IMG/VR virus record: IMGVR_UViG_3300049783_001016
Coordinates: 1-50,503 of that record
Source: a virus
Strand: one strand, 5' to 3'
DNA length: 50,503 bases
Shown: piece by piece, positions 1 through 50,503 of the stretch
Position numbering within the stretch: the first letter of the stretch is position 1
Layout of the letters: each line of letters begins with the position of its first letter
The notes under the pieces: generated by a model
Databases searched by the model: none
Told to the model about the DNA's origin: nothing
Seen by the model: the letters and a program-made list of their open reading frames with translations, nothing else
Made by a program: the position numbers and the translations under genes

Positions 1-386
1 CTAAAGGTTCTATAATGAGAGATGAATCACCTTTTGATTTGTTTGAAAGAATAAAGAAAGTAGCTCAAGAGTGGATTGTTCCTGGCCATAGAAAAGGATC
101 TAACACTCATAACGTTTCAGCTACTGTTAGTTTAAAGCAAGAAGAGTGGGATCAAGCAGGAAGATGGATGTGGGAAAATAGAGATCACTATAATGGCTTA
201 TCAGTATTGCCTTATGATGGTGGTACGTATACTCAAGCACCGTTTGAGGATATAAGTAAAGTTAACTATGATATGGCTATGACTCATCTTAAGGATATTG
301 ACCTTAGTAAAATTGTAGAAACAGAAGACGAAACAGATCTTGCAGGAGAATTAGCTTGTGCAGGTGATAATTGTGAAATAAAATAA
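1..386 (+). CDS. Class II (B12-dependent) ribonucleotide reductase, C-terminal fragment
   Basis: This is the last roughly 128 codons of a gene that enters from the left edge; the frame is open from base 3, so the Met at base 15 is probably internal. The residues HNVSATVSL, YNGLSVLPYDGG and QAPFEDI are typical of the C-terminal part of monomeric adenosylcobalamin-dependent ribonucleoside-triphosphate reductases, which make deoxynucleotides for DNA synthesis. The tail ends CAGDNCEIK. Its two cysteines, four residues apart, match the redox-active pair that re-reduces the active site in this class. It is the only recognisable metabolic gene here, lies on the plus strand, and faces the structural genes. 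Phages often carry such genes to supply dNTPs during replication. The catalytic barrel is outside the window. Confidence 0.85.
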   Translation, partial: KGSIMRDESPFDLFERIKKVAQEWIVPGHRKGSNTHNVSATVSLKQEEWDQAGRWMWENRDHYNGLSVLPYDGGTYTQAPFEDISKVNYDMAMTHLKDIDLSKIVETEDETDLAGELACAGDNCEIK

Positions 387-397
387 AAACAAATAAA

Positions 398-517
398 ATG
401 GCAGATAAATTTAAACCTCATATGATGCATAAAGGCAAAAGCTCTATAATGGCTAAAACAATGAAAAAACACTTAGAGCTAAAGAAAAAAGGTTATGGAC
501 ATAAAAAACCTAAATAA
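398..517 (+). CDS. Small basic hypothetical protein, 39 aa
   Basis: A 39-codon ORF starts 11 bases after the reductase stop, behind an A-rich leader, and ends in TAA. The product is lysine- and histidine-rich (MADKFKPHMMHKGKSS at the N-terminus, KKGYGHKKPK at the C-terminus), with no transmembrane segment or cysteine. Its small size and strong basic charge resemble the small basic proteins encoded on the other side of the terminator. I recognise no family. The position in the same transcription unit as the reductase and the A-rich leader are the main support for it being real. Confidence 0.5.
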   Translation: MADKFKPHMMHKGKSSIMAKTMKKHLELKKKGYGHKKPK

Positions 518-538
518 ATAATAAATAAATAAAAAGTT

Positions 539-580
539 ATGTGTGAAAATTGTACGGGCGGATTTTGCCCATGGTGTTAA
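539..580 (+). CDS. Possible 13-aa cysteine mini-peptide (two CxxC motifs)
   Basis: A 13-codon ORF encodes MCENCTGGFCPWC and stops with TAA five bases before the terminator stem begins. It contains two CxxC pairs (CENC and CPWC), a pattern typical of zinc ribbons or thiol-redox sites, here with almost nothing else. It is preceded by an A/T-rich stretch like the leaders of real genes in this window. An ORF this short could be chance. The four cysteines in 13 residues and the placement directly behind a reductase that needs dithiol reduction make it worth recording. Confidence 0.3.
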   Translation: MCENCTGGFCPWC

Positions 581-584
581 ATAT

Positions 585-618
585 AAAAAGGGGAAGTCGT
601 AATGACCTCCCCTTTTTT
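585..618. terminator. Bidirectional intrinsic terminator between convergent units
   Basis: The arms AAAAGGGGAAGTC (586-598) and GACCTCCCCTTTT (604-616) form a 13-position stem with one mismatch around a GTAAT loop, followed by a T-run on the plus strand. Because the stem starts with an A-run it also ends in U on the minus-strand transcript. It sits where the plus-strand reductase unit meets the minus-strand structural array, so it can stop both. Confidence 0.85.
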
Positions 619-663
619 GGTTACAGGAACTTTGGGTATGGTGCCCATTATTTTTATTGTTCC

Positions 664-1143
664 TTACAAACTATTTGACCCTATAGAACTTGGCTTAAAA
701 GATTTTTTGGCAGATTTAACTGCATACCTTTGCCCGGCTTGCATTGCTCTTCCTATTACTGTTTTTGTTGTTTTAAAACCACCAATAGCTCCACCACCCA
801 TTAAGTATTCTCCTGGATGTCCAGTCATTTCAATAGCATCATTAAACTGCCCACCCATTTTAGCGTTTTGTATTTGTTCATTTTTTATATCTCTTTTCTT
901 TATTGCTGCGTCAGATCTTTTATTGAAAGCGTTAAAAGATTGCTTAGTGATTCCATACTTGCCAGGCAAAGGATCTCCATTTTTTTTCAAAGGAGACTTA
1001 TCAGGAAAAGGGTTATAAACTTTTTCACGAAGTTTTTTATATCTATTAGTTCCTGTTTTGCCTTTAGATTTTAAAGTTCTTAATCTTTTAAGACTTCTAA
1101 CTTGTTTATTTTCTCTTCTAACTTCTTTTCTGTTGTCATCCAT
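664..1143 (-). CDS. Basic hypothetical virion-region protein with SPLKK motif, 159 aa
   Basis: Last gene of the minus-strand array. The first half is strongly basic (repeated K/R, likely helical) and leads into DKSPLKKNGDPLPGKYG, one copy of the SP[LMF]-type motif that recurs in other basic proteins of this window. The C-terminal half is glycine-rich (GEYLMGGGAIGGFKTTKT) and could be an amphipathic or membrane-associating segment. The start follows directly on the stop of the upstream gene with no gap. It is followed by the bidirectional terminator. No known family recognised. A DNA- or virion-associated role is inference from charge and location. Confidence 0.7.
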   Translation of the reverse strand: MDDNRKEVRRENKQVRSLKRLRTLKSKGKTGTNRYKKLREKVYNPFPDKSPLKKNGDPLPGKYGITKQSFNAFNKRSDAAIKKRDIKNEQIQNAKMGGQFNDAIEMTGHPGEYLMGGGAIGGFKTTKTVIGRAMQAGQRYAVKSAKKSFKPSSIGSNSL

Positions 1144-1374
1144 CTATCTAAAGTTTTGACCTTGATTTCTTTTTTTAATACCTTTTGTTATTGGCACATC
1201 AGCATCATTGGTTGGCATTAATGATACATCTTTACCATTAAAAAAGAACTCTCTTTTTTCTCTATCATATTCACCTGATTTTACTTTACCAAGATCTTTA
1301 TAACCTTTTTTAAATGCTCTTATAGCTTTACGTCTTCTTTTAAGACTTTTTCTGGGGGGTTTATTGTTTTCCAT
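1144..1374 (-). CDS. Small basic hypothetical protein, 76 aa
   Basis: The reading frame could extend upstream to 1449, but that would overlap the preceding gene by 65 bases. The Met at 1374, just after that gene's stop and behind an A/T-rich leader, is the more credible start. The product begins MENNKPPRKSLKRRRKAIRAF, a very basic N-terminus, and continues with a mixed charged region (KREFFFNGKDVSLMPTND). The TAG stop directly abuts the next ATG. No family recognised. It belongs to the run of small basic genes downstream of the giant ejection protein. Confidence 0.6.
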   Translation of the reverse strand: MENNKPPRKSLKRRRKAIRAFKKGYKDLGKVKSGEYDREKREFFFNGKDVSLMPTNDADVPITKGIKKRNQGQNFR

Positions 1375-1384
1375 AATTATTTTT

Positions 1385-1678
1385 TTAACATTTCCATCTT
1401 GCTCTAGCAGCTTTACCTCTTTCGCCAGTCCAACCTTTTGATCTAGCACAAAAAGATTTTCTACGACCAGCAGCTTTACTACCAGGTTTTACATCGCCTG
1501 TCACAGCTGTTTTTAATTTACTTCCTGGATTCTTTTTTTTGTATTCAGAAACTCCTTTTTTAGTCATTCCAGCACCTTCCTCAGTAGTTCTAAAATTACG
1601 CCCCTTACCTTTAGTAGTTTTTCTTGGTTCATTGCTGTTTAAAGGAGATCCTTTTCTACCTGTGCATTTTAGAGCCAT
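1385..1678 (-). CDS. Small basic Cys-containing protein, DUF5872-like, 97 aa
   Basis: The sequence runs MALKCTGRKGSPLNSNEPR, then TKKGVSEYKKKNPGSKLKTA, then GRRKSFCARSKGWTG, ending RARWKC. The NPGSKLKTAV and RRKSFCARSKGW blocks are, from memory, shared by a short protein family of unknown function found in marine phages and in some large eukaryotic viruses (possibly DUF5872; not verified). The GSPLN at residues 10-14 is another instance of the SP motif noted in several proteins here. Very high lysine/arginine content suggests nucleic-acid contact. The start lies two bases after the upstream stop. Confidence 0.7.
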   Translation of the reverse strand: MALKCTGRKGSPLNSNEPRKTTKGKGRNFRTTEEGAGMTKKGVSEYKKKNPGSKLKTAVTGDVKPGSKAAGRRKSFCARSKGWTGERGKAARARWKC

Positions 1679-1680
1679 AA

Positions 1681-1812
1681 TTATTTATTTTTAGGAACAC
1701 AGTTAGGTACGGTTCTTTTACCTTTCTTTTTCATGCCTACCATTTCATAGCCTTTCCAACAAGGTCCTTTTTTCATTAAAGGAGATCTTTCTATTTTCAT
1801 TTTATAACTCAT
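1681..1812 (-). CDS. Small CWKGYE-type protein, 43 aa
   Basis: A 43-codon gene whose ATG overlaps the stop of the giant protein as ATGA (1809-1812), so translation is probably coupled; an alternative inner Met lies at 1800. The product contains ERSPLMKKGPCWKGYEMVG and ends VPNCVPKNK. The GPCWKGYExxGMKxK...VPNCVP signature is one I have seen repeatedly in marine phage proteins, alone or as a module in longer ones; its function is unknown. The two cysteines could form a disulfide or bind a metal. It carries the SP motif (ERSPLM). Confidence 0.65.
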   Translation of the reverse strand: MSYKMKIERSPLMKKGPCWKGYEMVGMKKKGKRTVPNCVPKNK

Positions 1813-4800
1813 AACTTATTATTTAGTTCTATAATTTTGTTTACTCTGTCTTTTTCGTATTTAAGTCTTTTGATAGCATCTGTAGTTAAACCTAAACTTC
1901 TTAAGCTATCCACTTGAACTGATTTATTTAATTTAAATAATTCATCACTTTGTTTTTTTAATTGCTGAGCTTTATAACTATCAGTAGTTAATAATTTTTT
2001 AGGCTTATACTGTCTTGTGTTTTTTAGTTTAGTTTGTTCTCTATAATCTTTTCTACCTTCTTTTTCTTGCTTAAATCTTTCTGCTCTTTGAAGTTGATTT
2101 TCTAACTGCCATTTAGGCCAACCTAAAAGCATGGCCACTCTCTGCCAGTTCTCATTAGTTTCATCTAAAGCTCCTTGAACATTTTCCATTTTTTGGAAAG
2201 CTCTATCTACAGGCACATTAGTTACGGCAGATATAACTTTAGCTGCTGATCTATATGAAGGGTTATTTATATTAAATGGCTCTCCAGATTCAGGTCTCCA
2301 AGAATTCATCTCATAATCTCTTAATCCGCCTTTATACTTCTTAACCTTAATAGACATAGGTGGACTAACCTCAAGTAACTTCCAAGCATTATCCCCATAT
2401 TCAGGACCAGGATATTGACCTTCTTTTTCAGATCTTCTATATAAATCTAATAATACATTTTTTGCTGTAGCTAATATAACACCTTGAACTCCTACACCTC
2501 TTAGTATATTATCTAACATACTATTTGCTGTTTCCATATCTTTTTTACTATCTTTGCTATTGTAATATTCCATGGCTTTTTCAGCTTCTTTATCACTCAT
2601 GCCTTGATCCTTAAAGTATTCAAAAGAAACTTCGTCTTCATCATCACCAAAACCAGAAGCAAACATAGCTCCCTGCAGAGCTGTAAACATTAAGTTTTGA
2701 ACAAATCCATAATACATTATTTTGCTTATATTTGATTTTGGATCTCCTCTACCAGCAACTAAATCTCTACCTGCTTTGTCCATTATTCTAGCATACTGTG
2801 ATGGTGTATTAGCAAAAGCCAATATAAACCTACCTAATGTACTAGCTTGTTGTTGTGATATTTTATCAGCTCTAGCAGACTGCTGAGAATCTTCTGCTTT
2901 TTCTCTAAAATCTAAAAACGCTTTAGCCTCAGCATCGGCTTGACTCATACCTTGTTTCATGTATGTTTTAGTTCTATTTCTAAAATAAGTTGATCCACCT
3001 GTAGCTATAGCAAAGCTATCTGCGAATTGAGTTAAAACAAAACCTCTGCTTAATAAATAACTTATAACACCTTTAGCACTATTACCTGTAGTTTTAGCTG
3101 CTTCTGCTATTTCAGACTCACTAACGTTTATTTTTAATCCATTACGTCTGTCTACTAGAAAATCTGAATTCATTAATCTCATGAAATCAGTCCAATATTG
3201 TTTTTGATTAGCAAAAGCTGCACCAGCTCTTAAAGGGTTATTGTCAGTCCAATTAACAAAGTTAGCTGCAGATATAGTCTGTAAAACAGCAGATCTAGCG
3301 TTTAAGAACATCACTGCACCAATAGAGTTGTTTATATAGTCTTGAAATCTAGCTTCTAACCTGCTAGTTCCTGCTTTTCTATTTTGACCAGTTTTCATTC
3401 TACGTATAGAATCTTCAACAGCTTCTCTATACTTAGAACCGTAAGCAGCTTCTAATTTGTTTAATGTTTTTTCATCAAAAGCTAAATCAATATTTTCATT
3501 CCATTGCTTAAGTAGTCTAGGTCTAGTATCTTTTCTTAATCCACTAATAAAATCAGTAGTTATAGTCCCGGACAACCAATCAGCACCTGGGTAGTGGTAG
3601 CCATCTCCTTTACCTAATTCTATTAGTTGATCAACAAACAAGTTAAGTTCAGGGTTTCCATCTACAAATTCTTTTATTTGTTTTAAATCTCTTTCTGACA
3701 ATCCGTCTACTTTCAAACCTTGCCTGTCCCAAGCAGCTACTCTAGTTACTTCTTCAAATGTAAAACCACCAAAAGCTTTCTTTTTTAAATTAGTAGGTAC
3801 ACCTTTTAAACTAGACTTTAATGCTCTAAAATCACTCATTAATTGGTTTTGTGCTATTGAAAGATCATTCATTGCTCTACCAAAAGGTTTTATTAAATTA
3901 TCTTGCATCCATGACCATTGAGAATCTCCCTTTTCACCTTTAGCTAGCATCTTGTAAAGTAAACCTCCAAAATCCTGAGCAGAGGGAGGTATTAAAGACC
4001 ATGAGTTTTTAGTTCTTCCTTTTGCTTTAGCTCTCATGGAAGAAAATTCTTTGTAAGATTCTACACCTGTAGCTTCAGCTATTATGTCATTCATAACATC
4101 ACTAACTTCACTACTGAATTTTATTTTAGCTTGCTGAACTCTAGACTTAACATCTAATACTTCCATTGCAGACTTAACTGCCTCTACATTTTGTATAGCA
4201 TCATCAGCAAAATAAAAATCATTATAACCTTCAGATCCCTTGTCAACCAACCATTGCGCTTTAGCTTCTCCTGTTGAGTTTCCTAATCCTATTATGTTTT
4301 CTGGTTTAAATTCTAAGCCTTCTGATTTTAAAAATTCATATATAGCATCAGCCGCTAAAGGATTTCTAGCGGTTAAAACAAATAAATCTTCATTACCTCT
4401 TGATTCTTTTATTTTTTTAGCTATATCAAACAAAGGTCCTCTAGCTCCATCTCTAACAGTATTAAAATCTGTAAAATCAAAAACATAACCATCATTAATT
4501 AAGTCGTCTCCTTTTTTAGCAAACTCCTCAGCTGTTAATTCTATTGTTTCATTTCCCTTGTTAGCAAAAACTATATTATTACTAGTAGCTAAAGTGTCAT
4601 CAAAGTCAAATACTCTTATTTTTTTAATAGGCGCATTAGGATCACGAGCCACATCTAGTGAAGAGTCTAGTTTTGAAGCTATATCTATAGTATTTTTATT
4701 AGTAGTATTACTTTTACTATTTTTAATAACAACACCACTATTAGAATTGTTATCTATGTTAACTTGTGATGATTCACCTTTTTGATTGTCTAAGTTTTTT

Positions 4801-7800
4801 ATAGCAGGATCATTTATTAAATCTGTAACTCCATCAACAGTGCTCATGTCGTACTTAGGTTTTACAGTGGTTTTTAAAAGAGAGGGTTGTATTCTTAAAC
4901 CTACATTAGCCCAACCACTACTTCCTGGTAGTTTACCATTAATCAACTTAATACCAGCTTTTTGATACTTCCCAGGACCTTTAACAGACTTAGCAGTTGT
5001 TTTAGAAATAGCTAAACTCCAAGTTACAGTCTCGCCATTAGCGCCTAAATAAGGAGCTTCATTAGTATTTAAGTTAGCAGGATTGTTTAATTGAGGATTT
5101 TTTAAGTCATTTAACAAATATAAACCTATTCCTTGAATATTTATCTGTCTAGTACCATTGTTTTTAGAAATATAATAATCTGCAATATCTTGAGCAGGCC
5201 TAACTTTGTTTACTGTAATATCTTTTTGAAATTGAGAATTAGGATTTTGTTTATTACCTTGAAGAGCTTTAAAAACTTCCTTATCTAATAAATCACCAAA
5301 TTCATAATTTAACCAATTGTCACCATATAATTCTTTACCTATTACATTAGCTTGTTTTACATAGTTTTCTATAGCTGGCTTAGCTTCATTTGCCATGTCA
5401 TACATAGCATTATTAAAAGGAAAGTTTTTTATTATATTAAATGAAATATTGCCTTTAGAGTCAGTGTTAGTTTTTAAAGTTACGCTACCAAATCTAGGTT
5501 TTTTAAGTTTTAACTCTACATTAAACTCCATACCACCTACTGTAGCTATAAAATCTGCTTTACCTCCATCTTCACCTCTAGATCCTTCTATTTTAAGACC
5601 AGACTCACTTGAATTGTTTTTATTATAATCATTTATAGCTTTAGATGTTGCATCGTAAACTAATTGTTCATAAGCATAACCTTCAGTAAGACCTAGGTTT
5701 TTAGCTAAATTACTCAGTATGTCATCAAAATCAACATCTTTACTTCCAGTTAGTTTTAATTTTTTAGCTCTAGCTATTAACTCCGCTCTTTCTGTGTCAC
5801 TAAAATCACCAGCATCATCTATTATAGAATTTAATATATTCATCTGAACAGAATCTTCAAGCATTGAATCAACAGAGGCTATCTGTTTTGATATTCCTTT
5901 CCATTCTTTTTTAATTTTATCAGCTTCTTTTTTATTTTTAGCGTTCTTATTAAAAAGTGTATCACCAAAAACTTGATCCCAAACTAAATCTACGTTTTCT
6001 TCTGTAACTCCAGTTTTTTTAAGTAAATCTACAAATCTTTTATTATTGTTTTTATAAGTATTTTTAAGTTCTATATCAGCGTTACTATTCATGAAAGCTT
6101 TAGAAAACTTAAGTTGAGCTCCTCTTCCTATTGCCTTACTAATATCTTCTAAGTAAGCTTTTACAACAACATCTCCAGTTCCAGAATTATTTAAACCTAA
6201 TTCAAACTTTTCTAAAACACTTGGATCACCAGCTACTTCCATTGTAGCATTTAAAGCAAGCTCTCCAGATATTTTATCAGCTAGAGCATCTTTTCTTGTA
6301 CCTTTTTTAGAACCACTAATGTCAAAAAATTCTTTAACAGCTTTAGAGCTAGGGTATAGCTTTTTATAAAGTGTAGGTCCTTGATTGGTTGTTGCAGAAA
6401 CTAACAATCCAGTACCTTGAAATTGTTTAACTTCTTCTACGCTTAAATTTTCTTTAACTACCTTTGTGAATATTTTTTCCCCTTTAACTAGTCTTTCAAA
6501 AGCAACTAATTTATCTATACTTAAATCAGATATTGCTTCTGCGTTTGTTTCAAGCCAATTTGTATAATCTCCTCTACTACCAAATGTTTCTGCAAAAGCA
6601 GTTCTTAGTTCATCAGAAAACCTAGTTTCTAAATCATTAGAAAACTTTTTATATATTCCTGATAAATCTCTATCCGCTTGTCTCTTTATTTCACCAGTTG
6701 GATTAGTGGCTAAAACTTTTTTAACTTGCTCTAAAGTAACATCAGTTCTTTTGCCTCCTTTGTTTTTTCTTACATACTTAAACTCAGGCATTTTAGTACT
6801 CAATACTTTTTTAACATTATCTAACACAAACTCACCTAAAGGCGAACCTCTATCTATATTTAATGATTCTCTTAAGTTTACATCTGGAACAGTCTCCACT
6901 GTGGTTTTAGTTTTGTTAATTTCTGCTGTTTCAGAAGATCCTAAATTATCTATATCTTTAGTGCTTAAATCATTAAATACTTCACCACTTTTTAAAACAT
7001 CTCCAATTCTATTCTTTAATCTTCCATTTATATATCCATATAAACTTGTATTAGTAGGATCAAAACCTCTAATGTCAGCAAGCAAAAGTGTTTTTACTGA
7101 CTGTTGCAATTCTCTTAAATCTAAGTTTTTAGTTAAATCAACTACATTACCATCTTGAGTAAAAAAGTTTTCTGCTTTATTTTTTATCATACCGTCTAAA
7201 TCAGGCTGTATGAGGCTAAATAATTTATCTGCAGCTGGATTTTCTTTTCTATTTTGTTTCCAGCCTTTTTTATTTTCATCAAACTTACTATTTATAGATT
7301 CTTTAGCTTTTTTAGCTTTAGTACTAGTAGGTTCATTATCTCCATCCATTCGAGAACTAGGCGCACTACCGCTACCACTAGCTAAGTCTTTTATTTTTCT
7401 AACATTGTCTGCAATTTTTTCTTTAAAATTTTTAGGTCTGTTTTTTAATAAAGATTTATTTTCAGCTATTAAATCTGCTTTAACTGTTTTTGAAGAGCTT
7501 TTTTTAACGCTTTTAGAAGCTGCAATTTTAGAGCCTGTAGTAGGAGTTTGATTTATATTTATAACTTTTGTTTCTCTAGCTTTATCTATTTTTCTTTGGT
7601 TTATTTTACCATTGACTATATCTTTACCTAATCCTAGCAAATATTGAGTTATATCATTAACTCCTTTAAATTCAATTTCATAATTACCATCACTAGCTTT
7701 AAGCAATCCATCGTTAAATGTTTTAGCAAAAAATGCTGTAAAAGCTTTGTCTGCTTTAGGGTCAATATTACCAGCAGCTACTTCCTCTATGTAAGAAGCA

Positions 7801-10800
7801 AAAACCTCTTCAAAATCCCAACTTCCATCAGAGCTACGAAGTTTGTTAGTACCTTCTACCTGCATTCTGGTAAAAATGTCATTATATTTTGATTGCATGA
7901 AATCAACAATGACTTGCCCAGCTTCGTTAAAAGCGCTGGGATTATTTCTAATTAATTCTTGAGAAGCAGCATGTCCAGTTTCGTGTAAAGGAACTCCTGA
8001 TTTTTGATTGTTTATTGCGTTTTCTCTAAAAGTATATTGAGTGTTGGTTATCGGATCGTAAAAGCCATTAGTTGTACCATCTCTAACGCCATCTAAAGCT
8101 TCTGTTATTTGTTGTTCTATATATTCTCTATATGTTTGACCTTCTCCATCATTTATTTCAGAGTCAACATCTACGCCTTCAGCTTCTAAATTTTGTAAGT
8201 TTCTAGCTATTAGATCTGGTAATTGATCAGCTGCATCTTTGTTACTGTCAAAGTTAAAATATCCCCAACCGCCTTTTTCCGCCATAGACTTAGCTTTGCT
8301 AACGTTGGCGTCGTAGTCTCTACCATCTAAAATTTTCATTGACTCAGCTTGTATCTCTCTAGACGTAGGTCCGTCAACCATAGGTCCTTTTTCTTTAACT
8401 ATATTTTCAATAGCTTGAGCCTCTATGCTGTTTACTTCATTTCTTGTGTTAGTGTTCCAAAAAGCCTTACCTTTCATGGCTAACCACTTATGGCCAAATA
8501 AAGATTTACTTTTTAATTTATTACTAGTGTTTTGAATATTTTTATATCTTTTATTTAATTCAGTAAGCTTTTTAGTTGTTGTTTCATCCATGCTAGGATT
8601 ATCTAAAATCAATTGTGAAGCTTGATTTCGTAAATCAGAAAGTTTGTTAACGTTTTCAGCGTGAATTATGCCTGCTGATTTTCCTATACCTTCGTCTTGT
8701 AATCTATTTTGTACTTCAACTTGTTTAGTTTCTAACAAACCAGCTTGATCGGTTATCTGTTGATCAATGTCATTTATAGCTTTAGTTATTTCAACTTTGT
8801 TTTTAATCTTATTTAAGCCATCAGCCATATTGACGTCAGGCATTAAAACTAGTATTTTTAATTTTTTAATTAAGGCATCTTTTCTTTTAGATAAAGATAT
8901 TATTTCACCTTGTGTGTCATTAATAGACTGTATTTCTGCATTTGTAGCAAAATTGCTAGTCATAATTGCGTGAGATATAGGCATTCCTTCAAAAACACCT
9001 CCTAAAGCAAAACCACCTACATAAGACTCAACCATACCTTCTAAAGGATTTCTTCCATCTACTATGTTAGTTCCAAAAGTAACTCCAACCTCGCCTAAAC
9101 CCTCAGTATTAGCCGCTTTAAGCCACTCAGGACCTTTCTTCTTTAGAAACATACCTATACTAGTATTTAGTTCACCTAGTACTGCCTTATCGCCTCTAAA
9201 CACTGAATAAGCATTAGATATTTGACCAGCAGTAGTTACATAAGCTAAACTACCTTCAATAAGGCCATAGGCTGTACCTTTAGCTATATAAACTCCTTTA
9301 TTTATTTTTCTTTCTTGTAATCCTATTAATTCTTTTTCTTTTTCTTCTTGAGTCAAATCTTTTCTTGACCTTATTTCGTCAATTTCGTTTTGAACCATAA
9401 AGTTGTTAACATCCATCTCGCTAAGCTTACCACCCATAGAACTAAGTCCAGCAATACTAGAAGATATTATCTGACCGTAAGAAGCACTTCCACCGCTAAA
9501 TATCATGGCAGCTACTATAGGTAGTGTCTCTGCTGTCATACCCATCATCCAAGCACCAAAGTTTTCTAATTTTTTCCAGCCAGATGTTCCAGGAGCAAAT
9601 ATGTCCTCAAAAGAGACTTGATCAAAATTATATTCATTTAATTCATCATCTAGCCATTTAGTTATAGTAGCATTAGCATCCATAACACCTTGCATAGGAT
9701 CTCTTCCAGTTAATCCATACACAGACCAATACATAGGGTTTACATATGAAGCTAATGACCCCGCTGTGTAAACTATGTTTTTAGCTGTTTTTAAACCGCC
9801 AATACCTAGTTTTACAAAAAATTCTTGAGTGTCATTGTAGTTGTTTAACCAAATTTCCATTTTTTGATTAAACGTAGGTATTTCTAAAAGCTCATCACTG
9901 TAGTTTTTATAAGCTATGCTTACATTTTTACCGCTTTCTTGTAACTGTACAATGTTTTGATTAAACTTAGTAATCATCCAGGTAGGTATACTTTCCACTG
10001 GTTGACCATCTTCGTATGTTTCAGATATTTGAGTTCCTTGAGGTATAAATTGTATTTTAATTTCACCATCAATAACTTTTTTTATGTAACCATCTTCCGT
10101 AGTAAAACCTAAATCATCTCTTGCTACAGAATAAGACTGCATATTGCCGGTCATATCTATACTTAGATCTTCTTTAATTTTTTGATCATCATCACCAAAC
10201 AAAAAACCAGCAACTGCTCTATTATTAACATCTACTGTGTAATTTGAAAATATTTTATTGTAATTAGCTTCTGCTAAATTTTTTTCAAAAGTAGCGGCAT
10301 CTAGTAGTAATTGATTTTCAGCATCTTCTAAAGCCACAGCTCCTATTATTGAACCTTGTCTTAGCTTTTCTTTTTCAAGTCCTCTAGGATCTTCTATCCA
10401 TTTCTCAGCATTAGCTTTGTAGTATCTTTCTTTTTGTTTATTTATTATAGCTAGTTTAGCTGTAGAAAAAATAATATCATCAGTAAGTTCTAGGCCTTGT
10501 CTTTCATAAGAAGCTTTTAAACTTTTTTCTGTGCTTGATAATACTTTTAAATTACTATCTATTGCTTCACTGTTTCCAAAATCTTCATCTTCTGGTGTTA
10601 TAATACCACCTTGTATTAGATTTTGATCTAAGCCACTAGTTGCATTAGTAGTCTCCGAGCCTATATTTACTTCTCCACCTTGATAATTTATTAATGGATT
10701 TTCAGCATCAGATAGAGGATTAGATTCTTCTTGTTCTTTAGTAGGATCATAACCAAAAAGCTCTGTATATGAAGCGTTTTCTATAACACCTAAATAACTA

Positions 10801-12005
10801 GACTGTCGTTTATCAAAACCTATTCCACCTTTATCAACAGGTGTATTTTCTAAGTTGTTTAAAAACAACCTTAATCCAGCTGTTCTTTTTCTCCAGTCTT
10901 TTAAAAGTGTTACATCATCTATTTTAGCTTTATTTTCATCTTGAGGTTGTACAGCACTTGATATAAAATTTTTAAAGCTTTCGTACTGAGGGTAACCATC
11001 ACCTCCAAATAGCTCTTGATCTTTACCAACTTTTAATACAAACTCGTTGCCTCTGGAATCAGTTATTAAAACTTCATTAACAGTTACATCGTCAGTAGTT
11101 TGTTCTACTTCAAACAATGAGCCATCAAACTGTTGAGGTAAAACTTGTTGTAATTCTTTTTCTACAATATTTTCATTTTTAGCTAGCCATGAATTATTCT
11201 TTTTAAATAGCTCGTCAAAATAATTACTAAAACCCATTTCATTTATAGCGTCATTTCTTCCATCAGCTACAACTTCAAAAGTGTCTAACACTCCTTCATC
11301 TTTTCCTGCTTTTAAGTAAGAATAAGTAACACTAGATCCGGCTTTGTTACTACTCTTGTTTAATGCTTCTAAATAATCTTCTAAAGAAGGAGAGCTAGAA
11401 TTAGTTAATTTAATAGCTTGCTTTACTATATCATTTTTATTATACAAATCATTGCCTGGTGTAAAGTATTTTTCCCAAGTGTCTTTTGGATAATAAGACT
11501 TGTGCTCTTTACCATCTTCACCTAAATGAGTTTTAACTACATACTTTCCTTCGTTTGAAATCTCATCAGGATTTATACTAGTTTTTTCAAGTAACCTAGA
11601 TTGCTTTTCTAATTCTCTCTTTTCTTTTGCAACTCTAATTTTATTTAATTTAGTGTCTGAAAGATTAGATAAAGTTTTATCTGCATTTTTTATTTCACCA
11701 ACGTCATTTAATTTTTGATCTTTTATATCATCTAAACTTATTTGAGCATTAGTTACTTTGTTTATTTTTTTATCTATTTTTTTAATACCTTTGTCAAGTC
11801 TTTTCTCTTTATTACTCTTTTCTATAACTTCTTCAGTATCTATAATAGGCTCTGAATCTTCTTCTATTTCGCTTAAATCAGTAGAAACTTCTATTTCACT
11901 ACCTTGATCTGCTAAATATTGATCTAGAGTTAAACCTAAACTAGTTGCTTTTTCTTGTAATAAATCTTCCTGTACGGAGCTACCTTGATAAGTATATTTA
12001 TTCAT
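1809..12005 (-). CDS. Giant internal virion / DNA-ejection-type polyprotein, 3398 aa
   Basis: Largest gene in the window, last of three ejection-type genes. Visible segments: acidic and coiled N-terminus (1-300); hydrophobic glycine-rich stretches around residues 760-900 and near the C-terminus that could insert in membranes; LHETGH at 1341-1345, a HExxH zinc-metallopeptidase-like motif; D2151...E2164-L-K2166, a PD-(D/E)xK-like nuclease signature; FDFDDTL (D2467/D2469), LTAR (2544-2547) and FADD (2599-2602), the HAD phosphatase motifs; then a long helical C-terminus with a common marine-phage sequence style (QQASTLGRFILAFANTPSQY). Phage proteins of this size in this position (compare T7 gp16 and crAss cargo proteins) enter the cell with the DNA and can bear several enzyme domains. 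Enzyme activity is inferred from motifs only. I see no RNA-polymerase DxDxD motif. Confidence 0.8.
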   Translation of the reverse strand: MNKYTYQGSSVQEDLLQEKATSLGLTLDQYLADQGSEIEVSTDLSEIEEDSEPIIDTEEVIEKSNKEKRLDKGIKKIDKKINKVTNAQISLDDIKDQKLNDVGEIKNADKTLSNLSDTKLNKIRVAKEKRELEKQSRLLEKTSINPDEISNEGKYVVKTHLGEDGKEHKSYYPKDTWEKYFTPGNDLYNKNDIVKQAIKLTNSSSPSLEDYLEALNKSSNKAGSSVTYSYLKAGKDEGVLDTFEVVADGRNDAINEMGFSNYFDELFKKNNSWLAKNENIVEKELQQVLPQQFDGSLFEVEQTTDDVTVNEVLITDSRGNEFVLKVGKDQELFGGDGYPQYESFKNFISSAVQPQDENKAKIDDVTLLKDWRKRTAGLRLFLNNLENTPVDKGGIGFDKRQSSYLGVIENASYTELFGYDPTKEQEESNPLSDAENPLINYQGGEVNIGSETTNATSGLDQNLIQGGIITPEDEDFGNSEAIDSNLKVLSSTEKSLKASYERQGLELTDDIIFSTAKLAIINKQKERYYKANAEKWIEDPRGLEKEKLRQGSIIGAVALEDAENQLLLDAATFEKNLAEANYNKIFSNYTVDVNNRAVAGFLFGDDDQKIKEDLSIDMTGNMQSYSVARDDLGFTTEDGYIKKVIDGEIKIQFIPQGTQISETYEDGQPVESIPTWMITKFNQNIVQLQESGKNVSIAYKNYSDELLEIPTFNQKMEIWLNNYNDTQEFFVKLGIGGLKTAKNIVYTAGSLASYVNPMYWSVYGLTGRDPMQGVMDANATITKWLDDELNEYNFDQVSFEDIFAPGTSGWKKLENFGAWMMGMTAETLPIVAAMIFSGGSASYGQIISSSIAGLSSMGGKLSEMDVNNFMVQNEIDEIRSRKDLTQEEKEKELIGLQERKINKGVYIAKGTAYGLIEGSLAYVTTAGQISNAYSVFRGDKAVLGELNTSIGMFLKKKGPEWLKAANTEGLGEVGVTFGTNIVDGRNPLEGMVESYVGGFALGGVFEGMPISHAIMTSNFATNAEIQSINDTQGEIISLSKRKDALIKKLKILVLMPDVNMADGLNKIKNKVEITKAINDIDQQITDQAGLLETKQVEVQNRLQDEGIGKSAGIIHAENVNKLSDLRNQASQLILDNPSMDETTTKKLTELNKRYKNIQNTSNKLKSKSLFGHKWLAMKGKAFWNTNTRNEVNSIEAQAIENIVKEKGPMVDGPTSREIQAESMKILDGRDYDANVSKAKSMAEKGGWGYFNFDSNKDAADQLPDLIARNLQNLEAEGVDVDSEINDGEGQTYREYIEQQITEALDGVRDGTTNGFYDPITNTQYTFRENAINNQKSGVPLHETGHAASQELIRNNPSAFNEAGQVIVDFMQSKYNDIFTRMQVEGTNKLRSSDGSWDFEEVFASYIEEVAAGNIDPKADKAFTAFFAKTFNDGLLKASDGNYEIEFKGVNDITQYLLGLGKDIVNGKINQRKIDKARETKVININQTPTTGSKIAASKSVKKSSSKTVKADLIAENKSLLKNRPKNFKEKIADNVRKIKDLASGSGSAPSSRMDGDNEPTSTKAKKAKESINSKFDENKKGWKQNRKENPAADKLFSLIQPDLDGMIKNKAENFFTQDGNVVDLTKNLDLRELQQSVKTLLLADIRGFDPTNTSLYGYINGRLKNRIGDVLKSGEVFNDLSTKDIDNLGSSETAEINKTKTTVETVPDVNLRESLNIDRGSPLGEFVLDNVKKVLSTKMPEFKYVRKNKGGKRTDVTLEQVKKVLATNPTGEIKRQADRDLSGIYKKFSNDLETRFSDELRTAFAETFGSRGDYTNWLETNAEAISDLSIDKLVAFERLVKGEKIFTKVVKENLSVEEVKQFQGTGLLVSATTNQGPTLYKKLYPSSKAVKEFFDISGSKKGTRKDALADKISGELALNATMEVAGDPSVLEKFELGLNNSGTGDVVVKAYLEDISKAIGRGAQLKFSKAFMNSNADIELKNTYKNNNKRFVDLLKKTGVTEENVDLVWDQVFGDTLFNKNAKNKKEADKIKKEWKGISKQIASVDSMLEDSVQMNILNSIIDDAGDFSDTERAELIARAKKLKLTGSKDVDFDDILSNLAKNLGLTEGYAYEQLVYDATSKAINDYNKNNSSESGLKIEGSRGEDGGKADFIATVGGMEFNVELKLKKPRFGSVTLKTNTDSKGNISFNIIKNFPFNNAMYDMANEAKPAIENYVKQANVIGKELYGDNWLNYEFGDLLDKEVFKALQGNKQNPNSQFQKDITVNKVRPAQDIADYYISKNNGTRQINIQGIGLYLLNDLKNPQLNNPANLNTNEAPYLGANGETVTWSLAISKTTAKSVKGPGKYQKAGIKLINGKLPGSSGWANVGLRIQPSLLKTTVKPKYDMSTVDGVTDLINDPAIKNLDNQKGESSQVNIDNNSNSGVVIKNSKSNTTNKNTIDIASKLDSSLDVARDPNAPIKKIRVFDFDDTLATSNNIVFANKGNETIELTAEEFAKKGDDLINDGYVFDFTDFNTVRDGARGPLFDIAKKIKESRGNEDLFVLTARNPLAADAIYEFLKSEGLEFKPENIIGLGNSTGEAKAQWLVDKGSEGYNDFYFADDAIQNVEAVKSAMEVLDVKSRVQQAKIKFSSEVSDVMNDIIAEATGVESYKEFSSMRAKAKGRTKNSWSLIPPSAQDFGGLLYKMLAKGEKGDSQWSWMQDNLIKPFGRAMNDLSIAQNQLMSDFRALKSSLKGVPTNLKKKAFGGFTFEEVTRVAAWDRQGLKVDGLSERDLKQIKEFVDGNPELNLFVDQLIELGKGDGYHYPGADWLSGTITTDFISGLRKDTRPRLLKQWNENIDLAFDEKTLNKLEAAYGSKYREAVEDSIRRMKTGQNRKAGTSRLEARFQDYINNSIGAVMFLNARSAVLQTISAANFVNWTDNNPLRAGAAFANQKQYWTDFMRLMNSDFLVDRRNGLKINVSESEIAEAAKTTGNSAKGVISYLLSRGFVLTQFADSFAIATGGSTYFRNRTKTYMKQGMSQADAEAKAFLDFREKAEDSQQSARADKISQQQASTLGRFILAFANTPSQYARIMDKAGRDLVAGRGDPKSNISKIMYYGFVQNLMFTALQGAMFASGFGDDEDEVSFEYFKDQGMSDKEAEKAMEYYNSKDSKKDMETANSMLDNILRGVGVQGVILATAKNVLLDLYRRSEKEGQYPGPEYGDNAWKLLEVSPPMSIKVKKYKGGLRDYEMNSWRPESGEPFNINNPSYRSAAKVISAVTNVPVDRAFQKMENVQGALDETNENWQRVAMLLGWPKWQLENQLQRAERFKQEKEGRKDYREQTKLKNTRQYKPKKLLTTDSYKAQQLKKQSDELFKLNKSVQVDSLRSLGLTTDAIKRLKYEKDRVNKIIELNNKL

Positions 12006-12008
12006 ATA

Positions 12009-13652
12009 TTATTTTATTGTTGCAGAAGGTAAAAGATTTATATCTGTAATTTCTTTTTTACCAGCGCTAAACTTTGAATAGTTTTTATAAACTTTAGCAG
12101 CTGTTTTAGCTCCTAAACCAGATCTAATACCTAGTAATTGTAGTATTACATCTTCTCTTATATTTGCACCATCTTCTGCAAACAATTTATACTCTTTTTT
12201 ACCAGATTTAATAACGCCTGGATTTTCTGGATCTATAGAATAAGTATTGCTTTCGATACCACCACCACCTACTGTAGTGTTTAAGGCATTTGCTACTTGC
12301 TCTGAAAATCTAGACTTTAGATCATCACCAGCGTAGTTATTACTATTTTGATCAATTTTAAAATCTTTTAACAATTTATTATAACCAGTTTCAATTTTAG
12401 GCATTAAACTTTGTATGCTAACACTTTCTTGTTTAGTTAATTCATTTAATTTTGTATTTTCAATGTCTATAACCTTAGTTTCTCCTTCTTTAATATAAAT
12501 TAATCTGTCTAATAAATCTCCTGTACCTTCTTTAAGTAAAGGAACTTCTTTACCATCAACTTCGTGACCTTGAATTAACCCTTGCCTTAACAATAGTTTA
12601 GCAACAGAATCGTCAACCATCCAATTTCTAGCTTTATCTCTTTGTTCAGGAGTGTTAGTCCAATTTCCTTGAGCTATACTATCAGGCATTAAATCAACCC
12701 AAACACTTTTCATAGATTGAGTGTCATTTAACATAGTGCTAAATCCGTTTAATTTTATGATATCTTCCCTCATTTTTTTAGCATCAGAAGGATTAACAAA
12801 AATACTTGTTTCAGTCTTAGAACTTTCACCATCATCTGAAAGTGTTATTGATTCACTTTTTTGGTAATAACCATTATTGATATCATTTCCAATAACTTCG
12901 TCAGTAAGTGGAGTAGAAAACTTATCTAAGTTAGTAGTGTATTGAACCATATTTTTAGGTCCTAATTTCATAACTTCATCTAAATTTACCAATGATCCTT
13001 CACCACCGCTTAATTGATCATTAAGAGAAGCTCTCATTTCGTAATCATCAATAGTTCCATCAGCCATGAATTTTTCTTCTACTTTAGCAGGCATCTTCAT
13101 TAGCCATATATTACCAGTTTTAGGATCTTCTACTGTGTATACATTTTCGCCTTTAGCAATAGAGCCAAAAATATCTATAACTTCAGGTGGTGTTGTACCT
13201 GCTGATATACCACCTTGTTGTCCTGATGTGTTTGCTTGATCATAAACTTGATTAGATATATTTATTATATCTGGAATAAATGTTTTAAATTTTTCTACTT
13301 GCCTATTCATAGACGTTAAAATTCTATTGCCCTCTCTTTTATCAACATCACCTTTTCTCATTGCATTTTTAACATTAAAATATTTATCTATTTGGCTGTC
13401 AAAAAACATTCTTAGATTATCATCAAACATAGCTCCGGACTGTGAGGTGTCTATACTATCTAACTTGCTAGCATAATTTAATTTATCCTGTTCTAAAGCT
13501 TCTAAAGATCTTTTATTTCTTTCTTTATTATTAGCTACTTTTTTAAGAGCAGCACTTAAATCACTTGATATTTGATTATTACGCTGTTGTGTCTGCCTGG
13601 CAAAAATATCCCATGCTTTATTAACTATTCTTTGTGGATTTTCGTAGCTCAT
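12009..13652 (-). CDS. Internal virion protein (gp15-like position), 547 aa
   Basis: A soluble, mostly helical, charged protein. It begins MSYENPQRIVNKAWDIFARQ and has heptad-like stretches over residues 25-75 and 95-125, without transmembrane segments or cysteines. It lies between a small membrane-type protein and the giant protein, with three bases to the latter. Short-tailed phages commonly encode three internal or ejected proteins of increasing size in this order, so an internal core or ejection role is inferred. No enzymatic motif is visible, and I recognise no named family. Confidence 0.65.
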   Translation of the reverse strand: MSYENPQRIVNKAWDIFARQTQQRNNQISSDLSAALKKVANNKERNKRSLEALEQDKLNYASKLDSIDTSQSGAMFDDNLRMFFDSQIDKYFNVKNAMRKGDVDKREGNRILTSMNRQVEKFKTFIPDIINISNQVYDQANTSGQQGGISAGTTPPEVIDIFGSIAKGENVYTVEDPKTGNIWLMKMPAKVEEKFMADGTIDDYEMRASLNDQLSGGEGSLVNLDEVMKLGPKNMVQYTTNLDKFSTPLTDEVIGNDINNGYYQKSESITLSDDGESSKTETSIFVNPSDAKKMREDIIKLNGFSTMLNDTQSMKSVWVDLMPDSIAQGNWTNTPEQRDKARNWMVDDSVAKLLLRQGLIQGHEVDGKEVPLLKEGTGDLLDRLIYIKEGETKVIDIENTKLNELTKQESVSIQSLMPKIETGYNKLLKDFKIDQNSNNYAGDDLKSRFSEQVANALNTTVGGGGIESNTYSIDPENPGVIKSGKKEYKLFAEDGANIREDVILQLLGIRSGLGAKTAAKVYKNYSKFSAGKKEITDINLLPSATIK

Positions 13653-13669
13653 TTTATTTATTATTATAA

Positions 13670-14404
13670 TTACCCTAGTCCAGCTGTTAAAAACTGCCCA
13701 CCTAAACTAGAAAACATGTTTGACTGTGCTATATCCGCTTGCATCATGCCAGCTGCAGCGTCAGATTGCATTTGCAGATAATTCATTTGCATGCCAGAAG
13801 CATTATTAATATCTTGAGAACTTCTAGCTTCTCTTATTTGCATTATTTCAGATTTACCCTGGCCTTGCATTAACATCACCTTTTCTTCGCCAGATGAGAT
13901 CATTTCATCAACTTTCATTTGGCCCATGGCTTTTTTCTCTTGAACATCCATTGCTCCTTGAGCTGACAACTTTTGGTTTTGAGCTTCTTGTTGTTGTATA
14001 GAAGCAGATATGCCTTTCTTACTTTGTAAAGCTGCTTGAGCTAAAGCTGTAGCACCACCACCACCCATACCAGACATGGCTAGGGTATCTAAAGTGTTAG
14101 CTAAAGCTATATCAGTCTGCTCAGCTTGAAATTCAGCGGCTTGAGTAGCTACTCCTAAATTAGCATACTGGTTACTAAGCTTAGCATATGGGTTTTTCAT
14201 ATTAGCAAAAGAATTAGTCATGTCTTTATAAGGATTGGTTAAAGTAGGTCTATTTTCTTTTAACCTATTCAATTCACCTTCCCATCTAGCGGCATCTGCA
14301 CCAGCTTGATTTCTTTGTCTTTCTGCTTCATCTTTAGCTTGTTTATTTTTCCAAGCAGAAGCTCCCATCCCTATAGCTCCAGCTATTAACATTCCTACTG
14401 CCAT
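13670..14404 (-). CDS. Internal virion protein with N-terminal membrane segment (gp14-like), 244 aa
   Basis: Starts MAVGMLIAGAIGMGASAWKN, a short glycine-zipper-like hydrophobic segment, followed by long alanine/glutamine-rich helices (QAALQSKKG, ISASIQQQEAQNQ) and methionine-rich C-terminal helices (SGMQMNYLQMQSDAAAGMMQ). This build (small, Ala/Gln/Met-rich, one N-terminal hydrophobic segment) is typical of the smallest ejection protein of podoviruses. It begins the three-gene set that ends with the giant protein. The upstream 68-base gap contains a TATAAT-like minus-strand sequence, so an internal promoter is possible but unproven. Confidence 0.65.
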   Translation of the reverse strand: MAVGMLIAGAIGMGASAWKNKQAKDEAERQRNQAGADAARWEGELNRLKENRPTLTNPYKDMTNSFANMKNPYAKLSNQYANLGVATQAAEFQAEQTDIALANTLDTLAMSGMGGGGATALAQAALQSKKGISASIQQQEAQNQKLSAQGAMDVQEKKAMGQMKVDEMISSGEEKVMLMQGQGKSEIMQIREARSSQDINNASGMQMNYLQMQSDAAAGMMQADIAQSNMFSSLGGQFLTAGLG

Positions 14405-14472
14405 AATTTTTGTTTTATTTTTTTAATTTGTTTACTCGCTGTATTATTATAATCACACATAATTAAGTGTAT

Positions 14473-16362
14473 TTAAAAGCCTGATCTTGAAAAAGTTGTT
14501 GATACTGCGAAAAGTTCTTTCATACCGCCTACTTGAGTTGATCCATCTGTTCTGAAAGTTACAGTAGCAAAATTGGCTTTAATACCAGCCGCCTGTTCGT
14601 TTGTGTTTACACCTAGAAATTGTATTTCTTTAGGTCTAGTTGGTGAATTACTTTTTATTGGAGCTACATAATAATTTTCTTTTCTATCAAATCCATTCCT
14701 ATATATAGGTAAAGTAGCAATATTTACTCCATAGAAAGGACCTCCAACTGATTGAGGTGTGGAATCATAAGCACCTTCAATATAACTTCTTATTGGAGAT
14801 ATAGTATCTGCAAAACTTTGAAAATTATTAAAATCATATCCCCCATTAGTATAAGAAGCAGTTGGGCTTTGTGTTTCTGAAATCATAGAGGTACACTCCC
14901 ATCCATTAGTACCTTCATAACTCATAGTTAAAAAGTTTTTACTTAAATCAGGCTGTGGATTAAATACAAAAGTTACTTCAGCAGGTGTTCTTATTCCATA
15001 AAACACTTCTCTATTAGAACCTGTATCTACATTGTGCTGAAATAAAAGGGCTCGATTTGTAGAATAAAAAGAATTTTTTAAACTAGTCATGAAAGACGGA
15101 TTGTAGGAAAAGAAACTAGTCCAACCTAATACAGACTCATCAAAAGCCAAAGTGTTGAATGTGTTTTCATTTTGCGTACTCCAATAAGAATCTCCTGTTT
15201 GAAGGGATAAATGATATTGTTTAGTATACGTGTCCCAACCACCTAATATCCTAGGTCTTGTTTCAGATACAAAGCTTATAACGTCACCTATACTTAATTG
15301 AGGCAATTGAGTATCACTCTTAACAACCATTTGGGTAATATTAGGACTTGTAGCGCCGTAGCCGGTATTATTAACCGCTATAGAAACAACAAAACCAAAA
15401 CTAGAAACACTACCACCACCGGCGTTTATTGTTATAACACTACCTACATCTATTAAGCCAAGTTGATTTATGTTATTTAAAACTAAAGTGAAGTTGTCTT
15501 CTCTTATGGATACATTTGAAACTGGTATTGAAGTAACTTTTGGATTAGGGTTTAATGTAAAAGTACTCAGAGAGTCTCTAAAATAATCAACCATACCATA
15601 ATTAGAGATTTCAGTTAAACCATCTCTTGATAATCTCATAACGGCGTTTCTATTTACATCTGTAAAATATTTTCTATAACCATAAACAGCAAAACTTTCA
15701 GGGTTGTTTGATATACCGTAATCCCCAACATAAGGAACTATTTGACCAATAACCAAGTTAGATGAAGTAACAGAACCTCCTCCTTCTGCTGAATATATAG
15801 CATCTTTATCTATCAAAGCTCTACTAACTTTGTCTTCTTGAAAAACTATTAAATTAGTGTCTTCTGCATAAAGCTTTTGAATACTACCATTTTCTGGATT
15901 AACCGCTTTTGTTATAGAATCACCTATTGGAAAAGAATTAGTAGCATTGAAATTAGTGTTACTATTAAAAAGACCAGAATATATTAAAGCATTTCCTCTT
16001 TCTTTTTGTAAAGGATTTTTTTCGTTTAAATAAGCCTTTACACCTAAATCTGTTGACGTATTATTATAACCGCCTCTTATTCTGCTTTCTTCTAAATAAT
16101 AATTTTGATTCATAAAAGAAGGAGATCCTGTCTCTAAGCTAGTACAACCAAGGCTAGAGTCGGTAGGAAAAGCAGAAACTATTTCCGCATCTCCATCGTT
16201 TATTGGGCCAGGCCAAGTAAAAGTAGGTTGATTGTTTGTTACTTTGTAAGTAGTTTCTTGTCCACTTGAATTAGGGGCTTGTATCTCTCTACAAAGATTA
16301 CCAGTAGCTACACGTTTTATCCAATAGGAGTTAAAATAGTTTAATTCTACAATTGCTGCCAT
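14473..16362 (-). CDS. Tail protein, 629 aa
   Basis: A beta-rich, serine/asparagine-rich protein. The segment YGYRKYFTDVNRNAVMRLS, then TEISNYGMVDYFRD, is of the kind that occurs in tail or 'stabilization/muzzle' proteins of crAss-like and marine podoviruses, where it forms part of a propeller-like fold. The C-terminus ends MKELFAVSTTFSRSGF. It lies two genes after the large 1694-aa protein, which seems to lack this block, so the two may be halves of a function that is one chain in related phages. A role in the distal tail tube is inference from context and motif. Confidence 0.65.
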   Translation of the reverse strand: MAAIVELNYFNSYWIKRVATGNLCREIQAPNSSGQETTYKVTNNQPTFTWPGPINDGDAEIVSAFPTDSSLGCTSLETGSPSFMNQNYYLEESRIRGGYNNTSTDLGVKAYLNEKNPLQKERGNALIYSGLFNSNTNFNATNSFPIGDSITKAVNPENGSIQKLYAEDTNLIVFQEDKVSRALIDKDAIYSAEGGGSVTSSNLVIGQIVPYVGDYGISNNPESFAVYGYRKYFTDVNRNAVMRLSRDGLTEISNYGMVDYFRDSLSTFTLNPNPKVTSIPVSNVSIREDNFTLVLNNINQLGLIDVGSVITINAGGGSVSSFGFVVSIAVNNTGYGATSPNITQMVVKSDTQLPQLSIGDVISFVSETRPRILGGWDTYTKQYHLSLQTGDSYWSTQNENTFNTLAFDESVLGWTSFFSYNPSFMTSLKNSFYSTNRALLFQHNVDTGSNREVFYGIRTPAEVTFVFNPQPDLSKNFLTMSYEGTNGWECTSMISETQSPTASYTNGGYDFNNFQSFADTISPIRSYIEGAYDSTPQSVGGPFYGVNIATLPIYRNGFDRKENYYVAPIKSNSPTRPKEIQFLGVNTNEQAAGIKANFATVTFRTDGSTQVGGMKELFAVSTTFSRSGF

Positions 16363-16378
16363 GTTGTTTTATAATTAA

Positions 16379-17053
16379 TTATGAAAATTGAAATTGTCCT
16401 CTAGTATTTAAAACTTTTCCAGTAAACTCATCGTATACAGTCATCATAAACGGGGCCACACAATCGGCTTTATTGGTAAGCGGATTGAGGGTCTCATAGT
16501 CTGTGAGAATTTGTACATGCACAAACCACATATCAAAAGTACAGTATACTTCGTCTAGGGTTCCATATTCTACACAACTAGTTTGAGGCAATGCAGAAGC
16601 ACTTACTGCAGTATTAAAGCTAGCTAAAGTTGCGCCTGTTCCTAGTGCGTTTAAGCCTCCACAATTACCAGTTTCTGAACCTTGCCAGTAAATGCTTGTT
16701 TGAATTCTATAGTTAGCGTTGTTGCCTAATATATCTGGTGCATTTCCAGCCGATGCTTTGTAATCTGTAGTATATTGACGTCTACACTCCCACCCTCTTT
16801 CATTATTAAATAATTGAGGATTAATATTATCAGTTGCTGCAGCTCCTGTAGCAGAAGTTGCTGTCCATGTGTTGTTTGGAGTAGCCAAAACATCGGTTCT
16901 TCCCACCGGTACCCAACTACTATTTATACTCCCAAGGTTTGAATAAGTTAAAACTTTTATCCTAGCAAATTGTTGTGATGTTGAATATTTAATTCCAGTG
17001 CCTGGATATGTTATTATTGTAGTGGCGCCGCCACCTGAAGCTGGATTTCCCAT
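16379..17053 (-). CDS. Tail-region hypothetical protein, 224 aa
   Basis: A glycine/threonine/asparagine-rich beta-type protein starting MGNPASGGGATTIITYPGTG, with several cysteines (WECRRQY, GNCGGL, TSCVEYG, YCTFDMWF, ADCVAPF) and an aromatic-rich region. Composition is that of a structural virion protein. It sits between the large muzzle-type protein and the 629-aa tail protein, 12 bases from the former. I do not recognise a family. A small tail or hub component is the likeliest role. Confidence 0.55.
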   Translation of the reverse strand: MGNPASGGGATTIITYPGTGIKYSTSQQFARIKVLTYSNLGSINSSWVPVGRTDVLATPNNTWTATSATGAAATDNINPQLFNNERGWECRRQYTTDYKASAGNAPDILGNNANYRIQTSIYWQGSETGNCGGLNALGTGATLASFNTAVSASALPQTSCVEYGTLDEVYCTFDMWFVHVQILTDYETLNPLTNKADCVAPFMMTVYDEFTGKVLNTRGQFQFS

Positions 17054-17065
17054 GGTCTATTTTTA

Positions 17066-20000
17066 TTAATTATTATTGTTTACTAAAACGGCAAGTGCGC
17101 CATTTTGACCAGCACTTTGGCTAGTTAAATTGTAAGGATTATTACCGTTAGGTGGAACGCTTGCACTTGGAGCTGTTTGATTATTTCCGGTAGCAGCGCC
17201 TTCATCTGTAGAATTAGCGCCATTTCCACCAATTCCAAAAAACCCCGCTGTTCGGGCTGAATCACCACAAGAGGTAGGATTAATAACACCGTTTCCATCA
17301 TAATTCAAAGCAAAAGATCTAATTGCTGCAACAGTAGGCGTTCCTACTACATTAAAGTCAATTCTAATACCATCTTGGCCTATAACATTTGTTCCTATTG
17401 TACTGCTCAGAGCTAAAGCAGTACCATTAGCGTCTCTTATTATAAATCTAATATATCTTTGTTTTAACCAATTTAAGTCAAAATCTTGAGCCGCAGCTGC
17501 ACCACCATTTTCTATATAAGGTTGTCCAGTACTAGTGTTTGTAGCTAACTGTCCAGCATTGTCTCTAATAGCTGGGTTTTCACTAATATAATAACCACCA
17601 TACCAACCAACAATAAACGCAGGCACATTATCTGGTATGTCATAAATATCCGGGGTATATAAATCTGAAGAATCACCTGCTTGTGTAAGGTAGAATCCAT
17701 CAAAAACCTCTATAGTAGGTCCTGTTGAGGTAGATGTGGTACTAGCAGTAGTAATAGGTCTACCACTGAATACACCTCCATTACCAGTAGTACCAACGCT
17801 AGAAAGTGAGTTTTTATTTTGGTTTGCAATTCCACCGGAATTAGTTGAATTCCCCGTAGCTATTTGAGCGGTGTTCAGAACACCCAAGAATTGCCCATTA
17901 GCCCCAACACCCGTCGTTTGAACGCTAGAGTAATTTTGTATAACACCATTGGCAATGGTAGTTCCACTAGATGTAGTAATAAATCCGTTTGCAGGAGCTA
18001 GTTGAGGTTGTATTGCCGTAAATACTTCACCAGCATTAGAACTATCTGTCCTAGAAACTTGCATTTCTATTGTTACTTCTGAAAATTCATTATCAGAAAC
18101 ACCTCTACTAAAAAACTGTGCTCCAGATCCATTTTTAAAGTATATCCTAGAATCTGATTTTGGAATTGTACTTGAACCTCCACCTCCTCCACCGGCTGGC
18201 TGTGAGTCAGGCTGGAAAGTTCCAATAACTGAAAAAGCACCAACTGTGCTATATTGGTTAACTGAATAATCTGTAAGATTTATAATAGCCACTGGATTAT
18301 TAGGCCAACCACCATTGCCTCCATTTGTATCTTCTGCAAAACCTACAAAAATAGGAATGGCATTAGTTATAGAAGTTGTGTAACTGTAAAAATTTGTTAA
18401 ATTATTTGTTGGTAGCGTAGGAGATACAACTTGAGTATCTACTACTTTAAAAGTAAATATTCTTTGATTTGAAAAAGCATTTTCTAAAAAAACACATCCA
18501 TCCGTTGCTCTTAATATATAGTCATTACCACCTGATGGATCAGCAATTACATCATAAAAGCTGTCTAAATTAACCCCATTTCCATCTCTTACGGATATTA
18601 ACGTTATATCACTACTAACAATATCACCAATGGTATTTAGTGCATTAACTATACCTACATTTATAGGCACTGGAGACGTATCGTCAAACTCAAGATCTTC
18701 ATTTTGACTAAAATCATTAACCCCACCAATTCCTATCACGTCTACACTTGTTCCACCACCACCAGGATCTAGCCCTATTACAACATTGTTTAATTCATCT
18801 ATAATACCAGAACTACTAGTTTCCCAGAATATATCTAATTCAGATATTACAGGTTCTGTTTCAAAAGAAGTAAATGTCTGTGGCTCGTCAGTAACAGATC
18901 CTATTTGAAAAGTGTTACTCATTATAGATGTAAAAGGATTTGTTGATGTTTTATAAAGATTAGAAGGCTTGGCTGTTGTTGGAAATAAATCTCTATAACT
19001 TGCTAAAATTTTAACAACATCTGATTTTACACCAGTGTTCACTTGAGAAGAATAAACTAAAGAAGTACCTGTTAAAGGAGTATTATTTATACCACCTACT
19101 ATAACAAATTTATCTGCTTGGTTCATTCCAACTCTAGCAAAATAAACATCGTCAGAAGTTGAAAACTGTTCTTGATTAGGCCTAACGTCATTTAAATCTG
19201 CAGGCATCTTATTAATATTATCAGTCAAAAGAGTTGTTGTCATTTCACTTGGAGAGTTAACAGTCTTTGGATTTAATATAACCGTAGTTCCATCTTGTGT
19301 AAAAACCAATTCTGGAGTTGGTTGACTATTTCTAACCCCTTGATTTGGTGTTGATCCGGTTGCTGTTCCACAGTTATCAGCTGGTGTAGCGCCAGTTCCT
19401 GGCGTTTTATCACAACATACAGAGCCCGGAGTGTGTTGACAAAATGGTGAATATTTACCAACTGCTTGAGGAGAAAAACTTATAGTGCTGTCGTCTGGTA
19501 TTCCAGTTATTGTATATGTAGTGCATTGAGCACCACCCACAACACCACACGCATTAGGGCAAGGGTTATTTGTATTATTTGGTGGGCAACAATCGGCGTT
19601 GCTAATATCGTTTGTAAAAGAATTGCTTTTAAGAACAAATTTCATTCCAGGTTGTAACCCAGTAGTAGTTTCTAATCCAGTTAAACTAGTTCCGCCGATA
19701 AAAACAGTGTTACTAGGTTCTGTTATCTCATTGCATTGAATTACCTGTTCTTGTGAATTTTCAGAATTCCATGATATACTTACACTACCTCCAATTGGAA
19801 CCCCATATAATAAACTAGGTAAATAAACATTGTAATATTCTTGTTGTTTTTGTTTTACAACAATTTTATAAGAATAAAAACCTAAAGGATTAGTAATAGC
19901 GTCATATAAACCAGGGTATCCAGGTCTATTGTTTAGTATTGATGGTATTTTATTTGTAAATAAAACTTTTAAACTATCTCCAGGCCATTCTATCATGCTT

Positions 20001-22150
20001 TGTGATCCTGAAAATGAATTACTTTTATAACTATGGTATACAGTAGAATCACCATAGAAGTTTCCAGAGCCAGCTGGTATTTCTTGTCTGTTACCCGCTA
20101 GAGGCTCCGCTAATATCACATCGGTTTGTCTACCATATCTATCTTGTAAAATAACACCAACTTGATAAGTTCTATTCTGTTTTAAAGTGTGATTTGGGTA
20201 TTGTACAAAACTATCTACAGTACCACTATCATTAGCTCCTAATTTTTCACCTGTACTAACTAAATATTCTAAAGTTAAAGGAGAAGTATGTTGATCTATA
20301 AAATTACCATACATAATTCTATTACCAGCAGATTCTTGAGCTAGCGCTTTTATTGGTACTTTATCAGAAGTTCTAGTTATTACATCGGGTGGTAGAGTTT
20401 TAAAAGGTTTTCCAGACTGATACTGGTAAGTAAATGCTTTAGTGGAATCGTTTACAATAATTGGATTATTTAAAGTAAAATCAATATCATCTACTACTTT
20501 TAATCTTCCTTCGTCAGATTGCTTGTATAATATTTGTAATTCTATTACTTTAAGATTTGTAAACATTTCATTTACACTGTATTCCATTGGTATGTTTAAA
20601 CCTATTTGGTTTATTTTATTTTCAAACCAACTTAAAACAGTTTGAGTACCAGCTTCATCTTGCTGATTAATAACTCTATCATCTAGTCCAGAATTAAAAC
20701 TTTGACTAGTATTTAACAGATAACCATCTTGATTAGGCACGAAAACAGGTTGTGTAAATGGAGATGTTAAAGAATACTCGTTGTCATCGTACTTAAACCT
20801 ATAAGCAAATCTTACAAATTTATCTTTTAAATTTTCTTTATCTCCAGCAAATTGCGGTTTATAATTAGGATTTGGTAAACTTAAATCAAGAAAAGCTTCA
20901 TCTCCTCCAGCAATAGTTATATCTTGCTGTAAAGTTATCTGCGCGGGAGCTATTGTGGATGTACTATTAGGTGTAAATTTTATACCATTCAATCTGTTTC
21001 CACTGCTATCTGTTTTAGTTTCATCAATTAAAGACGAAAATACACCGCAACCTGTTGTAATAGTATCACTACCCATTATTTGCCAAGGAACTCTAGGGCT
21101 TTCCCATTGGACTATAGTGTTACCACTTGATGATACATTTATTGGGGAATTAGCAGTAAGAGTAATAGCAGAAGTTGAATTCCTTTTAATAGATATTCTA
21201 ACTGTTGAAGGTAAGTACTCTGAAGTTGCATCTATAGCTGTTTGAGTAAATATCTCTATATCAGTTGCAACAGTAAGGCTTTCTCCACTAAGTCGAGGAT
21301 ATATAACAAGACCCTCATTGCTATAGTTGTTAGGATCGTAATTTACCTCCGCTATATTGTAGATCTTATTTGAACCTTTTAAAGCAAATTTATCATATTT
21401 TTTTAGTTTTGAAATACCTGGAAAAGGCAGATTTCCGGGGGATCCAGTAGTATTGTCGTAAAAAACAAGAGTAGCATTAATAGTTGCGAAAGATCCACTA
21501 GGGTTATTACTCCACGGATTCCAATTGTAATTTTTATACCAAATAGCATTTTCAATTTTGTTGATGTCTAAAATATTTGGTGGAAACACAGGGGCATATT
21601 TAGCTACAGATATTTGATCTTCATTAGTATAATATGGTGTTGATATAAAGTATTTTTTAGCTGTTTCAATATTAATTTTTCTAGGTTGATTTCTATTGTC
21701 TGTCCAGAACAATAAATCTTCTATTATATTAACACCTAAAACTGGATGTGTAGTTGAAAAGTTTAAAAAATTTCCTTGTATTAAAAAGTTAGATGAATTA
21801 GTTGAAACATTATATTCAACCACTAAGCAAGTAGATCCACTAGTGGCTGGATTATCTAAATTATTTACAGAGTTGTCGCAATAGTTTGTTATAAATAAAT
21901 AAATACTATTTTTTTCGTTACTAACATGACCTCCTATAACCTGTAGGTTAGGTGGTATTGAATCATTTGATGGAAACAACGAACTTATTAAATTATTGCC
22001 TAAAACGTTTTCTAAAGCACCAACATCAGAATCTTCAGATTTACTAACAGCAACGTTTAAAGCATCTCTATATTGCCCTCCAGATAATAATCTATCATCT
22101 AGGTCTTTATTCATTTTAGACTCTACAAATGTATGTTTAGTTTGTGCCAT
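17066..22150 (-). CDS. Large tail stabilization / muzzle-type protein, 1694 aa
   Basis: The N-terminus (KHTFVESKMNKDLDDRLL, then GQYRDALNVAVSKSE and GALENVLGN) is a signature I associate with the 'stabilization protein' of crAss-like and many marine short-tailed phages, which builds the end of the tail barrel (muzzle). The rest is beta-rich with NYKPQFAGDKENLKDKFVRF and YSLTSPFTQPVF blocks typical of the family. Residues 851-927 form a cysteine-rich insert with nine Cys (DCCPP, PCPNAC, FCQH, VCCDK), odd for a cytosol-assembled virion protein. The C-terminal third is low-complexity Gly/Ser/Thr/Asn, likely a fibre-like extension. It is much longer than usual for the family. Confidence 0.75.
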   Translation of the reverse strand: MAQTKHTFVESKMNKDLDDRLLSGGQYRDALNVAVSKSEDSDVGALENVLGNNLISSLFPSNDSIPPNLQVIGGHVSNEKNSIYLFITNYCDNSVNNLDNPATSGSTCLVVEYNVSTNSSNFLIQGNFLNFSTTHPVLGVNIIEDLLFWTDNRNQPRKINIETAKKYFISTPYYTNEDQISVAKYAPVFPPNILDINKIENAIWYKNYNWNPWSNNPSGSFATINATLVFYDNTTGSPGNLPFPGISKLKKYDKFALKGSNKIYNIAEVNYDPNNYSNEGLVIYPRLSGESLTVATDIEIFTQTAIDATSEYLPSTVRISIKRNSTSAITLTANSPINVSSSGNTIVQWESPRVPWQIMGSDTITTGCGVFSSLIDETKTDSSGNRLNGIKFTPNSTSTIAPAQITLQQDITIAGGDEAFLDLSLPNPNYKPQFAGDKENLKDKFVRFAYRFKYDDNEYSLTSPFTQPVFVPNQDGYLLNTSQSFNSGLDDRVINQQDEAGTQTVLSWFENKINQIGLNIPMEYSVNEMFTNLKVIELQILYKQSDEGRLKVVDDIDFTLNNPIIVNDSTKAFTYQYQSGKPFKTLPPDVITRTSDKVPIKALAQESAGNRIMYGNFIDQHTSPLTLEYLVSTGEKLGANDSGTVDSFVQYPNHTLKQNRTYQVGVILQDRYGRQTDVILAEPLAGNRQEIPAGSGNFYGDSTVYHSYKSNSFSGSQSMIEWPGDSLKVLFTNKIPSILNNRPGYPGLYDAITNPLGFYSYKIVVKQKQQEYYNVYLPSLLYGVPIGGSVSISWNSENSQEQVIQCNEITEPSNTVFIGGTSLTGLETTTGLQPGMKFVLKSNSFTNDISNADCCPPNNTNNPCPNACGVVGGAQCTTYTITGIPDDSTISFSPQAVGKYSPFCQHTPGSVCCDKTPGTGATPADNCGTATGSTPNQGVRNSQPTPELVFTQDGTTVILNPKTVNSPSEMTTTLLTDNINKMPADLNDVRPNQEQFSTSDDVYFARVGMNQADKFVIVGGINNTPLTGTSLVYSSQVNTGVKSDVVKILASYRDLFPTTAKPSNLYKTSTNPFTSIMSNTFQIGSVTDEPQTFTSFETEPVISELDIFWETSSSGIIDELNNVVIGLDPGGGGTSVDVIGIGGVNDFSQNEDLEFDDTSPVPINVGIVNALNTIGDIVSSDITLISVRDGNGVNLDSFYDVIADPSGGNDYILRATDGCVFLENAFSNQRIFTFKVVDTQVVSPTLPTNNLTNFYSYTTSITNAIPIFVGFAEDTNGGNGGWPNNPVAIINLTDYSVNQYSTVGAFSVIGTFQPDSQPAGGGGGGSSTIPKSDSRIYFKNGSGAQFFSRGVSDNEFSEVTIEMQVSRTDSSNAGEVFTAIQPQLAPANGFITTSSGTTIANGVIQNYSSVQTTGVGANGQFLGVLNTAQIATGNSTNSGGIANQNKNSLSSVGTTGNGGVFSGRPITTASTTSTSTGPTIEVFDGFYLTQAGDSSDLYTPDIYDIPDNVPAFIVGWYGGYYISENPAIRDNAGQLATNTSTGQPYIENGGAAAAQDFDLNWLKQRYIRFIIRDANGTALALSSTIGTNVIGQDGIRIDFNVVGTPTVAAIRSFALNYDGNGVINPTSCGDSARTAGFFGIGGNGANSTDEGAATGNNQTAPSASVPPNGNNPYNLTSQSAGQNGALAVLVNNNN

Positions 22151-22153
22151 GTG

Positions 22154-23290
22154 TTAATGTTTTAGCCATTTAGATTTACCTCTCATAGTCTGTATAAGTG
22201 TATCTAATTTTAAATTACTTAATCTTATTTTAGCATTTCTAAGTTGAGCTCTTCTGTCTTTTTTAAATCTTTGTACAACGTATTCAGGAACGTTCATTCT
22301 GCTAGAAAGTATACTATATACTATATGCATATACATAGCTTCTTCTATCATCTTAGGTATTTTAGTATCAGCATCATATGCTAAACCATCAGAAATATAT
22401 TCTAAAGTTATTACTTTACCTACTAAATCGCTGCTAAAACTAAACATACCTCTTCTATCGTCTATAGTAAACCAACCATTGCTTTGTGACACAGCAGGAT
22501 CCATGCCATATCTTTGGCCATAAGCTGTTTTCCACCAAGCCCAGTTGTAAACATTAGACTCTTCACCTCTCCTGTCTCCTGTTAAATTTCTTTTATTAAA
22601 ACTATTCCAACGTTCCTCTATTAAACCTTGAGAAGCCTCTATATTTGATTCAAAATTATCTTGTATTGGCTCTCCTTCAGTATCCTGAATTAAAGGGTCA
22701 ACAGGATTCATTGTCAACGTGTTTGCTGGAAATATAGTTCTTTGCACACCATTACTATCGACCCAAGCTAATCTAGTATAATTAACGTAGTCCTGTGGTA
22801 TTATTATGTTTAAACTATTAGGTATTGATAACTCTTGAGACTTTAAACTTCTTAACGTATCATATGAAAACTCTTGTAAACCTCTCTTAGCGTGAAAAAC
22901 CACATCTTTTCTTTTAACATTAGTTATATATTTTCCATCTCCAACATATGCTGTCATGAAGTTGTCAACAATATCTTTAATTTTTATGTACTCATATTCT
23001 CCATTGTTATCAAATCTAGCTTGATTATTTAGCTCTACTCTAATTAATGAGTTTAAAGATGGAGCGTTAACAAATCTAATTATATTAAGAGGCTGTAATA
23101 CATAGTCAGTTGTTTGAGTTTTTAAAACACCGTCTAAGTATACAGAAAAATTAGGATTTGAAACATTACTAACAGATGCAATTAAATTTGTATCAAAAGT
23201 GCATTGAAAATCAGTGTTAGTGCTATTTGTTTGCAAAAACTCTTGTTGTCCAGCGTAGTATTGAGCATTAGTTTCAGTTATTAGTCCCAT
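22154..23290 (-). CDS. Neck/ring (head-tail adaptor) protein, 378 aa
   Basis: A compact protein with an N-terminal beta domain (residues 1-100, QNLQ-type beta sandwich ending RVELNNQARF) and an alpha/beta core containing KIKDIVDNFMTAYVGDGKY and KRKDVVFHAKRGLQEFSYD. The C-terminus is basic and helical (KKDRRAQLRNAKIRLSNLK). The sequence style and the position between capsid genes and the muzzle protein match the ring proteins of the crAss-like tail barrel. Spacing is three bases on both sides, so it is co-translated with neighbours. Which ring it forms cannot be told. Confidence 0.65.
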   Translation of the reverse strand: MGLITETNAQYYAGQQEFLQTNSTNTDFQCTFDTNLIASVSNVSNPNFSVYLDGVLKTQTTDYVLQPLNIIRFVNAPSLNSLIRVELNNQARFDNNGEYEYIKIKDIVDNFMTAYVGDGKYITNVKRKDVVFHAKRGLQEFSYDTLRSLKSQELSIPNSLNIIIPQDYVNYTRLAWVDSNGVQRTIFPANTLTMNPVDPLIQDTEGEPIQDNFESNIEASQGLIEERWNSFNKRNLTGDRRGEESNVYNWAWWKTAYGQRYGMDPAVSQSNGWFTIDDRRGMFSFSSDLVGKVITLEYISDGLAYDADTKIPKMIEEAMYMHIVYSILSSRMNVPEYVVQRFKKDRRAQLRNAKIRLSNLKLDTLIQTMRGKSKWLKH

Positions 23291-23293
23291 TTT

Positions 23294-24013
23294 TTAAGAT
23301 TTTTCATTTTGGTTTTCCTGTGCAACTAATCCCATAGCTGTTTGAGTTATTTGATTGTCTCTTATTATAACTCCACAATAAATTAATATAGTGTTTATCA
23401 ATTGTACTTGATCTATGTCAGATATTTCAAAATCAACACTAGGGTTTGACGTAGCCGTCGTAAGGTTGAAAATGTAATTACCTATACTACCTAAGGAATA
23501 ATTCCAAACTGGCGCATTAGGTTTTCTAACGTAATAAACTGTTAATTCGGTATTTAAAATATCAGAAGGCACTGGATATACAACATTTGCTCTTATTGAA
23601 AAAGCAGGAAAAGTTTTACTTGGAGATGTCAACTTAGACCTTTTGGCTAAGTTTAAATCATGAGTTGTCATTTGTGCTAACTCAACTGGCAGACTGCCTA
23701 ATTGGTTATATTCTATAGTACCTAGCCTGTGTAAAGCAGGGCTTAGGTCTGAAAGTTTATTTAAAGATGGCATTATTTTTTCTTCCTCAAATACGTCAAT
23801 TTTTTCTTGATTAGTTTTAACTCTATTCGCATACTCACTATCGTTTGGAGCCATTCTAAGAGCTTGATTAAGATCGTCAAAGTATTTCTCAAATATAGTT
23901 AATTGAGCTTGCTCTGCTAGAGTATTAAACTCTGCAGGGGGTATATACCCTCTTTGTTCTTTGTTTAAAACGTACAGAACAGTTTGATAAACTTGATTTA
24001 TTGATATTGCCAT
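23294..24013 (-). CDS. Head-tail connector/ring protein, 239 aa
   Basis: Begins MAISINQVYQTVLYVLNKEQ, then YIPPAEFNTLAEQAQLTIFE, a start pattern I recall from neck-region proteins of marine crAss-like phages: a helical N-terminus, a middle part of short beta segments (LNTELTVYYVRKPNAPVWNY), and a helical C-terminus. A strong intrinsic terminator lies only 18 bases upstream of its start. Expression therefore depends on read-through, or on initiation near the TGATTATAATAA sequence just before that hairpin. Assigned as a ring or adaptor by position and sequence style. Confidence 0.6.
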   Translation of the reverse strand: MAISINQVYQTVLYVLNKEQRGYIPPAEFNTLAEQAQLTIFEKYFDDLNQALRMAPNDSEYANRVKTNQEKIDVFEEEKIMPSLNKLSDLSPALHRLGTIEYNQLGSLPVELAQMTTHDLNLAKRSKLTSPSKTFPAFSIRANVVYPVPSDILNTELTVYYVRKPNAPVWNYSLGSIGNYIFNLTTATSNPSVDFEISDIDQVQLINTILIYCGVIIRDNQITQTAMGLVAQENQNEKS

Positions 24014-24024
24014 TGTATATTTTT

Positions 24025-24053
24025 AAAAAAAAAAGGTGGCGTTAACCACCTTT
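24025..24053 (-). terminator. Intrinsic terminator after the 265-aa gene
   Basis: On the minus strand AAAGGTGG (24053-24046), loop TTAACG, CCACCTTT, then an unbroken run of ten or more T. The stem is perfect. It lies between the stop at 24068 and the next start at 24013, inside the structural array, so it probably gives partial termination (attenuation). Confidence 0.85.
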
Positions 24054-24067
24054 ATTATAATCACTTG

Positions 24068-24865
24068 TTATTTTAGATTTTTCTCTACTGATCTAAAAAC
24101 TTCTAAACCTTCATCAGTTTTAAACCAAGCGGCTAAAGCTGAATAAGGATGTTCGTCAAAAGGAACTGTAAATAGTTTTCTATTAGTTTTACCCCAACTA
24201 AAAGTTCTATTGTCTCCTGATAACTTTAATAAATCTTGCTCAACTGCTATAATACCTAAGTTTCTAAGTTGTACATTCTCATCAGTAGCTAATTCAACAA
24301 AAAGCTGAGGGTTTGATCTAGCAAACAGCAAAGCATCTCTTTTTAATTCATTACTACTCATTGTTGAAACCTTAGAACCATTTTCTACTCTCATTATAGC
24401 TTCTAAATGATCTATTTCTAATTCTTTAGCCAGATTTAAAGCTTGTATTTCCATTTCTATCCACTCTACTTCATTAGTAGCCTCAACTTGTGGTTTGTAT
24501 TCATAAAACATTAAGTCGTTTTGAGGGTGGGCATTTAAAAATTTTTGTAAAACAATATTAGTATTTTTAACTATTAAAACACCTTTTTCAAAAATAACGT
24601 GTTTTAGAGTTACAGGACCTTTTTGTTCGTCTACAAATATACTGCTTTGATTTGTGGCATATCTTAATTCTCTATTATGACCTTTTTCTTCATCAAACCA
24701 AAGCAAAGGATATTTAGCTGAATGCTTTATTGGTATTGTATAAGTTAATGGTTCGTAATTATTTTTTAAGATATAAGTTCTATCTTTATATTCCCAAGTA
24801 TCTTTTTCTAACTTAGGAGTTGCTGTAGCCTTAGCCACAGGCTTTTTCTTTTCTTTTGTTTCCAT
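24068..24865 (-). CDS. Conserved phage structural-region protein, 265 aa
   Basis: The N-terminal 25 residues are Lys/Ala/Thr-rich (METKEKKKPVAKATATPK). The rest contains LKHVIFEKGVLIV, LQKFLNAHP, LNLAKELEIDHLEAIMRVE, SSNELKRDALLFARSNPQLF, ENVQLRNLGIIAVE and FTVPFDEHPYSALAAW. I recognise this as a conserved protein of marine phages related to this group, without known function. It is bracketed by two intrinsic terminators, one 20-50 bases upstream and one just downstream, making it the only gene here with its own transcript boundaries. A virion or assembly-chaperone role is possible. Confidence 0.65.
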   Translation of the reverse strand: METKEKKKPVAKATATPKLEKDTWEYKDRTYILKNNYEPLTYTIPIKHSAKYPLLWFDEEKGHNRELRYATNQSSIFVDEQKGPVTLKHVIFEKGVLIVKNTNIVLQKFLNAHPQNDLMFYEYKPQVEATNEVEWIEMEIQALNLAKELEIDHLEAIMRVENGSKVSTMSSNELKRDALLFARSNPQLFVELATDENVQLRNLGIIAVEQDLLKLSGDNRTFSWGKTNRKLFTVPFDEHPYSALAAWFKTDEGLEVFRSVEKNLK

Positions 24866-24887
24866 AATATAATATAATATAATAATT

Positions 24888-24915
24888 AAAAAAGACCCCG
24901 CCGAAACGGGATCTT
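24888..24915 (-). terminator. Intrinsic terminator after the capsid genes
   Basis: On the minus strand AAGATCCCG, loop TTTCGG, CGGGGTCTT and then TTTT. The stem is nine pairs including one G-U. It lies just after the stop of the 126-aa gene that follows the major capsid gene, so capsid-containing transcripts can end here. Confidence 0.85.
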
Positions 24916-24935
24916 ATTATTGTTTTAAGCGTAAT

Positions 24936-25316
24936 CTAGCTTGTTGTAATTGTAGGTATAGAGTTTGCTAGGAGAACTCCCGAAGCAGTTACCTTAACAC
25001 CAACTATACTATTCAGCAATTTAAACCCAGTAAAATTACCTCTACCAGGTATAGCTTCTGGATTTTGCATCTCCATAATTGCATCCTCAAATTGAGATTG
25101 CAAAGTATCAAGAGTAAATCCAGTATACTCATTGTTAGTTCCAGGAGCAGCGTAAGTTACTACCGTTGACAAGATGGAGCCAAATCCGTGTTCTATAGTT
25201 ACTTTAACTACTTCAGTAGCACCAGTACCACTAGTATCAGCAGCAATGCTTACTACATTATCGCAGCTAACAAATTTATTGGTTTTTCCGTCGTCTAATT
25301 TTAAAAATGTACTCAT
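24936..25316 (-). CDS. Small capsid accessory protein, 126 aa
   Basis: A small, beta-rich, cysteine-poor protein (MSTFLKLDDGKTNKFVSCDN at the start; EVVKVTIEHGFGSILSTVVT and GVKVTASGVLLANSIPTI later). It directly follows the major capsid gene and precedes an intrinsic terminator, so it is made at capsid levels. A head decoration, auxiliary capsid or cement protein is the most likely role; the sequence alone does not prove this. The gene ends in TAG, showing that TAG is a stop here and not reassigned as in some crAss-like phages. Confidence 0.6.
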   Translation of the reverse strand: MSTFLKLDDGKTNKFVSCDNVVSIAADTSGTGATEVVKVTIEHGFGSILSTVVTYAAPGTNNEYTGFTLDTLQSQFEDAIMEMQNPEAIPGRGNFTGFKLLNSIVGVKVTASGVLLANSIPTITTS

Positions 25317-25345
25317 TTTTCTATGTTTTAAATGTTAATTATTAA

Positions 25346-26836
25346 TTATGCTCCTTTAAATAACACGAAGTTATTAGCAGCTTGTGTAACTAAACATCTT
25401 TCAGATAGAAAGTGTACTTCCATAGCATCTAATCCTGAAGTATAAGCTCCACCTACAGATCCAGTGATCCAAGATTTATACCTTCTATCTTCAGTTTCAG
25501 AAGCTCTATAACGTACGTGTAAAAAAGGACGTCTAATGTTTGATCCCATTGATTGATCATAAACAGTTGTAGTACCAGCTGGAATCATAACACCATCAAT
25601 AGCGTTAGACATTCCTCTAGTAGTAGCATCGTTTAAATACTTCCAATCAGTTTTGTAAAAGTCATAAGAACCTCTTCTAAAACCTGAAAAACCAAAGTTT
25701 AAAGCCATTTCTTGCTCATTATCAAAAAGACCATAAGAAGCAGAAGCAGTAGAACCAAATCCACCACCAGCTTGAGCAGCAATCATGTCATCAAAATCAA
25801 GAGCCGTAGATCTTGATAAAAATAGCATGTTTTCCTCAATAGCACCTTGCTTGTCTAGTTGTTGTAGTATAGCATCAAAATCACCTAAAGCACCAGAACC
25901 AGGAGCAGCAGCTCCAGCAAAACCAGAGTATACATTACCTCTTGATTCGATAGCAGCGAATAATCCTTCAGAACCACTAACATCAATAGTTCCTGCAGCA
26001 CCAGCAGTACCATCATATTGGAAAGTATGTCCAGCTTTTTCTGATTCAACCATCATCATTTCTAAATAGTCATCAAATCTTAATCTTGTTTCAGACTCAG
26101 ATTTTAAGTACCATAAGTAACCAGATGTTCCATCTTCAGTAGCAACTTCAACCCAACCAATTTGTGCAGTATCAGAACCATTAATCTCAAAGTGATCTTT
26201 AAGAATAACAGGATTGTTACTAAATTGTGTAAAGTTTGGTTGAATAGCACCTACCATAGACTCTGTACCTTTACCAAAGTCAGATCCATATACAAAGATC
26301 TTAACGGCAGCACCTAACAATCCAGCAGACCAAGTAGTCTTATCATAAGTTACAACTTTTATTACATTTACAGCAGCACCATCAAATGGTGATCCGACTA
26401 CTAAAGCTTTTTGAGTAATTAACCCAGTAGCTTTATCAGAAACTAAAACAGTTTGACCTGTTCTAATAGCAACTTGTGCAGATTGAGTATCACCAACTCC
26501 AGTACCAATGTTGTTTACTGCTACTTGTTGAGCACCAGCGGCGCCTGAAGCAGTAGCATCATCATAAGCAATGTGTAATCTATTTTGCTCAGACCAAACA
26601 ACTTGATCAGATGTCATAGGCATTTCAGCGCCTACCATTCTCAAGAAACCAGACAAAGTCCTGTTTCCGTATCTTTCAACCTCTGCTTCATACAGTTCCG
26701 GTAGGTACTGCTGAGCAAAGTTATTATCAGCTCCAGCTGTTGTACCTGTAAAATCTAAGTAATTAGTTTTTAAAGCTAATTTCTTTTGTGAAGGTACTAT
26801 TTGAGCTGGAAATGATCCTTGTGTGTTAAAACTCAT
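25346..26836 (-). CDS. Major capsid protein (HK97-fold, crAss-like), 496 aa
   Basis: Begins MSFNTQGSFPAQIVPSQKKL. The N-terminal arm leads into YLPELYEAEVERYGNRTLSG, then mixed alpha/beta regions, an abundant Ala/Gly composition, a DDYLEMMMVESEKAGHTFQY helix and a C-terminal RPFLHVRYRASETEDRRYKS segment. Length, composition and position (scaffold upstream, accessory protein downstream) fit the capsid protein of crAss-like phages. Codon use is more G/C-rich and even than in neighbouring genes, as expected for the most highly expressed protein. It would be the main client of the encoded chaperonin, if that chaperonin serves assembly. Confidence 0.85.
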   Translation of the reverse strand: MSFNTQGSFPAQIVPSQKKLALKTNYLDFTGTTAGADNNFAQQYLPELYEAEVERYGNRTLSGFLRMVGAEMPMTSDQVVWSEQNRLHIAYDDATASGAAGAQQVAVNNIGTGVGDTQSAQVAIRTGQTVLVSDKATGLITQKALVVGSPFDGAAVNVIKVVTYDKTTWSAGLLGAAVKIFVYGSDFGKGTESMVGAIQPNFTQFSNNPVILKDHFEINGSDTAQIGWVEVATEDGTSGYLWYLKSESETRLRFDDYLEMMMVESEKAGHTFQYDGTAGAAGTIDVSGSEGLFAAIESRGNVYSGFAGAAAPGSGALGDFDAILQQLDKQGAIEENMLFLSRSTALDFDDMIAAQAGGGFGSTASASYGLFDNEQEMALNFGFSGFRRGSYDFYKTDWKYLNDATTRGMSNAIDGVMIPAGTTTVYDQSMGSNIRRPFLHVRYRASETEDRRYKSWITGSVGGAYTSGLDAMEVHFLSERCLVTQAANNFVLFKGA

Positions 26837-26845
26837 ATTGTTTTT

Positions 26846-28027
26846 TTATGTTTTGTTAAATTTACTTTTTATTTTTAGTTTAGAACTGTCAGCTCCTGAT
26901 ATTGCTCTAACTTTTAAGCCATTTACAAAAACATCACCTGGATCGCTAGATCTTGGATCTGTATTTATATTTTTAGACTTAGAAACTATGTTCTTAGTAG
27001 CATCAGCTACTCCTTGATCATAGAAATGTTTTGCAACATTGTCAGGATTGCTAGCTATATAAAGGGCTTTGTGGTAATCGTCTAAGCTGTTTACTGTACC
27101 GTCTTCTTTCAAAAACTTTTGAAAAAAATTGTTGATACTTGACTGATCTTTTGACGTTTTTTCTACATCGCTAATTCCATATCTAAACCTCTTATCACCT
27201 AAATCAAATTCAAAACCTTTAAACTCATTTTTATTAAAATAATTAGATGTTTTTTCTTGGAACTCTTCACTAACTTTCTGTGCTTTATTTTGTTCTTCAC
27301 TGTATCTATTGAAAAAATCCATTGCTTTTTGTTGTTCTTGAGTAACGCCCGGTCTCAACTTGATCTCGTCGTAATACTTCTTTTTCGTTTCCTCTAAAAA
27401 GTTTTTGGCTTTTGCAATTTCTTCTTTGCGAGCTAGTCGTTTTTTCTTAACTTCTCTCTCGCTCTCAACCTCATCATCAAAATAAAATTTATCTTCTAAG
27501 ATAAAGTCTATTTCGTCTTTCTCTAAATGAGGCTTAGTACTTTTGTAATATTCTGATAATAAAGCGTCGTCACTTATCGTAGAGTAATCTCTACTTAACC
27601 TTACATAGTCTTCTAAGTTTCCACCAGTTTCTTTCATGAAACTAACTAACTTTTCTACATTTTCAGGTAGACTTACTTTAACATCTTCTATTATTGGTTT
27701 TTTAATTTCTTCTTTAACAGGTTTTTCTGTTTTTTCAATTTGACTTATAGGAGATTTTATTTCTTCTTCTTTAATATCATCTTTACTGGACTCGACCCGT
27801 ATATCTTTGTCCATTTTTTGGCTATCTTTGGGTGATTCGCCCACAGGTACTTCTTTTGTCTCTCTGACTTGAACGGCATCTTCTTCTTTTTTAGGTTCTT
27901 CTTTTTTAGTTAAATCTAATTTTGTAATATTAGCTTTTTCAACTAGTTTTCTAGGTCTACCTGGTTTTTTCTTTACTTTAAGACCCTCAATTTTAGGGTC
28001 AACTACTGGGTTTTCTCTTTCTGACAT
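26846..28027 (-). CDS. Scaffolding-type protein with AT-hook-like motif, 393 aa
   Basis: Located between portal and major capsid, the usual site for a scaffold gene. The first 130 residues are extremely charged and low-complexity (Lys/Glu), and the rest is helical (NFLEETKKKYYDEIKLRP, NRYSEEQNKAQKVSEEF) with a basic C-terminal helix (SSKLKIKSKFNK), features common in phage scaffolds. Residues 20-27 are KKPGRPRK, a textbook AT-hook core that binds the minor groove of A/T-rich DNA; this is unusual for a scaffold. No protease domain is visible. The start follows an AATATAATATAAT-type leader like that of the 265-aa gene. Confidence 0.7.
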   Translation of the reverse strand: MSERENPVVDPKIEGLKVKKKPGRPRKLVEKANITKLDLTKKEEPKKEEDAVQVRETKEVPVGESPKDSQKMDKDIRVESSKDDIKEEEIKSPISQIEKTEKPVKEEIKKPIIEDVKVSLPENVEKLVSFMKETGGNLEDYVRLSRDYSTISDDALLSEYYKSTKPHLEKDEIDFILEDKFYFDDEVESEREVKKKRLARKEEIAKAKNFLEETKKKYYDEIKLRPGVTQEQQKAMDFFNRYSEEQNKAQKVSEEFQEKTSNYFNKNEFKGFEFDLGDKRFRYGISDVEKTSKDQSSINNFFQKFLKEDGTVNSLDDYHKALYIASNPDNVAKHFYDQGVADATKNIVSKSKNINTDPRSSDPGDVFVNGLKVRAISGADSSKLKIKSKFNKT

Positions 28028-28056
28028 AATATAATATAATAATTAATAATTAACGA

Positions 28057-30498
28057 CTATGCTCCCATCATAGAACCCATCAAATCCATAGTGTTGTCAC
28101 TACCGGCTTCAAAGTCTATTGGCATGTCATTGTTTTCTCTTTGTGTAATCATAGCTGATTGTTGAGAGCCAACTATTTTAGCTCTTGTATCTTTTCTGTT
28201 TTCTATTTCTTGTTCTTTTTGTTTGTCTCTATCACCTCTCATAGTTTCCTTAGTGACCTCAGTATTAGCACGTAATTGAGCTAACTGCATGTCATATTGG
28301 AACTGAACATCTGCTAATTGTTGTTTAATCTCACTCTCTTTCAACATTCTCTGTATTTCAAATTGTGATTTGCCCTGTTCTATTTGAAGTGTTGTTTCGG
28401 CTAAAGCTTGTTGCTTTTGCATTTCAGCTGCAGATGCTCTTTCTGAAGACTCAGCATTTGCTGTAGCTTGCATTTGAACCATAGCCTGCTGCTGCATTTG
28501 ATCTTGCTCAGCTTTTTTCTTTCTTCTAACTTTTAATAATTGATTAGCTAGTTTCAAGTTGTGTATTTCTCTAACGTCTATAGCATCTTCTAAGGTTATA
28601 CTCTGTTGCTGTAAAGCCATTTGAATATTTTGTTCTAACATCGCTTTTTCAGCTTCATCAGGAACTAATGATAAATATACACCAAAATCATATAAATGTA
28701 AGTCTTTTAAATCTTCTAAAGTTCCTACATTGTATGAGCTTATTGAAGATCTCAAAGCATCTGCTGTCAAATCAAATTCTAAAGAGTCATTAATTCTACA
28801 TACTATATTTTCGCAAGTTTTAACTGTCAAGTATAAAGCAGATTGTAATATGTGTTTTGTAGCCACGTTCGAGTTGGCTGCAGCTAGTTTTTGTAAACCA
28901 ACCAAAGCATTTTCATTAGGCGTGCTAGCGTCTCTTGCTTCATTCAGTCCGGTTACATCTCTTATCATTTGTAAGTAATACTGATAAGTCTGTATTAATG
29001 AGGCTATTTTAGATTGACCACTAGAACTAGATAATTCTTGTATTGGAACTTTACCGTGATTTAAATCGCCGTCTTGAGTCATTGATCTACCTACTATACT
29101 ACCAGTTTGGAAATACATATTTAAAGCTTCCTGAGGGTTGTAAGTGGTTCCATTACCTAAGTCTACTTCTGCTAATCCATCTACATCCATAAATACACCG
29201 TCTGGTACTATTCTAGACATAACTTGTTGTAGTTTCAAATGAGTTAATTGAATCATATCAGCAAACCCAGTTATACGAGAAACTAAAGATTCTATACGCC
29301 CTTTATACATTTTAGGAGCTACTATGCTGTAATTCATGTTAACTTTAACTAGATTAGATTTTGGCCTTGTCATATTTTCCGCCATTTTCCACTCTAATAT
29401 CATATCATGACCTAGTATTTTTGCACCACTATACAGAACTTCTATTGATCTACTAACTCTTTCAAAGTTGTCATTAGGCGGTGGATTGAAAGTATCAGGT
29501 TTTTCTAAAGCTTTTTCTAAACCTGTAGGTGTTTGTTTTATTTTAAAAACTTGATCTGAAAAAGTTTTATATTCGTAATACAATACATATATCATATTAC
29601 CGTCATTTCTGCCGTTCCAGTTGTAAACCATGTTACTATTACCAGGGTATTTTGATATAGTTTCTAATTCTTCTGGCGTTAAATTTGGAAATTGTTTCTT
29701 TAAATCAGATAAAGATATTGCTTTAACCTCGCCTACATACCATAAATCTTGAAAGTTTGGATCTTCTGTATATGAATAAACTAAGTAAGCTGGGTCAACA
29801 TAACTTATAGTTATACCTTCAGATCTATTCCAAGAAGTTTTTACAGCACCAATACCTAGTATAGTTAAGTCTTCATTAAATCTCTTTCTAGTTAAGTCAT
29901 ATTTATTTCTGGCTAATACATTGTTTATGGCTTCTTCTTCAGCTATTTCAATAGATTGTTTGTAATCTAATTGCATGTGAAGATTTAACTCTTCTTGGTT
30001 TTGAGGTAGATCTTCTGGTTTTTCGTTTGAATAAAGATCAAGACCTGTTGCTTCTTTAACATTAGAAATATAAGAATTAGCTTCCATATCTCTAAGTATT
30101 GCCTCAGCATAATCAGTTCTCTTTTTTTGAGAGGTTGGATCTTGAGCAAATGCTTTTATGTCGTACTGTCTGTCTGACATGCCGTTTACAACTATATCTA
30201 CAAACTTAGGTATAATAGGTATAGGTTTCCAATCTAGGTTTAAGTAAGACAAATCACCATTTATAGCTAACTCGTCTTTATATTTTTGTACTGGCTGCTC
30301 TGCCCTAGCATATAATCTTAAATTTCTAAAATTATTAAAATTATAGTTATATCTGTTTTGAACACCAGATCTACTGCCGCTAAACCAGTCAGCCTCAATA
30401 GCTCTTCCGACTTGTTTACCGTAATCTAAACTTTCTTTGACTCTATCAGGCACAACCTGATCAGGAAAAGAACTACCGTTTTGAGTACTTATTTTCAT
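28057..30498 (-). CDS. Portal protein, 813 aa
   Basis: Lies directly downstream of the large terminase gene; the ATG begins immediately after the terminase stop. It contains FRNLRLYARAEQPVQKYKDE, a GDLSYLNLDWKPIPIIPKFV block, NRSEGITISYVDPAYLVYS and QLTHLKLQQVMSRIVPDGVF, which I recognise as crAss-like portal style. The C-terminal 170 residues are a Gln/Ala-rich coiled coil (MQQQAMVQMQATANAES and EMQKQQALAETTLQIEQG), matching the barrel or crown helix. The portal forms the ring through which DNA enters and leaves the head. Confidence 0.85.
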   Translation of the reverse strand: MKISTQNGSSFPDQVVPDRVKESLDYGKQVGRAIEADWFSGSRSGVQNRYNYNFNNFRNLRLYARAEQPVQKYKDELAINGDLSYLNLDWKPIPIIPKFVDIVVNGMSDRQYDIKAFAQDPTSQKKRTDYAEAILRDMEANSYISNVKEATGLDLYSNEKPEDLPQNQEELNLHMQLDYKQSIEIAEEEAINNVLARNKYDLTRKRFNEDLTILGIGAVKTSWNRSEGITISYVDPAYLVYSYTEDPNFQDLWYVGEVKAISLSDLKKQFPNLTPEELETISKYPGNSNMVYNWNGRNDGNMIYVLYYEYKTFSDQVFKIKQTPTGLEKALEKPDTFNPPPNDNFERVSRSIEVLYSGAKILGHDMILEWKMAENMTRPKSNLVKVNMNYSIVAPKMYKGRIESLVSRITGFADMIQLTHLKLQQVMSRIVPDGVFMDVDGLAEVDLGNGTTYNPQEALNMYFQTGSIVGRSMTQDGDLNHGKVPIQELSSSSGQSKIASLIQTYQYYLQMIRDVTGLNEARDASTPNENALVGLQKLAAANSNVATKHILQSALYLTVKTCENIVCRINDSLEFDLTADALRSSISSYNVGTLEDLKDLHLYDFGVYLSLVPDEAEKAMLEQNIQMALQQQSITLEDAIDVREIHNLKLANQLLKVRRKKKAEQDQMQQQAMVQMQATANAESSERASAAEMQKQQALAETTLQIEQGKSQFEIQRMLKESEIKQQLADVQFQYDMQLAQLRANTEVTKETMRGDRDKQKEQEIENRKDTRAKIVGSQQSAMITQRENNDMPIDFEAGSDNTMDLMGSMMGA

Positions 30499-32772
30499 TT
30501 ATTTTATTATTTGTGAAAAGGATCCATTGTTATCAAATTGTTTAATTCCTAAATTAATATTTTTTGTAGATCTAACTGATACAGGCCTATATTTGTTTTT
30601 GTTACAAGCCATTATAGCTAAACCAGAACTAATGGAAGCATCGTGCTTTGTCCTGTTGTTTATGTCAAATTGTGACCAATCTTCTAATGTTTTTTGATGA
30701 TAAACATCACCATATTCTTCGTCTACTCTGCCAACATAATTTTCTATATAAGCTTCTATAGCGGCGGCGTGAGACTGCTTTATATCTTCACTTGAGTTAG
30801 GTATTCCACCAATTTCTTTTTCGGTTACAGAAAGTTTATTCCAAATTTTATCAGGACGATTAATAGAAAATCCTCTATAACCTCTACGTTTTAAATAGTA
30901 TAATAATCTAGGTTTATTATTTTCACAAAGTAATGGCATGCCATAAAAAACTAAAGCCATTAAAACATCTTCAAAAAATATCTCAGCTGTTTGAGGTCTA
31001 GATATATATTCTAAAAAAAAATGATGAGCAGGTACTTGTTCCATAGAAAACTTTGTTAATCCATGTAACGATCCTTTACTGCCGCGACCGTCAACAGTAC
31101 CACTGATATCATAAGAATCACAACCAAAAGCTCCAATGTGTTCGCTGCCTGGGTATTTATTTCCATTTTTTAATATTACATTATTTTGTAATTGAGTATT
31201 TGGTATCCAAGATATATTAAATCTTCCGTTTTTATTAGGTGTTAATAATACCTTAGTATCTTTTATACCGTTTTCCCATTGAAAATTACCACGCACTATT
31301 TTCTTGTCATTGTCAACATCCTCATTGTAATCTATTTGTTCATAAATTTTAGTTAAATTAAATAAACTAGATTTAGTTTCGTCTCTAAATGCATGCTTTT
31401 CAGTTCTTGGGAATTGACGATAAAATTCATTTAAGCTATCTTGATCTTCTTTTAAGCCTTCGACTTCGTTTTCCCAGTGTTCAATAACTCCAATTGTAAT
31501 AGGAATACCATCTGCTCCTTTGACTTTATCTTTTGGCGTAATGAATACAGGTAGTCCGTAAGTATCCATGTATCCTTCGTAGTTCCATTCCATAGGAATG
31601 AACAAAGAATAGAGTCCGCTAGAAGTTTGTCCGTTTTTATTTCTTTCTCTAACGTCTGAATTGTTGTATAGTTTTTTGAAATTATTTCCACCTTTATCTA
31701 ACGCATTTGAAGTTGAGCCCATCATACACTTGCCTACGATTTTTCTTCCCAGTCTTAATGTTGTTTTTGTAACTCGCCAGTTGTTTAATATGTTGTCCGG
31801 TCTTTCCCATTTTCCACTTTCGTCGTGTGCTAATATTTTTAATTTCTCACCATCGTAAGAGTTATCGCCTGTATTTTTCCAGTCAATAGTTGTATCAAGT
31901 CCATCAAGTTCCTCTAATTGCTCATTACTTTCAAGCTTTCTTCTAGTAAGTTTTGAAGCCGGAACCCTATACGCCAGTTCTGTCTTAGGACGATCCATAC
32001 CGTCTTGGATCGGCTTGAAGAAAAACGGATAGTTAACGGATATTGGCACAACTTTATCCGTGAACATTTTTTTAGCATCTGATCCAGATTTAGATAATAT
32101 ACCGAATCTGGCATCACTGGATATCGTCGCTTTATTAACAAGCTCTGCTGAGGACATAAATGAAAATCCAGACCTTCTGTTTTTAAGGTAGCACATGCCG
32201 TAACATCTGTTATCTGCTTTGCATGCTTCCCAAAATATATAGAATAATCTATTTGCTTCTCTATAATCTGGTGCTCCAATATCAATTTTTGACCATTGCA
32301 AATACATGTAATGAGTACCAGTAATATAAGTAGCAATTCCTTTATTGTAGAACCAATAACCTTCCTCTCTTTTTCTAAATTCTTCATCTATATAATCAAA
32401 CCATTTTTCTTTAAAATCAACAGGATATTCTTGCCAATCAAATCTTGTTTTAATTCTATTTAGCTCTTTTGGGTACTCTGCTTTTTCCCAATATTGTTCC
32501 GCTTTTTCTTTGCTTCGTTTAAACGGTTCATTTGTTGCTGGTAAAGCAACCCTGAGATTCTGTATTTCAATGATTTGTCCAATTTGTCCAGTTTTACTTA
32601 TTACTATAAAATCATAATCAGAGTTATAACCATACTCCCATTTTTTCAAACGATTTTGCTTCTTTAATATTTTAGGATTAACAACATCTAAAATATTTTT
32701 ATAAAGAGTTTGATTATATCCATGTTTATTTTCTTCTAATTCAAAAGGAAGATCTAAAAATGATTTGCTCAT
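30499..32772 (-). CDS. Terminase large subunit (TerL)
   Basis: ATPase/nuclease motor that packages DNA. KNRRSGFS at 197-204 is the deviant Walker A used by this phage group, ILAHDE at 313-318 is Walker B, and GSTSNA near 352-357 is the coupling motif. GCDSYDISG at 550-558 supplies the first acidic residue (D552) of the RNase H-like nuclease, with further acidic motifs (EDVLMAL; HDASISSG) downstream. Blocks such as THYMYLQWSKIDIGAPDYRE and RCYGMCYLKNRRSGFSFMSS are typical of marine crAss-like terminases. The start overlaps the small-subunit-like gene as ATGA (32769-32772). At 757 aa it is of normal length for the group. Confidence 0.95.
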   Translation of the reverse strand: MSKSFLDLPFELEENKHGYNQTLYKNILDVVNPKILKKQNRLKKWEYGYNSDYDFIVISKTGQIGQIIEIQNLRVALPATNEPFKRSKEKAEQYWEKAEYPKELNRIKTRFDWQEYPVDFKEKWFDYIDEEFRKREEGYWFYNKGIATYITGTHYMYLQWSKIDIGAPDYREANRLFYIFWEACKADNRCYGMCYLKNRRSGFSFMSSAELVNKATISSDARFGILSKSGSDAKKMFTDKVVPISVNYPFFFKPIQDGMDRPKTELAYRVPASKLTRRKLESNEQLEELDGLDTTIDWKNTGDNSYDGEKLKILAHDESGKWERPDNILNNWRVTKTTLRLGRKIVGKCMMGSTSNALDKGGNNFKKLYNNSDVRERNKNGQTSSGLYSLFIPMEWNYEGYMDTYGLPVFITPKDKVKGADGIPITIGVIEHWENEVEGLKEDQDSLNEFYRQFPRTEKHAFRDETKSSLFNLTKIYEQIDYNEDVDNDKKIVRGNFQWENGIKDTKVLLTPNKNGRFNISWIPNTQLQNNVILKNGNKYPGSEHIGAFGCDSYDISGTVDGRGSKGSLHGLTKFSMEQVPAHHFFLEYISRPQTAEIFFEDVLMALVFYGMPLLCENNKPRLLYYLKRRGYRGFSINRPDKIWNKLSVTEKEIGGIPNSSEDIKQSHAAAIEAYIENYVGRVDEEYGDVYHQKTLEDWSQFDINNRTKHDASISSGLAIMACNKNKYRPVSVRSTKNINLGIKQFDNNGSFSQIIK

Positions 32773-33044
32773 TTGCTTCTCCCTTCTGCAAAACCTTTAA
32801 AAGATTTTTGATCTTTAATTTCTTTTGGTTTTTCATTTAAAATATCCTCTTCATCTTGTATGCGAGTTAAAATTTCAAAAGCATCAAATATGGCTAATTT
32901 TTTTGTTGCAGCAGCATTTTTAAGTCTGTCAGCTGAGATATCATCTCCTGAGTCAACGATCTTTTCTTGTGCTACTTTAATTAGTTCTTCAACTGCTTTT
33001 TGCCCAGCTTGGATTATTTTCTTTTTCGTTTCCTTTATATTCAT
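32769..33044 (-). CDS. Probable terminase small subunit, 91 aa
   Basis: A short helical protein (KKIIQAGQKAVEELIKVAQE, then ADRLKNAAATKKLAIFDAF and EILTRIQDEEDI) whose stop overlaps the TerL start as ATGA, a strong sign of coupled expression. Helical size and location immediately before TerL fit a small terminase subunit that recognises phage DNA, but no helix-turn-helix can be proven by eye. The start lies 56 bases inside the upstream gene; the Met at 33044 follows MKI-like A/T-rich sequence and gives the full helical N-terminus. Confidence 0.6.
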   Translation of the reverse strand: MNIKETKKKIIQAGQKAVEELIKVAQEKIVDSGDDISADRLKNAAATKKLAIFDAFEILTRIQDEEDILNEKPKEIKDQKSFKGFAEGRSK

Positions 33045-33585
33045 GGGTTAGAGCTATATTATTTGATTTCATACAATAGAGTCGTTCACCATTTATAATA
33101 AACTCAAACTCAGAGTCTGGAGTGAACGTAATAAGTGTTCCAGGGGTTATTCCTAGCGCTTCTAAGGTCTTGTTAGTATATTTTAATATACCAAGCTGGG
33201 TTTGCTCTTTATTGTTGCTTAATTTGTCAATATTCTTAACTGGACTGACAAAGCAATAATTTAAATGAGATTTATTATTATACATGTATATTTGCATGGG
33301 ATCGCAAAAATACATATCATCTTTAAAATATGATCTGCTGTTTTTTTCTTTACCTTTAATATCATAAAATCTTCTAAAAACATTATGATGTACAAAAACT
33401 TTATCTCCTTTTTTAATCTTAGTTTTGTAAGCAGCTGGCACTTCTATCACCATTGCTTCTTTACTTACATTTTTAAAAGTTTCTATTTTTGTATTTATTA
33501 TTAAAGTTTTCCCACCAATCTTTTTAGTATTATTATATCTACCTTCTAATGGAGATACAATAAAATCATATAGACTTTTCATCAA
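32989..33585 (-). CDS. GroES-like protein with two tandem Cpn10-type halves (putative), 198 aa
   Basis: The first half has DFIVSPLEGRY, GGKTLIINT, IKKGDKVFVHHN and MYFCDPMQIYMY. This follows the order of a GroES barrel: N-terminal strand, GG-hydrophobic loop, KxGDxV turn, C-terminal strand. The second half repeats the pattern with YCFVSPVKNI, LGITPGTLITFTPDSEFEF and LYCMKSNNIALTHEY. The C-terminus ends NNPSWAKSS. I recall close relatives in marine phages near terminase genes. The GroES-like reading is inference by pattern; structure prediction would decide. It overlaps both neighbours (ATGA upstream, 56 bases downstream), placing it in the packaging operon and well away from groEL. Confidence 0.5.
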   Translation of the reverse strand: MMKSLYDFIVSPLEGRYNNTKKIGGKTLIINTKIETFKNVSKEAMVIEVPAAYKTKIKKGDKVFVHHNVFRRFYDIKGKEKNSRSYFKDDMYFCDPMQIYMYNNKSHLNYCFVSPVKNIDKLSNNKEQTQLGILKYTNKTLEALGITPGTLITFTPDSEFEFIINGERLYCMKSNNIALTHEYKGNEKENNPSWAKSS

Positions 33586-33806
33586 TAATTTAAATCATAC
33601 TCTACAGCAACAGCCATATTGCTGTTAAATTTTTTCCAAGGTAATATTTCGTTTGATTTTTTAATGAAAATAGAATATTCTTTTTGATCATCATCACTAA
33701 GTATATTACATATAGTATGACCTCCGTAAACCTCTTGGCCTACGGAGTAATGCATAGCGTCATTTTTGTAATCAGAACCAATACTAATTTTTCTAATAGT
33801 AGACAT
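33582..33806 (-). CDS. Small conserved phage protein, 74 aa
   Basis: Sequence begins MSTIRKISIGSDYKNDAMHY and continues VGQEVYGGHTICNI, ending VAVEYDLNY. It is probably an alpha/beta mini-protein; no catalytic motif is visible. The GSDYK-NAMHY and GGHTI pattern recurs, from memory, in related marine phages beside terminase genes. Its stop overlaps the next start as ATGA (33582-33585). Function unknown. Confidence 0.6.
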   Translation of the reverse strand: MSTIRKISIGSDYKNDAMHYSVGQEVYGGHTICNILSDDDQKEYSIFIKKSNEILPWKKFNSNMAVAVEYDLNY

Positions 33807-33808
33807 TG

Positions 33809-34054
33809 TTAATCTTCTTTAACTTCTGTTTCTATTTCAGTGTAGTTACCTGTTTCAATATCTATGTTTATTGATCCATATTTAGCTTCTAAATCTGATT
33901 TTTGGTTGTTTATTAGTTTATTAACTTCAGCAACTTCATGTAACGCAGCATGTTTATTAGCTTCTAAAACTCCTATTTGCTGCATTAATTCGTTTATTTT
34001 ACTTCTATTTTCTACTATAGAATCTAGTTCTTCTTTTGTTATTTTATTATCCAT
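33809..34054 (-). CDS. Small coiled-coil conserved phage protein, 81 aa
   Basis: One long predicted helix (residues 5-58; ITKEELDSIVENRSKINELM, then IGVLEANKHAALHEVAEVNK) with heptad spacing, followed by YGSINIDIETGNYTEIE. I recognise the pattern as a frequent small protein of marine phages in the packaging or structural region. Its function is not known. It might be a trimeric fibre or baseplate helper, or act in assembly. It opens a set of tightly packed small genes (81, 74, 198 and 91 aa) leading to TerL. Confidence 0.6.
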   Translation of the reverse strand: MDNKITKEELDSIVENRSKINELMQQIGVLEANKHAALHEVAEVNKLINNQKSDLEAKYGSINIDIETGNYTEIETEVKED

Positions 34055-34113
34055 TTGATTTTATTTAATTGTTTTTTGCTTATTACTTATACTATTACTT
34101 GTTAATTTACTTT

Positions 34114-34683
34114 TTAACATTGCTGAATGTCTGTGACTTTACCAGCTGCTGAACCAACGGCGGTTGAATCTACTTGATAGTACTTACCTGTGCCCGCTTT
34201 ATAAAAACCATTACCAGCTGTTTCTGAACCTGAAACATCTTTGTATATAATATCACCAACCAATAAAGTACTTGAGCCGAATTTATACATTTTACCTTCT
34301 ACACTCGCTTCGCATATACTTTCATTATTAGCCTCAGCTTCTGTAGTACTATCAAAACTTTCATAATCACATGAGCCAATACTTGTTACTTCGCCGTCAT
34401 CTCCTAGTTGGTAATAACCCGCTTCTTTATCTTTGTAGTAACCAATAGCTGGATAGGTTTCTCCTGCTTCTTCTCTAAAAATAATATTTCCGACAGCAAT
34501 AGGCGTAGAAGATGAAGTGCTTTTATATCTAGCAGTATTTGTAGATTGATCACAAGCGTCTTGTCCATCACTTTGCGCTGTGGCAGATGTGTCAAAGACA
34601 AAAAGTGCGTTTCCTCCTCCTCCAGGTCTTGATCCAGGTAAACTACCTAAATCTGGTATTGGCATACCTAAACTTATTTTCAT
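34114..34683 (-). CDS. Virion protein with LPGSRPGGG N-terminus and duplicated domain, 189 aa
   Basis: The N-terminus MKISLGMPIPDLGSLPGSRP is similar to that of the 58-aa protein at 38205-38381. The rest contains two related roughly 60-residue units. Each starts with Cys, has VGNIIFREEAG or VGDIIYKDVSG, then GYYKDKEAGYYQ or GFYKAGTGKYYQ, and ends with VTSIGSC or VTDIQQC. This internal duplication resembles small beta modules on phage fibre tips. It lies right after the 1167-aa fibre-like protein, so a tip or receptor-binding role is plausible but unproven. Confidence 0.6.
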   Translation of the reverse strand: MKISLGMPIPDLGSLPGSRPGGGGNALFVFDTSATAQSDGQDACDQSTNTARYKSTSSSTPIAVGNIIFREEAGETYPAIGYYKDKEAGYYQLGDDGEVTSIGSCDYESFDSTTEAEANNESICEASVEGKMYKFGSSTLLVGDIIYKDVSGSETAGNGFYKAGTGKYYQVDSTAVGSAAGKVTDIQQC

Positions 34684-34695
34684 ATTATTTTTAAT

Positions 34696-37600
34696 TTAAA
34701 AAGTATTTGCGTTAAATAATCTATATTTTAATTTTATAGATATACTAACTAAATTAGCTGGAGTTGCATTTGTTGTTATTCTTGTTATAAATGTCGCTTT
34801 ATTCGTGACAAATGACCTTCCATCATTATTGTATTGAGGTAAATCTCTTGAATAAAATCCATAAGTTGGATTTGTAGGTGCAGAACTCATTATAGTATTT
34901 ATCTGACCAGAAGGTATTCTTGTTATACCTGCACTTGAATCACCGTTATGTCCTTGTCTTATTTCAAAACCATTAGAAGACATAGACCCTGTACCACTAT
35001 ATCTTATCATCCAATTAGATTCTTCTACAATAACAGCTTTGTTAGCTCCAGGAGCATCGATAAGAGTGGTGCCACTTGTTGTACCTGTTGTAAGTGCATC
35101 TAATTGAGCTTTAGTAAATGTCCAAGTTCCTTCTTGTGATCCTCTAACAACATTACCACCAGGATCAACACCTAAATTAGCTAATGTATCTTGCGATAGA
35201 GCTTGAAAGTTTTGATTTGGCGATAAACTTCCTGTAGTTGCTTCTGACGTAGATTCATAAGCATCAAACGTTAAATTTCCGAATTTTCCATCAATAAATA
35301 AGCGTCTTTTAAGAGAAGTCCCATCAAAGGTATAAAAATTAAAATGCGCATCCTTATTAACTGAAATCATTCCACTTTCAACTGATGCTTGTTTAAAAGT
35401 TATTCTTGGTGCTGGGCCTTCTTCAACATTAGCATCAATAGTTAATGCTGTTATAGTTGAAGCTGCTGTTATAGCAAAATTAACGCCGTCCCACATGACA
35501 TCATCACTTCCGCCTATATTAGTTGCTGAACTAAAAACAGCTAATCTTTCATTAGCTCCACCAGACGATGTAACCGTTCCGGCTGCAGTTGTATAACCTT
35601 CATCGTTTGTCCATTGACTGTTTGAACCTGATTTGTTGGTAAATGTCTGAGTGTTGCTAGCTGTTGTTGTACCTGTGTTAGTAGTATAACCCTCGTCGTT
35701 TGTCCATTGACTGTTAGAACCACTTTTGTTCGTAAAAGTATCTGTGCTACTAGGTGTAACCGTACCAGTAGTTGTGCTATAGTTTTCATCATTAGTCCAT
35801 TGACTTATATTACCTGTTTTATTTGTAAATGTTTGAGTATTACTAGCTGTGGTTGTGCCAGTGTTTGTTGTATAACCCGCTCCATTTGTTAACTGATTGT
35901 TATTTGTAGGTATGGTTGTGCTATTAAAAGCATTAGAACCAAAAGTGTAAGTTTGATCTGTTGTGCCGCTTACACTAAAAGTTAAAATATTTCCAGATTT
36001 AGTTATACCATCAAGATAATAATTAACTGCACTAGTTATGTAACCTTCGTCGTTTGTCCATTGACTGTTAGACCCTGATTTGTTGGTAAAAGTATCTGTG
36101 CTACTTGGCGTTACGGTACCTGCGTTAGTAGTATAACCTTCATCATTAGTCCATTGTGAATTTGATCCTGATTTGTTTGTGAAAGTCTGAGTATTGTCAG
36201 CTGTGGTTGTACCTGTGTTTGTCGTATATCCTTCGTCGTTTGTCCACTGTGAGTTTGATCCTGATTTGTTGGTAAATGTTGTTGTGCTAGATGCTGTGAC
36301 ATCTCCGTTACCAGTTCCAGCACCAATTTGTGATCTAACAGTAGCGCCTGTTACATTTGAGTTTGCAAAACTAAGAGTTCCATCTGCTACAGTTATTATA
36401 GCTGGTATACCTGTATCAGTTACCTTAGCAGTATTAGCTGTAATTTCACTTGCTTGAGTTGTAGTTATTGTAGTAGTATTACCAGCTAGAGCTGTTGTTG
36501 AAGAAGTTCCTATCTGTAAAAATCCAGTGGCTGTTACATTTGCTAAACTACCATTTCTGGTTAACGTTAAAGTACCAGCTGAGTAAGAGGCTGCTGTAAC
36601 GTAGAAGTTGTCGCTATCACCGGTAACTATTGTTACAGATGTATCTCCAGATTGATTTGCAGTAAAATCCGTAACTGTGCCATCTACTGATATAGAAAGT
36701 TTACCGTCATTAACCGTAGGTATTACTGTATCACCTTCTAAAGCTTTGCCAGAAACTGCGCCAAATCCAGGAAATGATGTTTTTAAAGAATTATCTGATA
36801 TTGCAGTTGCTTGTGCTGGTGTTATAGTAGTGGTATCGCCAGCTAAAGCATCACTTGAGGTTGCACCTATTTGCAAGAACCCTGAAGCATCTATTGTTAC
36901 ACTATCATTTCTAGTTAAAGTAAGTGTTCCGCTAGAAAGAGCAGCTGTAGTAACAAAAGTGTTATCACCAGCACTTGTAATATAACCAGCATCGTTTGTC
37001 CATTGACTTATATTACCTGATTTATTAGTAAAAACTATAGTATTGTTAGCTGTGACGGTACCAACATTATTAGTGTAGTTTTCGTCATTAGTCCATTGAG
37101 AGTTTGAACCAGTTTTATTTGTAAAATCAGTAGTACTGTCCGCTGTAACGTCTCCATTGCCAGTTCCAGCGCCTATAAGTGTTCTTATTTCAGTGCCAGT
37201 TACATCTGTTGCTAAAGTTGGTGTTCCACCACCAGAAAAAATACCAGGTTCTGCAAAGCTAGTTTTACCATCAAAAGTATTCCAATCTGTTGAGCTTAAA
37301 TATCCATTTGTGTTAGTGTTGGCTTTTGTTATACTTAACGAGCCAGTTGAAGTTACTGAACCTGATAAAGGTGCAGTTGTTGTTACTGAAGTTACTGTAC
37401 CAGTATTAGCTGTAAAACCAGAGGGATTTGTATTGTTATAAGGCGTGAATCCTAAGCCATTTGTTATATTTAAGCTTGTCAACGAAAGTGCTCCTCCAAG
37501 AGTTAAATTTCCTGAAGTAGCAACTGTACCACTTAAAGATATACCACTTACTGTACCAGTTCCACCAACGGAGGTTACAGTTCCATCAGAGCTTGTTTTA

Positions 37601-38199
37601 CTATTAAAAGTATTCCAATCGCCTTGAGTTAAATAACCATCGCTATTTGTGCTAGCAGCAGTAATTCCTACTGTACCTGTACTAGTTATGGTTCCACCAG
37701 TTAATGGAGAACTAAAAACTAAATTACTTACAGTTCCAGTATTAGAAGTAAAACCTGATGGATTTGTATTATTGTATGGTGTATAGCCTAAAAAACTTAT
37801 AATATTTGCAGACGGTATGGTTAAAGTTCCACCTAATTCTAGATTACCACTAGTTGTGACAGTTCCAGAAAGAGTTATGCCACTAACTGTACCAGTTCCA
37901 CTAACAGACTTGACAGTTCCGTCAGCATCACTAAATGCTATAAAATTACTAGAGCTTAAGTAACCATCTTGAGTTGTACTAGCTTCAAGCATAGATATTA
38001 CCGTGTCATTTCCTGTAGTTCTTTCTAAAGGAGATGTTGCTGCTATAGTTTGTATAGCACCAGACAATACACTAGCTTTTAACTGAGCTCCAGATATTTT
38101 AACATTACCGCTATTGTCATAACCAGCTAAACCTACTATGTCTGTTATATTTGTTTTTGGAACAAATATACTGTTATCACTTATCTTTGCATTAGCCAT
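34696..38199 (-). CDS. Tail fibre-type repeat protein, 1167 aa
   Basis: Dominated by beta-type repeats. LGFTPYNNTNPSGFT-like units occur in the first 300 residues, followed by eight copies of a roughly 31-residue unit FTNKSGSNSQWTNDEGY with TTxTGTxT linkers; this 'NWTNDGY'-type repeat is frequent in phage tail fibres. The N-terminus (KISDNSIFVPKTNITDIVGL) would attach to the virion. The C-terminal 250 residues are non-repetitive (RLFIDGKFGNLTFDAY; WMIRYSGTGSMSSNGFEIRQ) and may fold as the tip. Receptor binding is inferred. The repeats are near-identical at DNA level, allowing length change by recombination. Confidence 0.75.
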   Translation of the reverse strand: MANAKISDNSIFVPKTNITDIVGLAGYDNSGNVKISGAQLKASVLSGAIQTIAATSPLERTTGNDTVISMLEASTTQDGYLSSSNFIAFSDADGTVKSVSGTGTVSGITLSGTVTTSGNLELGGTLTIPSANIISFLGYTPYNNTNPSGFTSNTGTVSNLVFSSPLTGGTITSTGTVGITAASTNSDGYLTQGDWNTFNSKTSSDGTVTSVGGTGTVSGISLSGTVATSGNLTLGGALSLTSLNITNGLGFTPYNNTNPSGFTANTGTVTSVTTTAPLSGSVTSTGSLSITKANTNTNGYLSSTDWNTFDGKTSFAEPGIFSGGGTPTLATDVTGTEIRTLIGAGTGNGDVTADSTTDFTNKTGSNSQWTNDENYTNNVGTVTANNTIVFTNKSGNISQWTNDAGYITSAGDNTFVTTAALSSGTLTLTRNDSVTIDASGFLQIGATSSDALAGDTTTITPAQATAISDNSLKTSFPGFGAVSGKALEGDTVIPTVNDGKLSISVDGTVTDFTANQSGDTSVTIVTGDSDNFYVTAASYSAGTLTLTRNGSLANVTATGFLQIGTSSTTALAGNTTTITTTQASEITANTAKVTDTGIPAIITVADGTLSFANSNVTGATVRSQIGAGTGNGDVTASSTTTFTNKSGSNSQWTNDEGYTTNTGTTTADNTQTFTNKSGSNSQWTNDEGYTTNAGTVTPSSTDTFTNKSGSNSQWTNDEGYITSAVNYYLDGITKSGNILTFSVSGTTDQTYTFGSNAFNSTTIPTNNNQLTNGAGYTTNTGTTTASNTQTFTNKTGNISQWTNDENYSTTTGTVTPSSTDTFTNKSGSNSQWTNDEGYTTNTGTTTASNTQTFTNKSGSNSQWTNDEGYTTAAGTVTSSGGANERLAVFSSATNIGGSDDVMWDGVNFAITAASTITALTIDANVEEGPAPRITFKQASVESGMISVNKDAHFNFYTFDGTSLKRRLFIDGKFGNLTFDAYESTSEATTGSLSPNQNFQALSQDTLANLGVDPGGNVVRGSQEGTWTFTKAQLDALTTGTTSGTTLIDAPGANKAVIVEESNWMIRYSGTGSMSSNGFEIRQGHNGDSSAGITRIPSGQINTIMSSAPTNPTYGFYSRDLPQYNNDGRSFVTNKATFITRITTNATPANLVSISIKLKYRLFNANTF
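35580..37150 (-). repeat. Coding repeat array in the fibre gene
   Basis: Eight imperfect copies of a roughly 93-base unit encoding FTNK[ST]G..SQWTND..Y. Six lie in 35580-36310 and two more near 36985-37150. They are separated by a non-repeat block that itself contains a duplicated ALAGDTTTIT/ALAGNTTTIT unit. Several copies share long identical stretches, which favours slippage or recombination. Confidence 0.8.
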
Positions 38200-38204
38200 A
38201 TTAT

Positions 38205-38381
38205 TTAATTTTCTAAACCTATAACAAAAGAGCTATTTTCTAATTGAGCTAAAAACGCGCTCAACTGAAGCTCTATAAAATTAGTTGGTGCCGTTGGATC
38301 CACAGGTATGTCACCACCAGGTCTTGAAGGTCCAGGCAAATTAGATATATCGGGGAGTGGAAACCCCATACCCATTTTCAT
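38205..38381 (-). CDS. Small protein with LPGPSRPGG N-terminus, 58 aa
   Basis: Starts MKMGMGFPLPDISNLPGPSR, a clear relative of the N-terminus of the 189-aa protein at 34114-34683, followed by PGGDIPVDPTAPTNFIEL and an amphipathic helix ending ENSSFVIGLEN. It fills the gap between the 184-aa and 1167-aa genes. From memory, short proteins starting L.LPLPNLP..RPGGG are widespread in marine phages in structural clusters; the shared prefix may be a virion attachment segment. Function unknown. Confidence 0.65.
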   Translation of the reverse strand: MKMGMGFPLPDISNLPGPSRPGGDIPVDPTAPTNFIELQLSAFLAQLENSSFVIGLEN

Positions 38382-38384
38382 ATA

Positions 38385-38939
38385 TTAATATAAAGCTATT
38401 ACATCCGTAACATCTGTTAAAGTAGCAGTTCCATTAGCATCCGTTGCAGTTCTAAGAACGTCAATCGCTAATATAGGTAAAAAGCTTCCAGCTGTTACGC
38501 CTTTAAAAGTTACCACATCACCGCTTTCCATTTTTACACATATAGTACCAGTAGTTCCAGCGCCTCCCACAAAAAGACAAGCTCCTCTTTGATCTGTACC
38601 AGGTAAACCTAATTCTCTCACAATAATACTTGTAGTTCCAGTTCCAGAAGATGGAGTAAAAGATATTACCGAACCAACCTGACATCCAGTGCCAGGATTT
38701 ACTATTCTAATAGCTCCAATTTTACCGCTTGGTTTTAAACTAATTATTTGTATTTTTACTTTTAGTGATGAGTCTTGAACTACTTCATTTAAAGTGTAAC
38801 CAGTAGCGCTGTCATTGCCTATTTCTAGCCTTTTAGCAAAACCAAAAGTAGCTCCAGTACTAACTGACATATTTAATGGTACAGCATCGTGAGCAAATAC
38901 TCTTGGTTGAGCTGCTTCATTTCCGTTTAATCCGTTCAT
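38385..38939 (-). CDS. Virion structural protein, 184 aa
   Basis: A beta-rich protein with FAHDAVPLNMSVSTGA at the N-terminus, GSVISFTPSSGTGTTSIIV in the middle, and ACLFVGGAGTTGTICVKMES followed by VTFKGVTAGSFLPILAIDVL at the C-terminus. The last block (small gly-rich beta strands ending in a 'FLPI...VIALY' tail) is of a kind I have seen in many marine phage structural proteins annotated as virion proteins. No enzyme motif. Spacing to neighbours is two to four bases. Confidence 0.6.
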   Translation of the reverse strand: MNGLNGNEAAQPRVFAHDAVPLNMSVSTGATFGFAKRLEIGNDSATGYTLNEVVQDSSLKVKIQIISLKPSGKIGAIRIVNPGTGCQVGSVISFTPSSGTGTTSIIVRELGLPGTDQRGACLFVGGAGTTGTICVKMESGDVVTFKGVTAGSFLPILAIDVLRTATDANGTATLTDVTDVIALY

Positions 38940-38940
38940 T

Positions 38941-39387
38941 TTATTTATTTATTTTTGTTATTTTTTCAGCACCACGACTACCGAAGTATGCTACGTAAAC
39001 TGTTATTAATAATGTTTTTAAAAGTTCTATCCAAGCTTCATCAACATCAAATTGCAAGTGAAAAGAATCTACAGCCATCATAAATACTGCAGAAGCTGTT
39101 AAAAATATAAGAGCTAGCGGCCTTGTGTTTTTAGAAAGCCAAGAATCACTTTTCATATCGCTTTTCCACCTGCTAGAAACTTCTTTCATTTCAGCCACAT
39201 CTTGTTCTATTAATTTCATTGCCATTTCTTTATCAGCGGCTTTAATCTTATTATCACTTGATATAAGATTTTTTACTACTCCAAGTGTTCCTTGGTTAGG
39301 TAAAACGTCTCCCAAAGCTTGCAACACCTTCGGCGCTTTATTAGCTAAAAAAGCACCTATTTTAGTTTCATTAAATTTTTTTTTCAT
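38941..39387 (-). CDS. Holin, 3TM/GTA-type family, 148 aa
   Basis: A helical, charged N-terminal half (KAADKEMAMKLIEQDVAEMK), then DSWLSKNTRPLALIFLTASA (membrane segment about 90-107) and WIELLKTLLITVYVAYFGSR (about 120-137), ending GAEKITKINK. The 'SWLxKNxRP' plus FGSRGxEK pattern is that of the 'holin of 3TMs' family. It would form lesions in the inner membrane to release the amidase encoded a few genes upstream. Stop and start overlap by one base with the HExxH gene. It is a good holin candidate; the 51-aa membrane protein is a second. Confidence 0.7.
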   Translation of the reverse strand: MKKKFNETKIGAFLANKAPKVLQALGDVLPNQGTLGVVKNLISSDNKIKAADKEMAMKLIEQDVAEMKEVSSRWKSDMKSDSWLSKNTRPLALIFLTASAVFMMAVDSFHLQFDVDEAWIELLKTLLITVYVAYFGSRGAEKITKINK

Positions 39388-40790
39388 TAGTCAATATAAT
39401 TATTAAATCTTTCTGAGTTTGTATTCATAGATATGTTTCCAACACGCGATGTTGTAGATCCATCAGTTGGAGAATCATTTTGGAAAAAACGACCTCTAAA
39501 ATTATTCATTTTCACGTCACCTTTACCAATCCAACTTTCAAGAGCATTATCATAGTCTAATCCTCCACCATCATTTCTCGAACCACCCCATTTATTTTCA
39601 AAGTCAGTATTCTCTTGGCTATCTTTCCATTGCTGCTCAAACATTTCGTTTCTAGCGTTGGTTATATCAGCTCTATTTTTTGAATCAAATCTATTGTCAT
39701 TAGGTCTCATGAATTCAGAAAAAGAACCATCTGGTGCAACTTGAGAATATTGATAACCAGCTACAGGATTATTATCGTCTTGACTCTGCCATTGAACCTG
39801 GTATTGTTTTCCGTTTGGACTAACAAATTGTCTCATATTTGGATTTCCTGGAACTTGATTTAAGTCATTGAAATAATCATATGATTGTGATGCGACACTT
39901 CTTTGTTCTTGAAAATTTGCAACATCTTTTTTTAAGTCTGATTTAAAATCGTAAATATTTTTATAACCACCAATATTTGGAGATCCATCTCTTTCGTATT
40001 GTTTCCACAACTGTTCTCCAACTACAGATAAATTAGTTCCTCCTGTAGAGCTCCTTGTTTGTGTATTATCAATAAAGTTTTGTGTTTGAACATTACCATT
40101 TCTATTTTCACCTGATATTATGTTTCCAGTTTTAGAAACATCGTAATTTCTTTTGCCTGTACCGCTATCGTAAGTAAAATTACTAGAAGACATATTACGT
40201 CTTGGTGGCGTTACTGTAGCTGTTGGAAGCACGGTGCTAGCTTTTGAAGTGTTTTTATTTACTGTAGCTTGTATCTTTGGTACTTGAGTTTCTTGCTTTT
40301 CTAATTCTGGTTTATTTGATGGAAGAGTTGCTGATGGTTTTTTGTTTGTTGTTTTTTTAGATTTTGTAGGAGTTATATTTTTTATTTTATCTATTAAACT
40401 AGGTCCTTTTGTATATTTTCTTTTAGAAAAGCTTTTATTTTTTTTCTTTTTTGGTTTTTTACCATAGTCTGTTTTATTCAATGGACTATCACCTGCTTTT
40501 TTATAAGCTTCTTTTTCCCATGGTAAGTTTTTAGCTCCCTCGTTCATTTTGGCTCTAGAATATTCTTTTCCTTTCCAAATGACTTTATTGTCGTTATAAT
40601 CTAAATCACCTCTTTGCATTTGGTCAATGTGCACAGACTCATGTTTAACTATGTCTTTAATTTGCTTTGGATCAACAACATCTTTATTTATATGTATAGT
40701 ACCATCTTTATTGGCCTTGCCCAAAACACCATCTTCCATATCGACTTTAACAATAGGAGAATTAAAAGGATTTCTTTTTTGTTTATACAT
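39387..40790 (-). CDS. HExxH metallopeptidase-like protein with SP motif, 467 aa
   Basis: The N-terminal 100 residues contain HESVHIDQ (H50-E51-x-x-H54) followed about 38 residues later by LPWEKEAYKK, so E92 or E94 could be the third zinc ligand as in gluzincin-type peptidases. The block TIHINKDVVDPKQIKDIVKH is conserved in marine phages as I recall. AGDSPLNKTDYGKK at about 99-112 is an SP-motif copy. The remainder is Lys-rich, then Ser/Asn/Thr-rich and low-complexity, with a C-terminus of short Gly/Asn-rich motifs. Peptidase activity is inferred. A role in wall crossing or virion maturation is possible. Confidence 0.6.
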   Translation of the reverse strand: MYKQKRNPFNSPIVKVDMEDGVLGKANKDGTIHINKDVVDPKQIKDIVKHESVHIDQMQRGDLDYNDNKVIWKGKEYSRAKMNEGAKNLPWEKEAYKKAGDSPLNKTDYGKKPKKKKNKSFSKRKYTKGPSLIDKIKNITPTKSKKTTNKKPSATLPSNKPELEKQETQVPKIQATVNKNTSKASTVLPTATVTPPRRNMSSSNFTYDSGTGKRNYDVSKTGNIISGENRNGNVQTQNFIDNTQTRSSTGGTNLSVVGEQLWKQYERDGSPNIGGYKNIYDFKSDLKKDVANFQEQRSVASQSYDYFNDLNQVPGNPNMRQFVSPNGKQYQVQWQSQDDNNPVAGYQYSQVAPDGSFSEFMRPNDNRFDSKNRADITNARNEMFEQQWKDSQENTDFENKWGGSRNDGGGLDYDNALESWIGKGDVKMNNFRGRFFQNDSPTDGSTTSRVGNISMNTNSERFNNYID

Positions 40791-40959
40791 TTTTATAAGG
40801 AAATTTTTTATTTAATTTTTCTCGTCTACCTGCACAACCACAGTCCTTGCCTGTAACTTCGCTAACTTTATCAACAACAGCTTTTATTCCAGTTGAAGTT
40901 GTGAAATTATGAATACTATCTCCAAGACCTTTAGATTTTATATTAAAATTAAAACTCAT
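40783..40959 (-). CDS. Small DCGCAGRRE-type protein, 58 aa
   Basis: Encodes a short protein with GIKAVVDKVSEVTGKDCGCA followed by GRREKLNKKFPYKNV. The CxC pair with following Arg-Arg-Glu and the FPYK end form a pattern I recognise from many marine phages (a 'GKDCGCxxRREKLNxxFPY' mini-protein); its function is unknown. It overlaps the HExxH gene start by eight bases and shares one base with the stop of the upstream gene (TAATG), so translation is coupled. Confidence 0.65.
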   Translation of the reverse strand: MSFNFNIKSKGLGDSIHNFTTSTGIKAVVDKVSEVTGKDCGCAGRREKLNKKFPYKNV

Positions 40960-41315
40960 TATTTACGTTTTTTTGATTTTAGCGCTAAAACTTGTTTAGC
41001 CAATTCATCTAGTTTACCGTCAGTCTTTGTGCCATCTTTCACTAATGTGGAAAGCACTTTAATTTCTTCAGATAGTATATCACCCATCTGTTCCATCATA
41101 TCAACTCTTTCTTTTAGATCTTCTATATTAGCATGATTCCATTGTTCTTTTAAATCATACTCTAATCTCTTAACCTCTGTAGGTGGCATTCTTTTAGCTA
41201 AATCAATATCATCTTGTAATGAATAATACATACCAACAAAAGTTGTTGTTAACATTATTATACCTATTACTGTTTTTATATCAATTTTGAATTCTGTGTT
41301 TTCAGATATTTTCAT
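40959..41315 (-). CDS. Membrane-anchored coiled-coil protein (possible spanin-like), 119 aa
   Basis: The Met at 41315, two residues before SENTEFKIDIKT, is chosen over the upstream Met at 41357, which would overlap the amidase gene by 56 bases instead of 14. Residues 12-32 (DIKTVIGIIMLTTTFVGMYY) form one membrane helix. The rest is a long coiled coil (VKRLEYDLKEQ, EDLKERVDMMEQMGDI) ending LALKSKKRK. Its location directly after the amidase, and its N-terminal anchor plus periplasmic-type helix, resemble an inner-membrane spanin. No outer-membrane partner is identified, so this is inference. Confidence 0.6.
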   Translation of the reverse strand: MKISENTEFKIDIKTVIGIIMLTTTFVGMYYSLQDDIDLAKRMPPTEVKRLEYDLKEQWNHANIEDLKERVDMMEQMGDILSEEIKVLSTLVKDGTKTDGKLDELAKQVLALKSKKRK

Positions 41316-41715
41316 ACTCTCCTGTTGCATCAAATGACGGGCATGCTTTGTTAGCAAACTCGCTGTGTGAATAAATAACTGCCTCTGGATACATTGCTTT
41401 AAGTGTTTTAAGCACGTTTAAGAGACTATCTTTCTGTTCTTGTGTTCTAGTATCTTTCGGAGTCTTACCATCTGCTTCAACGCCTCCACAATAACATAAA
41501 CCTATAGAATTACGGTTATGACCCTTGCAGTGAGCTCCGACACGATCTATATTTCTACCTTTTTTAATAGTTCCGTCTAGTTCGACGTAGAAATGATAGC
41601 CAATGTCGCTCCAGCCCCTAGAATTAATATGCCAGTCTTTAATTGTTTCAACTGGTATATCTTGTCCTTCTCTAGTAGCAGAGCAATGTATTATAATTTC
41701 TTTTACTAATCTCAT
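41302..41715 (-). CDS. N-acetylmuramoyl-L-alanine amidase (T7-lysozyme type endolysin), 137 aa
   Basis: Amidase_2 family by IIIHCSAT (H10), GYHF (Y40), VGAHCKGHN, GLCYCGG and HSEFANKACPSF (H117, K123, C125). H10, H117 and C125 match the zinc ligands, and Y40 and K123 the catalytic pair, of T7 lysozyme (H17, H122, C130; Y46, K128). No signal peptide, so it needs a holin. It cleaves the bond between muramic acid and the stem peptide in peptidoglycan. The start overlaps the stop of the 51-aa membrane gene (ATGA), defining a lysis group. In T7 the related enzyme also restrains RNA polymerase; nothing suggests that here. Confidence 0.92.
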   Translation of the reverse strand: MRLVKEIIIHCSATREGQDIPVETIKDWHINSRGWSDIGYHFYVELDGTIKKGRNIDRVGAHCKGHNRNSIGLCYCGGVEADGKTPKDTRTQEQKDSLLNVLKTLKAMYPEAVIYSHSEFANKACPSFDATGEYENI

Positions 41716-41867
41716 TTTTCCTTATGTAATAGTAACCACTTGTGCACAGTATACCCTATGGTTAAAGTTAACAATAAAATCTCTAACATTGGCTCTACCC
41801 AGTTTAACGTGGCTAAAGCAAATGAAGATGCATTTAATAAATACAGCTTCAAATCTTCCATATCCAT
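41712..41867 (-). CDS. Small membrane protein, candidate holin, 51 aa
   Basis: Encodes MDMEDLKLYLLNASSFALAT, then LNWVEPMLEILLLTLTIGYT and a basic tail VHKWLLLHKEK. There is one clear membrane helix (about 25-46) and a preceding amphipathic or membrane-like helix, with an inside-positive C-terminus. It overlaps the amidase start (ATGA at 41712-41715) and the upstream stop (TAATG at 41867). Short proteins with a 'LKLYLLN' start beside endolysins are familiar in marine phages. It could be a holin, antiholin or pinholin. The other holin candidate is the 148-aa gene. Confidence 0.65.
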   Translation of the reverse strand: MDMEDLKLYLLNASSFALATLNWVEPMLEILLLTLTIGYTVHKWLLLHKEK

Positions 41868-42037
41868 TATCTATTTGCGTTTAACACTGCGTTTCCTTTA
41901 TAAGGTATATTATCTATTCTTCTTAACGTTGGTGTTATCATAGCGTTATTTGATTTCATAACTCTAGTTCCTAAATGACCACATCCACATTTTAATTTTA
42001 CTCCTGCAGGTTTTTGTGTTTCTCCGTAACTTGGCAT
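41867..42037 (-). CDS. Small CGCGH-containing protein, 56 aa
   Basis: Encodes MPSYGETQKPAGVKLKCGCG followed by HLGTRVMKSNN and LRRIDNIPYKG. The CGCGH cluster is like part of a metal-binding site but only two cysteines are present, so it may act as a dimer or be non-metal. Its stop shares a base with the next ATG. Placed between the SP-motif protein and the lysis genes. Not recognised. Confidence 0.55.
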   Translation of the reverse strand: MPSYGETQKPAGVKLKCGCGHLGTRVMKSNNAMITPTLRRIDNIPYKGNAVLNANR

Positions 42038-42042
42038 AATTT

Positions 42043-43338
42043 TTATTTTTTAAATTTACTTAAAGTTTTAGCTAAATTAGCTCTTTGTTGTGTTTTCTTA
42101 CCGTACTCTCCATCAGCAGCGGCATTTAATTTACTTTTTGGTATTTTCTCTCCTTCTGCAACACCTAAATCTTTTCTAAGTTGACCTGGTTTTTTAATAG
42201 CTCCCTTTATCCAGTTTTTTTTTAATGGAGTTTTAGCTCTATCTACTCTATCACCCATCCTATTAGCATAATCTTTATTAGAAATTCTATTTTTACTGTA
42301 GGTTGTGCTAGGAACCATATTAGGAGTCCCATCGGCTTTAGTTCCAATATTTTCCATAGTAGTTTTGCCAGGTCTCATTTCGTAACTAACAGTATCTTTT
42401 TTATCAAAACTTATAGATTGAGATAATGGGTATGCAGATTTTGCTGGCCTATATTTTTCCCCTGATTTTTGTTTTTTAGGTGGATCTACGTGCATATTAT
42501 TAAATGGTGATTTCTCAGCTCCACCCATAGTATCCATGTTAGGATTCATCGGGTCTGATGGAGGATTAGGTTGTCCCATAGAGCTTGCTATGTTAGAGAA
42601 CATTTGTTCATTTTGAGATTGTGAAGCTGGCACTTTAGATGGATCCTGGTAATTATTAGGATCATTTATAAGTACATTGGAATTAACAGGTCTTCCTGCT
42701 CTGTTTGGCTGAGCTGGAGTTTGCATAGGATCTTGCATGCCATCCGCATTGCCCTGAACGCCTGTAGTGTTTGGATCTAAATAATTCATAGGTGATTTTT
42801 GTTTACGATATTGTTTTCTTGCTTTTTTCGTTTCTAAATTAGCTTGTTTTTGTGAAATTCCTTTTTCTTTTGTAAAGCTAAAAGTTGGAACTGCACCTGG
42901 CTTGTTAATTGTTAGCTTTTCAGGACCATCTTGTCTTGATCTTCTTATATTATCTTTTTTCTCATTAAATGCTTCTCTAGCATTTGACTTCATTGCTTTT
43001 CTTTCTTTTTTAGCTTGCCTAAACTGATCAATAGGATTCTTGCCAAAGTCTTGTTCAAAAGAACTACCTACATTAGTAGGCTTTCTATTGTTCATAGGTT
43101 TTATACCACCACCTTTATTTGTGACAGTTCCATCTATGTCATTTATGTTTGAAGGTATATTTCCAGGTATTGAACCAGTTGGGTCTTGCTGTGAAGTAGT
43201 TGGCTGCACATTGTTACTGGAAGTTATTTGTTGCTCACTACCATCAGGCAATATGTTAACCCTATCATTTAAGTTAGCGAATACATCTTTAATTCTTGAC
43301 TTTATTTTTTTAGGGCTTTCGTAATCATTTTGTGCCAT
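42043..43338 (-). CDS. Basic, disordered SP-motif virion-region protein, 431 aa
   Basis: Low-complexity (Pro, Asn, Gln, Lys). It carries KQKSPMNYLDPNT, AEKSPFNNMHVDPP and RAKTPLKKNW, three variants of the SP[MFL]-type motif seen in other proteins here. The C-terminal 55 residues (WIKGAIKKPGQLRKDLGV, EGEKIPKSKLNAAA, then RANLAKTLSKFKK) form a small basic module that I have seen in many marine phage proteins, with a role unknown to me. It overlaps the winged-helix gene by one base (TAATG). A virion cargo or DNA-binding role is inference from charge. Confidence 0.65.
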   Translation of the reverse strand: MAQNDYESPKKIKSRIKDVFANLNDRVNILPDGSEQQITSSNNVQPTTSQQDPTGSIPGNIPSNINDIDGTVTNKGGGIKPMNNRKPTNVGSSFEQDFGKNPIDQFRQAKKERKAMKSNAREAFNEKKDNIRRSRQDGPEKLTINKPGAVPTFSFTKEKGISQKQANLETKKARKQYRKQKSPMNYLDPNTTGVQGNADGMQDPMQTPAQPNRAGRPVNSNVLINDPNNYQDPSKVPASQSQNEQMFSNIASSMGQPNPPSDPMNPNMDTMGGAEKSPFNNMHVDPPKKQKSGEKYRPAKSAYPLSQSISFDKKDTVSYEMRPGKTTMENIGTKADGTPNMVPSTTYSKNRISNKDYANRMGDRVDRAKTPLKKNWIKGAIKKPGQLRKDLGVAEGEKIPKSKLNAAADGEYGKKTQQRANLAKTLSKFKK

Positions 43339-43775
43339 TACTTATCTTTTTTAAAATTAATTATTGCTTTTTTTAATACTTTATCTGAATAACAACCACC
43401 TTTCATTATCTTATTTGAAATAGGTGACAAAGGTATTTCATCCTCACCCATCATTATTCTATATATCTTAGCAATAAGTTGTTTGCATTTAAAAGAAGCT
43501 TTATATAAATGATATTTTTGAGTTGTGTGATTTCTTTTTCTCCAAACAATTATCCAGTTCTCTTTTAACAGCCTGTTCCATCTCCTGTTATCCCAACTAT
43601 AATAATAAGAGCCTTGTTTAAAATCTTGCTTACTAAACATACCAATACTATCTAAGTATATTAATAACTCTAAATCAGCATCGGTTATGTTATTGTTTTT
43701 ACAAGCCCATTTTCTTATTACTCTGTAATGCTTTAATATATTTAACTCTCTTATCTCTTTAGAAGTTATTCTCAT
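43338..43775 (-). CDS. Winged-helix (MarR-like) DNA-binding protein, 145 aa
   Basis: Pattern ILKHYRVIRKWACKNNNIT, ADLELLIYLDSIGMFSKQDF, SWDNRRWNRLLKENWIIVW, RKRNHTTQKYHLYK. This reads as helix, DNA-reading helix pair, then a beta wing, typical of a MarR-type winged helix. The C-terminus carries IMKGGCYSDKVLKKAI. Proteins of this type recur in marine phages of this sort. It follows groES with an ATGA overlap (43772-43775), so it belongs to the chaperonin operon. It could regulate late transcription, perhaps at the palindrome near 45940 (untested). Confidence 0.6.
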   Translation of the reverse strand: MRITSKEIRELNILKHYRVIRKWACKNNNITDADLELLIYLDSIGMFSKQDFKQGSYYYSWDNRRWNRLLKENWIIVWRKRNHTTQKYHLYKASFKCKQLIAKIYRIMMGEDEIPLSPISNKIMKGGCYSDKVLKKAIINFKKDK

Positions 43776-44032
43776 AAAACTATAACAACATCTTGCTCTT
43801 TTATTATTTTAAAAGATTTTCCGTCTATATCAACAGAAAAACCGGCATGCCTATCATAAAATATAATATCTTTATTTTTAATAAAATTAACTTCTTCTCC
43901 TTTTATTAAAACTTCAGCTTTTTTATATCTTATATCTTCTCTAGACTTATCAGACAATATTAAACCACCTTTTGTTTCAGTGTTTTTATTTTGCGTTTCT
44001 TTTATTACTATATATTTACCTACTGCTTTCAT
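43772..44032 (-). CDS. groES: Co-chaperonin GroES, phage-encoded, 86 aa
   Basis: Contains AVGKYIVIKET (first strand), KGGLILSD (mobile loop with the conserved GG-hydrophobic tip that contacts GroEL), a KAEVLIKGEEVNF barrel strand and IIFYDRHAGFSVDIDG followed by KIIKEQDVVIVL. This matches the GroES fold. It overlaps groEL by ATGA (44029-44032), so the two are coupled and made together. The order (groEL first, groES second) is the reverse of the bacterial operon. The length is 86 aa versus 97 in E. coli; the roof loop seems shortened. It probably works with the phage GroEL. Confidence 0.85.
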   Translation of the reverse strand: MKAVGKYIVIKETQNKNTETKGGLILSDKSREDIRYKKAEVLIKGEEVNFIKNKDIIFYDRHAGFSVDIDGKSFKIIKEQDVVIVL

Positions 44033-45567
44033 GCTCTTAAGTTATTAATTACACAATCAGTTGATAATATAGTAGATGCTACTGAAGCCGCATTTCTAAG
44101 AGCACTTTTAGTTACTAGTAAAGGATCTATTATTCCGGACTTTACCATACTTACCGTTTCACCTGTAACCACATTTAATCCTTCACCTTCAACATTAGAG
44201 TTAGTATAATTAGTAATACCAGCATTGTTTAATATAGTATTGTATGGTGATTTAATAGCATTAAACAATATTTCTTCTGACAAGTTGTCAGCGTTAATAT
44301 TATCTGCAGCATTAAGCAAGGCTATACCACCTCCTGGCACTATACCTTCTTTTATTGCGGCTTTTGTAGCACAAATAGCATCTTCTACTCTATCTTTTTT
44401 TTCTTTAAGTTCTATTTCAGAATTTGCTCCAACTTTTATTACCGCAACCTTGGCTAATAACCTAGCAATTCTTCTTTCAATCTTTTCTTTAATTAAAGAG
44501 TTTTTTTCTTTAATTATTTTTTTTCTTAAAAAATTAATTAAATTCTGAACTTCAATTGGCATTTCATCTACTTGTATTAAAGTTTCTGAAATACTACTTA
44601 TTGTCTTTTTACAAGAACCCAATAGACTAATATCTATTAAATCCATATCATCACCTAAGTCTTCATTTATTACAGTTGATCCTGTTATTAAAGACAAGTC
44701 TTCAAGCATTTCTTTTCTATTAATACCATAAACTGGTGAATTTATTACATTAACTTTTATATTACCTTTAACTTTATTCATTGCTAAAGCACTTATAACT
44801 TGAGGATCTAAATCTCCTATTATTAATAAAGATTTTTGTTCTGAAATAATATATTCTAATACGTTTTGTATTTTTCTTATATTATCTATTTTACTGTCTA
44901 ATATTAAAATTAATGGCTCATGCAGTTCGCAAGTTTTATCTTCTTTATTTGTAATGAAATGATCTAAAACACAGCCTTGTTCATATTGAACCCCCTCTAT
45001 TCTTTCTACCTCTGTTATTGGACTTTCATGCGTTTCCATTAATACAATTCCTGTATTGTCTACGCTTTCAAAAGCTTTACTTATTAATAGTCCTAAATCA
45101 TTATCATTATTGGCTGAAATTGTAGCTACTTGTTTAATTTTATCTTCAACAACTGGTGTTGAGATTTTTTCAAGATATTGCACTACTTTTTCTACAGCCG
45201 TATTTATTCCTTTTTTTAGTTCCCTAGAAGTTATGTCTTTGTTTTTATTAGCTTCCATTAATATAGCGTGTGCTATTACTGTAGCTGTTGTCGTTCCGTC
45301 TCCGGCTTCTTTAACTGTTTTTCTAGCTGCTTCTTTTATTAATTTAGCTCCCATATTTTCAACAGGATCTAGTAGAACTATAGAATTAGCAACAGTAACA
45401 CCATCTTTTGTTATTATAGGGTTTCCACTGTTGTCTTCCATTATCACACACTTACCACTAGCTCCAAGAGTGGAGCTAACGGCTTGTGTTAATTTATTTA
45501 TTCCATTGAATATTTTATTTCTAGCATCTTCACCGAAGTTTAAATGCTTTACAATTGCATCACTCAT
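44029..45567 (-). CDS. groEL: Chaperonin GroEL, phage-encoded, 512 aa
   Basis: Full-length Cpn60. ITKDGVTVA (D55, equivalent to E. coli D52) and GDGTTTAT (89-96; the D90 nucleotide motif) lie in the equatorial domain. The apical domain spans about 180-350 (VERIEGVQYEQGCVLDHF, then LLIIGDLDP). The intermediate/equatorial return has KDRVEDAICATKAAIKEG (D396, equivalent to D398) and PGGGIALL. The end is GIIDPLLVTKSALRNAASVA with D481. It lacks the GGM tail and is about 36 residues shorter than E. coli GroEL. In the apical binding groove, E. coli YLSPYF corresponds to CVLDHF, so client or GroES contacts may differ. Catalytic aspartates are intact, so it is probably active. Confidence 0.95.
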   Translation of the reverse strand: MSDAIVKHLNFGEDARNKIFNGINKLTQAVSSTLGASGKCVIMEDNSGNPIITKDGVTVANSIVLLDPVENMGAKLIKEAARKTVKEAGDGTTTATVIAHAILMEANKNKDITSRELKKGINTAVEKVVQYLEKISTPVVEDKIKQVATISANNDNDLGLLISKAFESVDNTGIVLMETHESPITEVERIEGVQYEQGCVLDHFITNKEDKTCELHEPLILILDSKIDNIRKIQNVLEYIISEQKSLLIIGDLDPQVISALAMNKVKGNIKVNVINSPVYGINRKEMLEDLSLITGSTVINEDLGDDMDLIDISLLGSCKKTISSISETLIQVDEMPIEVQNLINFLRKKIIKEKNSLIKEKIERRIARLLAKVAVIKVGANSEIELKEKKDRVEDAICATKAAIKEGIVPGGGIALLNAADNINADNLSEEILFNAIKSPYNTILNNAGITNYTNSNVEGEGLNVVTGETVSMVKSGIIDPLLVTKSALRNAASVASTILSTDCVINNLRA

Positions 45568-45601
45568 TTTATTAAATTAAATATAATTTGTTTTTTGAAT
45601 A

Positions 45602-45895
45602 TTACTCGAAGGTTTTAATTACTTTCGGTCCATTGGTAAACTCTAGTTTTTTAGCATAATGTTCAATAGAAGCATCTATTGCTTGTTCTGCTCCACCTAT
45701 AGTTTCTCTTCTGGTAACATCAATCCATACTTCAGGATCATCAATGTCTCTATATTCGGTTTGTAAAAATCCATTTGGCAATTGAACTATTCTCCAGTTT
45801 TTCTTCTGTGAAATATGCTTCCATGCTTTTATGGTATCTTCTGTTGGTTGTGGTGCACTAGACCACGTATTGGTGCGGGTATATAAAAACGTCAT
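45602..45895 (-). CDS. Conserved marine-phage hypothetical protein, 97 aa
   Basis: Contains YTRTNTWSSAPQPTEDTIKA, WRIVQLPNGFLQTEYRD, DPEVWIDVTRRETIGGAEQA and EFTNGPKVIKTFE. The PNGxxQTE...WxDVTRRET...AEQAID pattern is one I recall as a recurring small protein in marine phages of this type, with unknown function. It lies just upstream of groEL and downstream of a short gap with a palindrome, so it may be the first gene of the chaperonin transcription unit. Confidence 0.6.
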   Translation of the reverse strand: MTFLYTRTNTWSSAPQPTEDTIKAWKHISQKKNWRIVQLPNGFLQTEYRDIDDPEVWIDVTRRETIGGAEQAIDASIEHYAKKLEFTNGPKVIKTFE

Positions 45896-45924
45896 TGTAT
45901 TTGGTTTTAAGTTAAACGTTGGTT

Positions 45925-45947
45925 ATTATATACTATCACTTGATAGT
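45925..45947 (-). promoter_or_regulatory. Candidate promoter/operator before the chaperonin unit
   Basis: The sequence ACTATCACTTGATAGT (45932-45947) is a near-perfect dyad of two 7-base arms. Immediately downstream on the minus strand lies TATAAT (45930-45925). The 68-base gap is one of the longer ones in the array. The dyad could be an operator or a small hairpin. There is no convincing -35 element, so this is a low-confidence call. Confidence 0.35.
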
Positions 45948-45963
45948 TCGGTTATTTAATATT

Positions 45964-47214
45964 TTATGAAGGAATAACTGTTACATCTATAGTATACCAT
46001 GAATATTCTTCACTAGACGATGTTGTTTGTTTACACACTTCAAAATTAGCTGTTTGGGTGTTGTATCTAATTAAACCCACAGCACCTTCAGATGCTACAG
46101 GCCTATTAGCTGTATTTCCAGCAGGTAGCTGCATCGCTGAATTAACAGTTCCTGACTGAACAAATGAATCTCCGTTACCTATCAACGTGTTGTGGAGTGT
46201 TGCTGTAGACGCGTTTAATCCAGTTCCACCACGTGTTACAGGTAGAGTTCCTGTTATTGCTGAAGCTCCTACGTCTACAGCTAATTCATTATCATCTCCT
46301 GAATATATTATACCACCATTAGCTAAGTTTTCTGTTTGAATAGTTCCTGATCCTATTTTAATACCACTACCAGCTATTAAACTATTGCCTGTAGGTGTTG
46401 AAATCCAAGATAAATTACCATTATTATCTGATTCTAATATTTTATTATTACTACCAGGTCCTGTTACAGGAAATTGAATACCATAATCCTTATCCATTGT
46501 ACCATCGCCCAATCCTAAGATAACGTAGTTAGATACGTTTTGATGTCCAATTTTTAAAATACCACTACCAACACCGTCCTCTGCTTCAAGTATAACAATA
46601 CCTTTATCACCACCAGCTTCTCCAACTGTTAAAGTTCCACCAAGCCCGTCACTGCTAAAAATTAAATTGGAATCACCAGTAAAAGCTCCTGATGAGTTTT
46701 TAAATTGCACTGATCCCGTGGATCCTCCAGCGCTCGATTTGTTAACCCAACTTAAGGCGCCTCCACTCGAGCCAGCACTCAATACTTGATTAGCTGATCC
46801 GAATTCTCCATTTTCGTCTAGAATTTTAGGTACATAAATATAATTTGCAGATCCAGTTATACTTAATGATCCTGCTATAGTTATACCTGTAGCACTTGAA
46901 TCTTCAGTTATTATAGAGTCTGTTAAAGTATCTGAATCCGACCATTTAGGTATTTTATTTAAGGTTCCTGATCCATCAATAGCTGAGGTAGATATTTCTA
47001 TATTTTGCCCGCTAGGAGTTACAGTTATGTTATTGCCACCGGTTATATTTAAGTCACCAGTAAGAGAATTTAAACTATCCACAACGTCTATAACTTCTTT
47101 TATACCACTTACTGATATAGATTTAGTTGGCTTACCAGGGGCTGAAACATCTGAAACAACCATAACGTCTGACATGCTAGCCGCTGTTACTGGGTAAGAA
47201 TATATTATTGCCAT
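45964..47214 (-). CDS. Tail fibre-like virion protein with MAIIYSYP start, 416 aa
   Basis: Begins MAIIYSYPVTAASMSDVMVV, identical over eight residues to the next protein upstream. The main part is a Gly/Ser/Asn/Thr-rich beta protein with LTGDLNITGGNNITVT, ASGxIxNGSLSITG-like strands and a C-terminus with VTRGGTGLNASTATLHNTLI, a common phage fibre or tail-spike signature. It ends ANRPVASEGAVGLIRYNT and FEVCKQTTSSSEEYSWY. It probably forms a trimeric fibre or head fibre. No enzyme motif seen. Confidence 0.65.
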   Translation of the reverse strand: MAIIYSYPVTAASMSDVMVVSDVSAPGKPTKSISVSGIKEVIDVVDSLNSLTGDLNITGGNNITVTPSGQNIEISTSAIDGSGTLNKIPKWSDSDTLTDSIITEDSSATGITIAGSLSITGSANYIYVPKILDENGEFGSANQVLSAGSSGGALSWVNKSSAGGSTGSVQFKNSSGAFTGDSNLIFSSDGLGGTLTVGEAGGDKGIVILEAEDGVGSGILKIGHQNVSNYVILGLGDGTMDKDYGIQFPVTGPGSNNKILESDNNGNLSWISTPTGNSLIAGSGIKIGSGTIQTENLANGGIIYSGDDNELAVDVGASAITGTLPVTRGGTGLNASTATLHNTLIGNGDSFVQSGTVNSAMQLPAGNTANRPVASEGAVGLIRYNTQTANFEVCKQTTSSSEEYSWYTIDVTVIPS

Positions 47215-47238
47215 TTTTATTTTTTTAAATTAAACTCC

Positions 47239-48255
47239 TTATGATTCATCCAAACACTTCCAGGCACTGCCGTTATAAACTAAAACACCTGAACAACCAT
47301 TGCCAACCAAGGAAGAATCAAAAATTACCATACCTGCTGTTGGCGAGCTAATTGCAGAATTTTCTAAATTTGGAAGCACTATACCAACACCAACCTTGTT
47401 TCCACTAGAATCATTTCCACTAGAACCACCTCCAGTACCAACTAAAACACCACCAGCACCAAGCTCAGTTCCAGTATAACCACTTGCAGCAGCCCAAGAA
47501 GCTCCTGTAGAAGAACTACTATTAGAAGTTAATACTAAACCGTTTTGGTTAGCGGCTGATCCACCCATAAGAGTAGTGTTAAGCGTTACAGCTATTTGAT
47601 TAGTAGAGTCAAAACCTAATCCAACTCCTAAATCAGCGCTTATTGTGTCAGGAACTGTTGAGGTGTTAAATTCAATACCATTACCAGCTTGATAAGAGCT
47701 ACCACCACTGCCTGAAGAATTTATAGTTATAGTTCCAGCGCCACTATTGGCGGTTAAAGATGTACTACCGCTAGGTATTAAAGTTATTGTTTGTACCGTA
47801 GAACTACTATCTGTTAAGTCTAAATCTACGCTTGTAGACGTTGATGCGTTTTGTTTTGTAGATATTGTGTAAGTACTTCCACTACCTGACGCAGTGCCAA
47901 AATCATAGCCTGTTTTTGAAGCGTTAACCTTTAATATATCACCTACGTTAGCAGCGGCAAGAGCAGCTGTGTCTTTTCCAGTTCCACCACCAACGCCTGA
48001 TACAGTTCCGCCTACTATTATAGTACCAATGCCAACAGAAGGATCAGCACCACCCGCTGTTTGGGTTGGTGTTAATCCTATGCTGTCATTAAATAATATT
48101 CTATCGACATTACCGCCAGGTGTAGATGCTTTTAAATTTGCAACTTGTTGTAATTTAATGGTTCTAACAGCAAAAGAATCGCCAGGCACTGTTACTAACA
48201 GTTCTTCTGTGCCTGTTATTACACCCTCGCTTGGATATGAATATATTATTGCCAT
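47239..48255 (-). CDS. Tail fibre-like virion protein with MAIIYSYP start, 338 aa
   Basis: Starts MAIIYSYPSEGVITGTEELL, sharing eight residues with its neighbour. It then has VPGDSFAVRTIKLQQVANLK and a long Gly/Ser/Thr-rich beta region (SGVGGGTGKDTAALAAANVG, SYQAGNGIEF), ending MVIFDSSLVGNGCSGVLVYN and KCLDES. The pattern of short strands with many glycines is that of marine phage fibre proteins. The shared N-terminal octet in the pair suggests a common virion attachment segment or a gene duplication. Confidence 0.65.
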   Translation of the reverse strand: MAIIYSYPSEGVITGTEELLVTVPGDSFAVRTIKLQQVANLKASTPGGNVDRILFNDSIGLTPTQTAGGADPSVGIGTIIVGGTVSGVGGGTGKDTAALAAANVGDILKVNASKTGYDFGTASGSGSTYTISTKQNASTSTSVDLDLTDSSSTVQTITLIPSGSTSLTANSGAGTITINSSGSGGSSYQAGNGIEFNTSTVPDTISADLGVGLGFDSTNQIAVTLNTTLMGGSAANQNGLVLTSNSSSSTGASWAAASGYTGTELGAGGVLVGTGGGSSGNDSSGNKVGVGIVLPNLENSAISSPTAGMVIFDSSLVGNGCSGVLVYNGSAWKCLDES

Positions 48256-48268
48256 TTTACTTTTATTA

Positions 48269-49315
48269 TTAGTTTGTTTTAACTACGTATTTTCCTTTTT
48301 TATCTTCTTTAACTTGAGAATAATCTTGAACGGTAAGTTGAGGGTAGTTTTTAGAATTATTACCTTTTAATTTAAATTTAGATTCAAAATCATCTTCGCT
48401 AACATAGTCTCCAGTGTTATAATTGTCAAAACCTCTTACAGTATCGCTTTTCATAGCTTTTTCTTTAGGTTTTCCGTTCATGTTTAATGGTGAATGACTA
48501 CCACCTTTCATGTGTCTTAACACCTTACTTGCTCCCATGTGTGACAAAGCTTTAGGTTCTTGATCAATCACCGGTCCACCGTAAGATAAGTCTCTTGACA
48601 TATTCATAGGAGAATCTTTTTTACCGTACATTTTAGCAGGAGAAGCCTCTATTTTAGCTTTTAATCCAGCTGGTAAATTATTCTGCTTACCAACTAGTTC
48701 TTTTTCAAGAGGTGATTTCTTACCATACATGTTCATAGGAGATTTATCATCAGATCTTTCGTTTTCTAAATAATGTAATCTAGCCGATGCTGATAAATTC
48801 TTATTATAAGCTTCTTTGTTGTCATAAGCTTTGCCAGTCATTTGAACAGGAGATGCTTTTTTAGCTTTTTTTCTACTAGAATATCCTTGAGGGTTATTCA
48901 TTCTTATACTTCCATCATCTCTAAACTTACGATCACCAGTGCTCATTACTTTCTTTTTCTTCTGGCCACTTGCTGTTTTAGTTTTTACTTTAACTGTAGC
49001 TTGTTTTTTACCTGATTCAGTTTTGTATCTTTTGATTTTAACTTTAACCTTAGTACCACTGTCAGTTGTGTACTTATCTTTTCTCTTTCCAGGCTTTTTC
49101 ATGTCCTTCATTTTAGCTGGAGATCCATCTGCTTTTTTTAAACCTTTAACAGCTTTCTTCTTATATTTTTTATTAAGCTTTGTTAATTGTTCTTTTTTCT
49201 TAGCTTCATTTTTAAAAGCTTTTTTTAAAGTCTTGTCTTGTTTTTTACCGGTTGTTGATTGAACTTTCTTTTCAAGCTTATCACCTTTCTTTCTAAGTCG
49301 ATCTAGTTTTTTCAT
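48269..49315 (-). CDS. Highly basic SP-motif repeat protein, 348 aa
   Basis: First gene of the minus-strand array. The N-terminal 60 residues are almost all Lys/Glu/Gln (coiled or DNA-binding), and the next 90 are Lys/Thr/Ser-rich. The protein then carries seven short motifs: SPAKM at 65, SPVQM at 155, SPMNM at 192, SPLEK at 201, SPAKM at 225, SPMNM at 235 and SPLNM at 275. Such regular short motifs with disordered linkers suggest docking peptides or protease sites. The C-terminus ends GKYVVKTN. Not recognised as a named family. Histone-like or DNA-condensing roles are possible. Confidence 0.65.
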   Translation of the reverse strand: MKKLDRLRKKGDKLEKKVQSTTGKKQDKTLKKAFKNEAKKKEQLTKLNKKYKKKAVKGLKKADGSPAKMKDMKKPGKRKDKYTTDSGTKVKVKIKRYKTESGKKQATVKVKTKTASGQKKKKVMSTGDRKFRDDGSIRMNNPQGYSSRKKAKKASPVQMTGKAYDNKEAYNKNLSASARLHYLENERSDDKSPMNMYGKKSPLEKELVGKQNNLPAGLKAKIEASPAKMYGKKDSPMNMSRDLSYGGPVIDQEPKALSHMGASKVLRHMKGGSHSPLNMNGKPKEKAMKSDTVRGFDNYNTGDYVSEDDFESKFKLKGNNSKNYPQLTVQDYSQVKEDKKGKYVVKTN

Positions 49316-49718
49316 AATTTCTTTTAATACATGTATTATTTTTGTTTAAGTACTTAAATATATAAGTTACATATTATATTTATTATTTACAATTGAACAA
49401 TAGTGACATTAGCCTGTTACTCTATACCTTATACTGCTATTGTCATACTTTTAAAAAAGTTGTAAAATATATAGAACCTAGGTGTTGCCCCCCTCCCTAT
49501 CCGTTCCTTTAATCTAAGGAAAGTCAAATATACAAAGCGGGCCCCTCCTGTTTCATTTCTTATCTCGAATCTTTATATATTCTCATATGAGCTCTCGTTC
49601 GTATATAAATCGATGTCTCGTCTTCTCCCACATTCTTGACTTTTACTAGTATTATAATACAATGTCAGTACGATCTTCATTAGATAATATAATCAACTAA
49701 CAAATAAATAATAACAAT
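49316..49718. other. Divergent non-coding region (403 bases)
   Basis: No credible ORF on either strand. It separates the minus-strand late array from the plus-strand small genes. It holds an inverted repeat (ACAATAG at 49397-49403 and CTATTGT at 49437-49443), a C-rich plus-strand segment near 49485-49500 (GCCCCCCTCCC), a GGGCCC near 49540, and many six-base palindromes (CCTAGG, CATATG, GAGCTC, ATCGAT, ACTAGT). This is the natural place for late promoters and possibly an origin or packaging signal, none proven. Confidence 0.6.
49525..49532 (-). promoter_or_regulatory. Bacteroidota-type -7 element (TAnnTTTG)
   Basis: The minus strand reads TATATTTG, a full match to the TAnnTTTG -7 consensus of Bacteroidota promoters. 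It faces the first late gene, about 210 bases upstream of its ATG, which would leave a long leader containing the inverted repeat near 49397-49443. No TTG-type -33 element at 19-21 bases is clear, so the call rests on the -7 box and its location. Confidence 0.4.
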
Positions 49719-49811
49719 ATGAATAACTTAAATAAAATCCTATCACTCGACATCGTACTACCTACATTCTTTATAACATATGAATTAATATTCTTACTAA
49801 TAATTTCTTAG
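49719..49811 (+). CDS. Possible 30-aa membrane peptide
   Basis: A 30-codon ORF encodes MNNLNKILSLDIVLPTFFIT followed by YELIFLLIIS, ending TAG. The second half is a single hydrophobic segment. It begins after AACAAATAAATAATAACAAT, a leader similar to those of the following two plus-strand genes. It is too short to be sure; leader similarity and the one hydrophobic helix are the support. Confidence 0.35.
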   Translation: MNNLNKILSLDIVLPTFFITYELIFLLIIS

Positions 49812-49875
49812 ATATGTTTACATGTCGCGCAATACTTATAGCTAATAAATAACTAATAAACAAATATACACTTAT

Positions 49876-49936
49876 ACAAACTAAATACGACAACAACAAG
49901 ATAATAATAATAACTAAATAAATAAATAATAAATAT
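49876..49936 (+). repeat. Repeated 5' leader, copy 1
   Basis: Begins ACAAACTAAATACGA, then has GATAATAATAATAACTAA and an A/T-rich run to the ATG at 49937. A second copy before the ATG at 50390 (50334-50389) has ACAAACTAACTACGA and the same GATAATAATAATAACTAA block at the same relative distance. It is probably a shared translation-initiation or promoter leader. Confidence 0.65.
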
Positions 49937-50173
49937 ATGAAAACTAATAACTTAACAACAAAAAGATTTGTAATAAGAAAATCTTTACTCGGTACTAATA
50001 CAGTAATAACATTCACTAATAAGAAAGAAGTCACATTCACTTATGATCATGATGAGATTTACTCAACATTTCAACAAAAGTTTGAAGAAATGGTATGTTT
50101 CCAACAGTACAAATCTTATACAAATAGTAATACTGTTCCAAAATTCTGTAGAGAATTAAGTGAAATATCTTAA
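49937..50173 (+). CDS. Small hypothetical protein, 78 aa
   Basis: Encodes a 78-residue mixed alpha/beta protein (MKTNNLTTKRFVIRKSLLGT at the start; EVTFTYDHDEIYSTFQQKF in the middle; VPKFCRELSEIS at the end). No membrane helix or recognised motif. It is preceded by a leader repeated before the 34-aa gene and lies in a small plus-strand set diverging from the late operon, so it may be an early or middle gene. Not recognised. Confidence 0.6.
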   Translation: MKTNNLTTKRFVIRKSLLGTNTVITFTNKKEVTFTYDHDEIYSTFQQKFEEMVCFQQYKSYTNSNTVPKFCRELSEIS

Positions 50174-50229
50174 AAACTAAAAGTCCAGTTAGTTACTTGT
50201 TTCCTGGTAAATCAAATATGAATAAGTAA

Positions 50230-50357
50230 AGTCGAAGTTGATAGTAATACTTTAACGACTATAAATAACACGAACATATTACTCAACACATAACTGAAAT
50301 GGTTTTTAGTGAGATTCGATTTCTCACTCAGTTACAAACTAACTACGATAGTCGTAG
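50230..50357 (+). other. Run of RNA hairpins between two plus-strand genes
   Basis: Three potential hairpins occur in the 216-base gap. AGTCG-AAGT (50230-50238) pairs with ACTT-CGACT (50249-50260, three-base bulge). TAACTG (50291-50296) pairs with CAGTTA (50329-50334), enclosing AGTGAGA/TCTCACT (50308-50328). CTACGA (50343-50348) pairs with TCGTAG (50352-50357). Some could be 3' end signals or a structured leader; none has a T-run. No ORF of note lies in the gap. Confidence 0.45.
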
Positions 50358-50389
50358 GATAATAATAATAACTAATAAAAATAAATAAC
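50334..50389 (+). repeat. Repeated 5' leader, copy 2
   Basis: Matches copy 1 at 49876-49936 in the ACAAACTAA.TACGA block and the GATAATAATAATAACTAA block. Between the blocks, copy 2 has a hairpin-forming TAGTCGTAG where copy 1 has a CAACAACAA sequence. It leads straight into the ATG at 50390. Confidence 0.65.
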
Positions 50390-50494
50390 ATGAAAGTAAC
50401 TAATAAAAATAATATAAACGTAACTAAAATAGTACTTGATTTTCTAGAAGGTAAAATATCATCAAAAGAATTTAAAAAACTAATAAATAAATAA
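50390..50494 (+). CDS. Small hypothetical protein, 34 aa
   Basis: Encodes MKVTNKNNINVTKIVLDFLE followed by GKISSKEFKKLINK, TAA stop. A helical basic peptide with no known family. Support comes from its repeated leader and from the ATG of a next ORF starting two bases after its stop (50496, running off the window). It may be part of a cluster of tiny early genes. Confidence 0.5.
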   Translation: MKVTNKNNINVTKIVLDFLEGKISSKEFKKLINK

Positions 50495-50503
50495 TATGTA
50501 TAA

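Follow-up and report, generated by a model that had tools for sequence, protein, structure and literature searches.

What does a phage do with a complete groEL-groES pair of its own, and is the pair a recent acquisition or an old phage possession? The question is raised by IMG/VR record IMGVR_UViG_3300049783_001016, a linear 50.5 kb record whose full 50,503 nt were analyzed and are called the window here. Two overlapping genes on its (-) strand encode the chaperonin GroEL (44029..45567, 512 aa) and the co-chaperonin GroES (43772..44032, 86 aa). Both open reading frames are intact and both pass Pfam and PHROG, with GroEL matching PF00118 (3.5e-54) and phrog_5725 (2e-134) and GroES matching PF00166 (2.7e-9) and phrog_3188 (2e-13); each Pfam match exceeds its curated cut-off. 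The PF00118 (Cpn60) match covers GroEL residues 26-508 of 512 and profile positions 1-487 of 490, giving the homology across equatorial, intermediate, and apical domains that marks a group I chaperonin. The smaller protein combines a Cpn10 (PF00166) fold with a mobile loop bearing a hydrophobic tripeptide. The groEL stop codon and the groES ATG share four nucleotides as ATGA (coding-strand junction AGAGCATGAAAGC), confirming the complete, coupled pair described in an earlier sequence-only reading. That reading also placed the pair among phage structural and lysis genes, and the same strand indeed carries an amidase endolysin (41302..41715; PF01510 1.6e-13, phrog_822 1.9e-57), the head genes, the portal protein (28057..30498; phrog_6547 7e-135), and the terminase large subunit TerL (30499..32772; phrog_6681 1.6e-163). 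One further (-) strand gene encodes a 53.3 kDa virion structural protein that is a candidate major capsid protein (25346..26836; phrog_13704 4.5e-88). Sequence searches of the PDB with the candidate capsid protein, the portal, and the muzzle protein returned nothing useful.

The two proteins were compared with close relatives found by searching IMG/VR with GroEL. The best 80 of at least 582 confirmed relatives were analyzed, and these 80 plus the window form the clade of 81 discussed here. The sequence-only reading stated that the catalytic aspartates are retained, and the alignment agrees by equating window D55, D90, D396, and D481 with D52, D87, D398, and D495 of the E. coli type. The window keeps these four ATP/Mg aspartates and the GDGTTT motif, as do 80-81 of the 81 clade members (the count of 80, at D52, reflects one truncated row gapped at that position). 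The alignment also confirms that the E. coli groove segment YLSPYF is CVLDHF in the window, although most clade members differ from the window in this segment (position 199, for example, is L in 67 of 81). The GGM tail reported missing is absent from all 81 clade GroELs but present in 38 of 47 cellular ones. The apical positions with which E. coli GroEL contacts substrate and lid are changed, some of them to one new residue (Q234, A262, and M263, each fixed in 81/81), while F204 and L237 are kept. Such a pattern would be expected if the phage GroEL had an interface of its own for lid and substrate. Additionally, the E. coli ring-ring contacts R452, E461, S463, and V464 are not conserved in clade GroELs, and the phage oligomer may consequently be a single ring or otherwise different.

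GroES retains the mobile-loop motif GGLIL and is about 3 residues longer around the mobile loop and about 9 residues shorter in the roof. Its AF2 model (pLDDT 85.5) has the GroES fold with strands absent at the position of the roof hairpin, and the top PDB matches of the model are GroES chains. As read from the aligned sequences, the apical face, the ring-ring contacts, the GGM tail, and the GroES roof are thus altered clade-wide, whereas the catalytic residues are not.

The pair is part of a larger conserved unit. A basic protein of 145 aa (phrog_17028) is encoded at 43338..43775 (-) and overlaps groES by 4 nt, which makes the unit a three-gene cassette. Among the best 80 of at least 582 relatives, groES lies directly downstream of groEL with an overlap of 1-26 nt in 80/80, and the 145-aa gene comes next after groES in all 79 contigs of sufficient length. 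Homologues of the 145-aa protein also adjoin groES, on the opposite strand, in Flavobacterium phage elemo and in Podoviridae sp. ctfjg026. Seven metagenome bins ("genomes") of unrelated taxa, considered as cellular relatives, were set aside as apparent mis-binned viral contigs, given the viral arrangement and overlap of the two genes and their place on the tree. The labels of the bins that hold such viral-type groEL-groES contigs include Euryarchaeota, Maricaulis, Rickettsiales, and Aliivibrio.

We consider it likely that the pair forms a functional group I chaperonin dedicated to the phage. Its two subunits would be made together from one translationally coupled message, probably late in infection, and GroES would dock onto an assembled GroEL ring, forming an ATP-driven cage. 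The cage would fold phage structural proteins in place of the host GroEL/GroES. The likeliest client is the candidate capsid protein of ~53 kDa (25346..26836), whose assignment as capsid protein and chaperonin client we infer from its position and size. T4 gp31 offers an analogy, as the prevailing view is that its wider lid without a roof enables GroEL to fold the T4 capsid protein of 56 kDa (PMC6318259). Like gp31, the window GroES lacks the roof and has a lengthened mobile loop; unlike T4, which relies on host GroEL, the window encodes its own groEL. By the same logic, a roofless, wider lid would probably enlarge the chamber for the capsid protein, and the missing roof and longer loop, taken with a 53.3 kDa candidate capsid, point to a dedicated folding cage for structural proteins. 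The coincidence of gene order with GroEL lineage, described below, also supports the cage model. Counting against it are the non-conserved ring-ring contacts and the behavior of the chaperonin of phage EL, which prevents aggregation but showed neither rhodanese refolding nor binding of E. coli GroES (PMC7185714).

A protein encoded near TerL may be a more interesting lead than the pair itself, a view held with moderate confidence. This second co-chaperonin-like protein (32989..33582 (-), 197 aa; phrog_13932 2e-23) probably has two GroES-type domains, and its gene lies two genes 5' of TerL, with a 91-aa ORF between. The family phrog_13932 is labelled co-chaperonin GroES, and its C-terminal half also matches true groES genes. 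Because GroES profiles took in the TerL-side protein on iteration, their evidence was treated as circular, and the assignment draws instead on hhalign with decoys, PHROG, Pfam in homologues, and fold searches. The C-terminal domain is assigned to the GroES type by its PHROG profile, by hhalign against cellular GroES (92% and E 6e-7, where no decoy exceeded 1.8%), and by Pfam Cpn10 matches above cut-off in homologues from Cellulophaga phages phi13:2 and phi38:1. The N-terminal half reaches 21% in hhalign against decoys of at most 2.2%, and the case for a GroES-type domain there is weaker. An AF2 model of moderate confidence (pLDDT 71.6) finds its best PDB match by Foldseek in chloroplast Cpn20 (7ekq_R) over nearly its whole length, with a Z of 9.3 across 152 residues. 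Each of the first 21 Foldseek rows is a GroES-type chain or a chain of that Cpn20 complex, although none reaches E 0.001, and the best named match in a viral structure library is a chaperonin cpn10 of Cellulophaga phage phi18:3.

Homologues of the 197-aa protein occupy the same place in elemo, phi13:2, and phi38:1, where at least one record names them cpn10 or GroES. All 17 long clade contigs examined contain this protein along with GroEL and a GroES match, as do phi38:1, elemo, Maribacter phage Panino, and ctfjg026. When contigs were fetched by means of the tandem protein, five of the ten showed no GroEL, all five being linear fragments. Phage phi13:2 (KC821633.1) has a tandem-type cpn10 at 40708-41310 and a small GroES-like stretch at 30087-30311. 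The large, unrelated Flavobacterium phage MaF61 encodes, at 2412-2975 of the locus and just before a divergent groEL, a 187-aa chaperonin with two Cpn10-matching stretches that may be another tandem GroES.

Cpn20 has two head-to-tail GroES-like domains, as the 197-aa protein probably does, although the N-terminal one is weakly supported in the phage protein; the likeness is one of predicted fold, whereas the sequences differ (~15% identity). Chloroplasts likewise pair Cpn60 with Cpn10 and Cpn20. Tentatively, these flavobacterial podoviruses may encode a three-part, chloroplast-like system of GroEL, a coupled roofless GroES, and a Cpn20-like tandem lid, in which mixed or alternative lids could perhaps adapt the cage to capsid or packaging proteins; we see this as a real possibility without favoring it. 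The double-domain GroES type has been described as chloroplast-specific (PMC5780408). Should the protein near TerL prove to be a genuine tandem co-chaperonin, a phage would have a double-domain GroES of this type, and the question becomes why a phage should need two kinds of lid.

Two other accounts of the pair divide the labor differently. The lid could serve mainly the host GroEL, as T4 gp31 does, with the phage GroEL secondary or specialized. In phi13:2, no GroEL match was found in the whole 72 kb record, which suggests that the tandem protein and the small GroES-like stretch are kept in the absence of a phage GroEL. However, groEL adjoins groES throughout the clade with its ATPase site intact, and the coupled arrangement suggests that the two products are each other's partners, which renders this account unlikely. 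Alternatively, the phage GroEL could act alone, as a single-ring or open holdase of the EL kind with GroES as an accessory. In its favor are the changed ring-ring contacts, the loss of the GGM tail, and the alterations among lid-binding residues, together with the precedents of phages EL and OBP (PMC7185714; PMC5934643). EL gp146 is, like the window GroEL, phage-encoded, divergent, and equipped with an ATPase, which in the window is read from its residues. However, gp146 is 22% identical to E. coli GroEL and has no recognized GroES, whereas the window GroEL is 36-41% identical to cellular GroELs and is coupled to one. Moreover, groES is never parted from groEL in the 81 loci and keeps its mobile-loop motif, so a GroEL acting alone appears improbable. 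The preferred reading remains that of a cognate pair forming a phage-dedicated cage.

The history of the pair is told by its gene order. Cellular loci were sampled from Bacteroidota and Pseudomonadota; in 48 of the 49, groES comes first and is separated from groEL by a gap, and the remaining one has no nearby groES. In contrast, all 81 clade loci have groEL then groES, as expected from the earlier statement that the order is opposite to that of bacteria. The survey of related phages that the same reading proposed gave a mixed answer. The groEL-first order recurs in elemo (68 records), Panino, and ctfjg026, whereas Cellulophaga phi38:1, Flavobacterium immuto, Bacteroides DAC20, and MaF61 are groES-first. 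No adjacent groES was found in four Vibrio phages, a Manatee Spring siphovirus, a 735 kb phage, and Crassvirales phage cr108_1. In Panino, groES (7691-7957 of the locus) begins 121 nt after groEL and is annotated as a hypothetical protein.

All reversed-order rows form a single group on the GroEL tree. The groEL-first label switches once (support 84) in a quick tree of 92 GroELs, and in a more careful 49-row tree the groEL-first group has support of 100/100 and a stem of ~2.3 substitutions per site. With one switch and so long a stem, the reversed order identifies a single, old phage lineage of this chaperonin. The sequence-only reading had suggested that the pair was either reassembled or long resident in phages; long residence is supported by the single long-stemmed group, whereas reassembly is not needed when one order switch suffices. 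The root of the phage clade falls outside Bacteroidota in the quick 92-row tree and beside immuto among Bacteroidota in the 49-row tree, and the AU test (p 0.42) does not decide between the two placements. On neither tree is the phage branch nested in a single genus.

Very little credence can be given to the pair having been captured recently from a single host genus, or to a contig that was wrongly joined to host DNA: groES-groEL operons do occur in bacteria, the best PDB sequence match of the phage GroEL is a reconstructed Fibrobacteres-Chlorobi-Bacteroidetes ancestor, and the 49-row tree sets the clade among Bacteroidota rows, but capture is rejected by identities of 36-41% to all 47 cellular GroELs against 61-96% inside the clade, by the opposite gene order, and by a long stem with no single-genus nesting on either tree, and a join is ruled out because the same cassette recurs in 80 further contigs (the best 80 of at least 582) and 145-aa homologues stand beside groES in elemo and ctfjg026.

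The phage itself had been described as crAss-like, a label that the data do not bear out. Named TerL matches are Elemovirus, Pervagoviridae, Pachyviridae, Maribacter phage Panino, and contig ctfjg026, the last being the closest in the phage collection (63%). The matches are confined to phages of Flavobacterium, Cellulophaga, Tenacibaculum, and Maribacter plus one further record. The nearest named relatives (Elemovirus, Pervagoviridae, and Pachyviridae) fall outside Crassvirales, and the sole direct crAss signal in the window is a muzzle-domain match of 24.2 bits, below the cut-off of 27. The window comes from a marine phage, kin of known flavobacterial podoviruses.

Three of these relatives show how far the arrangement extends. 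Elemovirus genomes (e.g., NC_055853) share the overlapping groEL-groES order, the adjoining 145-aa homologue, and the TerL-side co-chaperonin; however, the elemo GroEL is ~39% identical to that of the window, its ATP-site match is weaker (G88 is S), and its 145-aa homologue is on the opposite strand. Podoviridae sp. ctfjg026 (MW202828, Manatee Spring) has overlapping groeL and cpn10 genes and a TerL-side co-chaperonin in the same place but a different chaperonin neighborhood, in which the 145-aa homologue is convergent and annotated as a repressor. Phage phi38:1 (Pervagoviridae) has GroEL, GroES, the TerL-side co-chaperonin, and a related TerL, although its groES precedes groEL with one gene between, beside the DNA polymerase.

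The sequence-only reading considered a co-transcribed cognate GroES unusual in a crAss-like phage, a view that elemo, ctfjg026, and Panino (groEL-first) and phi38:1, immuto, DAC20, and MaF61, all likewise paired, do not support. The groEL-groES arrangement was already known for such phages and is common to every close relative checked. The order of large- and small-subunit genes in viral chaperonins reportedly follows GroEL phylogeny, as described by Marine et al. in ISME J in 2017. GroEL was published in 2017 for the phi38:1 group, in 36 environmental genomes of Flavobacteriaceae phages (PMC5332604), GroEL with GroES has been reported for Panino (PMC11590407), chaperonin cpn10 is listed as a core protein of Pervagoviridae (PMC8776804), and some phages are noted to carry both subunits (PMC7185714). 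Chaperonin-carrying phages are common in the sea, and the window pair is one more example. The clade nevertheless offers a clean test set: its GroEL-GroES pairs are conserved, the changes where substrate and lid bind are fixed, and the elemo phages and phi38:1 are cultured relatives that make these changes open to experiment. Elsewhere in the window, a very large ORF of 3398 aa occupies positions 1809-12005 (-).
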